Shown piece by piece: positions 1 through 53,065 of a stretch of DNA of 53,065 nucleotides. A program made the translations under genes and the position numbers. The notes under the pieces were generated by a model that worked only from the letters and a program-made list of their open reading frames with translations, was not told where the DNA came from and made no database searches. Source of the DNA: a virus; the IMG/VR virus record IMGVR_UViG_3300031999_000029, positions 1 to 53,065 of that record; one strand, given 5' to 3'. How positions within the stretch are numbered: position 1 is the stretch's first letter; the number at the start of each line of letters is the position of its first letter.

Positions 1-1
1 C

Positions 2-145
2 GACGCGGAGCGGTTGCGAGCAGTAGAGAAAGCGGCGAAGGCGATGGTCGAATACGCTGATCGATGTAATGACGACAGCACGGAACTGGAAAACCTACGA
101 GGGGCCTTCTCAGGTCGAGGCCCAGAAGGAAAGGTGAAGACATGA
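2..145 (+). CDS. Partial hypothetical protein (5' end outside window)
   Basis: Open frame from the window edge to a TGA, giving the last 47 residues of a protein rich in charged residues and alanine. Its stop overlaps the next start as ATGA, the spacing seen throughout this genome, which supports it as a real gene end. No function is recognisable. Confidence 0.55.
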   Translation, partial: DAERLRAVEKAAKAMVEYADRCNDDSTELENLRGAFSGRGPEGKVKT

Positions 146-582
146 GCTTGGTAGAACATGCAGTAGCAGAAATGCGATCCGTGGGCTTGTATGACAACGA
201 CAGCGACTATGCCGGAATGCTCGGCAAGGCAGTAGAGGATCTCGTGCGGGTGTTTGCCGCTCAAGGGCACAGCGGGTTTTCAGCGCATCAGACGTTGAGA
301 ATCTTTGGCATCGTGGCGCGTTTCAAACCACTCGGGCCGCTCACAGACAACCCCGATGAGTGGATGGACGTGTCGAAGTATGGCGGAACAAACGACCCTG
401 CCATGTATCAGAGCAGGCGGCAATGCTCTTGCTTTTCGTGTGATGGAGGAAAGACCTACTATGACGTCGATGAGCGACAGGCGTGGTGGCGGCGATTGCT
501 GCCGCGTCGCGCGCCTTTGACGTGGAGGTTGAAGCATAGGAAGACCGGGAAAACTGCAACAGAGTTGAAGCCCGCAGCGTGA
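142..582 (+). CDS. Conserved phage hypothetical protein with GHSGFSA motif
   Basis: 146 residues. It begins MSLVEHAVAEM and carries the segment VFAAQGHSGFSA followed by LTDNPDEW near the middle. From memory this GHSG-FSA / PLTP-x-EW pattern recurs in small phage proteins of unknown function. No catalytic motif is certain and no membrane segment is visible. The ATG overlaps the previous stop and a purine-rich AAGGAAAGG lies just upstream. The C-terminus is strongly basic (WWRRLLPRRAP), so nucleic-acid binding is possible but unproven. Confidence 0.7.
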   Translation: MSLVEHAVAEMRSVGLYDNDSDYAGMLGKAVEDLVRVFAAQGHSGFSAHQTLRIFGIVARFKPLGPLTDNPDEWMDVSKYGGTNDPAMYQSRRQCSCFSCDGGKTYYDVDERQAWWRRLLPRRAPLTWRLKHRKTGKTATELKPAA

Positions 583-589
583 GGAATCT

Positions 590-805
590 ATGACCAAGCA
601 ACGTAAGCAACAATCAAAACGCGATCCTGCATGGCTCGCGTTGGTGCAACGCCTAGCCGACGCCCACGCAGAGGTGAGCGGCGCGATATTAGAATCGGAC
701 CCGTATGGTCCGAGTTTGGCTGTGTTGTGCGAGGCGCAGATGCGCCGCACGCTGCAAGTAGAGGCCAAAGCGGCGGTAGCCGCGCCACCGGCGGGGGGGC
801 CGTGA
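590..805 (+). CDS. Small hypothetical protein
   Basis: 71 residues with a basic N-terminus (MTKQRKQQSKRDP), an alanine/leucine-rich helical middle and a Pro/Gly/Ala tail. GTGAGGAA precedes the ATG. Its TGA overlaps the following GTG start (GTGA). No family is recognised. Confidence 0.55.
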   Translation: MTKQRKQQSKRDPAWLALVQRLADAHAEVSGAILESDPYGPSLAVLCEAQMRRTLQVEAKAAVAAPPAGGP

Positions 806-996
806 TCGATCTCGTGCGAATGACCAAGTCACAACTGCGCATGTGTAAAGGGGGCGCGCAGTTTGTGCTCCGCTTGTCGCGGCGGCGCTGCAAAGTGGCG
901 AGAGATGTGTTGAGAGCGGAAGAGAACCGCATTGCACGGGCGAACCAAAGGATCGTTTGTGTCGATAAAGAGTTGAAGAGAAGGAACGCGAAGTGA
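802..996 (+). CDS. Small basic hypothetical protein (GTG start)
   Basis: 64 residues from a GTG overlapping the previous stop; an ATG 18 bases further in is an alternative start. The protein is very Arg/Lys-rich with three cysteines and a helical C-terminal half, so it may bind nucleic acid. The GTGA junctions at both ends and the absence of a competing frame support it. Function unknown. Confidence 0.5.
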   Translation: MIDLVRMTKSQLRMCKGGAQFVLRLSRRRCKVARDVLRAEENRIARANQRIVCVDKELKRRNAK

Positions 997-1391
997 ACCT
1001 CGGCAAGTCAGAACCTTTTGAGCAAATGTGCGACGAAGTGAAGCTCGTGGCGACGAGACTCACGGCTAGGGGCGTTCCCCTTTCGATCGCTCGGGGTGTG
1101 GTGATCTATTCGTCATTGTGCTCGTGGTCGCAAGGGCTCGTGTGCGACCGGGCTCGGCGTAAGGCGTGCAAGGAGATTGTCGAGGATTGGATCGATCGGC
1201 TCGCGTCGATTTGGAAAGCGCGAGAGGCGAGCGACGCGCTAGCCGCGTTGGCTGGAGGGGCAGACTTGAAAGACGACGGGTCGGCGTTTCTGTCAGAGGC
1301 GCAAGCGTCGCTAGTGGCGGCTGCGGCGAAGCGACAGGGGCCGCCGCCTCGTTGGTATCAAATTTTGGAGGGGGCAAGATGGCGTCGGTGA
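993..1391 (+). CDS. Hypothetical protein (GTG start)
   Basis: 132 residues. The GTG at 993 overlaps the preceding TGA and a GAAGAGAAGG tract lies upstream. The protein is helical with cysteines at SSLCSW, GLVCDR and KACKE in the first half. The C-terminus overlaps the next gene by 13 bases. No known domain recognised. Confidence 0.6.
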   Translation: MNLGKSEPFEQMCDEVKLVATRLTARGVPLSIARGVVIYSSLCSWSQGLVCDRARRKACKEIVEDWIDRLASIWKAREASDALAALAGGADLKDDGSAFLSEAQASLVAAAAKRQGPPPRWYQILEGARWRR

Positions 1392-1693
1392 TCGTCGTGT
1401 ATGTGATCGGCCCGTACCGTGGCGCGAACGCGTGGGAGGTAGAGAACAACATTCGGCAGGCCGAGATCGTTTCGATGCGCGCGGCGACGCGTGGTTTCGT
1501 GCCGTTGTGTCCGCACACGATGTTCCGATATTTCAACGGGACACTGACCGAGCAATGGTGGCTCGATGCGACTTTGAAGTTGTTGGAGCGCTGTGACGCG
1601 GCGACGTGCGCGCCGCGTTGGAAAGAAAGCGAGGGTTCTCGTGCTGAAGTGGATTGGTGCCGTACTCACAACATTCCGATCTTGGATCTCTGA
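1379..1693 (+). CDS. DUF4406-like nucleoside 2-deoxyribosyltransferase-fold protein
   Basis: 104 residues. The start VIVVYVIGPYRG (GPYRG at residues 10-14), followed by NI-x-A and a Rossmann-like strand pattern, and the end GSRAEVDWCRTHNIPIL fit the small DUF4406 / nucleoside deoxyribosyltransferase-like family. In that fold a Gly-Ser-x-x-Glu motif near the C-terminus carries the catalytic Glu; GSRAE is the match. Related enzymes exchange or cleave nucleobases of deoxynucleosides, so a nucleotide-metabolism role is likely, though the substrate cannot be told. GGAGGGGG lies before the ATG, which overlaps the previous gene. Confidence 0.72.
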   Translation: MASVIVVYVIGPYRGANAWEVENNIRQAEIVSMRAATRGFVPLCPHTMFRYFNGTLTEQWWLDATLKLLERCDAATCAPRWKESEGSRAEVDWCRTHNIPILDL

Positions 1694-1700
1694 GGGACAC

Positions 1701-1988
1701 ATGATTGTGATCCGCGACGGCAAGGCGGTGCAGGTGGCGGTCGAGAGCGCGGTCGATGATCGTACTCTCGCACTCGTGGACGAATTCACCGAGCATTGGG
1801 AAACGATGCATCGCCGTCATGGGAAAGAGATCGCACAGCACTGGAGCGCGGAACGGTCGACGGCGTTCGAGGGTTGGGCCTTGCAGAAGATTGCCGGGTT
1901 GCAGCTTGCGGTCGAACATCTCACGGCAGTTTTGTCGGCCGTCGACAAGGAAATGAAAGCGAGGGCAAATGCGCAACGGCAAGGGTAG
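1701..1988 (+). CDS. Hypothetical protein
   Basis: 95 residues beginning MIVIRDGKAVQV. This ATG is chosen over upstream in-frame codons because GAGGGA sits at the right distance and the upstream extension lies inside the previous gene. The protein is mostly helical with many charged residues. It overlaps the next gene by about 20 bases. No family recognised. Confidence 0.58.
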   Translation: MIVIRDGKAVQVAVESAVDDRTLALVDEFTEHWETMHRRHGKEIAQHWSAERSTAFEGWALQKIAGLQLAVEHLTAVLSAVDKEMKARANAQRQG

Positions 1989-2211
1989 TGCGCAGAGGCG
2001 GCGACAGATTCCTCTACCGGAGTACGATCGCCGATGGTCGCTCGCGTTTCGCCGCTGTCAGTTGTGCGGCAAGGGCGACGAGCTTGTCGATTGCGTTGTG
2101 GGTGGACGAAAACTGTACGCCCATGTAGATTGCGCCCGCGAGATCGATTCTATGCAGGCGGAAAGGCGCGACGGGGCGCCGGGAGCTATGAATGCGCGAC
2201 CCTCTTGGTAG
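1969..2211 (+). CDS. Small putative zinc-binding protein
   Basis: 80 residues. A CQLC knuckle (about residues 30-33) is followed some 20 residues later by HVDC, which together could hold one zinc ion. Both ends overlap neighbouring genes, as usual for this operon. Likely a nucleic-acid or protein-binding zinc finger, but nothing more specific is visible. Confidence 0.55.
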   Translation: MRNGKGSAQRRRQIPLPEYDRRWSLAFRRCQLCGKGDELVDCVVGGRKLYAHVDCAREIDSMQAERRDGAPGAMNARPSW

Positions 2212-2401
2212 GTTGTGGCGTGTGAGAGCAGACGGACACGTGCGCTTTGTTTGTTACAGCAAGACCGACGCGGGGGAGAAGGTGCACTCCGAGTTAACGG
2301 AGCCGATCGCTCCGGCCAGAAAGTGTCCGTGCGGTGGCGACGCGTGGTCGCTCGGGACGTTTTTCCTGTGCGCCAAGTGCGCGGCCGAGGTGCGGCGATG
2401 A
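2192..2401 (+). CDS. Small zinc-ribbon protein
   Basis: 69 residues. The C-terminal half carries CPCGG and CAKC, about 14 residues apart: a compact zinc-ribbon pattern. The N-terminal part is basic. The stop overlaps the next ATG (ATGA). Zinc ribbons like this are common in small phage proteins of unknown role. Confidence 0.55.
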   Translation: MRDPLGRLWRVRADGHVRFVCYSKTDAGEKVHSELTEPIAPARKCPCGGDAWSLGTFFLCAKCAAEVRR

Positions 2402-2706
2402 AGACGGGACGACGCATCGGTCGTTGTGAAAAGCGCTTCAGCGGTAAGTGGGTGACGGCTCGCGGTTTGTCGCTGACTCGACTCTGGTACGAACGCGAGT
2501 TTGGCGTGGAAATTCCGAAGACGTTTCACCGAACGTCGAGGATCAAAAAACAGATTACTCGTAGGACGGTTGACGTGTACCGGTTCGGGAGCACGCGCTT
2601 TCATTTGGGTGACATTCACGTCGAGCTACGGCGGATTGTCGAGAACGCAAAAAGGGATGCCGACAACGCTAAAATTTTGGCGTTACCTGTCGAAAATTTG
2701 GCGTAG
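2398..2706 (+). CDS. Basic hypothetical protein
   Basis: 102 residues, strongly basic, starting at an ATG overlapping the previous stop. It contains RIKKQITRRTVDVYRF and a C-terminal helix. Its last 20 codons overlap the start of the ACGC-AAA box cluster, so that DNA serves both as coding sequence and as a probable binding region. Function unknown. Confidence 0.55.
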   Translation: MKTGRRIGRCEKRFSGKWVTARGLSLTRLWYEREFGVEIPKTFHRTSRIKKQITRRTVDVYRFGSTRFHLGDIHVELRRIVENAKRDADNAKILALPVENLA

Positions 2707-2798
2707 GCGCCTTTCGTTTCCTACATCAACGCCAAGCTCTGTCGCCGCAACGCAAAAAACTCGGCAACTTTGTTGCCTAACGCAAATTGTTTGGCGTA
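2644..2798. promoter_or_regulatory. Cluster of eight [AT]ACGCNAAA boxes, two paired as 20-bp palindromes
   Basis: Eight copies of [AT]ACGC followed after 0-1 base by an A-rich run occur on both strands: forward at 2644, 2665, 2728, 2749 and 2779; reverse (TTTGGCGT[AT]) at 2676, 2697 and 2790. Two head-to-head pairs form 20-bp near-palindromes at 2665-2684 and 2779-2798. The array ends about 25 bases before the start of the HTH protein gene at 2826. It looks like an operator array, or a recognition region for that HTH protein (pac-like). Both roles are inference. Confidence 0.5.
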
Positions 2799-2825
2799 GG
2801 ATGTCTGTCTGAGGGAGATCGATCA

Positions 2826-3623
2826 ATGCCGCGACACGAAATCCGCCAGGAACTATGGGACAAACTGATCGCTTCGTTTCGCATCGCCCCGGGCAACGCC
2901 GGCCGCGCCGCGACCGCCGCCGACTGCGACTATCGCACCGCGCGCCGCGCGTGGGAGAGGGGTTTTTGGTGGGCCAAGCATCTCCCTTATCGCCAACCCA
3001 TGCGCGAGATCATCGATCACGAGCAAGAGATCGCGCGAGCGCGCCTCGCCGCCCTGCGCGACGAATCGGCCGTGCAAATCGTCAAGGCCGAAGAGCAACT
3101 CGCCATCGACGAGAAGCAACGCGAGATCGATCGTCGGCGCCAGGCGGAAACCGACGCGACCGATTCCGTTGTCGAAGAGGCGCAGCTCGTGCGCCTCGCG
3201 CGTGGCAGCGCACTCTCGATTCTCGGCTCTATGCAATCGCTCGCCGAGGGCGCCGCCAAGGTCGGAATCAAAGTGCAGGAGTCACTCGCGTCCTATTGCG
3301 TAGTCGAGGAAGACGGCACGCCGCGCAAGCTCACGCCGTTGGAGCTGGGATCGCTTACGCGCGTGATCGCATCCCTCACGTTGTCGCTGAAGCAAGCGAT
3401 CGACGCATCAGCCCGAGCAATGGAAATGGAGCGCCTGTTGCTCGGCGAGCCCTCGCGCATTATCGGGGTGCGGCACAGCGTCGACGATGTCTCTATGGCC
3501 GAAGCCGCCAGGCGTATCCGCGCAGCGTACGAGGCTCTCGAAGCCGCGCGTGCCGAGGGGATCGTTGTGGACTCAGAGACGCCCTTGTTGACGTCAGGAG
3601 GGAACGGGACAAGCGCACATTGA
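2826..3623 (+). CDS. HTH and coiled-coil protein, possible terminase small subunit
   Basis: 265 residues. Residues about 25-50 (AATAADCDYRTARRAWERGF) form a helix-turn-helix of the type that starts phage small terminases. A long Arg/Glu-rich coiled coil follows (about 65-115), then a helical C-terminal region. Small terminases recognise packaging sites and load the large subunit; this length is somewhat above their usual range. Its place 2.7 kb ahead of the large terminase and directly downstream of a repeat-box cluster fits. A transcription regulator is the main alternative. ATG chosen because GAGGGAGAT precedes it. Confidence 0.5.
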   Translation: MPRHEIRQELWDKLIASFRIAPGNAGRAATAADCDYRTARRAWERGFWWAKHLPYRQPMREIIDHEQEIARARLAALRDESAVQIVKAEEQLAIDEKQREIDRRRQAETDATDSVVEEAQLVRLARGSALSILGSMQSLAEGAAKVGIKVQESLASYCVVEEDGTPRKLTPLELGSLTRVIASLTLSLKQAIDASARAMEMERLLLGEPSRIIGVRHSVDDVSMAEAARRIRAAYEALEAARAEGIVVDSETPLLTSGGNGTSAH

Positions 3624-4062
3624 AACACACTGTAAGCATAGCAATATCAAGGGCTTGTCCTGATCTTGTCTGATAAGACCTATTATGTAAACTCTTAGAG
3701 ATTTCGCAACGATTACGCACGCTTGCGAAAGCGTATGCGACATTTCATTACCTGAACAAAATGAGCGCGCGCCTTGCGCGAGGGTGGGGCGCACGCTCAC
3801 GCGCGAGACGCGCGAGAGGTCGCAGCCTGAACCCCCCGGCACCCCCCGGCGCGGCGAGGGCGAGGACTACCTACCCCGACTCGCGCGCTCGCGCGGGTGA
3901 CGCAAAGCGTATTGACAAAAACCCTACAGTATGAATCGGCACGCCTCCCCGCGTCAAAAATTTGTACGCGCGCCGTGTGAATGTGTGTTGACATTAACCT
4001 CACGGTTTGAGACACTGACCGTGAGGGAAACGAACCGCGCCCGAGGGCGCACGGAGGAGACC
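3624..4062. other. Gene-free region: A+T-rich block, GC palindromic block, promoter/operator-like sequences
   Basis: About 440 bases with no convincing gene. 3624-3720 is AT-richer than the surroundings. ACGCTT and AAGCGT (3719-3724 / 3729-3734) form a small perfect hairpin. 3755-3905 is very GC-rich, with many CGCG runs and a CCCCCCGGC direct repeat. TTGACA occurs at 3912 and 3988. It could hold a packaging site, a replication origin or a promoter region; the sequence does not decide. No tRNA is seen. Confidence 0.55.
3988..4026 (+). promoter_or_regulatory. TTGACA element with overlapping 9-bp perfect inverted repeat (operator-like)
   Basis: TTGACA (3988-3993) is followed by CCTCACGGT (3998-4006) and its exact reverse complement ACCGTGAGG (4018-4026), with an 11-base spacer. 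The -10 at 17-bp spacing would be GACACT, a poor match. A -35-like hexamer next to a dyad is the layout of a repressed promoter. It lies directly before the 214-bp cassette that begins the next gene. Confidence 0.4.
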
Positions 4063-4241
4063 GTGGTATTCATTCGAACGCACGAACAGGCGAAACAAAT
4101 TTTGGCCGACGAGCATATTGTGGATCCAATATGGCTCGGAGATGTAGACGATCCGGACCGTCTCGGTTGTTACCTAGACGAGCACATCGAGTGGTTGCGG
4201 ACAGAGGACGAACCGGAGCTGCGGACGTGGGCCAGGAGCGT
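4028..4241 (+). repeat. 214-bp direct repeat, copy 1 (portable SD + start + 60-codon cassette)
   Basis: This segment matches 21974-22187 base for base except for two substitutions (A/G in the codon for residue 16 and A/C in the codon for residue 48; both change the amino acid). There are no indels. It holds a 35-base leader with GGAGGA, a GTG start and 59 full codons. Similarity stops abruptly at both ends, so a defined segment was copied. No terminal inverted repeats were found. Confidence 0.9.
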
Positions 4242-4458
4242 ACGTGATGATCTCAACGGGACGGGCGGTGACCCCATGACTACCCATAAAGCGGCGAAAG
4301 GGCCCGAGAGGATTTTTTGCGGCGGCACCTTCGACAACACACCGGGGAAGGTTGCGGTGCGGTGTCGTCGGTGTGGCCGGGTCTGCTACGAGAAAAACGA
4401 GGGAGACATTTGCTACGCTCCGGCGGCGAACGCACCGGAGGTGAAGGCGATCCCATGA
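4063..4458 (+). CDS. Chimeric protein: repeat-encoded N-terminal module + C-terminal zinc ribbon
   Basis: 131 residues from GTG, with GGAGGA upstream. Residues 1-60 (MVFIRTHEQAKQIL... to ARSV) come from the 214-bp repeat and reappear in the protein at 22009. After a short linker (RDDLNGTGGDP) an internal Met (codon at 4276) opens what looks like a self-sufficient zinc-ribbon protein with cysteines in FCGG, VRCRRCGRVC and DICYA. I infer that the module was grafted onto an older small gene. The module itself is acidic with many Asp/Glu and Trp; I do not recognise it. Stop overlaps the next ATG. Confidence 0.65.
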   Translation: MVFIRTHEQAKQILADEHIVDPIWLGDVDDPDRLGCYLDEHIEWLRTEDEPELRTWARSVRDDLNGTGGDPMTTHKAAKGPERIFCGGTFDNTPGKVAVRCRRCGRVCYEKNEGDICYAPAANAPEVKAIP

Positions 4459-4739
4459 CCGACCTCACAATCGTCAACACAATCTGGAGCCAGATCCCGA
4501 TCGCAATCAAGCTGGCGTGCGGCGCCCGTGACCCGAAAGCCGCCGACGAGCACACCTTGATCTTCACCGTCGCCCGGGGTCTCCGCTACGTCCAAATCCA
4601 GTTGAACGGGCGCGACCTGTACGACATCAGGCACTTCCGCCTGAAGCGCGGCACGCTCGAAGCCATCCCGATCGATCAACGCGGCGACGTCTATGCCGAG
4701 GATCTCGGAGAGTGCCTTTACCACATGATCAACAAGTGA
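4455..4739 (+). CDS. Conserved phage hypothetical protein
   Basis: 94 residues, starting MTDLTIVNTIWSQIP and containing YVQIQLNGRDLYDI and a final VYAEDLGECLYHMI. From memory the pattern 'I...QI....... GAR.........L.F....R....V.I.LN..D.YD' recurs in small proteins of phages and plasmids, without known function. ATG overlaps the preceding stop (ATGA). A companion gene of similar character follows. Confidence 0.6.
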   Translation: MTDLTIVNTIWSQIPIAIKLACGARDPKAADEHTLIFTVARGLRYVQIQLNGRDLYDIRHFRLKRGTLEAIPIDQRGDVYAEDLGECLYHMINK

Positions 4740-4770
4740 CTTTTGCACAAGTCACAGGAGGCAAGACATC

Positions 4771-5121
4771 ATGAAACGCGGCTATGACATGATCAAACGA
4801 GAGCGCGAGAAGCTCACAAAATTGGTTGGAGCGTTTTTGACGGCCAGGGGCGCCGTGCGAACGCCTCGCGCCCTCTACGACTATCGCCTTCTCACGCTCG
4901 CGGGTCCGTTTCTGGTGAGTGTTGGGCAGGGGGGCGGCGCCATTTTCGGCAGGTTCGACGATCCGAAACGCGCCGCCTCCGTCTTGCCCTCGTTCGGTTT
5001 CGCGTCTCTCAACACGTACTCGGGCAAGTGGAATCACCACTTCAATCGGTGCACCGCAGAGCAAGCGTTCGAGATTTTCAAGCGAGACTTTGAACCCCTT
5101 GTCGTCGAGGTGAAGCCGTGA
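4771..5121 (+). CDS. Hypothetical protein
   Basis: 116 residues, ATG preceded by CAGGAGG at good spacing. It contains IFGRFDDPKRAA and SGKWNHHFNR, a combination I associate with small phage proteins of unknown function that often neighbour the previous family. Possibly an alpha/beta fold; no catalytic motif. Stop overlaps the next GTG (GTGA). Confidence 0.6.
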   Translation: MKRGYDMIKREREKLTKLVGAFLTARGAVRTPRALYDYRLLTLAGPFLVSVGQGGGAIFGRFDDPKRAASVLPSFGFASLNTYSGKWNHHFNRCTAEQAFEIFKRDFEPLVVEVKP

Positions 5122-5909
5122 CCGCAACCGCTGCGCAACAATCCTTTCCCTTTCCCACCCGCAACCGACGCGAGTGGCAGGTCGCCGTCCGCGCCGCCGC
5201 TCTCGGCGACCTCGACGCCAAAACCTACGTCGACGACGTGCGCTACGCGTTCAAGCATTACGTCGAGACCGCCCCAGGCACTCTCGGCAACAAGCTCACC
5301 AGCAATCGGTTGCGGGAGTTTTCGCTTTTCGATCGAGCGCAGCGTCACCTGGAGCACAAGCAAAACCGTTTCCGGCTCGCCTCCGAAGCCGCCGCCCGCT
5401 CGGCCGATGTGTGGCACTCCAAACCGCGCTCTATCGGCATCGTCGAACGCCTCGCCGCCGTGCGAGAAGACATCGCATTCGAGTTGTCCGACGCCTTTGT
5501 GCGATGTCGCTACCGCCGCCCGAGCGACAAGTGGGTCGGCGGCAAGTTCGATTTCCAGGTCGAGATCCGCTCGAAGCTGCCGCCGACGGTGAAGGTATTT
5601 TCACAGCGAGGGTGGCACAAAAATCGTCGTTGGACGGGACAGAACGTGCGCGTGACCGCGTCCGTTGGCCTGGACTACCGCAAGATCCCCGGCGAGCTGC
5701 GCGTCGTCGACGGCCTTCTCGTGCTCCGGGTTCGATCGATCGGTCCCGAGACGTGGTCGGCTGTCGTCGCCGAACAGGGTCGCGGGCTCGACATCGTCTG
5801 CCGCGAGTGCGTCTTGCTCCGGAGCGGCGGGGAGATTTTCAAAGCGAAGACGCTTCGGGCTGCACGAATTCGAGCGAAAGCACAAGACAGGGAACGAGGG
5901 CAGCCATGA
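5118..5909 (+). CDS. Hypothetical protein (GTG start)
   Basis: 263 residues beginning MTATAAQQSFPFPTRNRREW. The N-terminal half is helical (AAALGDLDAKTYVDDVRYAF); the C-terminal half is beta-rich (VRVTASVGLDYRKIPGELRVVDGLLVLRV-like pattern, residues about 185-220). Two cysteines lie in DIVCRECVLL. No family recognised. Overlaps both neighbours by four bases. Confidence 0.62.
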   Translation: MTATAAQQSFPFPTRNRREWQVAVRAAALGDLDAKTYVDDVRYAFKHYVETAPGTLGNKLTSNRLREFSLFDRAQRHLEHKQNRFRLASEAAARSADVWHSKPRSIGIVERLAAVREDIAFELSDAFVRCRYRRPSDKWVGGKFDFQVEIRSKLPPTVKVFSQRGWHKNRRWTGQNVRVTASVGLDYRKIPGELRVVDGLLVLRVRSIGPETWSAVVAEQGRGLDIVCRECVLLRSGGEIFKAKTLRAARIRAKAQDRERGQP

Positions 5910-6112
5910 CCGAACGCATCGAACACTATCGCCGCCCGTCTCGTGTCGAGGCGAAGATCCGGATCCGGAGAGCGCGGGCCTTTGCGCGATTTTTGACTTT
6001 GCGCGCCAATCGTGCGCCGTTCGATCGGATCGATCGAGCGTGGGGGGGGGTGTTGGGATGGGACTCGGCGCTACCTCCGGCGTCGGGTGAGTACGTGGCG
6101 GTGTCGAAATGA
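5906..6112 (+). CDS. Small basic hypothetical protein
   Basis: 68 residues, Arg-rich in its first half (RRPSRVEAKIRIRRARAFARF). ATG overlaps the preceding stop and its stop overlaps the next ATG, which is the best support. Function unknown. Confidence 0.5.
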   Translation: MTERIEHYRRPSRVEAKIRIRRARAFARFLTLRANRAPFDRIDRAWGGVLGWDSALPPASGEYVAVSK

Positions 6113-6312
6113 GCCGGGCGCGCGAGATCGTCAAAGCTCAAGTCGAGGATCCCGGCCTGTGGTTCGAGGCGCAAACGGCGCCAGAGGCGTACCTGCAACA
6201 AGCGCTGCGCAAGCTCCACGCGGCTATCGAGTCCGACTCGTGCGGTCACCCGTGGCACGACGAGATCGAGCACGTCACGATGGCGTGCCCTAGGTGCAAG
6301 ACGAATCGTTGA
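6109..6312 (+). CDS. Small putative zinc-binding protein
   Basis: 67 residues. A helical N-terminal half is followed by SCGHPWHDE and ACPRCKTNR, giving Cys-His-His and Cys-x-x-Cys ligands for a possible zinc site. The last gene before the terminase; TTGACA of the candidate promoter below overlaps its stop codon. Confidence 0.55.
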   Translation: MSRAREIVKAQVEDPGLWFEAQTAPEAYLQQALRKLHAAIESDSCGHPWHDEIEHVTMACPRCKTNR

Positions 6313-6337
6313 CAACCGCCCGCCGTTGCCGTAGTGC
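6309..6337 (+). promoter_or_regulatory. Candidate promoter before terminase
   Basis: TTGACA (6309-6314), a 17-base spacer, then TAGTGC (6332-6337), 12 bases before the terminase ATG. The -35 is perfect and the -10 weak. Similar TTG..- 17/18 - TA.... pairs precede other transcription-unit starts here (20431, 21229, 25094, 49916), which makes chance less likely. Confidence 0.35.
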
Positions 6338-6349
6338 TTTCGTCAACAC

Positions 6350-7801
6350 ATGAGTTGCTTGTCGCAGACGGACGAGGATCGCGTTCGCGCCGCCGATCTC
6401 CTACACCTGGGTTTGGCGCAAAAATCCGCTAGCGCGTTCATGAGCTACGTGCTGCGCGACGAGAAGACGAACGAGCGGATCAAGCAAGCCCCGATTCACC
6501 AGGCGTGGCAGGCGTTGATCAATCAACACCGCCGCTTGCTCATATGGTCGTCGGTGGAGAGCGGGAAAAGTTCGCAAGTGAGCGTCGGTCGCACGCTCTT
6601 CGAGCTTGGCCGGAATACCGGTCTCCGTTGTTGCATCGTCTCGAACACGCAAGGTCAGGCCGGCAAGATCGGCGGAATGATCGCGAAGTACATCGAGGGG
6701 TCGGTCGACTTGCACGAGGTGTTCCCCGATCTGTTGCCCGACGAGCCGTGGACGAGTAGTCAGCTATTCGTGAAGCGGCAGACGATGGCGAAAGATCCGT
6801 CGGTGCAGGTGTGCGGCATTCACGGCAACATTACCGGATCGCGTCTCGACGTGCTCATCCTCGACGACGTGCTCGACTACGAAAACTGTCGTACGCCCGG
6901 GTTGCGGCAGGACTTGTGGGACTGGTACCACGCGACGCTGTCGGGGCGTCTGACGGCGGACGCTCGGGTGATCGTGATCGGCACCGCCTATCATCCCGAG
7001 GATTTTTTGCACCGCCTCGCGCGCACCGGAGGGTGGGCGGCGTTTCGGTACCCGGTGATCGATCCGGACACGAACGAGATCCGTTGGCCCGAGCGTTGGC
7101 CGGAATCACGCATCGAAGCCAAGCGCATCGAGCTTGGCCCTCTCGAATTCGCGCGACAGATGATGTGCGTCGCCAGAGACGACGCCGAAGCGCGGTTCAA
7201 GAAGGAATGGATCGATCTATGCCTGGCGCGCGGCGCCGACCGCGAGCCGCGCCCGAGCCTCGAAGCCGTGCCGCCGGGTTGCCGCACAATTACCGGAGTA
7301 GACTTGGCGGTGTCGCGCAAGAAGATTTCGGGCGACACCATTTTCTTCACGATCTTGGTGTACCCGAACGGGGACCGCGAATTGTTGTGGATCGATGGCG
7401 GGAAGTACAGCGGGCCCGAGATCGTCGACAAGTTGGTCGACACGCACCGACGATTCGGATCGGTGATGTACGTGGAGAACAACGCGGCGCAAGAATACAT
7501 CCTGCAATTCGCGCGCAGTGAGAGTGCGGTGACGGTGCAGCCGTTCACGACGGGGCGCAACAAGGCCAACCCGGAATTCGGCATCGAGTCTCTCGCCGTC
7601 GAGATGGCGAATGGCAAGTGGATCATCCCGTGCAAAGATGGCCATATTCACAAACAAGTGTCGATGTGGATCCAAGAGATGCTCTACTACTCGCCGGCGG
7701 CGCACACGGGCGACCGTCTCATGGCTTCGTGGTTTGCCCGCGAGGGTGTCGGCCGCGCCAAAAAGAGAGCGTGGGTCGGAAGGATAAACAACGCTCGCTA
7801 G
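6350..7801 (+). CDS. terL: Terminase large subunit (packaging ATPase-nuclease)
   Basis: 483 residues, a normal length. It drives DNA into the prohead and cuts the concatemer. ATPase domain: Walker A-like SSVESGKSS (residues 67-75, catalytic GKS at 72-74) and Walker B VLILDDVLD (168-176) with two Asp. Nuclease domain (RNase H fold): D318 in GVDLAV, E376 in YVENNAAQE and D455 in HTGDRLMA are in the right order for the three metal-binding acids. The Walker A has Ser-Val-Glu where many terminases have an Arg/Lys, a mild oddity. The ATG follows a 37-base gap without a strong SD. Confidence 0.93.
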   Translation: MSCLSQTDEDRVRAADLLHLGLAQKSASAFMSYVLRDEKTNERIKQAPIHQAWQALINQHRRLLIWSSVESGKSSQVSVGRTLFELGRNTGLRCCIVSNTQGQAGKIGGMIAKYIEGSVDLHEVFPDLLPDEPWTSSQLFVKRQTMAKDPSVQVCGIHGNITGSRLDVLILDDVLDYENCRTPGLRQDLWDWYHATLSGRLTADARVIVIGTAYHPEDFLHRLARTGGWAAFRYPVIDPDTNEIRWPERWPESRIEAKRIELGPLEFARQMMCVARDDAEARFKKEWIDLCLARGADREPRPSLEAVPPGCRTITGVDLAVSRKKISGDTIFFTILVYPNGDRELLWIDGGKYSGPEIVDKLVDTHRRFGSVMYVENNAAQEYILQFARSESAVTVQPFTTGRNKANPEFGIESLAVEMANGKWIIPCKDGHIHKQVSMWIQEMLYYSPAAHTGDRLMASWFAREGVGRAKKRAWVGRINNAR

Positions 7802-7856
7802 GTGACTCGCGCATTGAAAACGTGGTACACCCGGAGAGCATTCGGAGGAGAACAAA

Positions 7857-8285
7857 ATGTCAGAGATGAACGAAGAGCAGTTGAAGGAAGCATTGGATCA
7901 TGACGCTGCGATCAAAGCTGGCAACGGCGGGGCGAAAGCTCCGGAAGCTGTGGACCCGGACGAAGCGATTTTTGCGAACCCGGCTGCGGCGGCGAAAGTC
8001 ACGGGTCAGATCGAGACCCGCAACTCGGTTCTAGCCAAGGATCTCGTGACGAGCTTCATGCAGGTAGCTCGGGAGTTTTCGGGCCTGGCTCTCATGACCG
8101 GAAAACCGAACATCCAAAAAGACAAGAAGGGCGAGCACGTCGTGCACTACGACCCGCCGAAGCCGGACGCGGCTTTGAAGTGTCTCGACGCGGCGTTGCG
8201 CGCAATGGAATTGGCGAGAATGGCCGACGCTCTCGGCGACCGGGCAATTTTCCGGCAGGGAGTCGTGCCCAAAAAAGCGGAGTAG
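7857..8285 (+). CDS. Hypothetical protein between terminase and portal
   Basis: 142 residues; ATG preceded by GGAGGAGAA. Acidic, helical, with EALDHDAAIKAGNGG at the start and a central segment KDLVTSFMQVAREF. No known domain. Its position between terminase and portal suggests a virion or packaging role, which is inference only. Confidence 0.65.
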   Translation: MSEMNEEQLKEALDHDAAIKAGNGGAKAPEAVDPDEAIFANPAAAAKVTGQIETRNSVLAKDLVTSFMQVAREFSGLALMTGKPNIQKDKKGEHVVHYDPPKPDAALKCLDAALRAMELARMADALGDRAIFRQGVVPKKAE

Positions 8286-8288
8286 CCC

Positions 8289-8579
8289 ATGGTGGCATAT
8301 CGCGGCGAAGATTCTGAAGATGACAACGGCGGCGACGGGAACGGAGGTGATTGGGATGAGTACAAGAAACTCGTGCTCTCGCAGATCCGCGAGCTGCGCC
8401 ACGACAATCAGGAGATTCGCCGCGACGTGTCCGATTTTCGATCCGAAGTGGTCGACAAGTTCTCGACGGTGAAAGAGGATCTGGCGCGGTTGAACGTCAA
8501 GGCCGGTTTGTGGGGCGCGCTCGCGGGCGCCCTCTTCGCCGGCACGTCGATTTTGATTCAGATGATGTCTTCGAAGTAG
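8289..8579 (+). CDS. XhlA-like coiled-coil membrane protein
   Basis: 96 residues. A Gly/Asp/Asn-rich start, then a heptad-rich stretch (LVLSQIRELRHDNQEIRRDV, about 28-47, continuing to 70), then one C-terminal transmembrane segment (AGLWGALAGALFAGTSILIQ, about 72-91). This coiled coil plus tail anchor is the pattern of haemolysin XhlA-type phage proteins, which sit in the inner membrane and are often found near holins. It lies 2 kb before other membrane proteins. A structural coiled-coil protein is the alternative. Confidence 0.5.
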   Translation: MVAYRGEDSEDDNGGDGNGGDWDEYKKLVLSQIRELRHDNQEIRRDVSDFRSEVVDKFSTVKEDLARLNVKAGLWGALAGALFAGTSILIQMMSSK

Positions 8580-8589
8580 GGCGGCGAAC

Positions 8590-10344
8590 ATGAGTAGCGC
8601 AACGAGAGTAGAACCACGCGGCGTCAAGCGCATGCTGAGTGCTCTTGCCGACAAGCTCTACAAGAGCGGCGGCGCCAAGCAAACGGAGACGATTGCGAGC
8701 GCGATGCAGAAGATCGCGCGCCTCGGCATGAGCCCGAGGCAGCAAATGCTCAATCGTTTGTGGGCATGGTATCGCTGCGAGAACTACGCCACGCGGCGCG
8801 TGGATTGGAACGGGCACGAAGTCGTCGACGCGCTTTCTCAGGAGTCGATTTCGACCGCCGGCTTCATCCCTCCGGGGTTCTACGACGCCGGAGCCAACCT
8901 GCCGATCAAGTTCCGCAAGCCGACGGCGCCGTACGCGTTGGTCAAGGTGATCGTCGACCGCTTCACCGAGTTGCTTTTCAGCGAGCGCCATCACCCGTTC
9001 ATGCGAGTCGAGGGTGATTCCGATACGGAGAACTACGTCGGAGCGCTCATCGAGGCGTCGCGGCTGTGGCCGAACATGATTCAGGCGCGGCAGTACGGCG
9101 GCGCCATGGGCACGGTCGCCATCGGGTTCGAATTCGTCGAGGGTGTGCCCGAGGTCGAGGTGCACGATCCACGCTGGTGCATTCCGGACTTCAAGGATCG
9201 CACCAAGCTGATCCTGAATTCGATCGAGAAGCGGTATATGTACGTCGTCGAACAGCGCGACGAAGTCACTGGCGAGTACGAAGAGATCGCCATGTGGTAC
9301 CGGCGCGTGATCGACACGGAGCGCGACGTTCTCTTCAAGCCCGCCCCCGTGGGCGACGGCAACGAGCCGCAGTGGGAGGTCGACAAGGAGACCGTGCACG
9401 GGTTCGGATTCTGCCCCGTGGTGTGGATCCAAAATCTGCCGGTGCAGGACGACATCGACGGCGACTCGGACGTTCTCGGCATCTATGACACTGCCGAATC
9501 GATCGATTCGTTGCAGTCGCAGGCGAACCTCGGCACGATTAGCAACTGCGATCCGACGCTCGTGGTCGTGACCGAAGACGAAATGCCCGAGATCAAGAAG
9601 GGCAGCGACAACGCGATCAAGTTGTCGAAGGGTGACGCACACTACATGGAGTTGCAGGGCTCCGGCGCCAAGTCTGCGATCGAGTTGGCCGACAAGTTCC
9701 GAAGCCAAGCGCTCGAAGTGGCGCAATGCGTGCTCGAACATCCGGACATGAGCCAGCGCACCGCGACCGAGATCGAACGCGCGTACTCTTCCATGATCTC
9801 GAAGGCGGACGTTCTTCGAGAGCAATACGGCGAGAAGGGACTGAAGCCGCTCATCATGATGATGATCAAGGCTGTTCGCCTCTTGCAAGAGGGGAAGATC
9901 AACGCCGAAGAGGGAGTCATCGAGAAGTTCGAGATCCTGTTGCCGCCGAGAGTGGTCGACGACGAAAACGGCGAGACGAAAACGGAGCCGCAGAAGCTCG
10001 GGCCCGGCGGCGTCTTCAAGTTGCAATGGCCGAAATACTTCGAGCCGCTTCTCGCCGACGTCGAGCTGGCGACGCGGTCGGCGGTCGCCGCGAGCGCCGG
10101 CGGTCTCGTCGATTTGGAGCACGCGATCAAGTTCGTGGCCGAATACTTCAAGGTCGGCGACGTCGACGCTATGATCAAGCGCATCAAATCCGAGCAACAG
10201 AAGGCGAGCGGGGCGACGGCCGATCAGACGTTGCAGATGCTCGGCGGCGGTTCGATGCCTGGCAGACCGATGCCGGGCCGCCAGACGTTCGGCAGACCAA
10301 TGCCGGGACGCCCGATGTCGAGCCCGTACGATTCCGAAGAGTGA
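8590..10344 (+). CDS. Portal protein
   Basis: 584 residues. Twelve copies of a portal form the ring through which DNA enters and to which the tail joins. Evidence: position right after terminase; length; the N-terminal part with LKVIVDRF-like helices around residues 115-135 (VKVIVDRFTELLFSE); a central beta-rich region (EFVEGVPEVEVHDPRW); a helical stem region around 365-430. The C-terminus is low-complexity (MPGRPMPGRQTFGRPMPGRP), encoded by two 30-bp units at 10261-10290 and 10291-10320 that share 16 of their first 17 bases. GGCGGCGAAC precedes the ATG. Confidence 0.85.
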   Translation: MSSATRVEPRGVKRMLSALADKLYKSGGAKQTETIASAMQKIARLGMSPRQQMLNRLWAWYRCENYATRRVDWNGHEVVDALSQESISTAGFIPPGFYDAGANLPIKFRKPTAPYALVKVIVDRFTELLFSERHHPFMRVEGDSDTENYVGALIEASRLWPNMIQARQYGGAMGTVAIGFEFVEGVPEVEVHDPRWCIPDFKDRTKLILNSIEKRYMYVVEQRDEVTGEYEEIAMWYRRVIDTERDVLFKPAPVGDGNEPQWEVDKETVHGFGFCPVVWIQNLPVQDDIDGDSDVLGIYDTAESIDSLQSQANLGTISNCDPTLVVVTEDEMPEIKKGSDNAIKLSKGDAHYMELQGSGAKSAIELADKFRSQALEVAQCVLEHPDMSQRTATEIERAYSSMISKADVLREQYGEKGLKPLIMMMIKAVRLLQEGKINAEEGVIEKFEILLPPRVVDDENGETKTEPQKLGPGGVFKLQWPKYFEPLLADVELATRSAVAASAGGLVDLEHAIKFVAEYFKVGDVDAMIKRIKSEQQKASGATADQTLQMLGGGSMPGRPMPGRQTFGRPMPGRPMSSPYDSEE

Positions 10345-10373
10345 GAGAGTGGTCAAACTAACAGGAGGATGTC

Positions 10374-10763
10374 ATGAGTGAGGCACTGAAGACGATGGCG
10401 GACGTGGCGAAGAAAACCTATGGCGGCGTGGCGCAGAAGCTCTTGCAGTTGTTCGGCGGGCTTTTCATGGAGATGAAAGACGAAGACGGCGACGGCAAAG
10501 CCGTGTGGGTCGTCTCCATGACCCGCATGATCACGTGGATTGTGTTCGGTCACTGCATGTTCGTGTGGAGTCGCGCCGTCATGGCGGCGGCGCCGACGGC
10601 CGCAGACGTGGCGACCGCGACGAAGGCGATGCTCGACGTGGCACCGCAGGAATTCTACACGCTGTGCGCCTTGCTCGGCCTGTCCGGCTTGAAGATCGTC
10701 GGGTCGAAAGCCGCCGACGTGGTGGCGGCACTGAAAGACAACGCCGGCGGCGGTGCGGCGTGA
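10374..10763 (+). CDS. Small membrane protein, holin candidate
   Basis: 129 residues; ATG behind ACAGGAGG. A first hydrophobic segment (MITWIVFGHCMFVWSRAVM, about 52-70) and a second (FYTLCALLGLSGLKIVGS, about 93-110) suggest two membrane spans, the size and shape of a phage holin. It is followed by two further membrane/secreted proteins, which supports a lysis or virion-membrane role. No endolysin is visible in the window, so the holin call stays tentative. Confidence 0.5.
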   Translation: MSEALKTMADVAKKTYGGVAQKLLQLFGGLFMEMKDEDGDGKAVWVVSMTRMITWIVFGHCMFVWSRAVMAAAPTAADVATATKAMLDVAPQEFYTLCALLGLSGLKIVGSKAADVVAALKDNAGGGAA

Positions 10764-11086
10764 CCTTTCTTTTGTGGCTCAAGGATCACTGGTACCTTCC
10801 GGTATTCGTGATCTTCATCGTTCTGGCGTGGGCTCTCGGCCGGCGCTCGGCGGGCAACCCGTTCGAGACCGTGCGCCGAGAGGTCGACGCCATCAACGCC
10901 GGCGCCGAGATTCGGAAATTGGAGGCGGAACGTGGAACCGCGCAAGCGAAAGCAGAAGTCGAATCCAAGTACAAGGCGCAGCTCGCCGCACTCAGCGAAG
11001 AGCAGAAGCAACAGGCGGTGGCTTTGGCTGCCAGCCCTGTTGATCTCGCAAAGTTCCTGGTCCGCGCTGGCGGCGGAAACGTCTGA
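10760..11086 (+). CDS. Membrane-anchored coiled-coil protein, i-spanin-like
   Basis: 108 residues from a GTG overlapping the previous stop. One N-terminal membrane span (YLPVFVIFIVLAWALG, about 12-27) is followed by a long charged Ala/Glu/Lys/Gln coiled coil (about 45-95). This is the layout of an Rz-type inner-membrane spanin. The next gene begins inside it in another frame, as with Rz/Rz1 pairs. It differs from Rz in that the partner lacks a lipobox, so the call is inference from architecture. Confidence 0.5.
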   Translation: MTFLLWLKDHWYLPVFVIFIVLAWALGRRSAGNPFETVRREVDAINAGAEIRKLEAERGTAQAKAEVESKYKAQLAALSEEQKQQAVALAASPVDLAKFLVRAGGGNV

Positions 11087-11474
11087 TCCGTCTGCGGCGG
11101 CGAAGCTGCCGGTGTGCGACGGAGCGTTGTGCAGCGCCCCCTTGGTGAAGGGCCAGGCGGCGCCGTTCGACGGCCAGATTTTGACGGTGCCGCTCGCCAT
11201 CAATCTCGGCCAGAGGGCGAACGCGTGCGCGACCGTGACTGGCATCGAGGTAACTCGTGCCGTGCAGCTCGCTAAGGCGGATCTTGACTGGGAGAAGAGG
11301 TTGCGCGGCATCGACAACGACGCGGCGAAGATGCGAGAGGCGGCGTACAAGAAAGCCGCTGAAGATGTGAAGCCGAAGTGGTACGAGTCGCCGATATTCG
11401 TTTCGTTGGCGTCCGTGACCGTGACCATCGCTCTCGTGGTGGCAACCGGGTACGCCGTGAAAACTGTGAGGTGA
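10932..11474 (+). CDS. Secreted/membrane protein overlapping the previous gene out of frame
   Basis: 180 residues from GTG 10932; the first 155 bases lie inside the previous gene. After a basic start (RKRKQKSNPSTRR, KSRSNRRW) comes a signal-like hydrophobic stretch (LWLPALLISQSSWSALAA, about 31-49). Then follow CDGALCSAPL and KGQAAPFDGQILTVPLA, a charged helical region and a C-terminal membrane span (SPIFVSLASVTVTIALVVAT, about 152-171). From memory, proteins with 'KG.PAPFDG.LL....A' and a final membrane anchor recur in phage lysis/structural regions. No lipobox cysteine is present at the cleavage site. The true start may lie a little downstream. Confidence 0.5.
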   Translation: MEPRKRKQKSNPSTRRSSPHSAKSRSNRRWLWLPALLISQSSWSALAAETSDPSAAAKLPVCDGALCSAPLVKGQAAPFDGQILTVPLAINLGQRANACATVTGIEVTRAVQLAKADLDWEKRLRGIDNDAAKMREAAYKKAAEDVKPKWYESPIFVSLASVTVTIALVVATGYAVKTVR

Positions 11475-11478
11475 GGCA

Positions 11479-12057
11479 ATGGCACACGCGGAGACATCGG
11501 AAGAGAAAATTGCGCGGGTTTGTCACGAGGCGAATCGCGCCTACTGCTCGACGATCGGCGATCACTCGCACGCGACGTGGGACATGGCGCCACCGTGGCA
11601 GAAAGATAGCGCCGTCGCCGGGGTGAAGGCGGCGATCGCCGACCCGGCGCGCACGCCGGCCAAGTCTCACGAAGAGTGGGCCGAGCACAAGCGCAAGGCC
11701 GGGTGGAAGTACGGGCCCGAGAAGCGGCCCGAGGTGTTGGAACACCCGTGCCTGGTGCCGTACGAAGAGCTGTCGACTGAACAGCGGATCAAGGACGCGC
11801 TCTTTCTCGCTGTCGTTCGCACTCTGGCGCCGGCGGCGTCCACGGAGAAGCCCGCGACGGTTCTTTCCGAGTTGCCGCCGATGCCCAAGCGCGGCGACGA
11901 CACCCTCGAAGTCGGCATCCTCACGGCCGAGGGCGAAGTGGTGAAGGACGGCGAGATTTGCGTGGCCGTGAAGCAGGAGACGGCACCCGAGAAGGTTCTG
12001 GAAAACCTTCCGCCGACGGCGTTCGAAGTGAAGGCAAAGAAGAAACGCCGAGGGTAG
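11479..12057 (+). CDS. RyR-domain protein
   Basis: 192 residues. Residues about 8-115 match the RyR domain as I know it: IARVCHEANRAYC, then WDMAPPWQKDSAVAGV, SHEEWAEHKRKAGWKYG, HPCLVPYEELSTEQRIKD. The domain is named from ryanodine receptors, but single copies are frequent in phage and bacterial proteins and probably bind a small ligand or peptide. The C-terminal 75 residues are Pro/Glu/Val-rich and end in KAKKKRRG. It sits between the lysis-like genes and the effector run. Confidence 0.85.
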   Translation: MAHAETSEEKIARVCHEANRAYCSTIGDHSHATWDMAPPWQKDSAVAGVKAAIADPARTPAKSHEEWAEHKRKAGWKYGPEKRPEVLEHPCLVPYEELSTEQRIKDALFLAVVRTLAPAASTEKPATVLSELPPMPKRGDDTLEVGILTAEGEVVKDGEICVAVKQETAPEKVLENLPPTAFEVKAKKKRRG

Positions 12058-12059
12058 CA

Positions 12060-12530
12060 ATGCACATCGCCATCGACCTCGACGGCACCGTGGTGAGCAG
12101 TGCCCACGCGTACGACGATCTCGACACGCCGTTGCGTTTGTTGCCTGGTGCCAAAGAGGGCTTGCGTGCGTTGAAGCGTGCCGGGCACCGCCTGATCCTG
12201 TACTCTGCCCGAGCCAATCGATCGCTTTGGGAGGATCCGAATCTCGACCCGCTCGTGCGCGTCGGCGTCGTCCGAATCAATCGATCGGCGTGGGAGAAGT
12301 CGAAAGAGCTGCACCTCGCCCGCTATCGGCAAATGATAGACTTCGCAAACGCCGAGCTTCCTGGTATCTTCGACGCCGTTGACGACGGGAAGCAGGGCAA
12401 GCCCATGGCGGATCTGTTTCTCGACGATCTCGCAATCCGCGTCGGCCACGGTGCCGCCGCTTTGACTTGGCCGCAGGTGGCGGCGATTTACGGAGAGCCC
12501 GACTATGCCAATCGACCCGAAACAGCTTGA
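12060..12530 (+). CDS. HAD-superfamily phosphatase
   Basis: 156 residues. Motif I is IDLDGTVV with nucleophile D6 and acid D8; motif II is LYSAR (S49); K114 and the acidic pair D122-D123 in LFLDDLAIR complete the HAD set. The protein is short and has only a small cap, like phage polynucleotide/nucleotide phosphatases. Substrate unknown. ATG is two bases after the RyR stop, so the two are translated together. Confidence 0.82.
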   Translation: MHIAIDLDGTVVSSAHAYDDLDTPLRLLPGAKEGLRALKRAGHRLILYSARANRSLWEDPNLDPLVRVGVVRINRSAWEKSKELHLARYRQMIDFANAELPGIFDAVDDGKQGKPMADLFLDDLAIRVGHGAAALTWPQVAAIYGEPDYANRPETA

Positions 12531-12690
12531 GGCGTTCTCGGCGGTCGAGAAGCCGGTGGCGACGCAACAGTTGACGAAGGCGCGGCGCACGAAGCCGACG
12601 GCGATCGGCACGCTGCGCACCGGACGCGGTATTCGCATCGGGTCCGGCCGCTTCGCCGACATGCGCGACGATCTAGACAAAGCGGAGTAA
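12505..12690 (+). CDS. Small basic hypothetical protein
   Basis: 61 residues, overlapping the HAD gene by 26 bases and ending three bases before the next start. Basic and Gly/Arg-rich in the second half (GTLRTGRGIRIGSGRFADM). No domain known. Tight spacing to the first effector gene suggests co-translation. Confidence 0.5.
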   Translation: MPIDPKQLEAFSAVEKPVATQQLTKARRTKPTAIGTLRTGRGIRIGSGRFADMRDDLDKAE

Positions 12691-12693
12691 CCC

Positions 12694-14142
12694 GTGGCCC
12701 GCGAAGACCTGATCCCCGTGAAGCGCGCCGTGACCCGAATGGGCACGTCGTACGAGCAGACCTATTGGGTGCGCGCTCGGGAGCTGCGCGAGACGTTCGA
12801 GAAGAGCGGCGCGACGGCGGCGTTGAATCGAGCATTGGGGTCCACAACGGGGGAAGGATCGGAGCAGTGGTCGACCCGTTATCGTCAACGGCTACTAGAC
12901 AAATTGGTAGAGGCGGGGTTTTCTGCTGAAGTGGTCGCTACGTGGCCGCAAAGCCGCCGAGAGCAAACACTGACTCCAACGGAGTTGGCTTCGACGAAAG
13001 ACGCTTTGAGCAAGGAAATGTTGTCCGAGGCGTCTTCAGGAACGAAAACCGCCAAGACTATGCTCGACGATTGGGTTTCGTCTCCCGGCGAAGAGCGGAC
13101 GGCGAAGCTCCGCTCTCTCGCCACGACGATCGCATTCGAGGATCTCGACGGTGAAGAGTGGGACAAAGCCGTGCAGCAAGAGCGCGATCTCTTGGCCGAG
13201 AACGCGACGCACCACTACGACAAGCACTATATGTCTTCGTCGATTGCGGAGTATCGAGGCCAGTTCAAGCGCGAGGCGTACGCCGACATGCGCGACGAGG
13301 TGATGAAAACTCTCGCCGACGAATCGGTGAGTGAAGACGAAGACGTGGCAGAGAACGCCAAGGAGATTTTCGAGCTTCGTCGAAGCACGAGTCCCGAGCT
13401 GCGCAAGCAAGCCAACGACATGATCAACGAGCGCGTCTCGTACGAGCTGGAGACGCAAGGGAAGACCGAAGATGCGAAGTTGAAGGCGGACGAAGCCGCC
13501 GAAGCCGACCGCGACGAGTACGTGAAGCGCGTCGACAACGAATTCATGCGCTACACGGACGAGGACATTGAAGCCGTGTACGCTCTCGCGGCGGTGTCGC
13601 AGTCTCTCTACGACGAAGACACGGTCACGCTCTATCGCGGCATCAAAGGCGAGTACGCGAAAGACATTCGAGAGGCGGCGATCGACGCCGTAGCCAAGAG
13701 CGGCGCTCTAGATCAAGCGGAGCTGTTCCCCAAAGACACCCCTCTTCCGGTTGCCTACGAGGAGAATTTGGTCAAAGTCGAAACAGGAGTGATGTGCTCG
13801 TTTTCTGAAGACGTGAACAAGGCCAGGGGATTTACGGGCGACGACGGCGTTGTGATGAAAATGACGGTGCCGAAGTCGTCGATCTTGGCGTCGTATCGTC
13901 TTGGGTCGGAGGTCATGCACCAAGGCGAGAAAGAGGTCATTGTGCTGACGAAGGGGGAGTTTCAGATCAACCCTAATGACATCGAAGATGCCAAGGCGAA
14001 AGACTCTGCCTCTCCATTTCAACCCATGTTCGAAGAGGGGCATTGGCGGCAAATCGCTCGTGGTCGTGGACAAGATTTGTCCGGCCCGTTGCCGCCGCGA
14101 GAGGAAGAGTACCAAGAATCAGAGGGCGAGTGGGCCCCGTAA
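12694..14142 (+). CDS. ADP-ribosyltransferase effector (R-S-E class) with N-terminal YWVR tag
   Basis: 482 residues from GTG. The C-terminal domain (about 290-430) has the full R-S-E signature of arginine-type ADP-ribosyltransferases: R315 in TLYRGI, S369/S371 in MCSFSED, and the E-x-E pair E412/E414 in HQGEKEVIV. Such enzymes transfer ADP-ribose from NAD to a target protein; T4 packages relatives (Alt) in its head. The N-terminus carries VKRAVTRMGTSYEQTYWVR (residues 9-27), echoed in the metalloprotease gene at 14952. A charged helical region (30-285) joins the two. I infer a virion-carried effector; target unknown. Confidence 0.8.
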   Translation: MAREDLIPVKRAVTRMGTSYEQTYWVRARELRETFEKSGATAALNRALGSTTGEGSEQWSTRYRQRLLDKLVEAGFSAEVVATWPQSRREQTLTPTELASTKDALSKEMLSEASSGTKTAKTMLDDWVSSPGEERTAKLRSLATTIAFEDLDGEEWDKAVQQERDLLAENATHHYDKHYMSSSIAEYRGQFKREAYADMRDEVMKTLADESVSEDEDVAENAKEIFELRRSTSPELRKQANDMINERVSYELETQGKTEDAKLKADEAAEADRDEYVKRVDNEFMRYTDEDIEAVYALAAVSQSLYDEDTVTLYRGIKGEYAKDIREAAIDAVAKSGALDQAELFPKDTPLPVAYEENLVKVETGVMCSFSEDVNKARGFTGDDGVVMKMTVPKSSILASYRLGSEVMHQGEKEVIVLTKGEFQINPNDIEDAKAKDSASPFQPMFEEGHWRQIARGRGQDLSGPLPPREEEYQESEGEWAP

Positions 14143-14157
14143 GCGAGGGAGAATACA

Positions 14158-14571
14158 ATGGCAGACGAAGCAATCAAGAAACCGGAAACCATTCACATCA
14201 AAAAGTTCGCCGACGGCAAAGAGACGCCGCTGGAGACTCACCAGAAGCTCGCTTGGAACAGTGCGCGCTGTCCGTGCGGTGCGCCGGCCGTCGTGCGCGC
14301 GATCTCGTTCGCTCCGTTCAAAGAGCTGAACGATCAGTGCCCCGAGCTTCTCGTGAAGATGGCGCACTCGAACGGCGGGCAGATCCCGATGGTCGAATTC
14401 AAGTACGGGAAGTTCGTTCGCATCGGCACCGCGTTCGCGTGCGCGCGGTGCAAGAAAGACCTGGCGAAAGCCATGAGCAAGAAGCCGTCGTGGGTGTTGT
14501 GTGAATTCGATTACGGGCCGAAGCCGATCAACGAACAGGTTTTGGTTCCGGGGGCGTTGGTGAAACCGTGA
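14158..14571 (+). CDS. Hypothetical zinc-binding protein
   Basis: 137 residues; ATG behind GAGGGAGAAT. CPCG (about 39-42) and CARC (about 102-105) could bind one zinc ion from distant loops. The rest is mixed alpha/beta. Placed between the ART and HNH genes; an accessory or immunity-type role cannot be excluded or supported. Confidence 0.6.
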   Translation: MADEAIKKPETIHIKKFADGKETPLETHQKLAWNSARCPCGAPAVVRAISFAPFKELNDQCPELLVKMAHSNGGQIPMVEFKYGKFVRIGTAFACARCKKDLAKAMSKKPSWVLCEFDYGPKPINEQVLVPGALVKP

Positions 14572-14948
14572 GTGAGAACCTTGCGAAGTGGGTCAAGCTG
14601 AAGACGCAAAAGCCCGACGAGAACGAAGAGAAGCCGCTGCATCCGGATGAGAGCAAGGCTCTCAAGAAGTTGCAGCGCGAAGCCAAGGCTGCCGGCGCGA
14701 CGCTGGCCACCGGTGGCAAGGGCGGATTGAGCCCGTCTCTCGTTCTCGGGGTCATGCGCCGCGACGAATTCAAGTGCAAAAAGTGCGGCAAGCAAGAAAT
14801 GCTGAGTGTGCACCACAAGGGTCACCTCGAAAACCCCGCGTCGAAGTGGCTCGCCAAGAAGGGCAAGAGCAACGACCCGAACGCAATCGCCACCATTTGC
14901 GCGTCTTGCCACGACGACATTCACGAGGAAGACCGCGAGAAGGGCTAG
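14568..14948 (+). CDS. HNH endonuclease-like protein
   Basis: 126 residues from GTG (GTGA overlap). Structural zinc knuckles C70-x-x-C73 and C111-x-x-C114 flank LSVHHKGH (H82, H83), N106 and CHDDIHEED (H115, H119): the beta-beta-alpha metal HNH pattern. HNH proteins nick or cut DNA. In many phages one sits beside the terminase and helps packaging; here it lies among the effector genes, so it may be a nuclease effector, a homing-type enzyme or the packaging HNH. Confidence 0.8.
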   Translation: MSENLAKWVKLKTQKPDENEEKPLHPDESKALKKLQREAKAAGATLATGGKGGLSPSLVLGVMRRDEFKCKKCGKQEMLSVHHKGHLENPASKWLAKKGKSNDPNAIATICASCHDDIHEEDREKG

Positions 14949-14951
14949 TGT

Positions 14952-16130
14952 GTGAGGGTCTCGCCGCAAAAGCTGTCCGCTCTCGTGCAAGTCGAGAAGG
15001 AAGTCACGCGCGGCGGACGCACGCATACGCAACACTATTGGGTGCGGGGGGATAGAGATGAGGCGGAACTTGGTAAGGCGGGGGTGCCGCGTTTAGACGT
15101 TGGACCGAAAGCGACGGGACACCCCAAAGCGCCTAAATTTGAGGTGGATTCCTCCGTTCGATTCGGGATTCAAGAGAAACTGAAGGCAGCGAAAGAGGAA
15201 GTGCAAAAAGCCGAGCGATGGGTTCGAACAGATCATCCTGAATTCACGTCTCTGTCGGATATTTCCCGTCGTGCGACTATTCCTTTTGAGGCGCAGCCCG
15301 CAATTAACGCAAGCACGATGGCCGTGACTGCGGGGGCAAGGGTTTTGTCTCACGAATTGCGGACGACGTTTCACGGAGACGGCAACGGGTTGGAGACGTA
15401 CGAGGCCCGAGACAAACTAGAAAACGAAGGCTGGCTCGGTTCGTGTTCTTCTACGGGCGACGTGAAGTTGCGCACGGATCAGCACTTGGCGATTTGGCGG
15501 GCGATCGATCGTGGCAAAGTGGAGTTCGAATCCGAGTACGAAGCATTCCACACACTGACGCACGAGCTGTTTCACAGCGTGAACTATGCGCAGTCCGAAT
15601 CGAAATCCGAAACGCTTCATCCGAAATCCGCGATTGAGGAAGCCATCACCGAGATCGATGCCCGTCAGTACACGGAATCAATCATCAAAGCATACGGCTT
15701 GAAGCTGAATCCGGAGCTGCATCGAGACGCCCCGCTTTATACGGATTCGTCCGTTTACAACATGACTGTTACGCGTTCGGTGGCATACACGAGTTTCGTG
15801 CAGAATTTCGGGCGCACCGTGTCGGCAATCGAATTTGGATCGCCAGGTCAGATAGGGACCGAACAGATCAAGGGAGAAGACGCACACGAATGGGCGACGG
15901 GGTGGGCGGCAAAACTCAAGAGTGTGGGAGCCGATGAACGATACGAGACTTTGGCCGAGCGGGCTTTCGAGACATTTCGCGTGCCGGAGACGGCGCCTGA
16001 TTACGAGAATCAAAAACGACAGCTCGCCAACGACATGAAATTTTGGCTTGAAGGGAAAGGCCCGGAGACTATTTCTGGAATGAGGCGCGTGATTCAAGAG
16101 CGCGCAACGCGGGCGAAGGAGTTTGTGTGA
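14952..16130 (+). CDS. Zinc metalloprotease effector (HExxH) with N-terminal YWVR tag
   Basis: 392 residues from GTG, no strong SD. HTLTHELFHSV gives H204-E205-x-x-H208; a likely third ligand lies in SAIEEAITEI (E229 or E230), about 21 residues on, as in gluzincins. The N-terminus has VEKEVTRGGRTHTQHYWVRG (13-32), matching the ART gene's tag in the pattern V-x-R/K-x-V-T-R-x-G-x5-Q-x-Y-W-V-R. A flexible linker and a mixed domain separate tag and protease. Probable role: cleavage of a host protein after injection, or virion maturation; the tag and neighbours favour the first (inference). Confidence 0.75.
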   Translation: MRVSPQKLSALVQVEKEVTRGGRTHTQHYWVRGDRDEAELGKAGVPRLDVGPKATGHPKAPKFEVDSSVRFGIQEKLKAAKEEVQKAERWVRTDHPEFTSLSDISRRATIPFEAQPAINASTMAVTAGARVLSHELRTTFHGDGNGLETYEARDKLENEGWLGSCSSTGDVKLRTDQHLAIWRAIDRGKVEFESEYEAFHTLTHELFHSVNYAQSESKSETLHPKSAIEEAITEIDARQYTESIIKAYGLKLNPELHRDAPLYTDSSVYNMTVTRSVAYTSFVQNFGRTVSAIEFGSPGQIGTEQIKGEDAHEWATGWAAKLKSVGADERYETLAERAFETFRVPETAPDYENQKRQLANDMKFWLEGKGPETISGMRRVIQERATRAKEFV

Positions 16131-16378
16131 TGGATCCCATCATCCAAGCCTTGATCGAAGCCGAGCGCGTCATCCTCGACACCAGAGCGACGCACGGAGA
16201 GATCCAAGCCGCGATCTCCAAAGTCGACGCCTTGAACAATGCGACGGCGTCGGCCGCGATCCGCCTCACGGCCGGCGAGTGGCATTCTCCGGAACACATG
16301 AACGGCAGCGGAACGCCGCAACCCGAGCCGAGCCCGAAGGCGAAAAGGCTCTCGACTTTCTTGGACCGAAACAGGTAA
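16130..16378 (+). CDS. Small hypothetical protein
   Basis: 82 residues from ATG overlapping the previous stop (TGATG); a GTG one codon earlier is possible. A helical first half (IIQALIEAERVILDTRATHG) is followed by a Pro/Ser-rich tail. No family recognised. It sits between two tagged effector genes. Confidence 0.5.
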   Translation: MDPIIQALIEAERVILDTRATHGEIQAAISKVDALNNATASAAIRLTAGEWHSPEHMNGSGTPQPEPSPKAKRLSTFLDRNR

Positions 16379-16387
16379 GGATCTAGT

Positions 16388-17380
16388 ATGTCGGACACCT
16401 GGCAAGAAGAGCTGCATCCTCGAAGCGAAGCCGGCAAGTTCGCGGCGAAAGCAGAAGCCGCGCAAAATGCCGCGGAAGAGTCGATTGCAAAAGAGTCGGA
16501 GGCGCTGTCAAAGCTGTACCGCGCGAAGTCCGGCCCGAAAATTCCGAACGCTACGCCTGGTGTCTCGGAAGCAGATCGCACGAAAGCTATCGCCAAGGGA
16601 AAGGCGATTAGCTCCCTCTGCGGTGACAAGATAAAGGATCAGACGATTCGTGACTTGCTCGACGAAGGACGTTGGGATCTTGAGGCTTCCGAGAGGAAAA
16701 CGATGTACCGGTCGCCCGGTGAAATTTTCGAAGTGACGATTACACCGCGCGCGACAGAAACCGTCAAAGAAACAAGATCCCAATGGAGTGACAATCCGAT
16801 TTACTACGACGAGAGCCTTTCCGAGATCGGCGAAGACGGCTATCCGAAACTCCGCTCGGATTCTGGGTATTCGGAGAGTATCCCCGAGGAAGCCGGCGAG
16901 CCTGGTTTCATCTATCGCGGTGTTGGCCATGCCGAGTATCAAAGCATCGTCGAGTCGGGGAAGGTGCAATCTCGCGGCGCGTACAACATCGGTGATCGGC
17001 AAGTTGGGTTGACGTATTTTGCCGACCGCGGCGGAACGGCAGCAAGCTATGCCGGCGGGTTTCAGCCTTATCACAAGTTGCCGACGTTCGAAGAGCCGTC
17101 GTATATTGTGAAGATCGCGCGACCGCCGGATGAATTGATCGACAAGACCGCTGCGCCCGAGGGGGAGGTTGGTGTTCGCGGTGCGGTTCCCACAACCGAA
17201 ATTGTTGCGGTGTACGAGGTTCGCCCCTACATGATGAAGAGTGGTTCTGTCGAGTTGATGCGCGGCTACTCGAAAGGCGAGACGGTGTATGGTGAGGGAA
17301 GCCGCGCGTCGCCGAGCGTGCATGTAGCCTACAAAAAGGTCTACGATTCGCGCGAGAGCGGCGCTACTACGAAAGAGTAG
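16388..17380 (+). CDS. ART-like effector with N-terminal EELHPR-GKFA tag
   Basis: 330 residues. The N-terminal tag WQEELHPRSEAGKFAAKA (5-22) is shared with the gene at 18600. The C-terminal part (about 170-285) reads like an ADP-ribosyltransferase-fold domain: R177 in GFIYRGVG, GLTYFADRGGTAASYAGG (207-224) as the NAD-binding YF...A..YA block, and Glu in EGEVGVRGAVP (258-268) as the candidate catalytic acid. This set resembles ART relatives but is less clear than the 12694 gene, so the fold call is inference. A helical segment lies between tag and domain. Confidence 0.58.
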   Translation: MSDTWQEELHPRSEAGKFAAKAEAAQNAAEESIAKESEALSKLYRAKSGPKIPNATPGVSEADRTKAIAKGKAISSLCGDKIKDQTIRDLLDEGRWDLEASERKTMYRSPGEIFEVTITPRATETVKETRSQWSDNPIYYDESLSEIGEDGYPKLRSDSGYSESIPEEAGEPGFIYRGVGHAEYQSIVESGKVQSRGAYNIGDRQVGLTYFADRGGTAASYAGGFQPYHKLPTFEEPSYIVKIARPPDELIDKTAAPEGEVGVRGAVPTTEIVAVYEVRPYMMKSGSVELMRGYSKGETVYGEGSRASPSVHVAYKKVYDSRESGATTKE

Positions 17381-17382
17381 TC

Positions 17383-18603
17383 ATGCCTTCCAAGTCTCGA
17401 GTCTACCAGGCGACGATGAACGAGCACCGGCGCCGGCTTGCTCGGGTGGTAGACCGCGGATCTGTGCCGCAGCTTCGCAAGCTCTACGATGATGCCGGCA
17501 AGTTCGCGGCGAAGGCTGCCGGGGACGCCGCGAATCGAATGGCGGCGCTCAAAGACAAGTGGCCGAAAGCCGAGTTCTCGGGAGACCTGTCGTCTGACGA
17601 AATCAATAGTGCGTTGCAACACGATCGCGACAGGCACCGAGACATCACTCGGGCGTTCTCCCACGGCGAGCTGTCTTCTGATGAGGTCAAAGAGTTGGGC
17701 GTCTCCCTCGGTTCGAATCTTCCGATCAAGTTGGATCCGGATCGGGACTACTACCACGTGACGACCGGCGCCTCGGGCGTTCTCGAATCGGGGCTGAAGA
17801 CGCGGGACGAGCTTGGGGGCGTGGCGTCCGGTCTCGGCGGCGGTGCTTCCGATACCATCTCCCTTACTGACGATCCCGCAGTGGCGCAAACCATTTACGA
17901 CACGATGCGAGAAGGGCAACAGGTGGCGAGGGGGGAGATCAAACCGATCGATCTCTACAATGCGGCGTTCGAAGGCAAAGGGGCGAAGCGCGCGTTTGCC
18001 GAGGATCTCATTCGAATGCACGACGCCCACCATTCTCCTGGCGATCCGCTTCCTTCGGGAATGGATCTGGCACTAGCCGAGAGGCGAAGCGTGCGCGCGA
18101 ACGAATCGAGTACGGATTCGACCGTGCCGCGAGTCGGCATGGGCATGTTCTTTCCGGAGCCTGCTTTGCCGGCTGGTGCCGAGGGCTTCAACCTGCACAC
18201 GACCGCCGACGGCAAAACCGTGTTCGGCGGGTATGTTCGGGGAATGACAGACGAAGAGAAGCTCGACAGCCGCATGGAATTCTACAAGCGGTTCCTGATG
18301 GTGCGAGAGGGCGCCGGCGGTCCCGAGGATCCCCTTTTCTACATGACGGACTATCACGCACTCGCGGCTAAACCTGTCGAAGACATCGCCTTGCTGAAGG
18401 TCCGCGCCACCCCCGGATCCCAAGGCTACCGCATGAGCGCACTCGGAGAGATCCGCGTCTACACCGGCGACGTTCTCAAGGTGACCGACGTGGAGCGCCG
18501 CCCGATGTCTTCTCGCCACGTGGCTCCCGAGGTCTCCAAGCGCGGCGACAAGGAAGAGACGGCGCAGCTCGCCCGGCTGTCGAAGGCTAAGAGAGCTGCA
18601 TGA
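17383..18603 (+). CDS. Chimeric protein: head-protein-like N-terminus + ART-like domain
   Basis: 406 residues. Residues 7-38 align with residues 6-37 of the minor head protein at 19491 (17 of 32 identical; both read EHRRRL-x-R-x-VDR and KLY). GKFAAKA (39-45) then repeats the tag of the 16388 gene. The catalytic-looking region has YYHVTTGASGVLESGLKTR (123-141), ISLTDDPAVAQTI (159-171) and near the end SALGEIRVYTGD. This H-x-T, SLT, E order recalls H-type ADP-ribosyltransferase folds such as KptA/DarT relatives. Probably a virion-borne effector that uses a head-protein segment for packaging (inference). Confidence 0.55.
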   Translation: MPSKSRVYQATMNEHRRRLARVVDRGSVPQLRKLYDDAGKFAAKAAGDAANRMAALKDKWPKAEFSGDLSSDEINSALQHDRDRHRDITRAFSHGELSSDEVKELGVSLGSNLPIKLDPDRDYYHVTTGASGVLESGLKTRDELGGVASGLGGGASDTISLTDDPAVAQTIYDTMREGQQVARGEIKPIDLYNAAFEGKGAKRAFAEDLIRMHDAHHSPGDPLPSGMDLALAERRSVRANESSTDSTVPRVGMGMFFPEPALPAGAEGFNLHTTADGKTVFGGYVRGMTDEEKLDSRMEFYKRFLMVREGAGGPEDPLFYMTDYHALAAKPVEDIALLKVRATPGSQGYRMSALGEIRVYTGDVLKVTDVERRPMSSRHVAPEVSKRGDKEETAQLARLSKAKRAA

Positions 18604-19415
18604 ACGGCGTCGCCGAATGGACTGAAGAGCTGCACCCGCGCGGGCCGGGCGGCAAGTTCGCGTCGAAATCCGGCGCCGCCTCTCGCATCTCGAAAGAGAG
18701 CGAGTGGAAAGAGACGCGGACGCTTCGACGTTTGAGTGAAGCCAAGAGCAAGCCGCAATCTCCGCGAGACGCGTCGACGCGAATCGACTGGGAATACGAC
18801 GACAGGATGCGGGCGGTGCGCCCGGATCAGTACGTTCCGACGCGAGCCTCTCTCACCGAGGCGGAAAGTCGGATGAAGGGCTTCGATGTGGAGCACGCCG
18901 CCGTGTACGACGTCGAGGGCAACATGCTTTGTCGCTTGACGGACCGCAAAAGTGATAGCGTGGCGATCACGCCAGAGTTGCGCGATGAGTGTAGGAAGCG
19001 CGGCGACGCGGTCTTCACGCACAACCATCCGGAGGGCGACTATTTCAGTGGGGAAGATTTGATGCTGGCGAATGCCGCCAATCTGAAAGAAATGCGTGCC
19101 GTGCGCCCGAGCGGAGAGACGATCGTCGTCGCGCGTCCCGAGACCGGTTGGCCGAAATTGGCGGCGAACGAAGCACTTGCAGACGATCTCAACACGGCGT
19201 ATGCCCAAGCCAATCAGTCGATGCGAGATCGCATGGGCGTCGTCGTTACCGCTGCCGGCGGCAAGCCGTGGGAAGGGTCGTCGGCAAAAGGATACTCAAA
19301 GGAGTTGTGGAATGAATTCCGATTCGAAGAGGCGCACAAATATCTTACACCGGCTCTCGAAAAACACGGGATCCGCGTTGCGATCGTTCCGGCGGGCCAT
19401 CGACCCCAAGCATGA
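18600..19415 (+). CDS. JAMM/MPN metalloprotease-like effector with EELHPR-GKFA tag
   Basis: 271 residues; ATG overlaps the previous stop. Tag: WTEELHPRGPGGKFASKS (7-24). The C-terminal domain shows the JAMM metal-binding signature: H141-x-H143-P in FTHNHPEGDYFSGEDL, S150 and D153, with an upstream Glu (E98 in FDVEHAAVYD) as the expected acid. JAMM proteins are zinc proteases or isopeptidases; RadC-like bacterial versions share HNHP..S..D. The sequence departs from RadC elsewhere. Activity and target unknown; in context an injected effector is likely. The last third overlaps a small ORF with its own SD. Confidence 0.72.
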   Translation: MNGVAEWTEELHPRGPGGKFASKSGAASRISKESEWKETRTLRRLSEAKSKPQSPRDASTRIDWEYDDRMRAVRPDQYVPTRASLTEAESRMKGFDVEHAAVYDVEGNMLCRLTDRKSDSVAITPELRDECRKRGDAVFTHNHPEGDYFSGEDLMLANAANLKEMRAVRPSGETIVVARPETGWPKLAANEALADDLNTAYAQANQSMRDRMGVVVTAAGGKPWEGSSAKGYSKELWNEFRFEEAHKYLTPALEKHGIRVAIVPAGHRPQA

Positions 19416-19488
19416 TCCGCGCGAAGTGATCCACTTGGATCAGTCTCACGCCGATCTCGTGTACGGTCCGCCGAAGGGCAGGATCTAG
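19312..19488 (+). CDS. Small overlapping ORF with own ribosome-binding site
   Basis: 58 residues in another frame, starting 103 bases before the end of the JAMM gene and running to three bases before the next start. AAAGGAG sits 7-8 bases before the ATG, a good SD. The product is basic (NSDSKRRTNILHRLSK) and ends HADLVYGPPKGRI. It may be an independent small protein. Alternatively, the JAMM gene once ran on in this frame, with a frameshift joining the two. Confidence 0.4.
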   Translation: MNSDSKRRTNILHRLSKNTGSALRSFRRAIDPKHDPREVIHLDQSHADLVYGPPKGRI

Positions 19489-19490
19489 TC

Positions 19491-20447
19491 TTGCCAAAGC
19501 TGCCAGGCGTCTACCGCTCGATGCTCACGGAGCATCGCCGTCGGCTCGACCGTCTCGTCGACCGGCAGGGGCTCGTCAGTCTCAAAAAGCTGTACGCGAA
19601 CGCGCAATCCGAGCTGGAGCGTCAGCTCCGAGTGCTGCCGAAGCGTCTCGGCAACTCGTTCACAGCGCACCATTCGCGGATCATGCTGGCTCAAGTGAAG
19701 CAAGGCCGAATGATGTTGGCGCAGAAGATGGCTGGGGAGATGGCGGGATTGACGCGGCAGGCGCAAACGGAGTCGTTGCGCGGATTGATCGTTGACTTGA
19801 CTACGCTCGAACGTGAGTTCACGGGCGCCGACGTCGTGTTGCCCATCGAGGACGCGGCTCTGTTTCAAGGCGTCATCGACGGCCGGCGCGAGTCCCTGTT
19901 GCGCACGAACGACGAGAGCTTGGCTTACTACACCGCCGATGTGGTCGAGGGTATCGAGGACGATCTTTCGTTGGCCTTGGCGATCGGAGAAACGACGTCC
20001 GACACGATCGATCGAGTCATGGACGGGCTCGACAACGAGTGGTGGCAGGCCGAGCGCATCGTTCGCACCGAAACCCTTTGGGCCGCGAATTCCACGCAAG
20101 CCGACGGTCTCGAAGCGTCGGCCGAAGTGTTCGACGATTTGCACATGCGGTGGGAAGAATACGTTGACGATTCCACGGGGCAGCCGTTGGACGAGAGGGT
20201 CGACGACGATTCTCTCGCCATGCACGGGCAGATCATTCGCCCCGGCGGACAGTTCTACTTTCCCGACAGCTACATCGATCGTTCGGATCCGAAAGTTGCC
20301 AAGCGGCTCGAACGGTTTCGCGGTCAGTCGTGGGCGTTCCCCCCCATGCGACCGCAAGATCGAGCTACGGTGAGTCCGGTACGTCCGGGTTGGGGGATCC
20401 CCGGTTGGCAATGGGTGGACGGAGATCGGGTTGTGTGGCCCGTATGA
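19491..20447 (+). CDS. Minor head protein, Mu gpF / SPP1 gp7-like (TTG start)
   Basis: 318 residues. The C-terminal half contains RIVRTETLWAANSTQADGLE, W-x-E-Y-x-D-D and LAMHGQIIRPGGQFYFP in the order of the phage head morphogenesis (MuF) domain: R-T-E, then W...D, then H...G...F. Such proteins bind the portal and stay inside the head. Residues 6-37 are shared with the 17383 protein. TTG is chosen because it is the first start after the previous stop and preserves the shared N-terminus; the SD is weak. The final cysteine motif typical of Mu gpF is missing. Confidence 0.75.
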   Translation: MPKLPGVYRSMLTEHRRRLDRLVDRQGLVSLKKLYANAQSELERQLRVLPKRLGNSFTAHHSRIMLAQVKQGRMMLAQKMAGEMAGLTRQAQTESLRGLIVDLTTLEREFTGADVVLPIEDAALFQGVIDGRRESLLRTNDESLAYYTADVVEGIEDDLSLALAIGETTSDTIDRVMDGLDNEWWQAERIVRTETLWAANSTQADGLEASAEVFDDLHMRWEEYVDDSTGQPLDERVDDDSLAMHGQIIRPGGQFYFPDSYIDRSDPKVAKRLERFRGQSWAFPPMRPQDRATVSPVRPGWGIPGWQWVDGDRVVWPV

Positions 20448-20459
20448 TTGTGTTAAACG
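20431..20459 (+). promoter_or_regulatory. Candidate promoter after the minor head gene
   Basis: TTGTGT (20431-20436), 17-base spacer, TAAACG (20454-20459), overlapping the end of the minor head gene and preceding a 150-base gap. Weak match, listed because its spacing agrees with other gap-located candidates. Confidence 0.25.
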
Positions 20460-20465
20460 GTACCC

Positions 20466-20597
20466 ATGGCAAAGTATAGAGATGGGTTTGGGGTGTTTCG
20501 TTCGACATTGAAGGTGTCTGCGAAAACGGTCGTGGCTTTGTATGAGTCGGGGCTGTCGCAAAACGCGGTTGCAGTAGTACATTGCCGAGCAAGTAAT
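20466..20597 (+). CDS. Possible 43-residue ORF in the gap
   Basis: ATG-initiated frame MAKYRDGFGVFRSTLKVSAK... ending 14 bases before the next gene. No clear SD precedes it, and the codon pattern is less GC3-biased than its neighbours. It may be a real small protein or chance within a leader region. Confidence 0.25.
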
Positions 20598-20611
20598 TTG
20601 AGGAGGCCAAT

Positions 20612-21076
20612 ATGGCGGTCGGCGGCAAGAAGTTGAAAGCTCTCGTGGAACGCGATTCGTCACCTTTCGGCGGCAAGAAGTTCAAAAAGCCCGTCGAGGA
20701 AGAGCCCGAAAAGGACGAAGAGGGCGAAGAGGACGAAGCGGCCGAAGAGGAAGACAACCCCGGTAACGAAGACGAAAGCGAAGAGGGAGAGGGCGAAGAG
20801 GTAGACGTCGCCGCCATCGGTTCCGAAGTCCAAGAGGGTCGCGGCGAGCCCGAGATCATGGAGCTGACCAAGGGCTACGATCCCGAGCAACACGGCAACC
20901 CGCCGTCGTGGGTCGAGGACGAAGAGATTTGGGAGAAGGCCAAGGAAGCGGTCGATCCCGAGGGTGACGGTTCGAAGTACGATCAGCCGTGGGCCGTCGT
21001 GGCGCACGTCTACTCCCGTATGGGCGGCGGCTTGAAGTCCGAGGGCGGTGGCGACGAAGAGGAAACGGAAGAATAG
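20612..21076 (+). CDS. Acidic head-region protein with C-terminal PSWV...WAVVAHVYSRMGG domain
   Basis: 154 residues; GAGGAGG precedes the ATG. The first 70 residues repeat GGKKxK twice and then form a long Glu/Asp run. The C-terminal 60 residues (GNPPSWVEDEEIWEKAKEAV, then WAVVAHVYSRMGGGL) match a small domain I recall at the end of various phage and prophage proteins, of unknown role. The acidic stretch may mimic DNA or act as a head-interior/scaffold element; this is inference. Confidence 0.65.
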   Translation: MAVGGKKLKALVERDSSPFGGKKFKKPVEEEPEKDEEGEEDEAAEEEDNPGNEDESEEGEGEEVDVAAIGSEVQEGRGEPEIMELTKGYDPEQHGNPPSWVEDEEIWEKAKEAVDPEGDGSKYDQPWAVVAHVYSRMGGGLKSEGGGDEEETEE

Positions 21077-21078
21077 TC

Positions 21079-21228
21079 GTGGCGCGCAGCTACTACGTGG
21101 GCCCGACAGGGCAGCACATCTACATGAAAAGCAACCCCGGTCCGGTAGTCGTCGGGCACATGCGCAATCAAATCTTCCGCCAAGGGTTGCCGATGTCGGC
21201 ACACTTGGCGGAACCGAAACGACGATAG
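21079..21228 (+). CDS. Small YYVGPTG...KSNPGP peptide (GTG start)
   Basis: 49 residues, two bases after the previous stop. The sequence SYYVGPTGQHIYMKSNPGP, GHMRNQIF and QGLPMSAHL is mirrored by residues 85-125 of the protein at 22009, so the two are paralogues. The core resembles the 'RGGRYYVS..G..VYVK' motif that I associate with the ends of phage head-associated proteins. Probably a virion-associated small protein. Confidence 0.6.
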   Translation: MARSYYVGPTGQHIYMKSNPGPVVVGHMRNQIFRQGLPMSAHLAEPKRR

Positions 21229-21257
21229 TTGACGAAACTCTCTCTCGCGTGTAGGTT
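21229..21257 (+). promoter_or_regulatory. Candidate promoter
   Basis: TTGACG (21229-21234), 17-base spacer, TAGGTT (21252-21257), seven bases before the next ATG. That distance is short for a leader with SD, so the transcript may serve later genes or be leaderless. TAGGTT also occurs in the gap before the sheath gene. Confidence 0.35.
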
Positions 21258-21263
21258 CAGACC

Positions 21264-21497
21264 ATGGCACACTCTTATGGAAACACGGGAATGCCGGTCG
21301 ATACTCCGATTCTGATCCGGCCCGGCGTCACGCACAAAGAAAGCGACTTTCACGGCAACGGCAAGCACTACGCGTTGCCGCCCGAGCACCCCGAGCGATC
21401 CGCCAAGGGCGATCTCGGGTTGAGTGTGATCCCGGGGCTGGAGACGAAGCCGACCGACCATCCCGGCTTGCCGTTTGAATTGAAGCCGAAGGTGTGA
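21264..21497 (+). CDS. Small hypothetical protein
   Basis: 77 residues with MAHSYGNTGMPVDTPILIRP and ending LPFELKPKV. Pro/His/Gly-rich and probably extended. The end resembles the PKPF-x-V-S-K ends of the small proteins at 22402 and 22643. Function unknown; context suggests a virion component. Confidence 0.55.
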   Translation: MAHSYGNTGMPVDTPILIRPGVTHKESDFHGNGKHYALPPEHPERSAKGDLGLSVIPGLETKPTDHPGLPFELKPKV

Positions 21498-21499
21498 CC

Positions 21500-22093
21500 A
21501 TGAAAGATCCTCACAGCGGTGACCCGATGTGGCACACTCGATCTGCCGAGTGGAGAGGGGCGCAGCGCCGTGCAGAGGACACGGCAAAGCAGTTGCGTAG
21601 GCAGATCGAACCCAAACTCAAAGGGATGGGGCCAGAAAAGCGGCGCGAAATGGAAGGGCTGATTCGATCTGTGGAAGCTGCGCCGCGCGGTGTGCAAGTC
21701 GAGTTGCTGCCGGTAACTCCGACCCCGATGGATACGCCGGAAGCGTTTGTTTCGAGAGTGTTCAAGGAAACGGAACAAGACACGATCGCAAAAGCTGCCG
21801 AGCACGCTGACAAGGGCGAGATGTCTTCGAGCGCGAAGCTCGCGCTGTCTGACGCGCGCAAGCTGTCTGCAAAGGGGGATCACGCGAACGCTATGAATAG
21901 GGCGCGCGATTCTCTCAAGTATTCTGTCGGTGTGCTGCATCCCGACTATCAGAAAGCCGACGCGCTAGCGAGAAAACGAACCGCGCCCGAGGGCGCACGG
22001 AGGAGACCGTGGTATTCATTCGAACGCACGAACAGGCGAAACAAATTTTGGCCGGCGAGCATATTGTGGATCCAATATGGCTCGGAGATGTAG
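21500..22093 (+). CDS. Helical protein whose C-terminus is read from the 214-bp insert
   Basis: 197 residues. Residues 1-158 are a normal-looking helical, charged protein (AEWRGAQRRAEDTAKQLRRQ and similar). From codon 159 (base 21974) the frame enters the 214-bp repeat, so the last 39 residues (RKRTAPEGARRRPW... to GSEM) are read from repeat DNA in a frame different from the repeat's own. This looks like a gene truncated by the insertion. The following gene overlaps it by 85 bases. Function unknown. Confidence 0.55.
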   Translation: MKDPHSGDPMWHTRSAEWRGAQRRAEDTAKQLRRQIEPKLKGMGPEKRREMEGLIRSVEAAPRGVQVELLPVTPTPMDTPEAFVSRVFKETEQDTIAKAAEHADKGEMSSSAKLALSDARKLSAKGDHANAMNRARDSLKYSVGVLHPDYQKADALARKRTAPEGARRRPWYSFERTNRRNKFWPASILWIQYGSEM

Positions 22094-22187
22094 ACGATCC
22101 GGACCGTCTCGGTTGTTACCTAGACGAGCACATCGAGTGGTTGCGGACAGCGGACGAACCGGAGCTGCGGACGTGGGCCAGGAGCGT
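21974..22187 (+). repeat. 214-bp direct repeat, copy 2
   Basis: 212 of 214 bases equal to 4028-4241 with no gaps. Here the cassette supplies the SD (GGAGGA), GTG start and first 60 codons of the 22009 gene, and cuts into the 3' end of the 21500 gene. No duplicated target site is obvious. Since 214 is not a multiple of three, simple excision would not restore one frame across the junction. Confidence 0.9.
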
Positions 22188-22392
22188 CGGAAGCGGCGCA
22201 CGAGATTCTGCGGCACAACAAAAGTCGATCGAAACCGGCACCCGTGGCGGTCGCTACTACGTCAGCGCGACCGGCGCCAAGGTCTACGTGAAAAGCAATC
22301 CCGGTCCCATTCACCTCGGCCACATGCAGAACCAAACCTTTTACCAGGGGCTTCCGATGTCGGCGCACCTGAATGAGCCGCGCAGAAAGTAG
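22009..22392 (+). CDS. Chimeric protein: repeat-encoded module + RGGRYYVS...KSNPGP domain
   Basis: 127 residues from GTG with GGAGGA upstream. Residues 1-60 equal those of the 4063 protein except D16G and E48A. After GSGARDSAAQQKSIETGT comes RGGRYYVSATGAKVYVKSNPGP, GHMQNQTF and QGLPMSAHLNEP, the paralogue of the whole 21079 protein. Without the module, the remaining part could have been a small protein of its own or the end of the 21500 protein. Probably virion-associated; the module's role is unknown. Confidence 0.65.
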   Translation: MVFIRTHEQAKQILAGEHIVDPIWLGDVDDPDRLGCYLDEHIEWLRTADEPELRTWARSVGSGARDSAAQQKSIETGTRGGRYYVSATGAKVYVKSNPGPIHLGHMQNQTFYQGLPMSAHLNEPRRK

Positions 22393-22401
22393 GAGATGAC
22401 C

Positions 22402-22638
22402 ATGGTATTCAAAGCGACCCCCGGCGTTCACCGCACTCCGCGCACCCGCGCTCTCGAAATCGGCACGCGTCCCGAAGGCTTCACCGAGCATTTGCCGTAC
22501 AACGCCGCCGCCGGCGTTCCCGAGGCGCAGCCAGGCATGGCACCGGCCGGCACCTACCGCGAGCTGCCAGCACAGGTGACCGACGCCGGAGCCAAGCCGA
22601 TCGAAAATCCGAAACCCTTCAACGTCAGCAAGAGGTAA
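22402..22638 (+). CDS. Small hypothetical protein ending in PKPFNVSKR
   Basis: 78 residues. ATG 22402 is preferred to the in-frame ATG at 22396 because AGGAG (22391-22395) touches the latter and is well spaced from the former. The body is Pro/Ala/Thr-rich and probably extended. Its last 11 residues resemble those of the next gene (EPKPFSVSKK). Likely a virion protein; unproven. Confidence 0.55.
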   Translation: MVFKATPGVHRTPRTRALEIGTRPEGFTEHLPYNAAAGVPEAQPGMAPAGTYRELPAQVTDAGAKPIENPKPFNVSKR

Positions 22639-22642
22639 GCAC

Positions 22643-22831
22643 ATGAGCCATTTGCCAAACTGGAAAGAGATGGGCCCGCCCGTGGTCGGACAGGACGCGA
22701 CTCTGAAAGAGCCGGTCGAGGCGTTCGACAAGAATTACGGGAGCTACAAGCACAGCGACGCCGGCAAGCCGACGAAGGCGATCGCGTCGCTCCCTGCCGA
22801 GCCGAAGCCATTTTCGGTTTCCAAGAAGTAA
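22643..22831 (+). CDS. Small hypothetical protein with VGQD-T-KE-VE motif
   Basis: 62 residues. VGQDATLKEPVEAFDKNYGSYKHS aligns with VGQDKTHKEAVEKYDAECGTYKES in the next gene, showing duplication. Ends PKPFSVSKK like the previous gene. TAAGCAC lies before the ATG; SD weak. Function unknown. Confidence 0.55.
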   Translation: MSHLPNWKEMGPPVVGQDATLKEPVEAFDKNYGSYKHSDAGKPTKAIASLPAEPKPFSVSKK

Positions 22832-22841
22832 GGAGATTCCA

Positions 22842-23048
22842 ATGACGATGAATGATATGAGCGACGTGGGCCAGGACAAGACGCACAAGGAAGCGGTCGA
22901 GAAGTACGACGCCGAGTGCGGCACCTACAAAGAGAGCATCGACACGGTGCCGACCGACGATCGCCTGCCGACCGCGCAGATGCCGAAAGCTCCCGAGAGT
23001 ACGCCGTTTGTGGTGGGTCCGCTGACTCCCGGTGGCCGCGCGGCGTAA
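22842..23048 (+). CDS. Small hypothetical protein, paralogue of the 22643 product
   Basis: 68 residues; AAGGAG precedes the start. Shares VGQD-x-T-x-K-E-x-V-E-x-[FY]-D-x3-G-x-Y-K-x-S with the previous protein and then diverges into a Pro-rich tail. Alternative start: ATG two codons in. Function unknown. Confidence 0.55.
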   Translation: MTMNDMSDVGQDKTHKEAVEKYDAECGTYKESIDTVPTDDRLPTAQMPKAPESTPFVVGPLTPGGRAA

Positions 23049-23072
23049 TAGCCGAAGCGGCAGGAGGGCAGC

Positions 23073-23453
23073 ATGGCCGATCAATTCAAGTTGTCGGGTG
23101 GCTACACGACCACGCCGTTAGACGGCGTGCAGTCGTTCGACCCGAACATCGACGCCGTGATCGACGAGAGCCTCGTGCTCATCAAAAAGAATTTCGAGCA
23201 GATCGATCTGAACGTCGACACTCCGGTGGTCGTGCCGTTCGGCGGCGTGACGAATGCGAACGTCGTTCTGCTGAAAGCCGTTGGCGGCAAAGTGAAAGCT
23301 CGTTTCACGAGCGCCGACGGCACGCAACAGGCGGTGCCGTTCGACACATACCTGATCCTGATGTCTCTCGCCTCGCCGATCACGGCGATTGATCTTGTTC
23401 GCACACCCGCGACGCCGGCGACGGTGCGCGTGTTTCTCGGGGAGAGGGCATAG
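23073..23453 (+). CDS. Putative head structural protein
   Basis: 126 residues; GCAGGAGGGCAGC precedes the ATG. Beta-rich, with VVVPFGGVTNANVVLLKAVG and the end TVRVFLGERA. Position before the capsid genes and composition suggest a head decoration or stabilising protein. No family recognised. Confidence 0.55.
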   Translation: MADQFKLSGGYTTTPLDGVQSFDPNIDAVIDESLVLIKKNFEQIDLNVDTPVVVPFGGVTNANVVLLKAVGGKVKARFTSADGTQQAVPFDTYLILMSLASPITAIDLVRTPATPATVRVFLGERA

Positions 23454-23458
23454 AGACG

Positions 23459-23488
23459 TTGCAATTCGTTGTCGATTTCGTGTACCTT
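23459..23488 (+). promoter_or_regulatory. Candidate promoter
   Basis: TTGCAA (23459-23464), 18-base spacer, TACCTT (23483-23488), in the gap before the 23523 gene. Moderate -35, weak -10. Confidence 0.25.
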
Positions 23489-23522
23489 CACCGCATTCCG
23501 TCAAGGAATACAGGAGAACAAA

Positions 23523-23954
23523 ATGCCAGTGACAACCGTAGTGAAAGACACCGTCAAGTCCGTGCTCGACAAGGGCAACTTGAATCAGGTCGGCGACGCC
23601 CTCGCTCTGGCGAAGCTCGGCACGATCCTGACCCCTACCAAAGTGACGCTGACCGGCTTGACCGGCACCACCCACAACATCACCGATGCTGCTCACGGCG
23701 GCCACCCGGCGATCTTGTCGGTCATCGCCTTGCGCGTCACCGCCGCCACCACCGCCGGCTCCGTCGGCGCGTACGTTGCTGGTGACGCCGGCGCCACCGT
23801 CGTTTCTCCCGCCGCCAGCACAGTCGTTGGCGTCGCCAAGCTCAGTGACGACGGCACGACGCTGACTTTCGCCACCGGCGACGTGACGGCGTTCGTGATC
23901 GAGTACGTTCCGCGAGCGGCTGTCGACATGACTGCCCCGTTCGCGCGCTCGTAA
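23523..23954 (+). CDS. Putative head decoration protein
   Basis: 143 residues; TACAGGAGAAC precedes the ATG. The product is Thr/Ala/Val/Gly-rich and beta-prone (VTLTGLTGTTHNITDAAHGG, AVDMTAPFARS). It resembles highly expressed decoration or fibre-like proteins. Its own leader region (a 69-base gap with promoter-like sequence) also fits high expression. The family is not identified. Confidence 0.5.
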   Translation: MPVTTVVKDTVKSVLDKGNLNQVGDALALAKLGTILTPTKVTLTGLTGTTHNITDAAHGGHPAILSVIALRVTAATTAGSVGAYVAGDAGATVVSPAASTVVGVAKLSDDGTTLTFATGDVTAFVIEYVPRAAVDMTAPFARS

Positions 23955-23977
23955 TAGTGCAGGACAGTGCAACGTAG

Positions 23978-24001
23978 CGAGGTCGGGGAATCTCGACCTC
24001 G
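23978..24001 (+). terminator. Hairpin in the gap before the scaffold gene
   Basis: CGAGGTCG (23978-23985) and CGACCTCG (23994-24001) form a perfect 8-bp stem with an 8-base loop, 24 bases after the previous stop. No T-run follows, so it may be a weak terminator, an mRNA 3' end stabiliser or a processing site. The rest of the 23955-24123 gap shows nothing else clear. Confidence 0.4.
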
Positions 24002-24123
24002 TGAATTTCAGCACGTCCCGACGGTGCGTCTTTCGGCGCCCGGCGTGATCTGTCGCCAACGTGTACGACGGCGGTGAATCAGTCGGAGACCGGATGGGTA
24101 TCGCAAGGGGCTAAGAGGAAGCA

Positions 24124-25065
24124 ATGCCGGACAACGTGCAGGTAGAGAACCAAGGAACAGGGACACCAGGAACAGGACAAGGGGCGGTAAACCAAGGGGC
24201 ACCAAATCCCCAAGCCGCACCGCAGAATCCACCGGCGGCTGCCGGAGGCGACAACGGCGGAACCGCGAACGCGGCTCCCGCGACGTCGCAATCGAACATC
24301 GGAAAGGTTGGCGGCGGCAAAAACCTCGTCATCCCCGAGCACAGCATGAAGCGCATCAAAGAAGAGCACTTCACGAAGGGGAAGAAAGAGGCATTGTCGG
24401 CGTTGGCGAAAGAGCTTGGCTACTCTTCACCGGAAGAGATGCAAGGGGCTCTCAAAGCCGTCCGCGCGAAAGGCGGATCGACCCGTTCTGATAACGGCGA
24501 CGGAGAACCCAAGCCGAATCAGAATCCGCAGAATCAGCCGAACGGCGGGAAGAATGCTCAACAGGCGAAGGGCAACAACTCGAACGTCGACAGACGCTCG
24601 TGGGAGAAGCTCGACAAAGAGCAGAAGCGGTGGGGCGAAGAGCGGGATCAACTCCTGAAGCAGATCCGATCGGAATCGTCTCGGCGGAAAGAGTTGCAGC
24701 AAGCGCTCGACGCGAAAGAGGCGGAAATGGCGTTGCGCGAGACCGCAGTGATCTCGGGCGTCAAAGACGTCGACTACGCGATTCGTTTGCTCACTCGTCA
24801 CTTGGACGGGAAAACCGAAAAGGAGCTTGCCACGTTCGACGAGAGCAAGTTCTTCGGAGAGCTGCGGACTTCCCACCCGTACCTGTTCGGTGAGGTTGTG
24901 AAGGCGGCAAACACTGGCACCGGCACGAACGGAAACCCGCCCGCGCCGAAGCCGGGAGCTGCCGCAGGCGCAGCCGCAGCCGGCGGACAAGCGGACGCGA
25001 AGAAAATGTCGCGCGAGGAATTCCTCGCTCACATCGCCAAGCGCGGTTTGAGCGTCGGACCGTAG
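24124..25065 (+). CDS. Capsid scaffolding protein
   Basis: 313 residues, directly before the major capsid gene. It has the usual make-up: Gly/Asn/Pro/Gln-rich N-terminus (1-65), a helical part with LGYSSPEEMQGALKAV (99-114), a second disordered stretch, a strong coiled coil (RRSWEKLDKEQKRWGEERDQ onward, about 155-205), a Gly/Ala-rich linker and a short C-terminal helix (MSREEFLAHIAKRG). Scaffolds guide prohead assembly and leave or are cut. No capsid protease was found in the window. AAGAGGAAGC precedes the ATG. Confidence 0.72.
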   Translation: MPDNVQVENQGTGTPGTGQGAVNQGAPNPQAAPQNPPAAAGGDNGGTANAAPATSQSNIGKVGGGKNLVIPEHSMKRIKEEHFTKGKKEALSALAKELGYSSPEEMQGALKAVRAKGGSTRSDNGDGEPKPNQNPQNQPNGGKNAQQAKGNNSNVDRRSWEKLDKEQKRWGEERDQLLKQIRSESSRRKELQQALDAKEAEMALRETAVISGVKDVDYAIRLLTRHLDGKTEKELATFDESKFFGELRTSHPYLFGEVVKAANTGTGTNGNPPAPKPGAAAGAAAAGGQADAKKMSREEFLAHIAKRGLSVGP

Positions 25066-25093
25066 CGCGATCTTCGATTCGTGCTTCTCTTGC

Positions 25094-25123
25094 TTGACGG
25101 CCGCACCCTTTTAGCCGTATCAC
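25094..25123 (+). promoter_or_regulatory. Candidate promoter for the major capsid gene
   Basis: TTGACG (25094-25099), 18-base spacer, TATCAC (25118-25123), 45 bases before the capsid ATG. A separate promoter for the most abundant virion protein makes sense. The 103-base gap contains nothing else clear. Confidence 0.35.
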
Positions 25124-25168
25124 TTAACGTGTACCGCAAAAGCGGCCAAACCAAAGTAGGAGATCACG

Positions 25169-26572
25169 ATGCCTGATTTTTCAACGATTTTGATGGCTCC
25201 GGACATCCGAGCGCTCACTCAAGAAAACATTCTGGAGCGCGCCTTTCACGACGCACTCTATCCACGGAACCTGTTCCGTGGTGAGGCCATGCCGCAACTG
25301 TGGCCCAACAACGTCGGCGACACGATGGTGTTCACCGGCACCGGTCTTCTGAAGACGAAGCAGAAGGCGCTCGTGCCCGGCACCGATCCGACCCCGAGTC
25401 AGTTCCAGTATGAGCAGTGGACGGCTCAGTTGCAGCAATACGCGGACGCGATCGACACGCACATGCCGTCGAGCATCACCGCGATCGCTTCGCTGTTTCT
25501 CCGCAACGCGCAGCAACTCGGCCTCGGCGCCGCGCAGACGCTCAACCGCATCTCGCGCAACAAGATGTACAACGCGGCTCTCTCCGGCTCGACCGTCGCG
25601 GACGGCGGCCCGCAGAGCGGCACGACCCTTCGGGTCAAGCGGCTGAACGGCTTCACCCGCGCCCGCCGGCCGGATCTTCCGCTCGGCAGTGCGGTGCGTT
25701 TCGACACCGTGTCGCCGAACAACAAGTTGGCGATCCGGGTGTTCGACAACGGCGCTGACGCGGCGTTCAACGTGATCGGCTTCTCGGCCGACACCGCCGG
25801 CGACGAGGCGGGCCCCGGCACCTTGACTCTGGAATCCGCGATGACGGCAGTGGCCGCTCGCGCCTATGTGGTCGCAAACGACCGCACCGTTCTGGTGCGT
25901 GTCGGCGGCGGCCTCAAGGTCGACGATGTCGGCTCCGGTGACAAGTTCACCCTGGCGGACATCCGATCGGCAGTGGCGCGGCTCTGGTCGCAGAACGTGC
26001 CGGAGCAAGCCGACGGTCGCTTCCACTGTCACATCGATCCGATCAGCCAGGCTCAGATTTTCGCCGACGATCAGTTCGCTCGGCTGCTGACCTCGTTGCC
26101 GGATTTTTTCATGTACCGGCAATTCGCCATCGGTGAGCTGCTCGGCACCGTGTTTTTCCGCAACTCCGAGTGCCCCGGCCCGGACACCGTCGAAGGCGGT
26201 CTCACGGCGTCGTACTCGCAGGACGATCCGTTCGCCGGCGAGCTTTACAACGACGGCACCACGAGCGGCGTGAAGATTCATCGTCCGCTGTTCGTCGCGC
26301 AAGGTCTACTCATGGAATACTACCAGGATCTTTCCGGCCTCATCACCGAGGCGGGGATCACGGGTGCCGTGGGCGAGCCCAAGGTGACGAACAACGGCAT
26401 CGAGATTTACAGCGATCGGATCCAGCTCATCATCCGTTCGCCGCTCAACCGGTTGCAGGACATGGTCAGTACCGCGTGGAAGTTCATCGGTGACTGGCCC
26501 ATCCGAACCGACAGCGTGACGGGCGACGCCGCCAGGATCAAGCGCGCTCTGATCGTCGAGCACGGAGAGTAG
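25169..26572 (+). CDS. Major capsid protein
   Basis: 467 residues after a scaffold gene and behind GTAGGAGAT. The order scaffold - this gene - connectors fixes the call. The sequence is mixed alpha/beta, with a long helical segment (SSITAIASLFLRNAQQLGLG, about 100-119) compatible with an HK97-fold spine helix and a C-terminal region VSTAWKFIGDWPIRTD. I do not recognise a named family, and no cleavage site is evident. It forms the icosahedral shell. Confidence 0.8.
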   Translation: MPDFSTILMAPDIRALTQENILERAFHDALYPRNLFRGEAMPQLWPNNVGDTMVFTGTGLLKTKQKALVPGTDPTPSQFQYEQWTAQLQQYADAIDTHMPSSITAIASLFLRNAQQLGLGAAQTLNRISRNKMYNAALSGSTVADGGPQSGTTLRVKRLNGFTRARRPDLPLGSAVRFDTVSPNNKLAIRVFDNGADAAFNVIGFSADTAGDEAGPGTLTLESAMTAVAARAYVVANDRTVLVRVGGGLKVDDVGSGDKFTLADIRSAVARLWSQNVPEQADGRFHCHIDPISQAQIFADDQFARLLTSLPDFFMYRQFAIGELLGTVFFRNSECPGPDTVEGGLTASYSQDDPFAGELYNDGTTSGVKIHRPLFVAQGLLMEYYQDLSGLITEAGITGAVGEPKVTNNGIEIYSDRIQLIIRSPLNRLQDMVSTAWKFIGDWPIRTDSVTGDAARIKRALIVEHGE

Positions 26573-27133
26573 TGATCAATCCTCTTTCGCCCCCCGTCGC
26601 CCTCGGGCGGCGGGGGTGCGAGGGGCGAATGGATCAGGGGTTTTCAAGTTGCTCTCCTTGTGGGAGCATTTCGAGCTGCGAGATACCTTCGGGGATCTCT
26701 TTCGATTCGCACTGGCGTGTTGAATCGGCGGCTCAACCGCTCGCTACTGTCTTCGGACGGTTACGCCAACGAGCGGGGTTTCGCCACTCTTTGTTTCGGC
26801 TCGTGCGTTCCCTTGTTCTGACACTCTTCGGTCAAGAGTTGACGACGTTCGGGAACCTTGTTGCCGAAAGACCTTCGGGTTTGAGTGGCGTGGTATTTGC
26901 GCAAACCCTGGCTTACGCCACGGAACCGCGCAGAGTTTTGGCAGCCAGTCTGATGTGTCCGGCTGTGCCGGGGATACACGGATGACTCGGGGCCTTGTGT
27001 TGTCGGTCTTCGGACCGATCGCCTGGAGTGGGACACGAGATTGACGGGCAACTTCCCAACGGTCGGGATAATGATCGGTGCCCATCTAATTTGTGTCTCA
27101 CTCCGCTGCCTTTTAATCGCATAGGAGGATGCC
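26573..27133 (+). ncRNA. Candidate large structured RNA between capsid and connector genes
   Basis: About 560 bases with no credible gene but many helices. TTCGCCCC/GGGGCGAA (26586/26622) encloses an 8-bp stem (26594-26613). GAGAT...ATCTC with UUCG loop lies at 26680-26699. CCGCTCG/CGAGCGG (26737/26770) encloses a 6-bp UUCG hairpin (26746-26761). ACTCTT/AAGAGT is at 26823-26839. A UUCG hairpin is at 26869-26882. GTGGCGT/ACGCCAC is at 26885-26921. CCGGC/GCCGG inside GTGT/ACAC is at 26955-26979. TCGGTC-UUCG-GACCGA is at 27003-27018. A 12-bp helix with one G-U joins 27025-27036 and 27093-27104. Large ornate RNAs (GOLLD, ROOL) occur in phages; whether this belongs to one is unknown. It may be a separate transcript or part of the capsid mRNA. 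Confidence 0.7.
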
Positions 27134-27472
27134 ATGGCCAGGAAAGTGAATCCGCAACTCAGCATCAAGCCGATACCGATGTCGAGCGAAAACTCGAAGC
27201 CCACGGATCCGGGCGTGAAGGCGGCGGCTCCGGCCGCTCCAGAAGTTGCTCCGGCCGCTCCCGAAGCTGCCCCGGTTGCCCCGGCCGCTCCGGCGGCGGC
27301 GCCTGTGGCCGAGAAACCGGCGAGCCGGTATCGGGTCAAGACGCAAAAGTCGTTCTCGTTGCACGGACAGATCGTGACCTGGCACGTAGGCGACGTCGTC
27401 GAGGTGTCGAGCTACGGTCTCGACGGGATCAAGCGCGCAATCGACGCGGGCGTGGAGCTGGAGAAGTTCTAA
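27134..27472 (+). CDS. Small head-region protein with Ala/Pro linker
   Basis: 112 residues; ATAGGAGGATGCC precedes the ATG. Residues 30-62 are an Ala/Pro/Val repeat (AAPEVAPAAPEAAP). The C-terminal 50 residues form a compact domain (YRVKTQKSFSLHGQIVTWHVG to the final VELEKF), beta-rich. Possibly a head-tail connector or decoration protein. The Ala-Pro stretch is repeat-like at DNA level (GCTCCGGCCGCTCC variants). Confidence 0.6.
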   Translation: MARKVNPQLSIKPIPMSSENSKPTDPGVKAAAPAAPEVAPAAPEAAPVAPAAPAAAPVAEKPASRYRVKTQKSFSLHGQIVTWHVGDVVEVSSYGLDGIKRAIDAGVELEKF

Positions 27473-27877
27473 ATGCCGCTAGATGCCAGAGAGAAAGAGC
27501 GGGTGCGGTATCATCTCGGCTACCTAGCCGTGCAGCCAGCCGCTTCACTCTCGTTCGGCATACCCCGTCCGTTGCAAACGATCTTTCTTGTCGATTCGGC
27601 GATGTCGTATCTTATCGAGGACGCCGTCGATCGCGTGCGTCGCGTGCTCAAGATCATGGACGATCTGGAGCTGAAGTTGATTGATTCTCAGGATCGTCTC
27701 GCTGCCATACAGCTCGACTCACTCAAGTTGCGAGAGAACGAGCCGGATCAGCTCGAAAAGGAATATGCGCGTTGGGGCTTTCGTCTTGCCGATATTCTCG
27801 GCGTGCCTGTTTACCCCTACTCGACGCGCTACCGAGTCGCCATGGGCGTGCGCTCCGGGTCGATCCCGGTGAGGTAG
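27473..27877 (+). CDS. Head-tail connector / adaptor-like protein
   Basis: 134 residues, ATG right after the previous stop. Starts MPLDAREKERVRYHLGYLAV and is helical (DSAMSYLIEDAVDRVRRVLK...), ending RLADILGVPVYPYSTRYR. From memory, 'R.HLGY' proteins of this size precede tail completion genes in several prophages and act as head completion adaptors. Gene order supports it. Confidence 0.6.
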   Translation: MPLDAREKERVRYHLGYLAVQPAASLSFGIPRPLQTIFLVDSAMSYLIEDAVDRVRRVLKIMDDLELKLIDSQDRLAAIQLDSLKLRENEPDQLEKEYARWGFRLADILGVPVYPYSTRYRVAMGVRSGSIPVR

Positions 27878-27883
27878 CCTGTC

Positions 27884-28411
27884 GTGGCAACCAAGTTCAC
27901 CGATCTCACCGCGAAGCAAATCACCGCGACGCTGGCGCAACGGCTGATTCCAGTAGCCGATCGCGTGCGCGATCTTTTCACTCGCTTCGGAATGCGGCCC
28001 TATAAGATCCGCATCGTGCGCGTGAGGTGGAGCGACGGGTCGCGCGGAGTCGGAACGCCGATTGTCGAAAACACTCTCGACTTGTTGCCGACGCCGCTGG
28101 TGCAAGACTTGACCACGTTGACGGAGATCGTGCAGCCGGTCGGGCTCGACGAGGTCGGCAGCATTCTCGTGTCGGAAATCAGCGGACGATTCACCGACAA
28201 CGATCTTCGCTTCTTGTCGGCTGACGGGCGCCCCCCGGATCCGGACGTCGAAGTGTACTACGAGATCGAATTTCCGAAGCTCGACGGCACGAGCGACAAG
28301 CGGCGCTTCTTTCTTCGTTCGGCGCCGCACTACGCCGCCGGTCGTTTCATGTGGCAGTTGCGTTTAGAGAAGGCTCACGAAGATCGGGCGCGCAACGGGG
28401 ATCCCGAGTGA
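27884..28411 (+). CDS. Head completion / neck protein (GTG start)
   Basis: 175 residues. Mixed alpha/beta with many Asp/Arg; contains GMRPYKIRIVRVRWSDGSRG and VQPVGLDEVGSILVSEISGRF. Lies between adaptor and tail completion genes; a neck or stopper protein is likely from order alone. Its stop overlaps the next ATG by one base. Confidence 0.55.
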   Translation: MATKFTDLTAKQITATLAQRLIPVADRVRDLFTRFGMRPYKIRIVRVRWSDGSRGVGTPIVENTLDLLPTPLVQDLTTLTEIVQPVGLDEVGSILVSEISGRFTDNDLRFLSADGRPPDPDVEVYYEIEFPKLDGTSDKRRFFLRSAPHYAAGRFMWQLRLEKAHEDRARNGDPE

Positions 28412-28935
28412 TGGCGACCATTACCGTCAACATGACTCTGGAGCAGTGGCAGGCGTACATGCGTGACCTGGGGAAAAATTTCGTTCCGATGGCAGTGCGC
28501 GGGGTGCAATCGGGAACCCTTCGGTGTGTGAAAGTCATGCAGGACCGTACGAAAGAGGCGCCACCCGCGAGCGAGCGCGGGAAAACAGGGGCTTTCAACT
28601 ATGGTCGATACCACGCGTCATGGCGATCGAACCCGCTGCCGAACGGCGCCGAGGTTCGTAACGACGCTCCCTATTCGTCCGTGATCGAGTACGGACGTCG
28701 GCCCGCCGCTGTGAGTCGGCAGGGTAAAGTCAGTCTCGAACGATGGGCGCAACGAAAGCTCGGGTTGAATGCCGTGCAAGCGAAAGACGCCGCGTGGGCC
28801 ATCGCGCAGACGTTGAAAACCCGACCATTGCGGGCGCGCAAAGTGATGTCGGGCGGGTTGGATCAGATGGTCAAGATCGTGAATGACGAGGTCGATGCCG
28901 AGATGCAAAGGGCGCTCGGGAGGAAGCCTAAATGA
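28411..28935 (+). CDS. HK97 gp10-like tail completion protein
   Basis: 174 residues. Features of the gp10 family: N-terminal helix (MTLEQWQAYMRDLG), then VMQDRTKEAPP, TGAFNYGRYHASW and NDAPYSSVIEYGRRP (about 89-103), where a 'YA..VE.G.RP' pattern is diagnostic, and a C-terminal helix. These proteins form the head-tail interface. ATG overlaps the previous stop (TGATG). Confidence 0.75.
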   Translation: MATITVNMTLEQWQAYMRDLGKNFVPMAVRGVQSGTLRCVKVMQDRTKEAPPASERGKTGAFNYGRYHASWRSNPLPNGAEVRNDAPYSSVIEYGRRPAAVSRQGKVSLERWAQRKLGLNAVQAKDAAWAIAQTLKTRPLRARKVMSGGLDQMVKIVNDEVDAEMQRALGRKPK

Positions 28936-29621
28936 GCGACGGGGCACAGGTGCGCGCCACGCTTGTCACCTCTTCCGAGGCGGCGCCGACTGTCACGGAC
29001 GTGCGCGAAACCGATGTTCGCACGGCGTTGACGCGAGGGCTCGCCGACTATCTCACCACGTCCGTCTTTCGTGCCCCCGGAGGGCGAGAGATCCGTTTCA
29101 AGAAAGTGTTGTCGACGTGGGCCGAGCCGGAAGATCCGGCGGCGTATCCGGCGGCGGTTGTCTACTCTCCCGAGCCGGGGTTGTACGACGCTAGCCGTTT
29201 GACGCCGTCGATGCCGAACGCTCGGAATCGGATCGGCACCTCGAATTTCTATCTCGTGAGTTCGTGCGAGTTCGTCATCGATCTCCGCGTGGAGATTTGG
29301 GCGAACGATCCAAAAGAGCGCATGGAGATCGTCGCCGGGCTGGAGCGATCCCTTAGTCCGGTCGACTTCATGTATGGGTTCAAGGTTTTGTTGCCGTACT
29401 ACTACGGGCAGCTTGCCGTCTTCGAGCCGAAGTCGATGCAGTATATCGACTCGGAAGAGGACGCGATGCGCCGCTACCGCCGTGCGGTTTTCGTCATCAC
29501 CGGCCAGTTGCCCGTCGGGAACGTGTTCGAGTATCCGATCGCCAAGCCCAAGGTACTCTTGGACGAGGTCGGTCCGGATGTGGTAATTACAGGACCGAAT
29601 GTTGTGGTGCAGGATTGCTAG
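28932..29621 (+). CDS. Tail terminator-like protein
   Basis: 229 residues. Beta-rich middle with VIDLRVEIWANDPKERMEIVAGLERSL-like alternation (about 115-140), as in tail terminator proteins, where an IWA..... strand precedes a helix. Position directly before the sheath agrees. Length is above the usual 150-180 residues because of an N-terminal Thr/Val-rich stretch. A neck protein is the alternative. Confidence 0.58.
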   Translation: MSDGAQVRATLVTSSEAAPTVTDVRETDVRTALTRGLADYLTTSVFRAPGGREIRFKKVLSTWAEPEDPAAYPAAVVYSPEPGLYDASRLTPSMPNARNRIGTSNFYLVSSCEFVIDLRVEIWANDPKERMEIVAGLERSLSPVDFMYGFKVLLPYYYGQLAVFEPKSMQYIDSEEDAMRRYRRAVFVITGQLPVGNVFEYPIAKPKVLLDEVGPDVVITGPNVVVQDC

Positions 29622-29685
29622 AATCTTTGGAAAAACGTACACTGCCGTTGCCGAATCGGTAGGTTCAAAACTGTAGGAGGCCGTC

Positions 29686-31698
29686 GTGGCTGGTTTCATT
29701 CGTCGCTTTCAGTCGTTCCCCGGTGTGGAAGTCATCACAGCAATCGAGGGTGTAGTGATCGTCGATCTTCCGCCTCCCGGCAGCATCAACGGTGTCGGCG
29801 TCGGCACGGTCGCCATCGTTGGTGAGTTTGCGGACATGACGTTCGCAACGTCTGTCGACTCCGTCGGCGTCGTTTCCACCAATCCGATCCCCGTCGAGGT
29901 TTTGACCGGGCAGGACATGCTCAACAAGGTGGGCGGCTTCGACTCCACGATCGGCGACACCGGTATCTCGGGCGGCAACGGCTTCATCGCGCTGCGCAAC
30001 AAGAAGTTTTCGCGGCTCGTCTTGGTGCCGATCAATCTGGCCTCCCCTCTCGGCGTGCGGCTCGCGCGATTCTTGCCGACGAACAAGGGTTCGACCAATC
30101 CGACCCCGGCGGTGCCGATCGCGGCTGCGACGGTGGCGGCGGGGCGCGAATTCAAATCGTCAACCAACCGCGCGCGTCTCGGCGCTCGCGTGGTCTTCAC
30201 GGACGCCGGCCACTACAAGCAAGGCGTCGACGGCGCCGTGACCGTGGCGGGCTCTCCCGCCGCGACGCAACTTTTCACCGCTGCCGGCGGCGCGTTCACT
30301 ACGGCGAAGAATGGCGGACCGGTTCAAGAGGGTGACATTCTGGTGGTCGGAGTCATCGGCGCGGCTGGTGCGCAAGGCAACAACGCCGGAGCCGGTTTGA
30401 ACTACGGCAATTTCAGAGTCGCCGCCGACGCAAGCTCGGCGACGCAACTCACTGTCGAGATGATCGACGGCATCAACTTCGATTGGGCGACGTCTGGCGG
30501 CAGCCTGGCGTGGCGCATTCATCCGTCCACCGACGCCGACACCGGCCTCAACCATCAGATGTCGGAAGCCGCTGGCTACACACTGCCGGCGCGGCCTCTC
30601 GATTCGACGATCGCCGCGAGCATCACTCTCGGCCCGACTCTCTCTCCACCCGTGCCGACCGCGTCGTCGTGGGATCCGCTGTCGGGCTTGCTCATGAAGA
30701 CGTCGCCGACGTCTCCCGGGCTGGCGTACGACGCCGATGTGCAGGCTCCGAATGCCGTGAGTCACGCGAAGCTCACGGCGCTCTATTCGACCGCGATTGA
30801 CGCGTTGCTGACCGACGATCTGCCGGCCCGCGATGTCAACATCGTGGTCGCGGCGAGACACAACTCGGACATCCGAACGAAGCTCAAGTCGCACGTGCTC
30901 ACCGCGAGCACGCAAGGCGTTGGCCGAGTGGCGGTTGTGTCGCCGGAGCTGACAACCCTATCGATCGATACGGTGGTCGGCGACAGCGATCCGGGCGTCG
31001 GGGCCAATCGCAACGAGCGCATTTTCTACGATTGGCCGGGCGCTCTCACCTTCATTCCGGAGGCGGTGGGCTTCAACATGAAGGGAGCCGACGGCAAGCT
31101 CTACGCCGACGGCAACGTCGACACGCATTTCGACGCGTGGATGGCGAGCATTTTGTCGGTGCTCGCTCCCGAGCGCAACCCCGGGCAAGCGGCGCCGCCG
31201 ATCCCCGAGATCCTCGCCCCCGTGAAGGGCGTGCAGCGCGGAGTGACCAAGTTGCAGATCGGCGACTACACGTTGCTTCGGCAGCGCGGAGTCGCGGCCT
31301 TGCGAATCGATCGCACGGTCGGGCCGATCATTCAATCCGGAATCACTTCGTCTCTCATTTCGGGCGAGAAGAACATCAATCGTCGGCGCATGGCGGACTT
31401 CCTCGAAGACTCCATGTCGCAACGGCTGGTGCAGTTCTCCAAGTTGCCGCTGACCCCGGCTCTCAAAGACACCATCGTCGGTGAAATGGATGCGTTTCTC
31501 GCGGGTCTGTTGTCGATTAACAACCCGCCGGCGCAGCGCATTGCCGGGTACATCATCGACGACAAGAGCGGTAACACGCCGGATCTCGAAGCCAAGGGCA
31601 TTTTCGTGGCGATTGCGAAAGTGCGCACGTTGGCGACGGCCGACTTCATTGTGCTCCAGGTGGAAGCGGGCGAGGGTGTGAACGTCACCGCGAAGTAG
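29686..31698 (+). CDS. Tail sheath protein (GTG start)
   Basis: 670 residues, a normal size for a large sheath. Starts MAGFIRRFQSFPGVEVI, the usual 'pgv.v' opening. The C-terminal third has the conserved sheath region: QIGDYTLLRQRGVAALRIDR, then KNINRRRMADFLEDSMSQRL (the 'nvRRl...i..sl' block) and a final beta domain LATADFIVLQVEAGEGVNV. An inserted beta-rich domain lies around 110-300. The sheath contracts to drive the tube into the cell. CTGTAGGAGG precedes the GTG; a 64-base gap lies upstream. Confidence 0.88.
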   Translation: MAGFIRRFQSFPGVEVITAIEGVVIVDLPPPGSINGVGVGTVAIVGEFADMTFATSVDSVGVVSTNPIPVEVLTGQDMLNKVGGFDSTIGDTGISGGNGFIALRNKKFSRLVLVPINLASPLGVRLARFLPTNKGSTNPTPAVPIAAATVAAGREFKSSTNRARLGARVVFTDAGHYKQGVDGAVTVAGSPAATQLFTAAGGAFTTAKNGGPVQEGDILVVGVIGAAGAQGNNAGAGLNYGNFRVAADASSATQLTVEMIDGINFDWATSGGSLAWRIHPSTDADTGLNHQMSEAAGYTLPARPLDSTIAASITLGPTLSPPVPTASSWDPLSGLLMKTSPTSPGLAYDADVQAPNAVSHAKLTALYSTAIDALLTDDLPARDVNIVVAARHNSDIRTKLKSHVLTASTQGVGRVAVVSPELTTLSIDTVVGDSDPGVGANRNERIFYDWPGALTFIPEAVGFNMKGADGKLYADGNVDTHFDAWMASILSVLAPERNPGQAAPPIPEILAPVKGVQRGVTKLQIGDYTLLRQRGVAALRIDRTVGPIIQSGITSSLISGEKNINRRRMADFLEDSMSQRLVQFSKLPLTPALKDTIVGEMDAFLAGLLSINNPPAQRIAGYIIDDKSGNTPDLEAKGIFVAIAKVRTLATADFIVLQVEAGEGVNVTAK

Positions 31699-31700
31699 GC

Positions 31701-31730
31701 TTGACTCTGTTCGTGCGGCAGTGGCATTCT
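31701..31730 (+). promoter_or_regulatory. Candidate promoter in the sheath-tube gap
   Basis: TTGACT (31701-31706), 18-base spacer, CATTCT (31725-31730), just after the sheath stop. The -10 lies inside a perfect 7-bp inverted repeat: CAGTGGC (31719-31725) / GCCACTG (31732-31738). It could drive a short RNA ending at the terminator below. A readthrough-only gap is the alternative. Confidence 0.35.
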
Positions 31731-31751
31731 AGCCACTGAATCACGGCTTCA

Positions 31752-31770
31752 CCCTCGCGTTTCGTGAGGG
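31752..31770 (+). other. Hairpin between sheath and tube genes
   Basis: CCCTCGCG (31752-31759) pairs with CGTGAGGG (31763-31770), eight pairs with one G-U and a 3-base loop. It stands directly before the terminator hairpin, so the gap folds into three tandem hairpins (31719-31738, this one, and 31776-31809). Confidence 0.55.
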
Positions 31771-31775
31771 GATAG

Positions 31776-31820
31776 GGCGCGTGAAGAGGCTTCGGCCACT
31801 TCACGCGCCTTTTTGTTTTT
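31776..31820 (+). terminator. Strong Rho-independent terminator between sheath and tube
   Basis: GGCGCGTGAAG (31776-31786) and CTTCACGCGCC (31799-31809) form a perfect 11-bp stem; the loop contains a GGC-TTCG-GCC mini-stem. TTTTTGTTTTT follows at once (31810-31820). This is the clearest terminator in the window. The tube start is only 29 bases beyond, with no promoter between, so tail genes downstream must rely on readthrough or antitermination. Confidence 0.9.
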
Positions 31821-31848
31821 GCACGGGCTGTGGCCCGAGGAGTGAAAA

Positions 31849-32280
31849 ATGGCGGACCAACGCATTAAAGGACAAGAAGTTGAAGTGCTACTCGTGGTCG
31901 ACGGTGATGTGCAGGACACCGTCACCGACGTGCGCTCGTTCGAGGTGGCAGCCAAGCTCGAATTGAAGGAAGAGGGCTACCTCGGCGAGAAGACGAACCG
32001 CTACGACGAAATCTTCAACGGGGTTCGCGGTCGCGTCGAGCTGCATTTCGAGAACAGCGACGTGTTCAGCACGATCCAATCGATCATCGACCGTGCCAAG
32101 CGGCGCACCCCGGGCACTCAGATCAACATCAAAGCGACGCTCAACTTCCCCAACGGGGACCGGCCTCGCGTGATGATCTCCGACGCGTTTTTCGGCGAAG
32201 TGCCGATTTCGTTCGGCAGCCGCGCCGACTACGGCACGGTCGGGCTCGACTTCTCGGCGTCGGACATCAGCATTCTGTAA
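31849..32280 (+). CDS. Tail tube protein
   Basis: 143 residues, ATG behind CGAGGAGTG, next after the sheath. Beta-rich with VEVLLVVDGDVQDTV, a helix-forming segment SDVFSTIQSIIDRAKRR and a final YGTVGLDFSASDISIL, consistent with the tube fold (beta barrel plus one helix). Rings of it form the inner tube. Confidence 0.75.
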   Translation: MADQRIKGQEVEVLLVVDGDVQDTVTDVRSFEVAAKLELKEEGYLGEKTNRYDEIFNGVRGRVELHFENSDVFSTIQSIIDRAKRRTPGTQINIKATLNFPNGDRPRVMISDAFFGEVPISFGSRADYGTVGLDFSASDISIL

Positions 32281-32310
32281 CCCAAGCCATTCACTTAAAC
32301 GGAGGGTGTC

Positions 32311-32685
32311 ATGGCAAACGCGATCAGAGAAAAGATAGAAGCGGCGAAAGCAGTACGACCGGTTTACGTGTACGAGATCCCGGCGTCTCTCGGCGACGAG
32401 GTCAAGACGATCGGGCTCGTGCAGCTCACGGCACACGAAGAAATGATGTGCGCCAAGCGGTCGAACGGCGACACGTTCAAAATGGCGTACGAGCAGTTGA
32501 AGCAGGCGCTCGTGGAAGTGAATGGGGAGACCGTGAAGATCGCCGACGGCTCGGCCGACGCTGCTTTTGGCAAGATGAGCCCACCCGTTCGACAGCTTCT
32601 CATGACAGCGCACGCGAAGCTGCATGCGCCGCCGGAGGAAGCGGTCGAGGATTTTCTGGCGAGTCGGCAAGTTCGGGTGGGCTAG
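32311..32685 (+). CDS. Tail assembly chaperone (upstream reading frame)
   Basis: 124 residues; ACGGAGGGTGTC precedes the ATG. Helical and acidic, between tube and tape measure, where the chaperone always lies. It contains VQLTAHEEMMCAKRSNGD and ends ASRQVRVG. Tail chaperones bind the tape measure protein and recruit tube subunits; they usually exist in a short form and a frameshifted long form (next entry). Confidence 0.72.
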   Translation: MANAIREKIEAAKAVRPVYVYEIPASLGDEVKTIGLVQLTAHEEMMCAKRSNGDTFKMAYEQLKQALVEVNGETVKIADGSADAAFGKMSPPVRQLLMTAHAKLHAPPEEAVEDFLASRQVRVG

Positions 32686-32906
32686 TCCATTACGGGGCGT
32701 TCCTACTCGCCACGAGCCGACTCGGGAGCGTGGACGAACACATGCGCCGGATCTGGCGCCTCGTGGCCTTCCTCGGGAGGTATGGGCATCAGCCGGTTGA
32801 GGATTGTTTGCACATGACGTTTGCCGACCTGTGCAGTTTGGCTGAAGGCGTCAGTGAATTGCTTCGGGAAGAGAGCGACGCGATGAGGACAAACGCCAAT
32901 GGTTGA
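32652..32906 (+). CDS. Tail assembly chaperone, -1 frameshift extension
   Basis: The -1 frame runs open past the short chaperone stop to 32906 and encodes VHYGAFLLATSRLGSVDEHM... to TNANG, a helical domain typical of second chaperone parts. A possible slip point is the four-T run in GATTTTC (32650-32656), where a UUU codon can re-pair after slipping back one base; it is not a full X-XXY-YYZ site. The entry start marks that point. Separate initiation at GTG 32730 or ATG 32742 is the alternative. Overlaps the tape measure start by eight bases. Confidence 0.6.
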   Translation, partial: FSGESASSGGLVHYGAFLLATSRLGSVDEHMRRIWRLVAFLGRYGHQPVEDCLHMTFADLCSLAEGVSELLREESDAMRTNANG

Positions 32907-34740
32907 CGTTGTCAATAATGTCTCTACCCGATTTTCGGTTGTAGACCAAGCGTCGCAACCGCTCGCGGCGATGTCCGGAGCCGCCGGCCGCATTTCCGGC
33001 ATGTTTGATCGCGCTTCGTCCGTACTCGGTTCGTTCGGCGTGTTGGCCGGAGCCGCTGCCGGGGCGTTTTCCGCCGTTGGCGCCATTAAAGGCACGATCG
33101 GCTTTCTGGAGTCGGTAAAGAAAGTTCGTGACTTCACAGGCATGGCGGCGAAAGAAGCCGGGGGGTTGATCGACGTTCTCGGGGATGCCGGGATCACGGG
33201 GCAAGAAGCCGTGACGGCGATGAACCGTCTCGCCATGGCTGGCAATAAAGCGAAGATGGCTGCCACCGGTTTCGGTGGCGCAACGCGCGGGAATCTGAAT
33301 CTCTTTAAGCAGTTTGGTTTGGCGGGGAAGACGCCGCAGCAACAATTTATGCAGCTCGCAAAGTCGGCACAAGCCCACAAGTTGTCGATTCAACAGTTGC
33401 AACAGCTCTATCGACTGCCCCCCGAAAGCGCGAGAAAGCTCATTAACGTACTCAAAGAGGGCCCAGGCGAGATCAAAAAACAGATCGACGAGTTTGACAA
33501 GCTGGGGATTTCTACCGACGAGCACGTGAACAGCGTGGCTCGAATTCAGAAATTGCAACGGCAGATCGCGTCGGGGTGGGAAAAAATTCAACTCGTGTTG
33601 GTGACGGAGCTTCTCCCGTACATTGAAGACGCCATGGATTACGTGGTGAAGAGGCTGCCGGAGTGGATCGAGAAAGCCAGAGAGTACGGGAAGATGTTCG
33701 GCGACTTTTTGCGCGAGCACCTCGACCTCGTCAAAGCCATCGGCAAGGCGATGATGCTCAACTTTTTTCTCCAAAAAGCTACGGGTCAAGGGCTTGGCGC
33801 GTGGGGAGGAAAGGCGGGGGGTCTCGCCAAGCGCTTTCTTGGTCAAGCGGGTGGCGCGGCAATAGATCCGATGTCTGCTGGCAGATTGGGGCGGGGTGCT
33901 GCGGCATTAGGAAAAGGGGCACTAGCGACGCCACGAGCGATTGCCGGCGAGTTTACGTCTTTATTCGAGCGCATCGTAGCCCGGTTTTCAGGTGCGAAAG
34001 TGTTGTCGGGAGAGTCTTTGCCTTTTGTCAAAGCAACGCCGATATGGGCGCGCATCACCGCAGGTCTTGGTCGTGTGTGGCCGGGGCTGCTGCGCTTTAC
34101 GACGGCAGCGTTGCGACTGGCGGGACCATTGGCGCTGCTGATGCTCGTCATCACTATCATATGGAAAGCCGTCAGCTTGATTCGAAGTAACTACGAGGGC
34201 ATTCGCACGCATATGTCGCAGCTCATCGAAACCATCATGGCTCGGTTTTCTGTCATTGGCGACATGCTCAGTCCCATTTTCGATGTGTTTGGTGATGAGG
34301 GCATCATAGGCAAGTTCTTCACACAGACCGTTTTCGTCGTGATCATGGCTTTAGGGGATATGCTGGACGGGATCATGCACGTCATTCAGACGATTATCTA
34401 CATGTTCTCGCACTGGACCAAGCTCGTCACGCATCCGATTGAGACGATGAAGAAGGGATGGGCAGAGACAGCGCGCCTCACTGCCGAGAAGGAGCGCCTA
34501 GCCGGAATCAAGGCGGCTATGGATCTCGGGCTAGAGCGCAAGAAGAAGACGGATGACGCCACCGCCGAAAAGCCTCCGGAGAACCACATTGATTTCCGTG
34601 GCAGCAAGTTCGACATCACGCAAACCTTCGCCGAGGGTTTCGATCCCGATCGTATCGCCGTCGCTTTCTCGAACGACTTGGCCGCGCTTGCTGATAAAAA
34701 AATCGGCCAGGGGTTCAATCCGTTGTTTTCGGGAACGTGA
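32899..34740 (+). CDS. Tape measure protein
   Basis: 613 residues. Starts MVDVVNNVSTRFSVVDQASQ, the usual 'f.v.D.as.pl' opening of tape measures, followed by Ala/Gly-rich helices (ASSVLGSFGVLAGAAAGAFS, about 40-59). Long helical regions and hydrophobic segments follow (LAGPLALLMLVITIIWKAVS, about 412-431, and one around 475-505) that may insert in the host membrane. The family sets tail length; by the rule of about 0.15 nm per residue this suggests a tail near 90 nm. The last 60 residues contain a compact end FDITQTFAEGFDPDRI. Confidence 0.82.
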   Translation: MVDVVNNVSTRFSVVDQASQPLAAMSGAAGRISGMFDRASSVLGSFGVLAGAAAGAFSAVGAIKGTIGFLESVKKVRDFTGMAAKEAGGLIDVLGDAGITGQEAVTAMNRLAMAGNKAKMAATGFGGATRGNLNLFKQFGLAGKTPQQQFMQLAKSAQAHKLSIQQLQQLYRLPPESARKLINVLKEGPGEIKKQIDEFDKLGISTDEHVNSVARIQKLQRQIASGWEKIQLVLVTELLPYIEDAMDYVVKRLPEWIEKAREYGKMFGDFLREHLDLVKAIGKAMMLNFFLQKATGQGLGAWGGKAGGLAKRFLGQAGGAAIDPMSAGRLGRGAAALGKGALATPRAIAGEFTSLFERIVARFSGAKVLSGESLPFVKATPIWARITAGLGRVWPGLLRFTTAALRLAGPLALLMLVITIIWKAVSLIRSNYEGIRTHMSQLIETIMARFSVIGDMLSPIFDVFGDEGIIGKFFTQTVFVVIMALGDMLDGIMHVIQTIIYMFSHWTKLVTHPIETMKKGWAETARLTAEKERLAGIKAAMDLGLERKKKTDDATAEKPPENHIDFRGSKFDITQTFAEGFDPDRIAVAFSNDLAALADKKIGQGFNPLFSGT

Positions 34741-34748
34741 GATAGGCC

Positions 34749-35867
34749 ATGGGTAGCCCGAGTTCATTGTCGATTAAGGAGCTGACCGGAGAAAGGCGAA
34801 AGCTGATCTTGCAGGGGCGGGCGCTCCCCTATAGGCCGCTCAAGCTCTCTGGAAAAATGCGTGCCGAATTCACGTGGTATCCCGGTAATCCGATCGCTTC
34901 GATTCAAATGCTCGGTACGCAAGAGGACGCGACTACGATCAACGGCATGTGGAAAGATCGCTTCTTGAAGACTACCACGGACAGCGGTTTGCCCGTGTTC
35001 GGACAGACTGCCGTGGCTCTCTATGAAGGGGCCGCAGTGCGGGACGTTTCCGATCTGGCGAAGGTGGTCGACGGGTTTCGCATGCGCGGACAGCTTCTCG
35101 AAGTGAAATGGGACGAAATCACCCGTCACGGCATCATGACGCAATTCGAGCAGACGTGGCAGCGGCGCGAAGACCTAGAGTGGTCGATTGAGTTTCAGTG
35201 GTCGAGTCGTGGCGAATTGGTTTTGCCCGTGGGTTTTGGCACGTCGTTGTCGATCGTCGACATCATCAACAAGATTCTTAACGCCGTTCAGGCGCTTTTA
35301 GACGCCGTGCAGGTGATCAAAGACGCGTTCGCCATGGTGGCGTCGATTATCAACCTCGTGAACAACGCCATCGACGCGATCGCCGATGCCGCCGCCGAGC
35401 TTTCGTCGATGGCGCAGCAGTTCGTCAATCTGGCGATGTCGGGTCCGGAGACGTTTCGCAAGGTCATTTCGACTCTGGAAACATTCAAAGACGAGGCGCA
35501 GTCGATCGTTTCGGCGTTTCAAAGTATTCCGGCTCGGGCACAGCGTGCCGTCACCGACGTTTCAACGGTCACTCAGGAGCAAGCAATCGACTCGGAAGAG
35601 AAGACACGCAAGGCCCGTCTTGCCGCCCGCAAGTTGCAGCGAGAAGCTGCTCGCCAGCAACAAGAGATGCTCGCCAACTCGTATCAACAGGCCACGCTCG
35701 CCGCGTTCGTGGCGCGCGAGGGACAGGACTTGCGCGACGTGTCGTCGCAATACTACGGCACCGCGAACGAATGGCGCCGTCTCGCGACGTACAATCACAT
35801 CAGCGGGAGCAGGCTCCATGCCGGCACGGTGGTTTTGGTGCCGAAACTCGGAACGGAAGGAACCTAG
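34749..35867 (+). CDS. LysM-containing baseplate/tail protein
   Basis: 372 residues. The N-terminal part is beta-rich (LILQGRALPYRPLKLSG, FTWYPGNPIASIQMLG); a long helical middle follows (about 165-310). The end is a LysM-type domain: EGQDLRDVSSQYYGTANEW, LATYNHISGSRLHAGTVVLV (about 325-365). Its place between tape measure and hub matches T4 gp53-like / P2 gpX-like baseplate proteins that bind peptidoglycan or join hub and tube. Confidence 0.78.
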   Translation: MGSPSSLSIKELTGERRKLILQGRALPYRPLKLSGKMRAEFTWYPGNPIASIQMLGTQEDATTINGMWKDRFLKTTTDSGLPVFGQTAVALYEGAAVRDVSDLAKVVDGFRMRGQLLEVKWDEITRHGIMTQFEQTWQRREDLEWSIEFQWSSRGELVLPVGFGTSLSIVDIINKILNAVQALLDAVQVIKDAFAMVASIINLVNNAIDAIADAAAELSSMAQQFVNLAMSGPETFRKVISTLETFKDEAQSIVSAFQSIPARAQRAVTDVSTVTQEQAIDSEEKTRKARLAARKLQREAARQQQEMLANSYQQATLAAFVAREGQDLRDVSSQYYGTANEWRRLATYNHISGSRLHAGTVVLVPKLGTEGT

Positions 35868-35869
35868 TC

Positions 35870-37672
35870 GTGCCGAGCCCGATTTCCGTTGCGTCTGTCT
35901 ACTACCCGAGTCTCGTGGTCAACTGCCAGATCCGCTTCGACAGCAAGCTCACGATCGCCCAACCGATTTCTGCGGACGAGCTGGCAGACAAAACCGGAGA
36001 CACGGAGCCCTCGTCGGTGCCACAGCCTCTCATTCTCTCGAAGTCTGGCAAAGACGACATGAGCGTCGTGGTCGGGCTCGTGCCGGTATCCGCCTCCGTC
36101 GAGATCCCCGGATACCGCAACGCCGGGTCGTTCGAGCTGGAATTTCTGTTTCGAGACTTCCCGATTGATCCGCGTGCAGTTCGAGCGATCGGCGTGGCAA
36201 TTCACCTCGACGCCGTGCCGGCTCTCGAATGGTCTTTTGGCATGACGGGGCACACCAGTCTCGGGCGCCGACGATCGATTGCTCAAACGACCGTCGACAA
36301 TCTGCTCTTAGCCGGTGTAGTCGACGACATTGTGACTGAGTACAACGACAGCGGCAGTCGCGTGAAGCTGTCGGGGCGCGACTTGCGCGGGATCCTGGCC
36401 GATACGAGCGCGACTGAGAAAACACTGAAGCAAATCGATCTGCGCGAGCCGCTAGACAAAGTGATCAAGCGGCTCGTGAACGAGCTGCACCCTCTCGGCA
36501 AGGGCATTCAAGTCGAGATCGATCCAAGCGAATGGCCGGATAAAAAGGTGCCGACCCCCTATGTCGAAGGGGATCTCACCCGTCCAAATTTCGACGCCGC
36601 CGGCCCTACAAAGCAGACGTCAAAGAAAAGCTCCGGCTCGAAAACCCCCTCTAAAACGAAAGGAGAGGCTGGGCGGATCAATTTTTGGGATCTAATCGTT
36701 CAGTGGTGTTTTTTGTGTGGCGCCGTGCCATATTTTGTTGGTTCAAATCTTCGGCTCCGGCCAACCCTCAATCTCTACGATCAACGCCGTCTCGACAAGG
36801 CTTTCGATCCTCGCTTCCCGACTCCGTTTTCAGGGGGTCACCCGAGAGACTTGGATCCGCCAACGGTGAAAGAATCGGAAACATTCGGATACCGGCGACT
36901 CGTTTTCGGTCGAGACATTGCCTCGTTGAAGTTCGATCGCAAAATTGGTGGCGTCAAGGTGCCTGTAATCGAGGTCAGTTCGATCGATACGGACAACACT
37001 ACAAAGGGGGTGAAGCAGAGATGGATCAAGGCGCAATACCCATCCGAAGAGGAAATCGAAGCCCGAGCCACGACCGTCGGCCCTAGCGGGGAAGCTGCCG
37101 AAACCTCTGTTTTGAGAGTGGCATACCCCGGTTGCAAAAATCAGGATCAGCTCTTGAGAGTCGCCAAGTCTCTACACGCCGAAATCGGGCGCCAGGAAAT
37201 CGGCGGCTCGTGCGAGACGAAGAACCTGGCGAGCTTCGGAGGCTCGAACCAAGATGCCGACATGCTCAAGATTCGACCTGGCGATCCCGTCGAGATCCGC
37301 ATGGATGGCTCAGGTCTCGGGACGTACCCGCCGATTATTTCGGAGCTGAACCAGCACTCGGCGCGGAGCTTCGAGGAAGAGGTCAAAGAGGTGGCGGCGA
37401 GACTCGGTGACGAGCATTTGGCCCGCGTGCTCGTCTCCACCAATCGGAAGATGATCACGGAGTTGCAACAGACGTTCCGCGTGGCCAACGTCCGATTCAC
37501 GTGGGATTCGAAATCGGGAGCCAAAGTCGAGTTCGATTTCCAGAACTACGTTGAAGCCCGTTTCACTGATCCAGACGACATGCCCGCACTGGTTCCGATT
37601 CCTCCGGCGTCGGTTCCGATTCCTCCGGCGTTGGTTCCGATTCCTCCGGCGTTGGTTCCGATTCCAGAGTGA
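35870..37672 (+). CDS. Baseplate hub protein, gpD/gp27-like (GTG start)
   Basis: 600 residues. Order (after LysM protein, before spike) and beta-barrel segments such as GSFELEFLFRDFPIDPRAVR, GVVDDIVTEYNDSGSRVKLSGRD and ILKIRPGDPVEI-like strands support a hub. A Lys/Ser/Thr-rich linker (about 245-265) splits it into two parts. The C-terminus is a repeat of PIPPALV units encoded by a 21-bp tandem repeat. Hub proteins form the trimer under the tube on which the spike sits. GTG is chosen as the first start after the LysM stop. Confidence 0.68.
   Translation: MPSPISVASVYYPSLVVNCQIRFDSKLTIAQPISADELADKTGDTEPSSVPQPLILSKSGKDDMSVVVGLVPVSASVEIPGYRNAGSFELEFLFRDFPIDPRAVRAIGVAIHLDAVPALEWSFGMTGHTSLGRRRSIAQTTVDNLLLAGVVDDIVTEYNDSGSRVKLSGRDLRGILADTSATEKTLKQIDLREPLDKVIKRLVNELHPLGKGIQVEIDPSEWPDKKVPTPYVEGDLTRPNFDAAGPTKQTSKKSSGSKTPSKTKGEAGRINFWDLIVQWCFLCGAVPYFVGSNLRLRPTLNLYDQRRLDKAFDPRFPTPFSGGHPRDLDPPTVKESETFGYRRLVFGRDIASLKFDRKIGGVKVPVIEVSSIDTDNTTKGVKQRWIKAQYPSEEEIEARATTVGPSGEAAETSVLRVAYPGCKNQDQLLRVAKSLHAEIGRQEIGGSCETKNLASFGGSNQDADMLKIRPGDPVEIRMDGSGLGTYPPIISELNQHSARSFEEEVKEVAARLGDEHLARVLVSTNRKMITELQQTFRVANVRFTWDSKSGAKVEFDFQNYVEARFTDPDDMPALVPIPPASVPIPPALVPIPPALVPIPE
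37591..37670 (+). repeat. 21-bp tandem repeat at the 3' end of the hub gene
   Basis: About 3.8 copies of GGTTCCGATTCCTCCGGCGT plus one base, starting at 37591, 37612, 37633 and 37654 (the last incomplete). The unit is seven codons, so copy changes keep the frame; it encodes VPIPPA[LS]. Near-perfect copies suggest recent expansion. Confidence 0.9.
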
Positions 37673-37693
37673 GGCTCGCGGTGCAGATTTAAC

Positions 37694-38386
37694 ATGAGAA
37701 AAACCCGCATATCTCGCACTCCGGACGTTCATCGCATGGGCATGGCGATGTCGTATCCCGGCATCGATCCGCGCACGTGGGTCTCGCTCGCCGTCGCTCT
37801 CGGTGACTCCGTCGTCGACAAAGATCACGGCGTCTACGTCGACGTGCAGCTCTTGCCGACGGGGGAAACGATGTCGGCGCGCGTGTCGGCAGACTACGTC
37901 GGCCAGGGCTTCGGCTTCTACGCAAAGATCAAAGATAACGACGATCTCGTGGTGGTCGTGCCGTCGGGAGACTCGGCACACGGGCCCGTCGTGGTGGCGC
38001 GACTGTGGTCTGCCGCCGATACGCCCCCGACCGAAGCTACCGACGATCCGACCGAAGTGATGCTCGTGATCGAGAAGGACAAGAGCTTGCGGCTCAAGGT
38101 AACTGGTTCTGGCAAGCTCTTCCTCGATGCGCCGGATGTCAGTATCGGGGATGTAGAAGCTGACGATTCCAAAGTCACGATGCTCGACGGCTCAAAGAGC
38201 GTCACCATTGCCGAGAATCTGCAAGATCTCTACGAAAAGGCTCTTGTTGGGATCAAAGCCATTTTCGATAACCATACCCACTCGACAGGCACCGGACCGT
38301 CCGGCCCGCCACTGGCTCCGAACGCCGCATTCCCCGCATGGGATTCCGCTATCAACTCCACAAAGATCAAGATGCCGAACGGGTGA
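37694..38386 (+). CDS. Baseplate spike protein, gpV/gp5-like
   Basis: 230 residues. An OB-fold-like N-terminal part (VYVDVQLLPTGETMSARV, then GFGFYAKIKDNDDLVVVVPSGDS, about 48-100) is followed by a beta-helix-like stretch with V-x-I-x repeats (SLRLKVTGSGKLFLDAPDVS). The end has DNHTHSTGTGPSGPP, the metal-binding-like 'H.H......SGPP' region common near the end of gpV-type proteins. It forms the membrane-piercing tip. ATG is 21 bases after the hub stop. Confidence 0.78.
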   Translation: MRKTRISRTPDVHRMGMAMSYPGIDPRTWVSLAVALGDSVVDKDHGVYVDVQLLPTGETMSARVSADYVGQGFGFYAKIKDNDDLVVVVPSGDSAHGPVVVARLWSAADTPPTEATDDPTEVMLVIEKDKSLRLKVTGSGKLFLDAPDVSIGDVEADDSKVTMLDGSKSVTIAENLQDLYEKALVGIKAIFDNHTHSTGTGPSGPPLAPNAAFPAWDSAINSTKIKMPNG

Positions 38387-38389
38387 CAG

Positions 38390-38902
38390 ATGCCGGGCAA
38401 GGTCGCAAACACACTCATCAACGGGCTCGCGAGCATGGGCATCTTTTCTACCGAGCCCGCTGCGATCCAAGGGTGGACGAACGCTTGGAATACCTACTTC
38501 ATCGACGCGGTGTGCAACGGCATCCCGATCAATGCGGCAATTTTGCCAGTAGCGAAATCCGCGATGATTGGCGCGCTAGCCGGGCTCTCGGGCTCTATGG
38601 GCACGACTATTTTGCAGGCTGCGATCTTTGCCTGGTGGGGAGCGCTCGCGCCGCCGGCATCGGTCTTTGCCGGTGCGTTGGCGATTGTTCCGCCACCGGG
38701 GCTTGCTGCCGTCAAGGCCGACATCGAAGCGGCGGCGAACTACAACCGCGACAACAAACTGTCGACGAATGCGGCATTCACGAACATCGTGAGCGGCGGG
38801 GTTCCGCCGCCACCGGGTATGCCGAATCTTGGCTTGCACATTTTGAACCTAACCGGAGCATTGGCGACCTTTCCTCTCGGAATCACGGCGCCGATTTTAT
38901 AG
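38390..38902 (+). CDS. Hypothetical baseplate-region protein
   Basis: 170 residues, Ala/Ile/Pro/Gly-rich with hydrophobic helices (SAMIGALAGLSGSMGTTILQ and WWGALAPPASVFAGALAIV) that could be membrane-active or packed in the baseplate. Ends PLGITAPIL. Lies between spike and gp25-like genes. Not recognised; a tail-tip membrane-interacting protein is possible. Confidence 0.6.
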   Translation: MPGKVANTLINGLASMGIFSTEPAAIQGWTNAWNTYFIDAVCNGIPINAAILPVAKSAMIGALAGLSGSMGTTILQAAIFAWWGALAPPASVFAGALAIVPPPGLAAVKADIEAAANYNRDNKLSTNAAFTNIVSGGVPPPPGMPNLGLHILNLTGALATFPLGITAPIL

Positions 38903-38911
38903 GAGAGACCG

Positions 38912-39757
38912 ATGACGTTACAACTTGGTTGGGGTCTCGACCCGTACGGCACCGGAGGATTTGGCTCGGCGCCGTCAGTCGTCGGCGTGAGTTTCGTTTC
39001 GGCGGTAGCTTTGAGCACGAACGAGGTGCGCGTCACGCTGTCGGCCGAGCCTCTTCACACGGTGTCAGTGGGAGAGGGCGACGCCTTCAACCCGAACACG
39101 TGGACGGTGCAGCGTCTCGACACGCTTGAATTTTTCAACGTCGTTCGCGTCGACGAAATCTCGCCGACCGTCTACAAGCTGACGGTGTTGCAGCCGTTCG
39201 GCTCGGCTCTAGTGGCTCACCAAGTATCTTCGGCGACGCTACGCGACGCCGGCGGCGGGATCCTATTGCCTCCTCGAAAAGCGAATTTTGCGGGGGCGTT
39301 AGCAGAAGAGACCGCGACACCAGATGCGAAACTCGCAAGCCAGAACGCGCAAGTACGAGACGTCGCCAATCCGCCGCTTCCCGTCAGCGCTCCGGATTTG
39401 ATCGGTGGCACGCTTGTGGTCGGCGCGTCCGGCGACTACGAAAACGTGTCCGGTTCGGACCTGCTTCGGAAGCTGATCATTCGTAGATTGATTACTATGC
39501 CCGGAGACTTCTTTCATCTCCCCGATTACGGAATCGGGCTACGAGTGAAAGAGCCGATCCCGTCCGGGGATTTAGTGAAGCTCAAGGCCGACATCGATCA
39601 GCAAGTGTTGGCCGAGCCCGAAGTGAATAACGTGAACACTTTCCTCTCCCTCACAACCGATAACGTGCTATACGTGCAGGTTCGGGCGCAGTTGAAAAAC
39701 ACGGGTCAACAAATAGAGATCGGCGTGCCGATACCTACCTCCGGAGTTGTACTATAG
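38912..39757 (+). CDS. Baseplate wedge protein with gp25-like C-terminal domain
   Basis: 281 residues. The first half is beta-rich and Ig-like (VVGVSFVSAVALSTNEVRVT, FNVVRVDEISPTVYKLTVLQ). The second half fits gp25/gpW-type wedge proteins: LLRKLIIRRLITMPGDFFHL (about 185-204), then DYGIGLRVKEP and VLAEPEVNNV, the 'r.l.t..ge......yG......' pattern. So this is a fusion of an extra domain to a gp25-like unit. GGAGAGACC precedes the ATG. Confidence 0.72.
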   Translation: MTLQLGWGLDPYGTGGFGSAPSVVGVSFVSAVALSTNEVRVTLSAEPLHTVSVGEGDAFNPNTWTVQRLDTLEFFNVVRVDEISPTVYKLTVLQPFGSALVAHQVSSATLRDAGGGILLPPRKANFAGALAEETATPDAKLASQNAQVRDVANPPLPVSAPDLIGGTLVVGASGDYENVSGSDLLRKLIIRRLITMPGDFFHLPDYGIGLRVKEPIPSGDLVKLKADIDQQVLAEPEVNNVNTFLSLTTDNVLYVQVRAQLKNTGQQIEIGVPIPTSGVVL

Positions 39758-39766
39758 GAGACAGCC

Positions 39767-40975
39767 ATGCCGGACTTTCCGTCGTTCAATGACTTGTTTC
39801 GACTCGGGCGCGATGAAGTGCTCGTGCGCAACGCGCGCATCTCTCGTGAAGCAGTCGAGCGAGACGGCATGGACGCCAACATTCTTGTGGCTGCCGCCGC
39901 CGCCATGGCTGACGAAGTCGTGGGCCAACTCACCGATTTGTCGGCCGCTCTCTATCTCGATTCCGCTACGGGTACGGCTCTCGATCGTCTCGTGTTCGAT
40001 CGATACGGCATGACCCGCAAACCGGCGGCGGCGTCGTTCGTGTCCGTGTCGTTCTCGACCACGGTGGCGAGCCCGACCACGTTCACGATTCCGACCGGAA
40101 CGATCGCGCAGACGGCGCAAGGCGTGCAATTTGTAACCATCGAAGACTCTATTTTCTTGGTCGGCACCGTCGGTCCGTTGGTTGTCGGAGCCCGCAGCGT
40201 GCTCGCTGGTGCCACACAAAACGTCATCATCGGTTCGATCAACAGCGTCGTGAGCACGATTCCGAGTGCCGCGAGCGATCTCGTGGTCACGAACCCTCTC
40301 GCCTCTGCCGGTGGCGACGACTCTGAAAAGGACGAGGCGCTTCGCGATAGGGCGCGACGTTTCTTTGCCGCCGCACGACGCGGCACCAAAGACGCCGTTG
40401 AGGCGGCGGCTTTGGGTGTTCCAGGGGTGCGAAAAGCGAGCGCGTTCGACGTGATCGATTCGCTTGGGCGCCCGGCGCGGTTTTCATTGCTGTCGGTCGC
40501 CGACGCGTACACAGAGCAGTTTGCGGACTACAGCACGGTGCCGCCACGCTATCAGTTGCAAAGTCAGCTCTTGACGTCCGCCGTCTACGACGCTCTCAAC
40601 AAATATCGAGCGCTTGGGATTTTCGTTCAGGTGACGGTTGCCAACGTCATTTTGCAGCCTGTGCAGCTCGCCCTCACGTTCTTAGCCGGAGTCGATGTCA
40701 ACCTCGCGTCGCTTCAGGCCCGCGCCGCCATTGTGACCTACATCAATTCGTTAGCTCCAGGGAAGCCGTTTCTCGTCGTCGACGCGAGCGCGGTGTTACG
40801 AACCATTCCCGGTCTCGTATATACCGGTACAGAGCTTTTGAGCCCGGCGGGAGACATCGTCGCCAAGCCGCTTCAAGTGATCCGCGCTTCTCTCGGGTTG
40901 GTGAGCGCTCTCGCGGCGCAAACCAATCTTCCGATCATCACCGGGACCAATCCGGATGCGTACTCGCTCGCGTGA
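39767..40975 (+). CDS. Baseplate wedge protein, gpJ-like
   Basis: 402 residues; TAGGAGACAGCC precedes the ATG. It shows the gpJ order: N-terminal helices, ATGTALDRLVFDRYGMTRKP (about 66-85; 'g..Ld.la...g..R'), a beta domain with VASPTTFTIPTGTIAQT and GVQFVT, then GDDSEKDEALRDRARRFFAA (about 185-204; 'DdE.r.Rl'), and GVPGVRKASAFDVI. gpJ-type proteins link the hub to the fibres in the baseplate periphery. Confidence 0.85.
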   Translation: MPDFPSFNDLFRLGRDEVLVRNARISREAVERDGMDANILVAAAAAMADEVVGQLTDLSAALYLDSATGTALDRLVFDRYGMTRKPAAASFVSVSFSTTVASPTTFTIPTGTIAQTAQGVQFVTIEDSIFLVGTVGPLVVGARSVLAGATQNVIIGSINSVVSTIPSAASDLVVTNPLASAGGDDSEKDEALRDRARRFFAAARRGTKDAVEAAALGVPGVRKASAFDVIDSLGRPARFSLLSVADAYTEQFADYSTVPPRYQLQSQLLTSAVYDALNKYRALGIFVQVTVANVILQPVQLALTFLAGVDVNLASLQARAAIVTYINSLAPGKPFLVVDASAVLRTIPGLVYTGTELLSPAGDIVAKPLQVIRASLGLVSALAAQTNLPIITGTNPDAYSLA

Positions 40976-40982
40976 GGATTGA

Positions 40983-42146
40983 ATGGCCGAGATTTCTAAC
41001 CCGATCGTAGCCCTTACGGAACAGGATTTTTTGGACCTGATCGATCGGGTGTTTCCCGAGCACTATCTTGCGCCGTTGAAATCTCCGGGGCCGGGATATG
41101 AAATCCTCCAAGCCTACGCAAAAATTTTCGCCCGAGCCTCTCGCGCCATCGAAATTGCCGGCCAGAACGCGCAAATTGCCACGGCTGCGAGCGGTTCAAA
41201 AGCGACCGGGACGGTGTTTTTGTCTCGGCCGTCGCCTCATCCGGACGGGATCGCGGTAGTGGTCAAAGCAGGTTCGACCGTCACGTGCAGTATCGGTGGG
41301 CAAGACTTCGTGACGCTGCAAGATGTCGCCTTCGGGCCGACCGACTTGGGTCCGTTCTCCGTGCCAATTCAAGCGATCTCCGTGGGCTACGAATGGAACG
41401 TAAAGGGGAGCGTGCTGACTGCTTCCGGGGAGACGCTGCCGGGGGAGATCGATACGATCAAGGTGTTGATCGAAGCGCCAGACTACGGAGACACCACGAT
41501 CACCGTTTCCCAAACCACGGACACGACTGGCGGAACCGACGCCGCTCTCGATGCGCTCGGAAGCGATCGCGGATTGTTGCGTCTCGTGAATGAAACCGAT
41601 GCCGCCTACAGGGCTCGTTTGCGAGCGCTGCCAGACACCGTCAGTCCCGAGGCTTTTTTTCGTGTGATCACCACTCTACTCGGAACGTATGGCGCAGGTT
41701 TCGACATTATCGAGACGTGGCAAATCACCTACCAAACCTGTTGGGACGCTCCGACGCAAACAATTTCCGGGTCTCTTTACGATCCGAATTTGTTCTGCTA
41801 CGACGATCCTCGCAACCCTTATCCGTTTCGCAACCGATGGCTTGACGAATCAGACTTCCGTGGCGGAATCGTTGTCGTGGTCGAGTCGATTCAGCCCTTG
41901 ATAGACACCGGAATGGTGTGGGACGACGCCGCGATCAACGCGGCTGCCTTGATGAGCGTTGCTTCTGGTGGCAAACGCTCCGTCGGTGCGTGGGACGTGC
42001 CGAGCAATCTCGGCTTCGGCTTCCTTCAGGGGGGCTTCGATGGGTTCGACCTTCAACTCCAATCCGTGTATAAAGGGCTACTCGACACCCTTCGTCAAAT
42101 CGTGGCGGCGGGGGCGGCGGTAGCAGTAGAACAGAGAGGGCAATAA
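40983..42146 (+). CDS. Second gpJ-like / gpI-like baseplate protein
   Basis: 387 residues. Shares with the previous protein the pattern of an N-terminal helical part (AYAKIFARASRAIEIAGQNA), a beta domain (GIAVVVKAGSTVTCSIGGQD, then FVTLQDV) and a helical LRLVNETDAAYRARLRALPD (about 200-219), where E-x-D-A-x-Y-R-x-R-L matches the wedge family. The C-terminus is different and probably holds the next fibre protein. Stop overlaps the next ATG by one base. Confidence 0.72.
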   Translation: MAEISNPIVALTEQDFLDLIDRVFPEHYLAPLKSPGPGYEILQAYAKIFARASRAIEIAGQNAQIATAASGSKATGTVFLSRPSPHPDGIAVVVKAGSTVTCSIGGQDFVTLQDVAFGPTDLGPFSVPIQAISVGYEWNVKGSVLTASGETLPGEIDTIKVLIEAPDYGDTTITVSQTTDTTGGTDAALDALGSDRGLLRLVNETDAAYRARLRALPDTVSPEAFFRVITTLLGTYGAGFDIIETWQITYQTCWDAPTQTISGSLYDPNLFCYDDPRNPYPFRNRWLDESDFRGGIVVVVESIQPLIDTGMVWDDAAINAAALMSVASGGKRSVGAWDVPSNLGFGFLQGGFDGFDLQLQSVYKGLLDTLRQIVAAGAAVAVEQRGQ

Positions 42147-43261
42147 TGGCAAACAACGCTTTTGACCGTACCATCATCAACACGAGAGAGCGCCCGGCGT
42201 CTAGCGACATCAACCGATTGGTGTCAGAATCCGATCGCACTCTGCGCGAAGTGCTCACTCAAATCTTCTTGAGTCGCGCAGTCATCTACCCCGACGATGC
42301 GGCAGCCCCGATCACCGGATTCGTCGGTGGCGGTTTCAAAACAAGACCGGCAGGTCCACCGGCTATGGCAGCCGTAGTCAAGGCCGGAATTGGTTTTGTC
42401 TATGATCCAGCGACGGCATCAGACATCAACGGCATCTCGGGAGTGAATGACCTTTCGCAGTGGAAGCCCATCACTCTGAACGCCGATCACCAATTCAACT
42501 TGCCTGCTGCGCCGTCGGCGCCCAACACTCGAATCGACATCATTGAGGTCAAAACGAACCGCTTGGTGGGCGAACCAAGTTCCAGAGACGTCCTCAACAT
42601 CAGCACAGGCGTGTTCGATCCCGCCTCCGTTAATAAAACCCTGTCTTGGAGTCTCGACAACAATATCGGACAAGTGACCGATCCGGCACAGTCGACAGCC
42701 GCCCTCAGTCTCAAAATAGGAGTAGCAGGAAACCCGGGCCTGGAGCCGAGCCCGTCCGCTGGTTACACTAAAATTTCGCGCATCAATGTGGGGAGTGCGC
42801 CAATCACAACACTCGATGCCGACACAATAGTAGACTATCGCCGGATGCTTTGCCCCGGAGGCACCGGACAATTCGCAGCCATGATCACTATGGCAGCAGG
42901 GGGAATCCCTGTGATTATGACGCGGCTCCACGCACCGCCAGGATTGGTGGTCTCTGCGGTGGGCATCAGCAACAACCCTGTTTCTGTCGAGTTGTATTTC
43001 TTCCCCGGTGACGCCACAATCGCGTCCCCTTTGTGCGTTGCGAACGCGATTGCTGCGGGGACTATTCAGACAGCGACCATAGGATTGTCCGCAACCGGGT
43101 TGGTGGATTCTGTCATTCAATCGGCGGTGGCGGGCGTGAACGCTTCGCCACAAGTGAAGGTCGCCATAGGGCAACCCTACTGGAAATTCCTACTTTACTG
43201 CGTCGCAAACGGAGCCGCTACTCTTAATTCGTTTCAAGTCGTCGGCCACATGATGCTGTAA
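42146..43261 (+). CDS. Tail fibre / baseplate-attached structural protein
   Basis: 371 residues. Begins MANNAFDRTIINTRERPASS followed by DINRLVSESDRTLREVL, a helical start, then a beta-rich body with IDIIEVKTNRLVGEPSSRD and ISRINVGSAPITTLDADTIV. Such proteins with a central 'RiDivv....' block follow gpI in several phages and join fibres to the baseplate. The exact family is uncertain. Confidence 0.6.
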   Translation: MANNAFDRTIINTRERPASSDINRLVSESDRTLREVLTQIFLSRAVIYPDDAAAPITGFVGGGFKTRPAGPPAMAAVVKAGIGFVYDPATASDINGISGVNDLSQWKPITLNADHQFNLPAAPSAPNTRIDIIEVKTNRLVGEPSSRDVLNISTGVFDPASVNKTLSWSLDNNIGQVTDPAQSTAALSLKIGVAGNPGLEPSPSAGYTKISRINVGSAPITTLDADTIVDYRRMLCPGGTGQFAAMITMAAGGIPVIMTRLHAPPGLVVSAVGISNNPVSVELYFFPGDATIASPLCVANAIAAGTIQTATIGLSATGLVDSVIQSAVAGVNASPQVKVAIGQPYWKFLLYCVANGAATLNSFQVVGHMML

Positions 43262-43276
43262 CAGAGAGACATACCC

Positions 43277-45652
43277 ATGACGCAAGCTCGCATTGAGATC
43301 AATGGCACACCCGGAAGCAACGATGCGTTGCCGATTAACGCACTCGTGCAGCTTTCCAACGACGACAACCTCGGCGAGCTGACATATTTGTGGTCGATCC
43401 TCGATCAGCCGCCCGGCCCTGTCGATTCCTTGAGTGCGACGAACATTGAAAACCCGACGTTCACACCAAAGAAAGAGGGTTCGTACCTCCTTCAGTTGAT
43501 CGTCAACTTCGGCCTGCCAGACGAGAAGATCGATAAGGCCATCGTTGGAATCCGACAACTCAAGACGCTTGAGCGCATTCCCGCAGCCGGCGAAACGGTT
43601 GAAGTGGATCTTGCGGACGGGTGGGCCTCCGCGATGAATTCCCTTCTCCGTCGCATCGACGCGCTACTTTCCGATCCCGGCTCCCTCGTCGGAGAGAACA
43701 CGTCGGGAGGGGTGCTCACGCACGGCGATGTGGTTCGCGTCACAAGCGGAGCAGTCATCAAAGCCGGCTTGCCCGGCCAAGAAACGGTTCCCGGCTTCAC
43801 AAAAGCGCTCGCCAGCTCCCTCGACAATATGGACGAGTTGTTGTGCGTGGTGGAAGGCGACGTTGCCGGCAATCTCAGCGTGTCGGCCGGCGAGCTTGCC
43901 AAGGTCCGATACATCGGGCGCATCGCAACTGTTCCCCTCGGCTCCGGTGCGATAGGCGATCCTGTCTACGTGAGCAACACCGCGACCTTGAGTGTCTCCC
44001 CGGGTTCGTACCGCCGCCAGGTTGGCAGCATCATGTCGGTAAGCGGAGGCAACCGCGACGTGTGGTTCGATGGTGTGGGCGGCGCGGACATCACCCCTAT
44101 TGACCGTGCGTACATGCTTTATGGTGCTCCTTCCAGTGGAATGTTAAACGCCCATCGGTTTGATGGGAACAACGCCACGCCAGGCGCTACCGTAGGCGTC
44201 CCCTACGTGTTCAAGGCCGGTGACGCGGCAACTGTCGCGCTCGTGGCCAAGCGGTTCAACGCGGGCGGGGCAGATCCTTTCCAGGTACAGACCGAAGCCG
44301 GTGTGCCACTCACGTGGTTCACGGCAGCGGGCAACCTCGATCTGAACCTGAAAGAGCTGTACCGTTCAGTGATTCGCTCGCCCGCTGATGCCACTGTAGC
44401 AAACATCGTCAAGCGTTGGAGCGGTACGCAAACCGCCGATCTCTCGCAATGGCAAGATGAGCTTGGCACCGCGCTTCTGAAAGTAACCTCGTCCGGGGCC
44501 TTGACCCTCATCGCGTCCGACTTGGACGCCAACACGAAGCGCGTGGTGAACCTTTCGGATCCGGCGCTGGCCCAAGATGCTGCGACGAAAGCCTATGTCG
44601 ATTTACGCCCCGTTCAGAACTACATCGAGAATGGCGGCTTCGATTTCTTTCAACGGTATGAGAGGACAACTTTGAGTTTGACCAATGTGCGGGCGGTGGG
44701 GTTTCACGCGGATCGCTGGTCGACGTTCAACGCCCCTACCGTTGCGGTTCAAGGTGGCGATAGTGGCCCTTATGTGCTCTCGTCCGTCGAACGGGACGGG
44801 TCGGGAGACTTGCAAGGGATAGCCGTACGATGTACGGGCGGCACGGTGCCGAAAACGTACTACACCACGCAAGAAATCAATCGCGACTACATGAGCAAGT
44901 TGGCGGGGCAGCCGACAATTTTCACATTCAAAGCGCGGCGCACGTCGGGAGGCCCCACTACAATCACGGCGAGGGTCGCGTCGGCCACCGTTTTCAACCC
45001 GTCTGCCGCCACTCCGGACTACCCCACCACTCACCAGCAAGACGCGCTCGCTTCCTTCACGCTGACGACGAGCTGGCAGACGTTCTCTTTGGTTGTTCCG
45101 GCATTTCGCGCCGGCATTTCCGGCGTGTCGATTCAGCTCTACTACACATTCGCTACCACGAGCGCCTCTGAGTACGTGCAGATCCGGCAGGCGATGTTGG
45201 CAGTGGGTGCGCTCGTGCAGCCGTGGGTGAGGTGTGCTCGCGTGTATAGAGAAGAGCTAGGGCTGTGCATGGCGTTTTTCGAGAAATCTTTTGAGGCTGC
45301 CGATTGGTACACGGCAGTAGCGAGCTACCCCCCTCCATACTCAAACAATGAGTCGATACACGAAACGGTATTTCTACCGATCGCAATCGCAAACGGGCAA
45401 ATCTTGCCTATCGTTCCCCCGCGTTTCCTCGTGCAAAAATCGAGACCCCCGAGCGTTGCCGTGTACTCGGCCGTTGTCGGTTCGGCGAACACCGTGTACG
45501 ACGTCGGCGGCGCTGCCACTCGGGCCATAATAGTGTCGAACATCAGTCGAAGAGGATTCAATCTTCTCAGTAACCAAGGCCCTCCGTCCTACACGCCCGC
45601 ATCCCCGAACATTTGTCGATTCCATTGGACCGCTTCGGCCGAATATGTGTAG
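43277..45652 (+). CDS. Large tail fibre / adhesin
   Basis: 791 residues, the longest product here. Residues about 1-85 form a PKD/Ig-like domain (LTYLWSILDQPPGPVDSLS, FTPKKEGSYLLQLIVNFGLP). Then come a linker region, a beta part (GDVVRVTSGAVIKAG, GDPVYVSNTATLSVSPGSYRR), a short 'KRVVNLSDPALAQDAATKAYVD' segment typical of fibre shafts, and from about 460 a carbohydrate-binding-like domain (FDFFQRYERTTLSL, IFTFKARRTSGGPTTITARV, SEYVQIRQAMLAVGALVQPW). It probably recognises the host surface. Confidence 0.78.
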   Translation: MTQARIEINGTPGSNDALPINALVQLSNDDNLGELTYLWSILDQPPGPVDSLSATNIENPTFTPKKEGSYLLQLIVNFGLPDEKIDKAIVGIRQLKTLERIPAAGETVEVDLADGWASAMNSLLRRIDALLSDPGSLVGENTSGGVLTHGDVVRVTSGAVIKAGLPGQETVPGFTKALASSLDNMDELLCVVEGDVAGNLSVSAGELAKVRYIGRIATVPLGSGAIGDPVYVSNTATLSVSPGSYRRQVGSIMSVSGGNRDVWFDGVGGADITPIDRAYMLYGAPSSGMLNAHRFDGNNATPGATVGVPYVFKAGDAATVALVAKRFNAGGADPFQVQTEAGVPLTWFTAAGNLDLNLKELYRSVIRSPADATVANIVKRWSGTQTADLSQWQDELGTALLKVTSSGALTLIASDLDANTKRVVNLSDPALAQDAATKAYVDLRPVQNYIENGGFDFFQRYERTTLSLTNVRAVGFHADRWSTFNAPTVAVQGGDSGPYVLSSVERDGSGDLQGIAVRCTGGTVPKTYYTTQEINRDYMSKLAGQPTIFTFKARRTSGGPTTITARVASATVFNPSAATPDYPTTHQQDALASFTLTTSWQTFSLVVPAFRAGISGVSIQLYYTFATTSASEYVQIRQAMLAVGALVQPWVRCARVYREELGLCMAFFEKSFEAADWYTAVASYPPPYSNNESIHETVFLPIAIANGQILPIVPPRFLVQKSRPPSVAVYSAVVGSANTVYDVGGAATRAIIVSNISRRGFNLLSNQGPPSYTPASPNICRFHWTASAEYV

Positions 45653-45661
45653 GAGGCTATT

Positions 45662-45835
45662 GTGAAAATATATTGGCGGTACACTGTGACGGCTGACGGC
45701 GCCATTGCCGTATTGGACGTCGATGCAAACGTCTGGTTTTCGGACAGCTCGGACTTCTACGATCAAATGCTGCGGGAGGTATCGGAGGAAGAAGCCTCCA
45801 TTACCGAAAAGACTGTGCCCCCCGAGGAAGAATAG
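45662..45835 (+). CDS. Small acidic protein (GTG start)
   Basis: 57 residues, MKIYWRYTVTADGAIAVLDV to VPPEEE. TAGGAGG lies seven bases before the GTG and the frame fills the gap between two fibre genes almost exactly. A short beta part is followed by an acidic helix. Possibly a fibre chaperone or accessory; not recognised. Confidence 0.6.
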   Translation: MKIYWRYTVTADGAIAVLDVDANVWFSDSSDFYDQMLREVSEEEASITEKTVPPEEE

Positions 45836-45841
45836 CGAGCC

Positions 45842-46843
45842 ATGCGGATCACACTCACCGGCATCTTGGCAGACGGAACGCCGCCAAAAGCGGGCGTACC
45901 CACCGATCCACGAAAGACTCTGAACGTGCCGAAGGGCACCGACGTGGAGCTGCGAGTGAACATCGTCGGCCAGAACGGGGCTCCGGTAGACCTGTCGAGC
46001 GCCGGCACCGAAGTGCTGCTCACCATCAAGAAGAAGCCGCGTCAGGATTGGCCTCGCGTAGTCAAACAGGGATCTATCTCTGGCAGCATGGCGACATTCC
46101 TGATTGAGCCCGGCGACTTCGCACAGGCACTTCCCGGCCTGTTCGCCTATGATGTTTGGCTCACGAAAGATGGCAGTCGAGATCCTGTGATCCCGACCTC
46201 GCCGTTCAACCTGTTGCATAGCGTCGCCGAGACACCGATCCGCCCGCCGCCGCCGACTGTGCAACTTGTCGCCAACGACACCGAGCCTATGATTCTCGAC
46301 TTCTCGGGAGTCAACATCACGGGTTGGGTCATTGAGGCGCACATCGGCTACATCACGCCGCTCGTGCGAACCGCTGTGCTCACCGATCCTGTCAACGGCA
46401 TCGCAGAGGTGCAGTGGCAGGTTGGCGACTTGCAGCAAGGGGTGTGGGGCGGCGAGATCCGAATCACCAAGCCGGCAGACGGCACGCAAACCTCGGATGA
46501 ATTCATCTTCGACATCCGGCAGTCGATCACAGGCACGAACTATCTGTACTTCGGCGCGAGCTTGCCAGGTGCCGATGATGAGGCGTTCATCAAAGCTCTG
46601 GCGAATCAGCCTCTCTGCTCAAGCCGTCAAGTGGAGTTCAACGTCACGGCAGGCGTCGGAGAGTACATCTACTATGCCGCGCCGATAACCTACGGGTCGC
46701 CGGTGTTCGTGGTCGATGGGTTCGTTGGTGGCTTCAGCCAGGTGGCGACCGTGATGGTGACAAACCTTTCAGGCACTCAGAATTATGGGCTCTGGAAGAG
46801 CGACTATCCGAACCTCGGGCTCACGAATGTGAAGGTGCTGTAG
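45842..46843 (+). CDS. BppU-like baseplate/fibre protein with C-terminal beta domain A
   Basis: 333 residues. Two N-terminal beta domains of the BppU type: VPKGTDVELRVNIVGQNGAP then VLLTIKKKPRQDWPRVVKQG (about 25-85) and a second (VQLVANDTEPMILDFSG, ITGWVIEAHIGYI). The C-terminal 100 residues (YLYFGASLPGADDEAFIKAL, GEYIYYAAPITYGSPVFVVD, GFVGGFSQV) recur at the end of the 51801 protein. BppU-type domains attach receptor-binding parts to the baseplate. Confidence 0.68.
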   Translation: MRITLTGILADGTPPKAGVPTDPRKTLNVPKGTDVELRVNIVGQNGAPVDLSSAGTEVLLTIKKKPRQDWPRVVKQGSISGSMATFLIEPGDFAQALPGLFAYDVWLTKDGSRDPVIPTSPFNLLHSVAETPIRPPPPTVQLVANDTEPMILDFSGVNITGWVIEAHIGYITPLVRTAVLTDPVNGIAEVQWQVGDLQQGVWGGEIRITKPADGTQTSDEFIFDIRQSITGTNYLYFGASLPGADDEAFIKALANQPLCSSRQVEFNVTAGVGEYIYYAAPITYGSPVFVVDGFVGGFSQVATVMVTNLSGTQNYGLWKSDYPNLGLTNVKVL

Positions 46844-47589
46844 TGCCTGTTGAAGTCATCAGCACAATCATCCCGAAGAATGCCGGCAGCTTCCCGGTTG
46901 TGGAGGACGTCAACATTCTTGGTGGCTGGCACATTGTCGCCACGCTCACAGACCGAGATTTGATCCCAAGCCTTCGCCGCAAAGAAGGGATGCCCGTCTA
47001 CGTGGTCGCCAACGGGCTCGTCTACAAGCTCACGGGCGGGATTGCGAACACGAATTGGGTTTCGTGGCTGAACCTCTCGGCTATCAGCGCGCACCTTGTC
47101 GATGTGAACAACCCGCACGTCACGACGCTGGAACAAGCGCGAGTGGCTGGCGCGACCCTGGCCGGCGACATCAACATGGGGGCGCACGGTGTCGAGAACA
47201 TCGGCATCGGTTCCAACGATCAAGCCGCAGCGCAGCGGCGATGGGTGCTCGACCGGCTGGCTGGTGGCTACGCACCGTCACTGTCACCGCTGAATCGCGG
47301 GATGCAGGCGACCGTCACCTTGGCCGACAACAGCCTCGCGTGCATCACGCCAATTCTTGCCGCGCCGCCTGTGAACGCCTGGCTCGTCGTGATGGTGAAC
47401 GGCGTCGGCTACCCAATCGGGAACGGGACAAAGGCGGGCGTGCCGTGCTATTTCAGTCACGACGGTGGGCTCACCGCAAGAGCGACAGGCGCGATTGTGA
47501 CAGGTGACTTGCTCTATTGGAACGGTTCTGTGGCCGGGTTTCAACTTGGCGTGACAGACCGAATTGATTTCATCTTCGAGGCCCTGTAG
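46843..47589 (+). CDS. Fibre protein with duplicated N- and C-terminal modules (GTG start)
   Basis: 248 residues; GTG overlaps the previous stop by one base. Residues 1-72 match the start of the gene at 52558 (43 of 72 identical: KNAG-x-FP, VEDV, LGGW, GGI). A shaft-like middle (ATLAGDINMGAHGVENIGIG) follows. The C-terminal ~80 residues (VNGVGYPIGNGTKAGVPCYF to GSVAGFQL) match the end of the 47599 protein (41 of 58 identical in the core). A fibre assembled by module shuffling. Confidence 0.7.
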   Translation: MPVEVISTIIPKNAGSFPVVEDVNILGGWHIVATLTDRDLIPSLRRKEGMPVYVVANGLVYKLTGGIANTNWVSWLNLSAISAHLVDVNNPHVTTLEQARVAGATLAGDINMGAHGVENIGIGSNDQAAAQRRWVLDRLAGGYAPSLSPLNRGMQATVTLADNSLACITPILAAPPVNAWLVVMVNGVGYPIGNGTKAGVPCYFSHDGGLTARATGAIVTGDLLYWNGSVAGFQLGVTDRIDFIFEAL

Positions 47590-47598
47590 GAGATTCTG

Positions 47599-48927
47599 AT
47601 GGCAATCCAAGGCAAACAACTGGCAGACCTGGCGATCTCGACCGCGAAGATCGCGGATAATGCAGTCACGTCCGGCAAGGTCGATTCGTCCGTCATTGTG
47701 GCGGGCGGCGGGAACCCGCTGACTTCCGATTGGGCTGTGGGGAACAAGAAGATCACCGGGCTCAAAGACCCCGACAACGATCAGGACGTGGCGAACAAGC
47801 GATACGTTGACGCTTCGGTGCAGGGGCTCGACGTCAAGCAATCATGCCGCCTGGCAACGGCAGCGGCCCTGCCGGCCAACACGCGCACGGGCAACATCCT
47901 CACGGCGTCTGTCAGCGGTTCAATCAACGTCGTAGGCATCGACGGCAAGACCGACATCGCGTTGAATCAGCGCGTCCTGGTGAAGAATGAGGGCACCGGC
48001 GCGAACAACGGGCTCTATTTCGTGAGTGACGTAGGTTCTCCGACAACCCCCTGGACCTTGACGCGCACGACCGACGCCGACACGTCGGCCAAAGTCACGA
48101 GCGGCGTCTACACCTACGTCGAGGAAGGATCAGCAAATCAGACGTGCGGGTACATCCTCTCGACACCGAATCCGATCACGCTCAACTCTACATCCCTGAC
48201 CTTCACGTTGTTCAGCAAGGCCGGGATCGTAACCGCTGGCGCGGGCTTGCAGATGTCGGGAAGCACGATCAACCTCGTGATCGAAGCCACTTCGGGTGGG
48301 TTGACTGCGAACACCGACGATCTCCAAGTCAACTACGCTCTCGGAACCGATCTCGCGGCTACTGACGCGGGCGCGGCCGATGCGGGCAACGGGCAAAAGA
48401 TCCCGCGCGCCAATCACAAGCATCAGGTGTCTACGGCAGCGCCGAGCGTCGGGATCTCGGGCGGCACGACAGCCGACAGCGGCTCGGCTACTACCATGCT
48501 TCGCTCCGATGCGCGGTTCGGCGTCACGCTCGGAACACCTGTCAACGTCGGCACCTCCAACACGGCGGGTTCGGCGGCGAACCTCGTTGGCGCGAACCAC
48601 GTTCACGCGGTTCCTGTAGTCACACCGTCGAATAAGAACATGACGGCGAGCGTGACCGTGGCCGATGGCGATCAAGCGACGGCAACAACTGTCGTAAGTG
48701 CCAACGCGCTCGGCGGGCGCATTGCCGTGACCGTGAATGGCGTGTGCTATTCGGTCGGCAACGGCACGAAAGTCGGCGTGTGCTGCTACTTCTCGGGCGA
48801 TGGTGGCACGACGGCGCGGGCGTTCAGCGCGGTTGCCGCTGGCGACACGCTCCGGTGGAACGGCTCGGTTGCCGGCTTCCAACTGGCAGCGACCGACGCT
48901 ATCGACGTCGACATGGATACCTTCTAA
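47599..48927 (+). CDS. Tail fibre protein
   Basis: 442 residues; GTAGGAGATTCTG precedes the ATG. The N-terminal segment LADLAISTAKIADNAVTSGK and TGLKDPDNDQDVANKRYVDA are typical fibre-shaft units. A beta-rich middle follows (RVLVKNEGTGANNGLYFVSD, AGIVTAGAGLQMSGSTINLV), then a GANHVHAVP collar-like segment. The C-terminal ~80 residues are the module shared with the previous protein. Probably trimeric; the tip may bind host receptors. Confidence 0.78.
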   Translation: MAIQGKQLADLAISTAKIADNAVTSGKVDSSVIVAGGGNPLTSDWAVGNKKITGLKDPDNDQDVANKRYVDASVQGLDVKQSCRLATAAALPANTRTGNILTASVSGSINVVGIDGKTDIALNQRVLVKNEGTGANNGLYFVSDVGSPTTPWTLTRTTDADTSAKVTSGVYTYVEEGSANQTCGYILSTPNPITLNSTSLTFTLFSKAGIVTAGAGLQMSGSTINLVIEATSGGLTANTDDLQVNYALGTDLAATDAGAADAGNGQKIPRANHKHQVSTAAPSVGISGGTTADSGSATTMLRSDARFGVTLGTPVNVGTSNTAGSAANLVGANHVHAVPVVTPSNKNMTASVTVADGDQATATTVVSANALGGRIAVTVNGVCYSVGNGTKVGVCCYFSGDGGTTARAFSAVAAGDTLRWNGSVAGFQLAATDAIDVDMDTF

Positions 48928-48936
48928 GAGGGGCGC

Positions 48937-49413
48937 ATGGCGGGAAAGCTACACCCGAAACAACTGGCGCAAGCCGGCGCGACGAACGGGCAGGTGCTCG
49001 GGTACAACACGACGAGCAATCAGTGGGGACCGACCACGAACAGCGCCAGCATTTCGTCTTCCTCGGCTTCGGCCACCGGCTCGACCACGACAGCGAGCGC
49101 ATCGGATGCGCAAATTGACAGCATGACGCTCACGCCAGGTGCCGGCACGTATCTCGTCATGTTCTCGACTTCGGTGGCACACTCTGCGACGCAAAGTCTC
49201 TACGTTTCTATCTACGCGAACGGTTCTAAGGTGAATGAATCGGAGTGTCGATTGACGGTGACTGATATGAAAGTGCAGGCCAGTGTGTTCCCGCTTTCGA
49301 CGCAAGCGGTGGTGACCGTCGCGGCAGGACAAGTGATCGAAGTGAAGTGGCGCACGACGGGAGCGACCGCGACCGCGTATCAGCGCATCCTGACGCTTCT
49401 CAAAATAGGGTAG
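48937..49413 (+). CDS. Small fibre tip protein
   Basis: 158 residues. The start LHPKQLAQAGATNGQVLGYN is a fibre-type link ('G.vl..n'). A Ser/Thr-rich stretch follows (residues about 36-58), then a jelly-roll-like domain: SMTLTPGAGTYLVMFSTSVA, LYVSIYANGSKVNESECRLT, VIEVKWRTTGATATAYQRIL. This resembles C1q/TNF-like tips. Likely receptor-binding. Confidence 0.65.
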   Translation: MAGKLHPKQLAQAGATNGQVLGYNTTSNQWGPTTNSASISSSSASATGSTTTASASDAQIDSMTLTPGAGTYLVMFSTSVAHSATQSLYVSIYANGSKVNESECRLTVTDMKVQASVFPLSTQAVVTVAAGQVIEVKWRTTGATATAYQRILTLLKIG

Positions 49414-49420
49414 GTGGCCA

Positions 49421-49906
49421 ATGGCGATTCGACGGAAAGACTACGACAGGCCCGACGCCCCACCGTCGCCTGCTCCCGTTTACATCACCGATGAAGCCAA
49501 GAAACCGGCTACCATCGACGCCGATGGCACGTTGTATGTAGCCATGTTGCCGGGGAAACAGGGGCGCAAGATGTGCGTCACCGGCATCATGTTCGACGCG
49601 CCTGCCGGCGAGGAAACAGACGGCGATCTCACGTTTCCCGAGACGCGGGAGATTCAAGGATCTGGGATGGAGGTCACCAATCACCAACCCGGCGACTACG
49701 CCGAGTTGCACATTTGCGCTCCAGATGGAACATCGGTCGGGCAGTTTGGCGAGACGGTCTACATCCCGCCGAGCGGCAAGATCGATCAGATCGTGTCTGA
49801 AGGCACGGTAGGGTTCCCGCCAGGCTTCAGGTTGCGTCTTCGGTTCGTAGCTGCGGAGGCGGGCGGTGTGCGAACAGTCTACGCCTGGCATCGTTTGAGG
49901 AAGTGA
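49421..49906 (+). CDS. Hypothetical tail/adhesin protein
   Basis: 161 residues, beta-rich, with KKPATIDADGTLYVAMLPGK, VTGIMFDAPAGEETDGDLTF and FRLRLRFVAAEAGGVRTVYA. Looks like a jelly-roll domain. Located among fibre genes; no family recognised. Confidence 0.58.
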   Translation: MAIRRKDYDRPDAPPSPAPVYITDEAKKPATIDADGTLYVAMLPGKQGRKMCVTGIMFDAPAGEETDGDLTFPETREIQGSGMEVTNHQPGDYAELHICAPDGTSVGQFGETVYIPPSGKIDQIVSEGTVGFPPGFRLRLRFVAAEAGGVRTVYAWHRLRK

Positions 49907-49915
49907 CTCGCACGA

Positions 49916-49944
49916 TTGCGATACGGCTCAGAAAAGTGTAGTTT
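49916..49944 (+). promoter_or_regulatory. Candidate promoter
   Basis: TTGCGA (49916-49921), 17-base spacer, TAGTTT (49939-49944), 25 bases before the next ATG; AAGGAG serves as SD between. Same spacing and -10 type as the candidates at 6309 and 21229. Confidence 0.35.
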
Positions 49945-49968
49945 GACACCCAAGTTCAAGGAGATACC

Positions 49969-50328
49969 ATGCTGGTTCATATCTACAAGGAAACGGTCAG
50001 TCGAAGCGGTACAGGGACGGAAGCATTCGGCTGGGAAGTCAAAGACAAACACGATCACGACGTACAGGGGCAACTTCTCTTCGAGTGCTCGCTGTGGGAT
50101 GAGCCCGAGTGTGTCACGCCGTCCACGACCGCCACGTTCGTCGCTGGCGCACAGCGCGGGCAACTCCTGGCTGGCGCTGCTTCGACGGCCGCCAAAGTGC
50201 TCACTGACAACGAGGCAAAGTTCTACGGTCAGGTGACGGGCACGGGCACGACTTACCTGATCGTGAGTATGACCGAAGCCGGCCCGCTCGTGGAACAAGC
50301 CGAAATCATCCCGATCAAGCTGTCGTAA
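49969..50328 (+). CDS. Small tail-region protein
   Basis: 119 residues; CAAGGAGATACC precedes the ATG. Beta-rich, starting MLVHIYKETVSRSGTG and ending EQAEIIPIKLS. The middle is Ala/Thr-rich. Possibly a fibre-associated or surface protein. It forms a set with the next two genes; not recognised. Confidence 0.55.
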   Translation: MLVHIYKETVSRSGTGTEAFGWEVKDKHDHDVQGQLLFECSLWDEPECVTPSTTATFVAGAQRGQLLAGAASTAAKVLTDNEAKFYGQVTGTGTTYLIVSMTEAGPLVEQAEIIPIKLS

Positions 50329-50340
50329 GGAGAGTTGACC

Positions 50341-50886
50341 ATGTTGCATCTCATCGCAAAGAATCTGAAAGACCTCGACGTGCTCGGCAAGGTCCACACT
50401 GGCGGCATCCTCAAGCGGCTGCGGGACGTAGAGACCGGCACAGGCGGGCAGAGCAAATGCTCGCGCTGTCTGACACAGGCGTTGTCGGGCAGGCTGCTCC
50501 TCAAGGCCGTCCCTGCACAGTCGGTGGACATCGACATCGCGGAAGCGAACGCCGCTGCCGTGGGCACACTCAAACGGCAATTCGCCGTATCGCTCGAAGA
50601 CACGGGAGGCATGGTTGCCGAGTGGGCGGCATTCGCGCCCGTCATTTCGACCGCCGAGGTCGTGACTGATGCGGACGTGGATGCTCCGGTCGTGACCGGG
50701 ACTCCGACGTTCAACAAAGGTCGGATGCTGATCGAGATCACGCTCGACACCGACGAGGGCGACGAAAAGGTTTACGCGGACGGCGACAAGGTATCGGTGA
50801 CCGTCAAGACAACGGCGGACAGCAAGCTGTTGGGATGGCCGGTCGCAGATCTCGTGTGGGAAGTGAATTTCGTTGACCTGACCTAG
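50341..50886 (+). CDS. Hypothetical protein with Ig-like C-terminus
   Basis: 181 residues. ATG 50341 is taken rather than TTG 50335 because AAGGAGAG spaces well. The C-terminal ~75 residues (FNKGRMLIEITLDTDEGDEK, YADGDKVSVTVKTTADSKLL) look like an immunoglobulin-type beta sandwich. The N-terminal part is helical with a CSRC pair. Function unknown; an adhesin accessory by context. Confidence 0.55.
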   Translation: MLHLIAKNLKDLDVLGKVHTGGILKRLRDVETGTGGQSKCSRCLTQALSGRLLLKAVPAQSVDIDIAEANAAAVGTLKRQFAVSLEDTGGMVAEWAAFAPVISTAEVVTDADVDAPVVTGTPTFNKGRMLIEITLDTDEGDEKVYADGDKVSVTVKTTADSKLLGWPVADLVWEVNFVDLT

Positions 50887-50891
50887 CGCAT

Positions 50892-50962
50892 CTCCGGGCG
50901 GTTGCCTGGTTGACCGGAGCGTTGGCTCCAGACGATAGAACAACAACGCGAGCCCGGCTCGC
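50892..50962 (+). other. Two hairpins in the gap before the 50975 gene
   Basis: CTCCGG (50892-50897) / CCGGAG (50914-50919) and GCGAGC (50948-50953) / GCTCGC (50957-50962) are perfect 6-bp stems. The second ends directly before the AGGAGA that should be the SD of the next gene and may affect its access. No T-run follows, so a terminator is unlikely. Confidence 0.4.
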
Positions 50963-50974
50963 AGGAGAACGATC

Positions 50975-51730
50975 ATGAAACTGATGCTGGAATTTGACCT
51001 GGCCATGCAACCTGCCGAATTGACGCTCAGTCAGCTCACGGCGAAGATCAATGCGTTCGTCGTGGAGCACGAGATCAACTCGCTGCAAATCCATGAGGTG
51101 CGCCGCACCAAGAGCAGGCGGCTCGATGAGGCGTTCCTGACCTGGGGGGTGGGCGAGCTGGACGAGGAGCATGTCGCGCAACTGATGGCGATCCTGGCCT
51201 CACAGTTTGGGCTGGTCGGCTACACCAATCCCATCCCTTCGCCGCTCGTGATGGTGGGCGGCGCGAACCCCACTGCCGGCTTGATCGTCGCGGCTACTCT
51301 CCCGGTGGGCGGGGACGTTAGCGGCGTGATCGTTTCGGTTGGCGAGTCACGCGGCGGTGGCAGCTACGGGGCCTCTGGCCTGGTCAAGAACGTGGGCGCT
51401 GGCAACGTCTACGAGTTCATCCAGGCGCTAGTGACTGGGGCGTACCCCCTGGCCATCCAGATCGAAAACTGGTCGTCCAGCCCGTTCACATTCCCTGCGA
51501 TCCCAACCGCGTACACGGTCAAGGACACGGCCCCGACCACACAACAGTTGAAGTTGGCGAACGCCCTCACGATTCCTGCGTCAGTGCCGTGGGGCGGGAG
51601 CGTGTTGGCGGCGTACAAGGGGCTGTACCTGGCTCAAACCGGCGATCTGTACCTGGGCTACCAGTACGGAGCGTATCAGCAGAGCATCTTCTACACGTTC
51701 GACGAGGCCGCGCAGTTCCCGGCTCTGTAG
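50975..51730 (+). CDS. Hypothetical tail-region protein
   Basis: 251 residues. The first 75 are helical (LTLSQLTAKINAFVVEHEIN, LDEEHVAQLMAILAS). The rest is beta-rich with NPTAGLIVAATLPVGGDVSG, NWSSSPFTFPAIPTAYTVKD and the end YTFDEAAQFPAL. Possibly an adhesin or baseplate-bound protein. CAGGAGAAC precedes the ATG. Not recognised. Confidence 0.55.
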   Translation: MKLMLEFDLAMQPAELTLSQLTAKINAFVVEHEINSLQIHEVRRTKSRRLDEAFLTWGVGELDEEHVAQLMAILASQFGLVGYTNPIPSPLVMVGGANPTAGLIVAATLPVGGDVSGVIVSVGESRGGGSYGASGLVKNVGAGNVYEFIQALVTGAYPLAIQIENWSSSPFTFPAIPTAYTVKDTAPTTQQLKLANALTIPASVPWGGSVLAAYKGLYLAQTGDLYLGYQYGAYQQSIFYTFDEAAQFPAL

Positions 51731-51749
51731 TCTGATCTGAAGTTGTGAA

Positions 51750-51780
51750 GGCGGGCGCGGAGACACAATCTGCGCCCGCC
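51750..51780 (+). terminator. Strong hairpin after the 50975 gene
   Basis: GGCGGGCGC (51750-51758) and GCGCCCGCC (51772-51780) pair perfectly over 9 bp, with an extra AGA/TCT inside. Located 20 bases after a stop in a 70-base gap. CTCTCGCTT rather than a T-run follows, so termination would be inefficient; an RNA 3' end stabiliser is the alternative. Confidence 0.5.
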
Positions 51781-51800
51781 CTCTCGCTTGTGAGGCTTGA

Positions 51801-52556
51801 ATGGCCCGCATTGTCCTGAAGCCGACAACCGAGAAGCTCTCGCTGGTTTCGCTGTGCAAGCTCGGAACCGCTGGCGGCCTCCCTACCGTGACAGGTAATG
51901 ACGGCTACGCCGTGATCGAGGTCGGGAGCGTCGCCGCGTTTCGACCTATCAAGCAAAGCTACATCGTTGCGTCGTTTGCAGTCTCGGCATTCGGAGGGCC
52001 GAGTACGCAGGAGGTCGGGCAGACACTCACGAATCCTGCCTTCTCGGCCAGCTACAATCGGACGCCCGAGACGGCGTTCGTGCAGGACGATCAGGGCAAC
52101 CCGGTGCTCGACGTGAGCACGACTCCGACAGCGTTCTCCTATCTGCACGCCTACGCCAAGACGGCAAACAACGCGACCGTGACCTGGAATCTGGCGGCAA
52201 GCGAGGGCGGCGAGATCGGTACTCGTGCCACGTCCGCCGCTTGGCGACCGCGAGTGTTCTACGGCATCGGAGTTGCCGGGCTCTCGACTGAGGCCGACAT
52301 CGAAGGGCTGGCCAATCAACCGTTGCTGCCGAGTCGTGCCGTGACGTTCACGGTCGCGCCCAATGTTGGTGAGCATATCTACTTTGCCGCGCCAACCAGT
52401 TATGGTACGCCGACGTTCACCGTGGGCGGCTTTGAAGGCGGCTTCGATTTCGTTGGTACAGTGTCGGTGACGAACATCTATGGGGTTACTCAAAACTATG
52501 ACCTGTACCGTAGTACCAACAGTAATCTTGGTGCTACGACGGTTCAAGTGAGTTGA
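51801..52556 (+). CDS. Fibre/adhesin protein with C-terminal beta domain A
   Basis: 251 residues. N-terminal part beta-rich (GYAVIEVGSVAAFRPIKQSY, IVASFAVSAFGGPSTQEVGQ). The C-terminal ~100 residues (FYGIGVAGLSTEADIEGLAN, GEHIYFAAPTSYGTPTFTVG, GFEGGFDFVGTVSVTN) are the same domain as at the end of the 45842 protein, and the following gene likewise matches 46843. This is thus the second copy of a two-gene fibre module. No clear SD; ATG chosen after TGAGGCTTGA. Confidence 0.65.
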   Translation: MARIVLKPTTEKLSLVSLCKLGTAGGLPTVTGNDGYAVIEVGSVAAFRPIKQSYIVASFAVSAFGGPSTQEVGQTLTNPAFSASYNRTPETAFVQDDQGNPVLDVSTTPTAFSYLHAYAKTANNATVTWNLAASEGGEIGTRATSAAWRPRVFYGIGVAGLSTEADIEGLANQPLLPSRAVTFTVAPNVGEHIYFAAPTSYGTPTFTVGGFEGGFDFVGTVSVTNIYGVTQNYDLYRSTNSNLGATTVQVS

Positions 52557-52557
52557 T

Positions 52558-53065
52558 ATGGCGGTGACGATTATTGACACTCTCCGTGCCAAGAACGCCG
52601 GCACGTTTCCCCTCGTTGAGGATGTCGATCAACTTGGCGGCTGGCGCGTTGTAGCTGATCTGACTGCTCGAGACGCGATTCCTTCCAGCAAACGTAAAGT
52701 AGGGATGTGGGTCGCTGTCATCTCCGATGGAAAAGTCTACGAGTTGGTCGGCGGCATCGGGAATCCGAATTGGGGCGAGAAGACGTTTGGCGGTGGGGGT
52801 GGCGGCGTCACCACATACGCGACTGAGGCCGCGCTACTGAGCGCCGCGCCGGCCAATGGAGCGCTCGGCTACGCCACCGACTCCAAACATTTCTGGGAGC
52901 GCGCGGGAGGACAGTGGCAGCCCTTCGATGGTAGAGGTCTCACGACATACCCGTCAGAGGGGGATCTGTTGGCCGACACACCGGAACCGGGCGCTCAGTC
53001 CTATGACTACGAGGCCGATCTGCTCTCCGACATGCCGCCTGTGGGCACAATCGGCTTTGCGCTTG
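52558..53065 (+). CDS. Fibre protein, 3' end outside window
   Basis: At least 169 residues, open to the window edge. ATG follows the previous stop by one base. Residues 1-72 are 43/72 identical to the start of the 46843 protein. A Gly run (FGGGGGGV, about 80-87) follows, and then short repeats of the form 'TYAT-EA-LL', 'TYPSEGDLLADTPEPGAQSY', 'YEADLLSDMPPVGTIGF', which look like shaft repeats. Confidence 0.7.
   Translation, partial: MAVTIIDTLRAKNAGTFPLVEDVDQLGGWRVVADLTARDAIPSSKRKVGMWVAVISDGKVYELVGGIGNPNWGEKTFGGGGGGVTTYATEAALLSAAPANGALGYATDSKHFWERAGGQWQPFDGRGLTTYPSEGDLLADTPEPGAQSYDYEADLLSDMPPVGTIGFAL

Follow-up and report, generated by a model that had tools for sequence, protein, structure and literature searches.

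A near-identical 214-nt gene start at two sites in a contractile-tailed phage genome: probable partial-gene duplication into a head-region gene

The stretch of DNA analysed here, hereafter the window, comprises one linear virus record of 53,065 bp, derived from a bacterial virus that is represented by metagenomic sequence. Its gene content indicates a contractile-tailed phage, and genes for terminase, portal, major head protein, sheath and tape measure are located along its length (Table 1). Near the left end of the contig, positions 142-582 gave a strong match (PF25185, E 1e-29) to Tad3, which inhibits the type I Thoeris defence system, and the accessory genes neighbouring this match may be anti-defence genes as well. 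A literature search in a limited collection returned nothing on Tad3 with Thoeris. Between the genes for the portal and the major head protein, a 482-aa protein is encoded at 12694-14142, of which residues 360-425 match the dinitrogenase reductase ADP-ribosyltransferase family (PF07357) below the threshold. Tandem repeats of 21 bp, of the GGTTCCGATTCCTCCGGCGTT type, are present at 37583-37665, close to the end of a 633-aa open reading frame.

Two copies of a 214-nt cassette were identified in the window. The first is situated in the accessory region that holds the Tad3 gene, and the 1-6 kb interval around it shows little conservation among relatives. Copy 1 starts within the 5' untranslated region (UTR) of ORF1, straight after the 3998-4026 palindrome; this palindrome occurs once in the window and is missing at copy 2. 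Because this 9-bp palindrome precedes it and its 5' region has a native appearance, copy 1 itself looks native, and its site appears to be where the sequence originated. No accessory-region relatives able to test copy 1 as the donor were found, nor were any relatives of the gene following ORF1 or of the copy 1 promoter region. A zinc-ribbon protein had been proposed behind copy 1; the C-terminus of ORF1 is zinc-ribbon-like, its match to L37e being weak and below the cut-off. Structure predictions for ORF1 and ORF2, the reading frame that starts in copy 2, were poor, with mean pLDDT values of 41 and 43, respectively.

The two copies form a direct repeat with 212 of 214 positions identical (99%) and no indels, and beyond its edges identity drops at once to background (10/60 on the left, 19/60 on the right). 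The sharp ends, the lack of indels and the two differences described in the original prediction were thus confirmed. A repeat search revealed no other long direct repeat in the window; a third copy of the cassette is absent from the record, where the next-best match is 14 nt. A chance origin of a 214-nt repeat is impossible. Each copy contains 35 nt of 5' UTR with an SD sequence, a GTG start and 60 codons, the final codon being short by one base. This composition agrees with the earlier description, as judged from the reading frames and from the motif GGAGGAG, which is found upstream of GTG in both ORF1 and ORF2. Codon statistics prefer the GTG frame in both copies, with a weak margin over one minus-strand frame. 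In the GTG frame, the first difference (4109 A versus 22055 G) gives Asp16 in copy 1 and Gly in copy 2, and the second (4205 A versus 22151 C) gives Glu48 and Ala, respectively. Both differences change amino acids, as originally noted, and hence give no indication of constraint.

Copy 2 lies inside another coding region, in the head-gene cluster. On its left, coding sequence extends without a stop up to the cassette edge (21494-21973), and it begins again on the right (22189-22392), so that 160 and 67 codons flank the cassette in the window. By codon statistics, the final 80 codons of the 21494 frame, up to 21973, are coding, as is the frame that begins at 22189. The 21494 frame enters the cassette out of register and meets a stop at 22093. 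No relatives of this upstream half were found.

Table 1. Features of the window and of related contigs
Feature	Position	Strand	Remarks
Perfect 9-bp inverted repeat CCTCACGGT-N11-ACCGTGAGG	3998..4026	+	Operator-like; TTGACA just ahead
Cassette copy 1, probable donor	4028..4241	+	5' UTR with SD, GTG, 60 codons; native-looking upstream region
ORF1, 131 aa, GTG start	4063..4458	+	Acidic, predicted helical 60-aa head and zinc-ribbon-like C-terminus
Terminase	6350-7801		
Portal	8590-10344		
Possible stand-alone 49-aa tail paralogue VARSYYVGPTGQHIYMKSNPGP...EPKRR	21079..21228	+	SD-like GGAAG upstream
Gene preceding the interrupted gene	21264..21497	+	73% identical to L004 counterpart
Upstream half of interrupted gene	21494..22093	+	Native coding to 21973 (160 codons), then 39 cassette codons in another frame; stop inside cassette
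Cassette copy 2, probable inserted copy	21974..22187	+	212/214 identical to copy 1
ORF2, 127 aa, GTG start	22009..22392	+	60 cassette-encoded aa fused in frame to tail piece
Tail piece GSGARDSAAQQKSIETGTRGGRYYVSATGAKVYVKSNPGP...EPRRK	22189..22392	+	L004 conservation 71%; PBCV_basic_adap-like tag
Major head protein	25169-26572		
Sheath	29686-31698		
Tape measure	32899-34740		
Tag loci in L004	3738-4259, 4536-5180		
Tag loci in L008	4246-6150, 6151-6459		
Tag locus in L033	4614-5861		
Tag loci in L047	7650-8636, 9204-10133, 10795-11952		

In contig L004 (IMGVR 3300031746_000007), the syntenic slot is occupied by one uninterrupted 214-aa gene, and no cassette is present in the record. Synteny is fixed by the similarity of the preceding gene (Table 1), and the L004 gene ends in a conserved tail matching that of ORF2. 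In L004, this tail gene is directly followed (5181-5663) by a gene that by eye resembles an HNH/endonuclease VII-type nuclease and that is not at this place in the window. Since coding halves flank the cassette and the slot is uninterrupted in L004, copy 2 is read as an insertion that split one gene. Thus, the earlier claim that one start region precedes different C-termini holds insofar as two unrelated C-terminal sequences follow the copies, but the copy 2 slot is most likely an interrupted gene. The N-terminal halves of the window and L004 genes align no better than shuffled sequences, 81 of 1000 of which scored at least as well, and the case for a single-gene ancestor is therefore built on position, length and tail.

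Excision of exactly 214 bp leaves the two halves out of frame. This implies either that 3n+2 target bases were lost or that the slot formerly contained two genes, one starting at 21494 and a tail gene like that at 21079, with the cassette replacing the first stop and the second start. A former pair of genes would fit the failure of the N-terminal halves to align with L004, and a stand-alone tail paralogue may exist nearby at 21079-21228. However, it requires that a stop and a start were both lost at the insertion point, and in both L004 and L008 the tail or tag is fused to a longer protein; we therefore regard it as unlikely, if the strongest of the alternatives. An imprecise junction in a single gene is consistent with the out-of-frame halves.

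A second contig, G001 (IMGVR_UViG_3300035701_004971), is 98.4-99% identical to the window over 9.7 kb. It begins 22 bp inside the 3' end of the cassette and runs on into the tail, and so contains the right junction of copy 2. The occurrence of this junction in a second, diverged strain argues against misassembly, and true repeats are known to cause contig breaks in assembly such as the one within the repeat here. The original prediction had raised an assembly artefact as an alternative. In that case, the assembler would have added one copy, for example by joining strain variants. The contig is metagenomic, the repeat is slightly longer than a short read, and three of the four junctions (both ends of copy 1 and the left end of copy 2) are represented by the contig of the window alone; L042 and L051, two near-identical contigs, span just 6.9-15.7 kb. 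Against this, G001, at about 1% divergence, includes the right-hand junction of copy 2 and is itself broken within the cassette, and in the syntenic slot the cassette is flanked by an interrupted coding frame and the tail. An artefact is accordingly improbable. Divergence is 0.9% between the two copies and a similar 1-1.6% or so between the strains, and the insertion therefore predates the split of the strains.

The cassette had also been proposed to be a portable, swappable N-terminal module. In such a scheme, one start module (SD, start codon and a 60-residue helical head) would be moved by phages among genes, giving them a targeting or regulatory head; here, as an exchangeable N-terminal part, it would drive and target two unrelated proteins, encoded in the accessory region and in the head-gene cluster, respectively. 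Its occurrence in two contexts within one genome, in frame and with an SD and a start each time, is compatible with such a module. However, a search for other phages carrying it with different C-termini recovered no further gene with this head. No relatives of the cassette were found as DNA or protein in the phage collection, nor as protein or exact DNA in the viral-contig collection beyond the 22 bp of G001 at the copy 2 junction, nor in the genome-contig collection except L026, although these collections may omit very close records. The match in L026 is a short one (PELRTWAR) and was judged to be due to chance, as was a match in Bdellovibrio phage phi1402, since it is antisense to an annotated gene. 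With no further context for the cassette, the proposal of a swappable module is unsupported. In addition, the right edge of the cassette appears to fall within a helix predicted, at low confidence, for ORF1 residues 51-64, and so would not resemble a domain boundary.

Nor were signals of mobility found. Neither a mobility gene nor a target-site duplication was identified at copy 2. Terminal repeats were sought as inverted repeats of at least 8 nt with arms at most 60 nt apart in 21900-22300, and of at least 40 nt over the whole window, and none was present. The flanks of copy 2, GCTAGCGAGA and CGGAAGCGGC, have by eye no adjacent direct repeat in common, and the frames fit a loss of 3n+2 bases at copy 2 rather than a gain, which does not match a target-site duplication. 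A search of the cassette ends for recombination signals, as had been suggested, gave no short repeats marking the inserted copy (21900-22300). Taken with the lack of a third context, a portable start module is very improbable, slightly more so than an artefact of assembly.

The least credible alternative is a diversity-generating retroelement (DGR) pair, with copy 1 as the template and copy 2 as the variable repeat. Each of the two differences has an A in copy 1 and another base in copy 2, although two sites are too few to show adenine-specific substitution, and the window resembles a DGR in having two short, near-identical repeats. Unlike a DGR, it combines a repeat at the N-terminus of the target with almost no variation (2 of 55 adenines differ), and no RVT_1 match was obtained in six frames of the record, which may be incomplete. 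The lack of a reverse transcriptase in the record and the N-terminal position both argue against this interpretation, and it was rejected.

We consider that the locus is probably the product of a single, fairly recent intragenomic partial-gene duplication, by illegitimate recombination or template switching, in which one gene was split and a hybrid was made. In this proposal, a 214-bp segment of the 4063-4458 gene, comprising the 5' UTR with its SD, GTG and 60 codons, would have been copied from copy 1 to copy 2, most likely by illegitimate (non-homologous) recombination. It would have landed in a head-region gene at about 21974, some 18 kb away, and divided that gene in two, with a small number of target bases lost. 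The N-terminal half would now read into the cassette in another frame and end at 22093, and the SD and GTG of the cassette would drive translation of the C-terminal tail as part of a 127-aa hybrid. Lacking these signals, the tail would be left with no obvious start. The odds of an in-frame fusion are one in three, and selection for the fusion is therefore not required. The rearrangement is real and probably a one-off, of an ordinary type in a neat form.

The ORF2 tail contains the motif QTGxRGGxYYVxxxGxKVYV. The same motif is present on unrelated phage proteins: L004, L008 and L047 each encode two that have it at the C-terminus or close to it, and L033 and L047 each encode one that has it near the N-terminus (Table 1). 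The part that truly recurs on different phage proteins is this tail, and not the cassette. The only Pfam family to match was PF08789 (PBCV-specific basic adaptor domain), which was recovered for six of seven tags at 13.3-19.8 bits, all below the gathering cut-off of 20.4 bits. A profile search of solved structures with the tail tag gave just 9-10-residue matches to repeat proteins, which were judged to be due to chance. In the chlorella virus PBCV-1, the virion proteins A278L and A282L carry the PF08789 domain and co-purify with DNA (PMC3281028). The phage tag shares with this family a G-x-RGG-x-YY...G-x-K-x-Y core, a short length and its occurrence on different proteins, whereas its scores stay under the cut-off (best 19.8) and the partners in PBCV-1 are protein kinases. 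The phage tag may have a common role in the virion or in association with DNA, which is offered as a lead and not as a result.

The locus would provide a clean, young example of the birth of a hybrid gene in a phage, in which a stray gene start breaks another gene and simultaneously provides the signals by which its severed end stays expressed; it also directs attention to the ORF2 tail as the element shared by different phage proteins. From the mosaic evolution of tailed phages, partial gene duplications fused through illegitimate recombination are known. A literature search in a limited collection returned nothing on the combination of partial gene duplication and illegitimate recombination in phages. 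As in such fusions, the event in the window has sharp intragenic junctions, an imprecise frame and a new hybrid frame, with no mobility gene. Unlike them, its donor and recipient lie in one genome, and the fragment brings its own SD and start, so that the severed 3' part stays translatable.

Follow-up and report, generated by a model that had tools for sequence, protein, structure and literature searches.

The capsid targeting signal of phage T4 is N-terminal and is cut by the prohead protease. A capsid targeting sequence brings T4 internal proteins into the head (Mullaney and Black, cited in PMC9024508). DarB of phage P1 is both a head protein and an antirestriction protein, and its first 30 residues suffice to bring a reporter into the capsid (PMC9024508); no consensus is reported there for the Dar N-termini. 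In MuF polymorphic toxins, variable toxin domains are tied to a head protein of the packaging module (PMC5576092). ADP-ribosyltransferase (ART), zincin, JAB/RadC and other domains are encoded in the vicinity of portal, MuF and protease genes or in fusion with them, and are predicted to be packaged and injected (PMC5512222, PMC9503650). In crAss-like phages large cargo proteins sit near the portal and leave the particle together with the DNA or before it (PMC10136315). Head-packaged effectors have so far usually been recognised singly, through fusion to a head protein or through neighbourhood.

Here we analyse a viral DNA of 53,065 nucleotides (IMG/VR record IMGVR_UViG_3300031999_000029; the whole stretch is called the window below), in which short N-terminal tags had been predicted to load a run of effector proteins into the virion. 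We find that the tags recur on different bodies and beyond this genome, and that they probably mark enzymes to be taken up into the virus particle, a reading built on sequence comparison.

RESULTS

Layout of the locus

All five predicted genes were found, followed by the MuF-like minor head gene (Table 1). They stand within the packaging and head module, amid the genes for portal, scaffold and major head protein. The run had been placed between lysis-like and minor head genes; the minor head side and the head module were borne out, and the supposed lysis-like neighbour at 10374 had no match in PHROG. Judged by its tail sheath gene, the phage is contractile-tailed. Window bases 8000–32000 matched no named phage, and neither did the minor head protein (19491) or the 12694 protein.

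Table 1. Tagged genes, their tags and surrounding head-module genes in the window
Feature	Position	Strand	Evidence
Terminase large subunit	6350..7801	+	phrog_38 6.1e-63 (context)
Portal protein	8590..10344	+	SPP1_portal 2.7e-5, just under cut-off; phrog_145 8.2e-10 (context)
12694 gene: tag 1 + R-S-E ADP-ribosyltransferase-like, 482 aa	12694..14142	+	residues; tag profile; DRAT sub-cut-off
Tag 1 of 12694 gene, Y-W-V-R at its end	12718..12774	+	tag profiles
14952 gene: tag 1 + HELFH metallopeptidase-like, 392 aa	14952..16130	+	motif; tag profile
Tag 1 of 14952 gene	15003..15047	+	tag profiles
16388 gene: tag 2 + C-terminal domain ART-like by eye only, 330 aa	16388..17380	+	tag profile
Tag 2 of 16388 gene, WQEELHPRSEAGKFA	16400..16444	+	
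17383 gene (hybrid): minor-head N-terminus of ~38 residues, GKFAAKA, domain ART-like by eye only, 406 aa	17383..18603	+	
GKFAAKA seam in 17383 hybrid gene	17497..17517	+	leader swap in L241
18600 gene: tag 2 + JAMM-motif protein, 271 aa	18600..19415	+	motif; L085 homology
Tag 2 of 18600 gene, WTEELHPRGPGGKFA	18618..18662	+	
MuF-like minor head protein	19491..20447	+	Phage_Mu_F 0.0032, below cut-off; phrog_3517 head morphogenesis 0.0014
Scaffolding protein	24124..25065	+	Phage_scaffold 2.1e-6, below cut-off; phrog_194 0.0037 (context)
Major head protein	25169..26572	+	phrog_1357 1.1e-13 (context)
Tail sheath	29686..31698	+	phrog_23 2.7e-6, its C-terminal part (context)

As a separate observation, the 22009 protein, without a Pfam match, has a C-terminal motif, RGGxYYVSxTGxKVY, which may resemble a chlorovirus basic adaptor domain.

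Tags inside the window

Tag 1 (V-T-R-x-G...Q-x-Y-W-V-R) is present in the 12694 and 14952 genes, whose bodies differ, BLAST similarity between them being absent outside the tag. A tag-1 profile made from non-window sequences placed exactly these two on top of 484 window ORFs (3.1e-9 and 2.8e-7; third 0.1), as originally assigned, and a profile from L003 and L004 only, relatives located via the minor head protein without use of the tag, gave 3.4e-7 and 3.8e-6 with no third match at E≤3 in the same set.

Tag 2 follows the pattern W-x-E-x2-HPR-x3-GKF. Within the window its core is confined to the N-terminal ends of two genes, 16388 and 18600, to which it had been attributed, and a pattern search of the window finds GKFAAKA additionally in the 17383 gene; the tag-2 profile, likewise made from sequences outside the window, ranked 18600 first (3.1e-11), then 16388 (3.8e-9) and 17383 (0.092). 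The description of the 17383 protein as a head-protein N-terminus plus GKFAAKA held as well, its first ~38 residues being 50% identical to the minor head N-terminus (E 5.8e-6). The window tags are N-terminal and short, as capsid targeting signals are.

Two known architectures were considered for these genes and found not to fit. A MuF polymorphic toxin made as a fusion does not fit 17383, which has only ~38 residues in common with the minor head protein; among ten scanned window proteins the Pfam family Phage_Mu_F matched 19491 alone. A polyvalent protein, with 2 to 15 domains of different activity, does not fit either, as none of the window genes shows more than one recognisable domain.

Catalytic assignments

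The predicted motifs are all present exactly as claimed. In the 12694 gene R315, S369, E412 and E414 occur in order, and in a four-row alignment R315, E412 and E414 are invariant while the S369 column is not. Pfam DRAT matches this protein at 1.7e-4, below the cut-off, and its L003 relative at 4.9e-6, above it; a PDB search with the 12694 protein gave no credible match. The 14952 gene has HELFH from residue 204 with acidic residues downstream of it as candidates for the third zinc ligand of a zincin; nothing in Pfam exceeded the cut-off, the weak similarity to DUF3920 (0.027) lying below it, and the only relative of its body among viral contigs is a near-identical contig. The 18600 gene has HNHPEGDYFSGED from residue 141, with the pattern HxHPx5Sx2D of the JAMM motif. 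Its body is homologous to L085, another tag-2 protein with a JAMM motif (6.6e-14); Pfam has no match for the protein, and a protein search of viral contigs returned no relatives. Going by these exact motifs, we class the three as an R-S-E ADP-ribosyltransferase-like protein, a HELFH metallopeptidase-like protein and a JAMM-motif protein.

The ART-like domains claimed for 16388 and 17383 are unconfirmed: neither protein matched Pfam or PHROG, the PDB gave nothing credible and similarity to ART families was not found; for the 16388 body there were no relatives in viral contigs. AlphaFold models, which had been proposed as a check, were too poor for judging folds: that of 12694 (four-row alignment) had a mean pLDDT of 51, with tag 1 as a low-confidence hairpin, and that of 16388 alone was unusable at 33.5.

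Tag 2 in other viruses

The tags are conserved beyond this genome, tag 1 in the relatives mentioned above and tag 2 in at least 118 viral stretches by pattern scan. The 147 entries for viral tag loci were reduced to 108 representatives (103 tag 2, 5 tag 1) by removal of duplicates with ≥70% identity; three rows that came from copies of the window itself (L001/L002) were left out before counting, and one 43-residue tag-2 protein was dropped from alignment A1, which leaves 102 of 103. Because the tag-2 loci were collected with the window's own pattern, presence of the tag is by construction, and what is informative is the attached domains and the neighbours.

Attached domains vary across phages, as had been predicted. 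The C-terminal Pfam domains of the 102 non-redundant tag-2 proteins include ADPrib_exo_Tox (13), Zeta toxin (4), Topoisom_I (3), 2'-5' RNA ligase (3), PBECR3 (2), Nudix (2) and LPD3 (2), among the best 25 of 45 families, and PHROG adds Alt-like ART (5) and one DarB-like antirestriction protein at 2.8e-178, among the best 25 of 77; in these tallies a single ORF may match several families. A DarB-like protein that BLAST finds in L015 has tag 2 near its N-terminus. P1 DarB was expected to be a carrier too, since its N-terminus is a proven packaging signal, and was ruled out: a sequence check found tag 2 absent from P1 DarB, DdrB, DarA, DdrA, Ulx, Pro and Prt.

The tag lies within 60 aa of an upstream stop in 42 of the 103 representatives. 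In 47 others the upstream part is at least 120 aa long and matches portals, head maturation proteases, minor head proteins and Nudix, and in such fused proteins tag 2 is the junction of head domain and variable domain. For separate tag-2 genes, the two nearest ORFs per side (112 ORFs) have their top matches in portal, head morphogenesis and protease families, and the more distant ORFs, from the fifth onward (102), in terminases, methyltransferases and ParB, with some portals and one major head protein; neighbour ORFs over 1000 aa were left out. The portals adjoining tag 2 come from several families, so that no single conserved partner is evident. Similar N-terminal tags occur in named phages: gene 48 of Streptomyces phage Gilgamesh, two genes past a portal-MuF fusion gene, has WNPALHPRDSKGRF from residue 32, and gene 78 of Gordonia phage Boopy, which adjoins the portal, has FDEAKHPRGADGRF. 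Among the literature matches listed, from open-licence PMC papers, no title or abstract opening names the motif or a general phage cargo tag.

Tag 2 in one bacterial order

Of 146 genomes from a single bacterial order, 5 contain tag 2, and all five belong to the 24 with a full-length podovirus-type Head-tail_con portal. At a portal cut-off of E≤1e-39, picked after the list was seen, this co-occurrence has a Fisher p of 8.2e-5 (146 genomes); if the cut-off of the family itself is applied, the portal set grows to 48 of 146 genomes and p = 0.0033, at E≤0.001 to 79 of 146 and p = 0.044, and all these p-values ignore kinship. The strength of the association thus depends on the cut-off. Most tags (25 of 27) in 11 Head-tail_con-bearing genomes of the order sit on contigs without a Head-tail_con gene; with the same caveat on the cut-off, tag 2 tracks the head module in trans.

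In 8 of 10 modules of the order the ORF that separates the portal gene from the major head gene ends with REDIL[FY]P and a short remainder, and a looser form of this motif is present in 32/74 genome tag-2 proteins versus 4/74 in one shuffle. Genome tags lie mostly within 60 aa of an upstream stop (67/74), and in 62/74 an ATG precedes the W by no more than six codons. ORFs beside the genome tag-2 genes match terminase, topoisomerase II, kinase and ABC transporter, with no portal or shell among the best 25 of 113 families, a tally from which 55 of 175 ORFs were left out. A family search of eight Gastranaerophilales genomes found no Phage_Mu_F, Phage_capsid or SPP1_portal genes; terminase and Head-tail_con were found. 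A head cluster of Gastranaerophilales lies beside rlmH. Among the literature matches listed, Gastranaerophilales were not found together with gene transfer agents.

Exchange and possible cleavage at the tag

In the L241 contig the 17383 body is preceded by tag 2: window 16243–16449 (95%) is joined to 17491–17633 (99%) exactly at 23 shared bases around GKFAAKA. Tag 2 is also a recombination seam. The tags might be seams or inert linkers and nothing else, short conserved DNA for domain swapping without a targeting role. This agrees with the L241 junction, with the identity of GGCAAGTTCGCG in three window genes, with the closeness of the 16388 and 18600 tag-2 codons (3 of 10 same-residue codons differ) and with the position of the tag at the boundary of head and variable domains. 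We hold it to be unlikely, however, since tags of similar style, repeated inside polyproteins of two contigs, are conserved as peptides although their codons have drifted apart (354/678, or 52%, and 237/378, or 63%, of same-residue codon pairs differ), since most genome tags lie close to an upstream stop or ATG and so have little upstream to swap, and since tag 2 tracks the head module in trans, subject to the cut-off.

The tags could also be processing sites, where a head protease cuts so that the cargo is released from the portal, the minor head protein or a polyprotein. Such a role would suit the division of head from variable domains by the tag, the frequent head maturation protease genes beside tag-2 genes and the recurrence of tags of similar style between polyprotein modules (nine copies in L144, seven in two ORFs of L143). 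It is nevertheless an improbable explanation: Pfam and PHROG found no head protease among the scanned window ORFs, the scaffold is a gene of its own, and a start codon so close before most genome tags leaves almost nothing to release.

DISCUSSION

The sequences establish that the tags exist and are conserved, that they go with diverse enzyme domains and with head genes, and that a leader has been exchanged at the tag. We lean towards reading the short N-terminal tags as modular head-cargo labels, with virion loading inferred from these patterns. The modular cargo system of the original prediction keeps its conserved tags, its varied domains and its place in the head module, together with three motifs; two of the five catalytic assignments and the lysis-like neighbours are unconfirmed. 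It should be noted that tag 2 is also found within portal and minor head proteins, for which a loading signal would be superfluous, and this counts against labels; as tag 2 occurs within existing head parts and is a recombination seam too, a pure packaging-signal reading is not forced.

With the tags as labels, the five genes would be a head-cargo effector cassette, produced together with the head proteins. The leader, be it tag 1, tag 2 or the N-terminus of the minor head protein plus the second half of tag 2, would address an otherwise unrelated enzyme to the head as it grows, where portal, minor head protein or scaffold/shell is the likely binding partner. The enzyme would be enclosed in the head and ejected alongside the DNA, and might hit host proteins early in infection, by ADP-ribosylation (12694), proteolysis (14952) or isopeptide/peptide cleavage (the JAMM protein, 18600). 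Loading, injection and host takeover are what we infer for the tagged proteins as a whole.

The proteins could instead be late-expressed toxins or metabolic effectors of the producing cell that are never packaged, their neighbourhood reflecting shared transcription. Zeta toxins and ARTs are able to act in the producing cell, and the case for packaging of the tagged proteins is indirect. The same tag, however, occurs in proteins matching head proteases, portals, minor head proteins and a DarB-like protein, and the leader is common to, or exchanged with, the minor head protein (17383, L241), which makes this account very unlikely in our opinion.

A wider and more doubtful idea goes beyond labels in single phages: tag 2 and its kin may be a cross-phage postal code for head cargo, common to several portal families, separate genes and polyproteins. 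If true, this would suggest a gene-transfer-agent-like delivery particle that carries addressed cargo. A tag that marks cargo would allow unknown proteins to be called head cargo from sequence, would flag many new early effectors, makes the choice of effectors for the head directly testable and could give a loading handle for protein delivery by harmless phages.

Comparison with described systems places the locus near several of them. The large cargo proteins of crAss-like phages differ from the tagged effectors, a short common tag not being found in the available text (PMC10136315). Polyvalent proteins and head-fused ARTs or Nudix domains likewise bring enzyme domains near head genes, but as domain fusions and neighbourhoods, and the consulted portions of PMC5512222 and PMC9503650 contain no short common tag. 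MuF toxins (PMC5576092) share with this locus variable effectors linked to a head protein of the packaging module; there the toxin is fused to the MuF domain, whereas the window encodes it as a gene of its own that begins with a short tag or with only ~38 minor-head residues. The T4 capsid targeting sequence is described in PMC9024508 for one phage, whereas portals of several families accompany tag 2; the likeness lies in the description, since in both a short peptide would send unrelated proteins into the head. P1 DarB, with its N-terminal loading signal, would be a parallel to the tag-2 proteins, and in L015 a DarB-like protein carries tag 2 itself.

Tagged genes of the window

In the 53,065-base IMG/VR virus record that is the source of the window, the head module passes from terminase and portal through small genes to the five reported genes, which are followed by a MuF-like minor head gene, further small genes, scaffold and major head protein (see table). 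The reported genes thus lie after the portal gene and before that of the minor head protein. Scans of window ORFs revealed no head protease, and the tail sheath gene downstream points to a contractile-tailed phage.

Features of the window and of compared viral contigs (start or range)
Feature	Sequence	Position	Strand	Remark
Terminase	window	6350		head module
Portal	window	8590		head module
RyR-domain protein	window	11479-12057		inside head module; Pfam RyR 2.3e-10
Small protein	window	14158-14571		between tag-1 genes; look-alikes in L003 and L004
HNH endonuclease	window	14568-14948		between tag-1 genes
MuF-like minor head gene	window	19491		head module
Two small proteins	window	20989-21228, 22009-22392		common 44-residue C-terminal stretch (68% identity), motif YYVxxTGxxxYxKSNPGP; akin motifs at C-terminal ends of L004 proteins
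Three adjoining small ORFs	window	22396-22638, 22643-22831, 22842-23048		short motifs common pairwise; possibly further small head proteins with own tag
Scaffold	window	24124		head module
Major head protein	window	25169		head module
Tail sheath	window	29686		downstream of head module
Very long DarB-related protein	L015	8295-	+	tag 2
Tag-2 protein	L005	6057-6851	-	close copies on several contigs
Polyprotein	L144	4171-12315	+	nine tags
Two ORFs with repeated tags	L143	1640-3250, 4037-8908	+	seven tags
~820-residue family	L123, L124, L126-L132, L134, L135			tag 1

The coordinates originally given for the five genes proved exact, as did R315, S369, E412 and E414 in the gene at 12694, HELFH in 14952 and the JAMM motif in 18600; the ART-like domain proposed for 16388 and 17383 is a resemblance by eye alone. 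Judged from sequence, 12694 and 18600 have a good predicted catalytic reading (the 18600 body is homologous to a JAMM-bearing tag-2 protein of the viral contig L085, 6.6e-14), 14952 a fair one, and 16388 and 17383 a tentative one. Within the window the core of tag 2 is found at the N-termini of 16388 and 18600 only; GKFAAKA, its second half, is present in both and additionally in 17383, which starts with ∼38 residues resembling the minor head N-terminus (60% over 30 residues, 9e-8). This succession of minor-head-like leader, GKFAAKA and further domain is the design of the head-fused tag-2 proteins described below, with a very short head part.

Tag 1, the N-terminal motif ending in Y-W-V-R, is conserved beyond this genome. 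In each of two relatives (L003 and L004), retrieved by the minor head protein and independently of any tag, one or two genes that join tag 1 to an R-S-E ART lie upstream of the minor head gene, and their three ARTs match DRAT (4.9e-6, 3.6e-4 and 9e-4). A profile built from just these three tags picked 12694 and 14952 as the sole matches at E ≤ 3 among 484 window ORFs, and BLAST found no similarity between the two bodies outside the tag. Pattern search returned 13 stretches: one in L125, near-identical to the window, one in L004, and 11 in contigs with members of an unrelated family of ∼820 residues; the three members scanned had no Pfam match. Three of these contigs (L123, L130, L132) encode additional proteins starting with the tag-1-like YQVRKxRRDGxxQRYW.

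Domains and neighbours of tag 2

The pattern W-x-E-x2-HPR-x3-G-K/R-F occurs in at least 118 stretches of viral contigs, and a slightly narrower one in 70 stretches within bacterial and archaeal genomes totalling 257 Gb. A relaxed form gave 166 occurrences in ORFs of the 118 viral loci versus 0 in a single shuffle. More than one tagged ORF was seen in 24 loci, and more than one tag within the same ORF in 18. At a threshold of 0.001, 45 Pfam families are matched among 102 non-redundant tag-2 proteins, and the best 25 families include ADPrib_exo_Tox (13), Zeta toxin (4), Topoisom_I, 2'-5' RNA ligase and AAA_33 (3 each), LPD3, PBECR3, Nudix, ART and acetyltransferase (2 each) and S78 protease (1), so that outside the window, too, the tag stands before varied C-terminal domains. 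By PHROG, among the best 25 of 77 families, Alt-like ART, minor head and head maturation protease count 5 each and DarB-like 1. HExxH is found in 15/103 tag-2 proteins and the JAMM pattern in 2/103, where shuffles predict 2.15 and 0.1. The only relative of P1 DarB by BLAST among tagged proteins, that of L015, is probably the DarB-like PHROG member; its tag is near the N-terminus, whereas P1 DarB has no tag 2. The L005 protein has a weak RelA/SpoT match (0.0012, below the cut-off) and is a possible head-carried alarmone enzyme.

Position relates the tag to head genes. From the upstream stop to tag 2 there are at most 60 residues in 42/103 representatives, 60–120 in 14 and more in 47, where the upstream parts match portals of four families (7, 6, 6 and 5 members), head maturation protease (6), minor head proteins (5, 4 and 4) and Nudix. 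Among 112 ORFs, the nearest two on each side of separate tag-2 genes, the top-listed families are portal, head morphogenesis, head maturation protease and minor head; among 102 ORFs in fifth place or farther out, they are terminases, methyltransferases and ParB, and portals and a major head protein count 2 each. Named phages have variant tags. In Gordonia phage Boopy (FDEAKHPRGADGRF) and Streptomyces phage Gilgamesh (WNPALHPRDSKGRF) the tag is N-terminal and its gene is a neighbour of portal or MuF genes; in Pseudomonas phage Orimi01 it is internal to a portal-position protein and in Faecalibacterium phage FP_Brigit to an annotated portal. We somewhat favour the view that the tags are loading labels for the phage head.

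Exchange at the tag

Another viral contig, L241, matches the window in two segments only, one of 208 bases (95%) that runs into tag 2 of 16388 and one of 143 bases (99%) that starts at GKFAAKA of 17383; they are joined at 23 bases common to both and surrounded by other genes, so that the start of the 17383 body carries tag 2 as leader. Such leader exchange speaks for the tag as a recombination seam, although a chimeric assembly could also have produced the junction. The copied body diverges early (131-residue ORF) and may therefore be broken. Together with the internal tag in portals, exchange at the tag keeps alive both the seam and a processing site as explanations; a loading label is compatible with both observations.

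Within the window, same-residue codons differ at 6/8 positions between the tags 1 of 12694 and 14952 and at 3/10 between the tags 2 of 16388 and 18600, which are close. Search with tag-1 ARTs retrieved L144, whose polyprotein, at least 2715 residues long, repeats a Cys/His-rich ∼31-residue tag containing DGKFA (AVTRTxDGKFASxGPCxxxGCG..GHxGAH) nine times and has an R-S-E-like ART pattern in five modules (two scanned, both DRAT, 8.9e-11 and 1.9e-7), and L143, with seven GGxGSGxxGHxGRPGxRGGS tags ahead of modules (five scanned, two ART-like: ART-PolyVal, 1.4e-5, and DRAT, 0.001). L144 and L143 each preserve the peptide with differing codons in 52% and 63% of same-residue pairs, which argues for selection acting on the peptide and against recent gene conversion.

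Tag 2 in Gastranaerophilales

The 70 genome stretches include 43 from Gastranaerophilales, and 62/74 genome tags have an ATG at most six codons before the tag-2 W. Among 120 ORFs beside tag-2 genes (41 genome loci), the best 25 of 113 families include terminase and neither portal nor shell, which argues against a simple head-operon rule at these loci. Of the Gastranaerophilales genomes probed, 8/8 carry a podovirus-type portal of full length (Head-tail_con, 1e-91 to 1e-120), versus 0/14 control genomes. Tag 2 occurs in 5/146 genomes of the order, all five among the 24 with this portal at E ≤ 1e-39 (P = 8.2e-5, ignoring kinship, at a cut-off chosen post hoc with the list already seen); the family's own cut-off (48 genomes) gives P = 0.0033, and E ≤ 0.001 (79 genomes, many with partial matches only) P = 0.044, both over 146 genomes and ignoring kinship. 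For 27 tags in 11 genomes the portal is on the same contig in two cases only, 196 kb and 23 kb away; many contigs are short, so tag and portal on different contigs need not be far apart.

The compact podovirus-like head-tail cluster (L229, L231-L239; G001-G008), with tag-2 genes elsewhere in the genome, would be either a gene-transfer-agent-like or a prophage family. It adjoins rlmH and an oxidoreductase gene in five genomes; G006 and three G008 regions did not show this arrangement, and for G001 the contig is too short to do so. Since rlmH is also a known integration site of mobile elements, location does not establish common descent. In 8/10 modules the ORF in scaffold position, which separates portal from major head protein, has REDIL[FY]P near its end, followed by two to seven codons, and a looser form of this motif is found in 32/74 genome tag-2 proteins versus 4/74 in one shuffle. 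Two tag-2 proteins of the order have C-termini that by eye are M23 peptidase-like (L157) and phage-type lysozyme-like (L211).

Comparison with known systems

Short signals that bring unrelated proteins into heads are described for T4 and P1 DarB, for the latter of which 30 N-terminal residues are enough (PMC9024508); the tag system, known here from sequences, is proposed to work alike. Fusions of effector domains with MuF, portal or protease, predicted to be packaged, are described in PMC5512222, PMC9503650 and PMC5576092, and the present system uses the same enzymes. What looks new is that one short motif recurs on effectors, both separate and fused, on head-protease-like proteins and on a DarB-like protein, in phages with several portal families.
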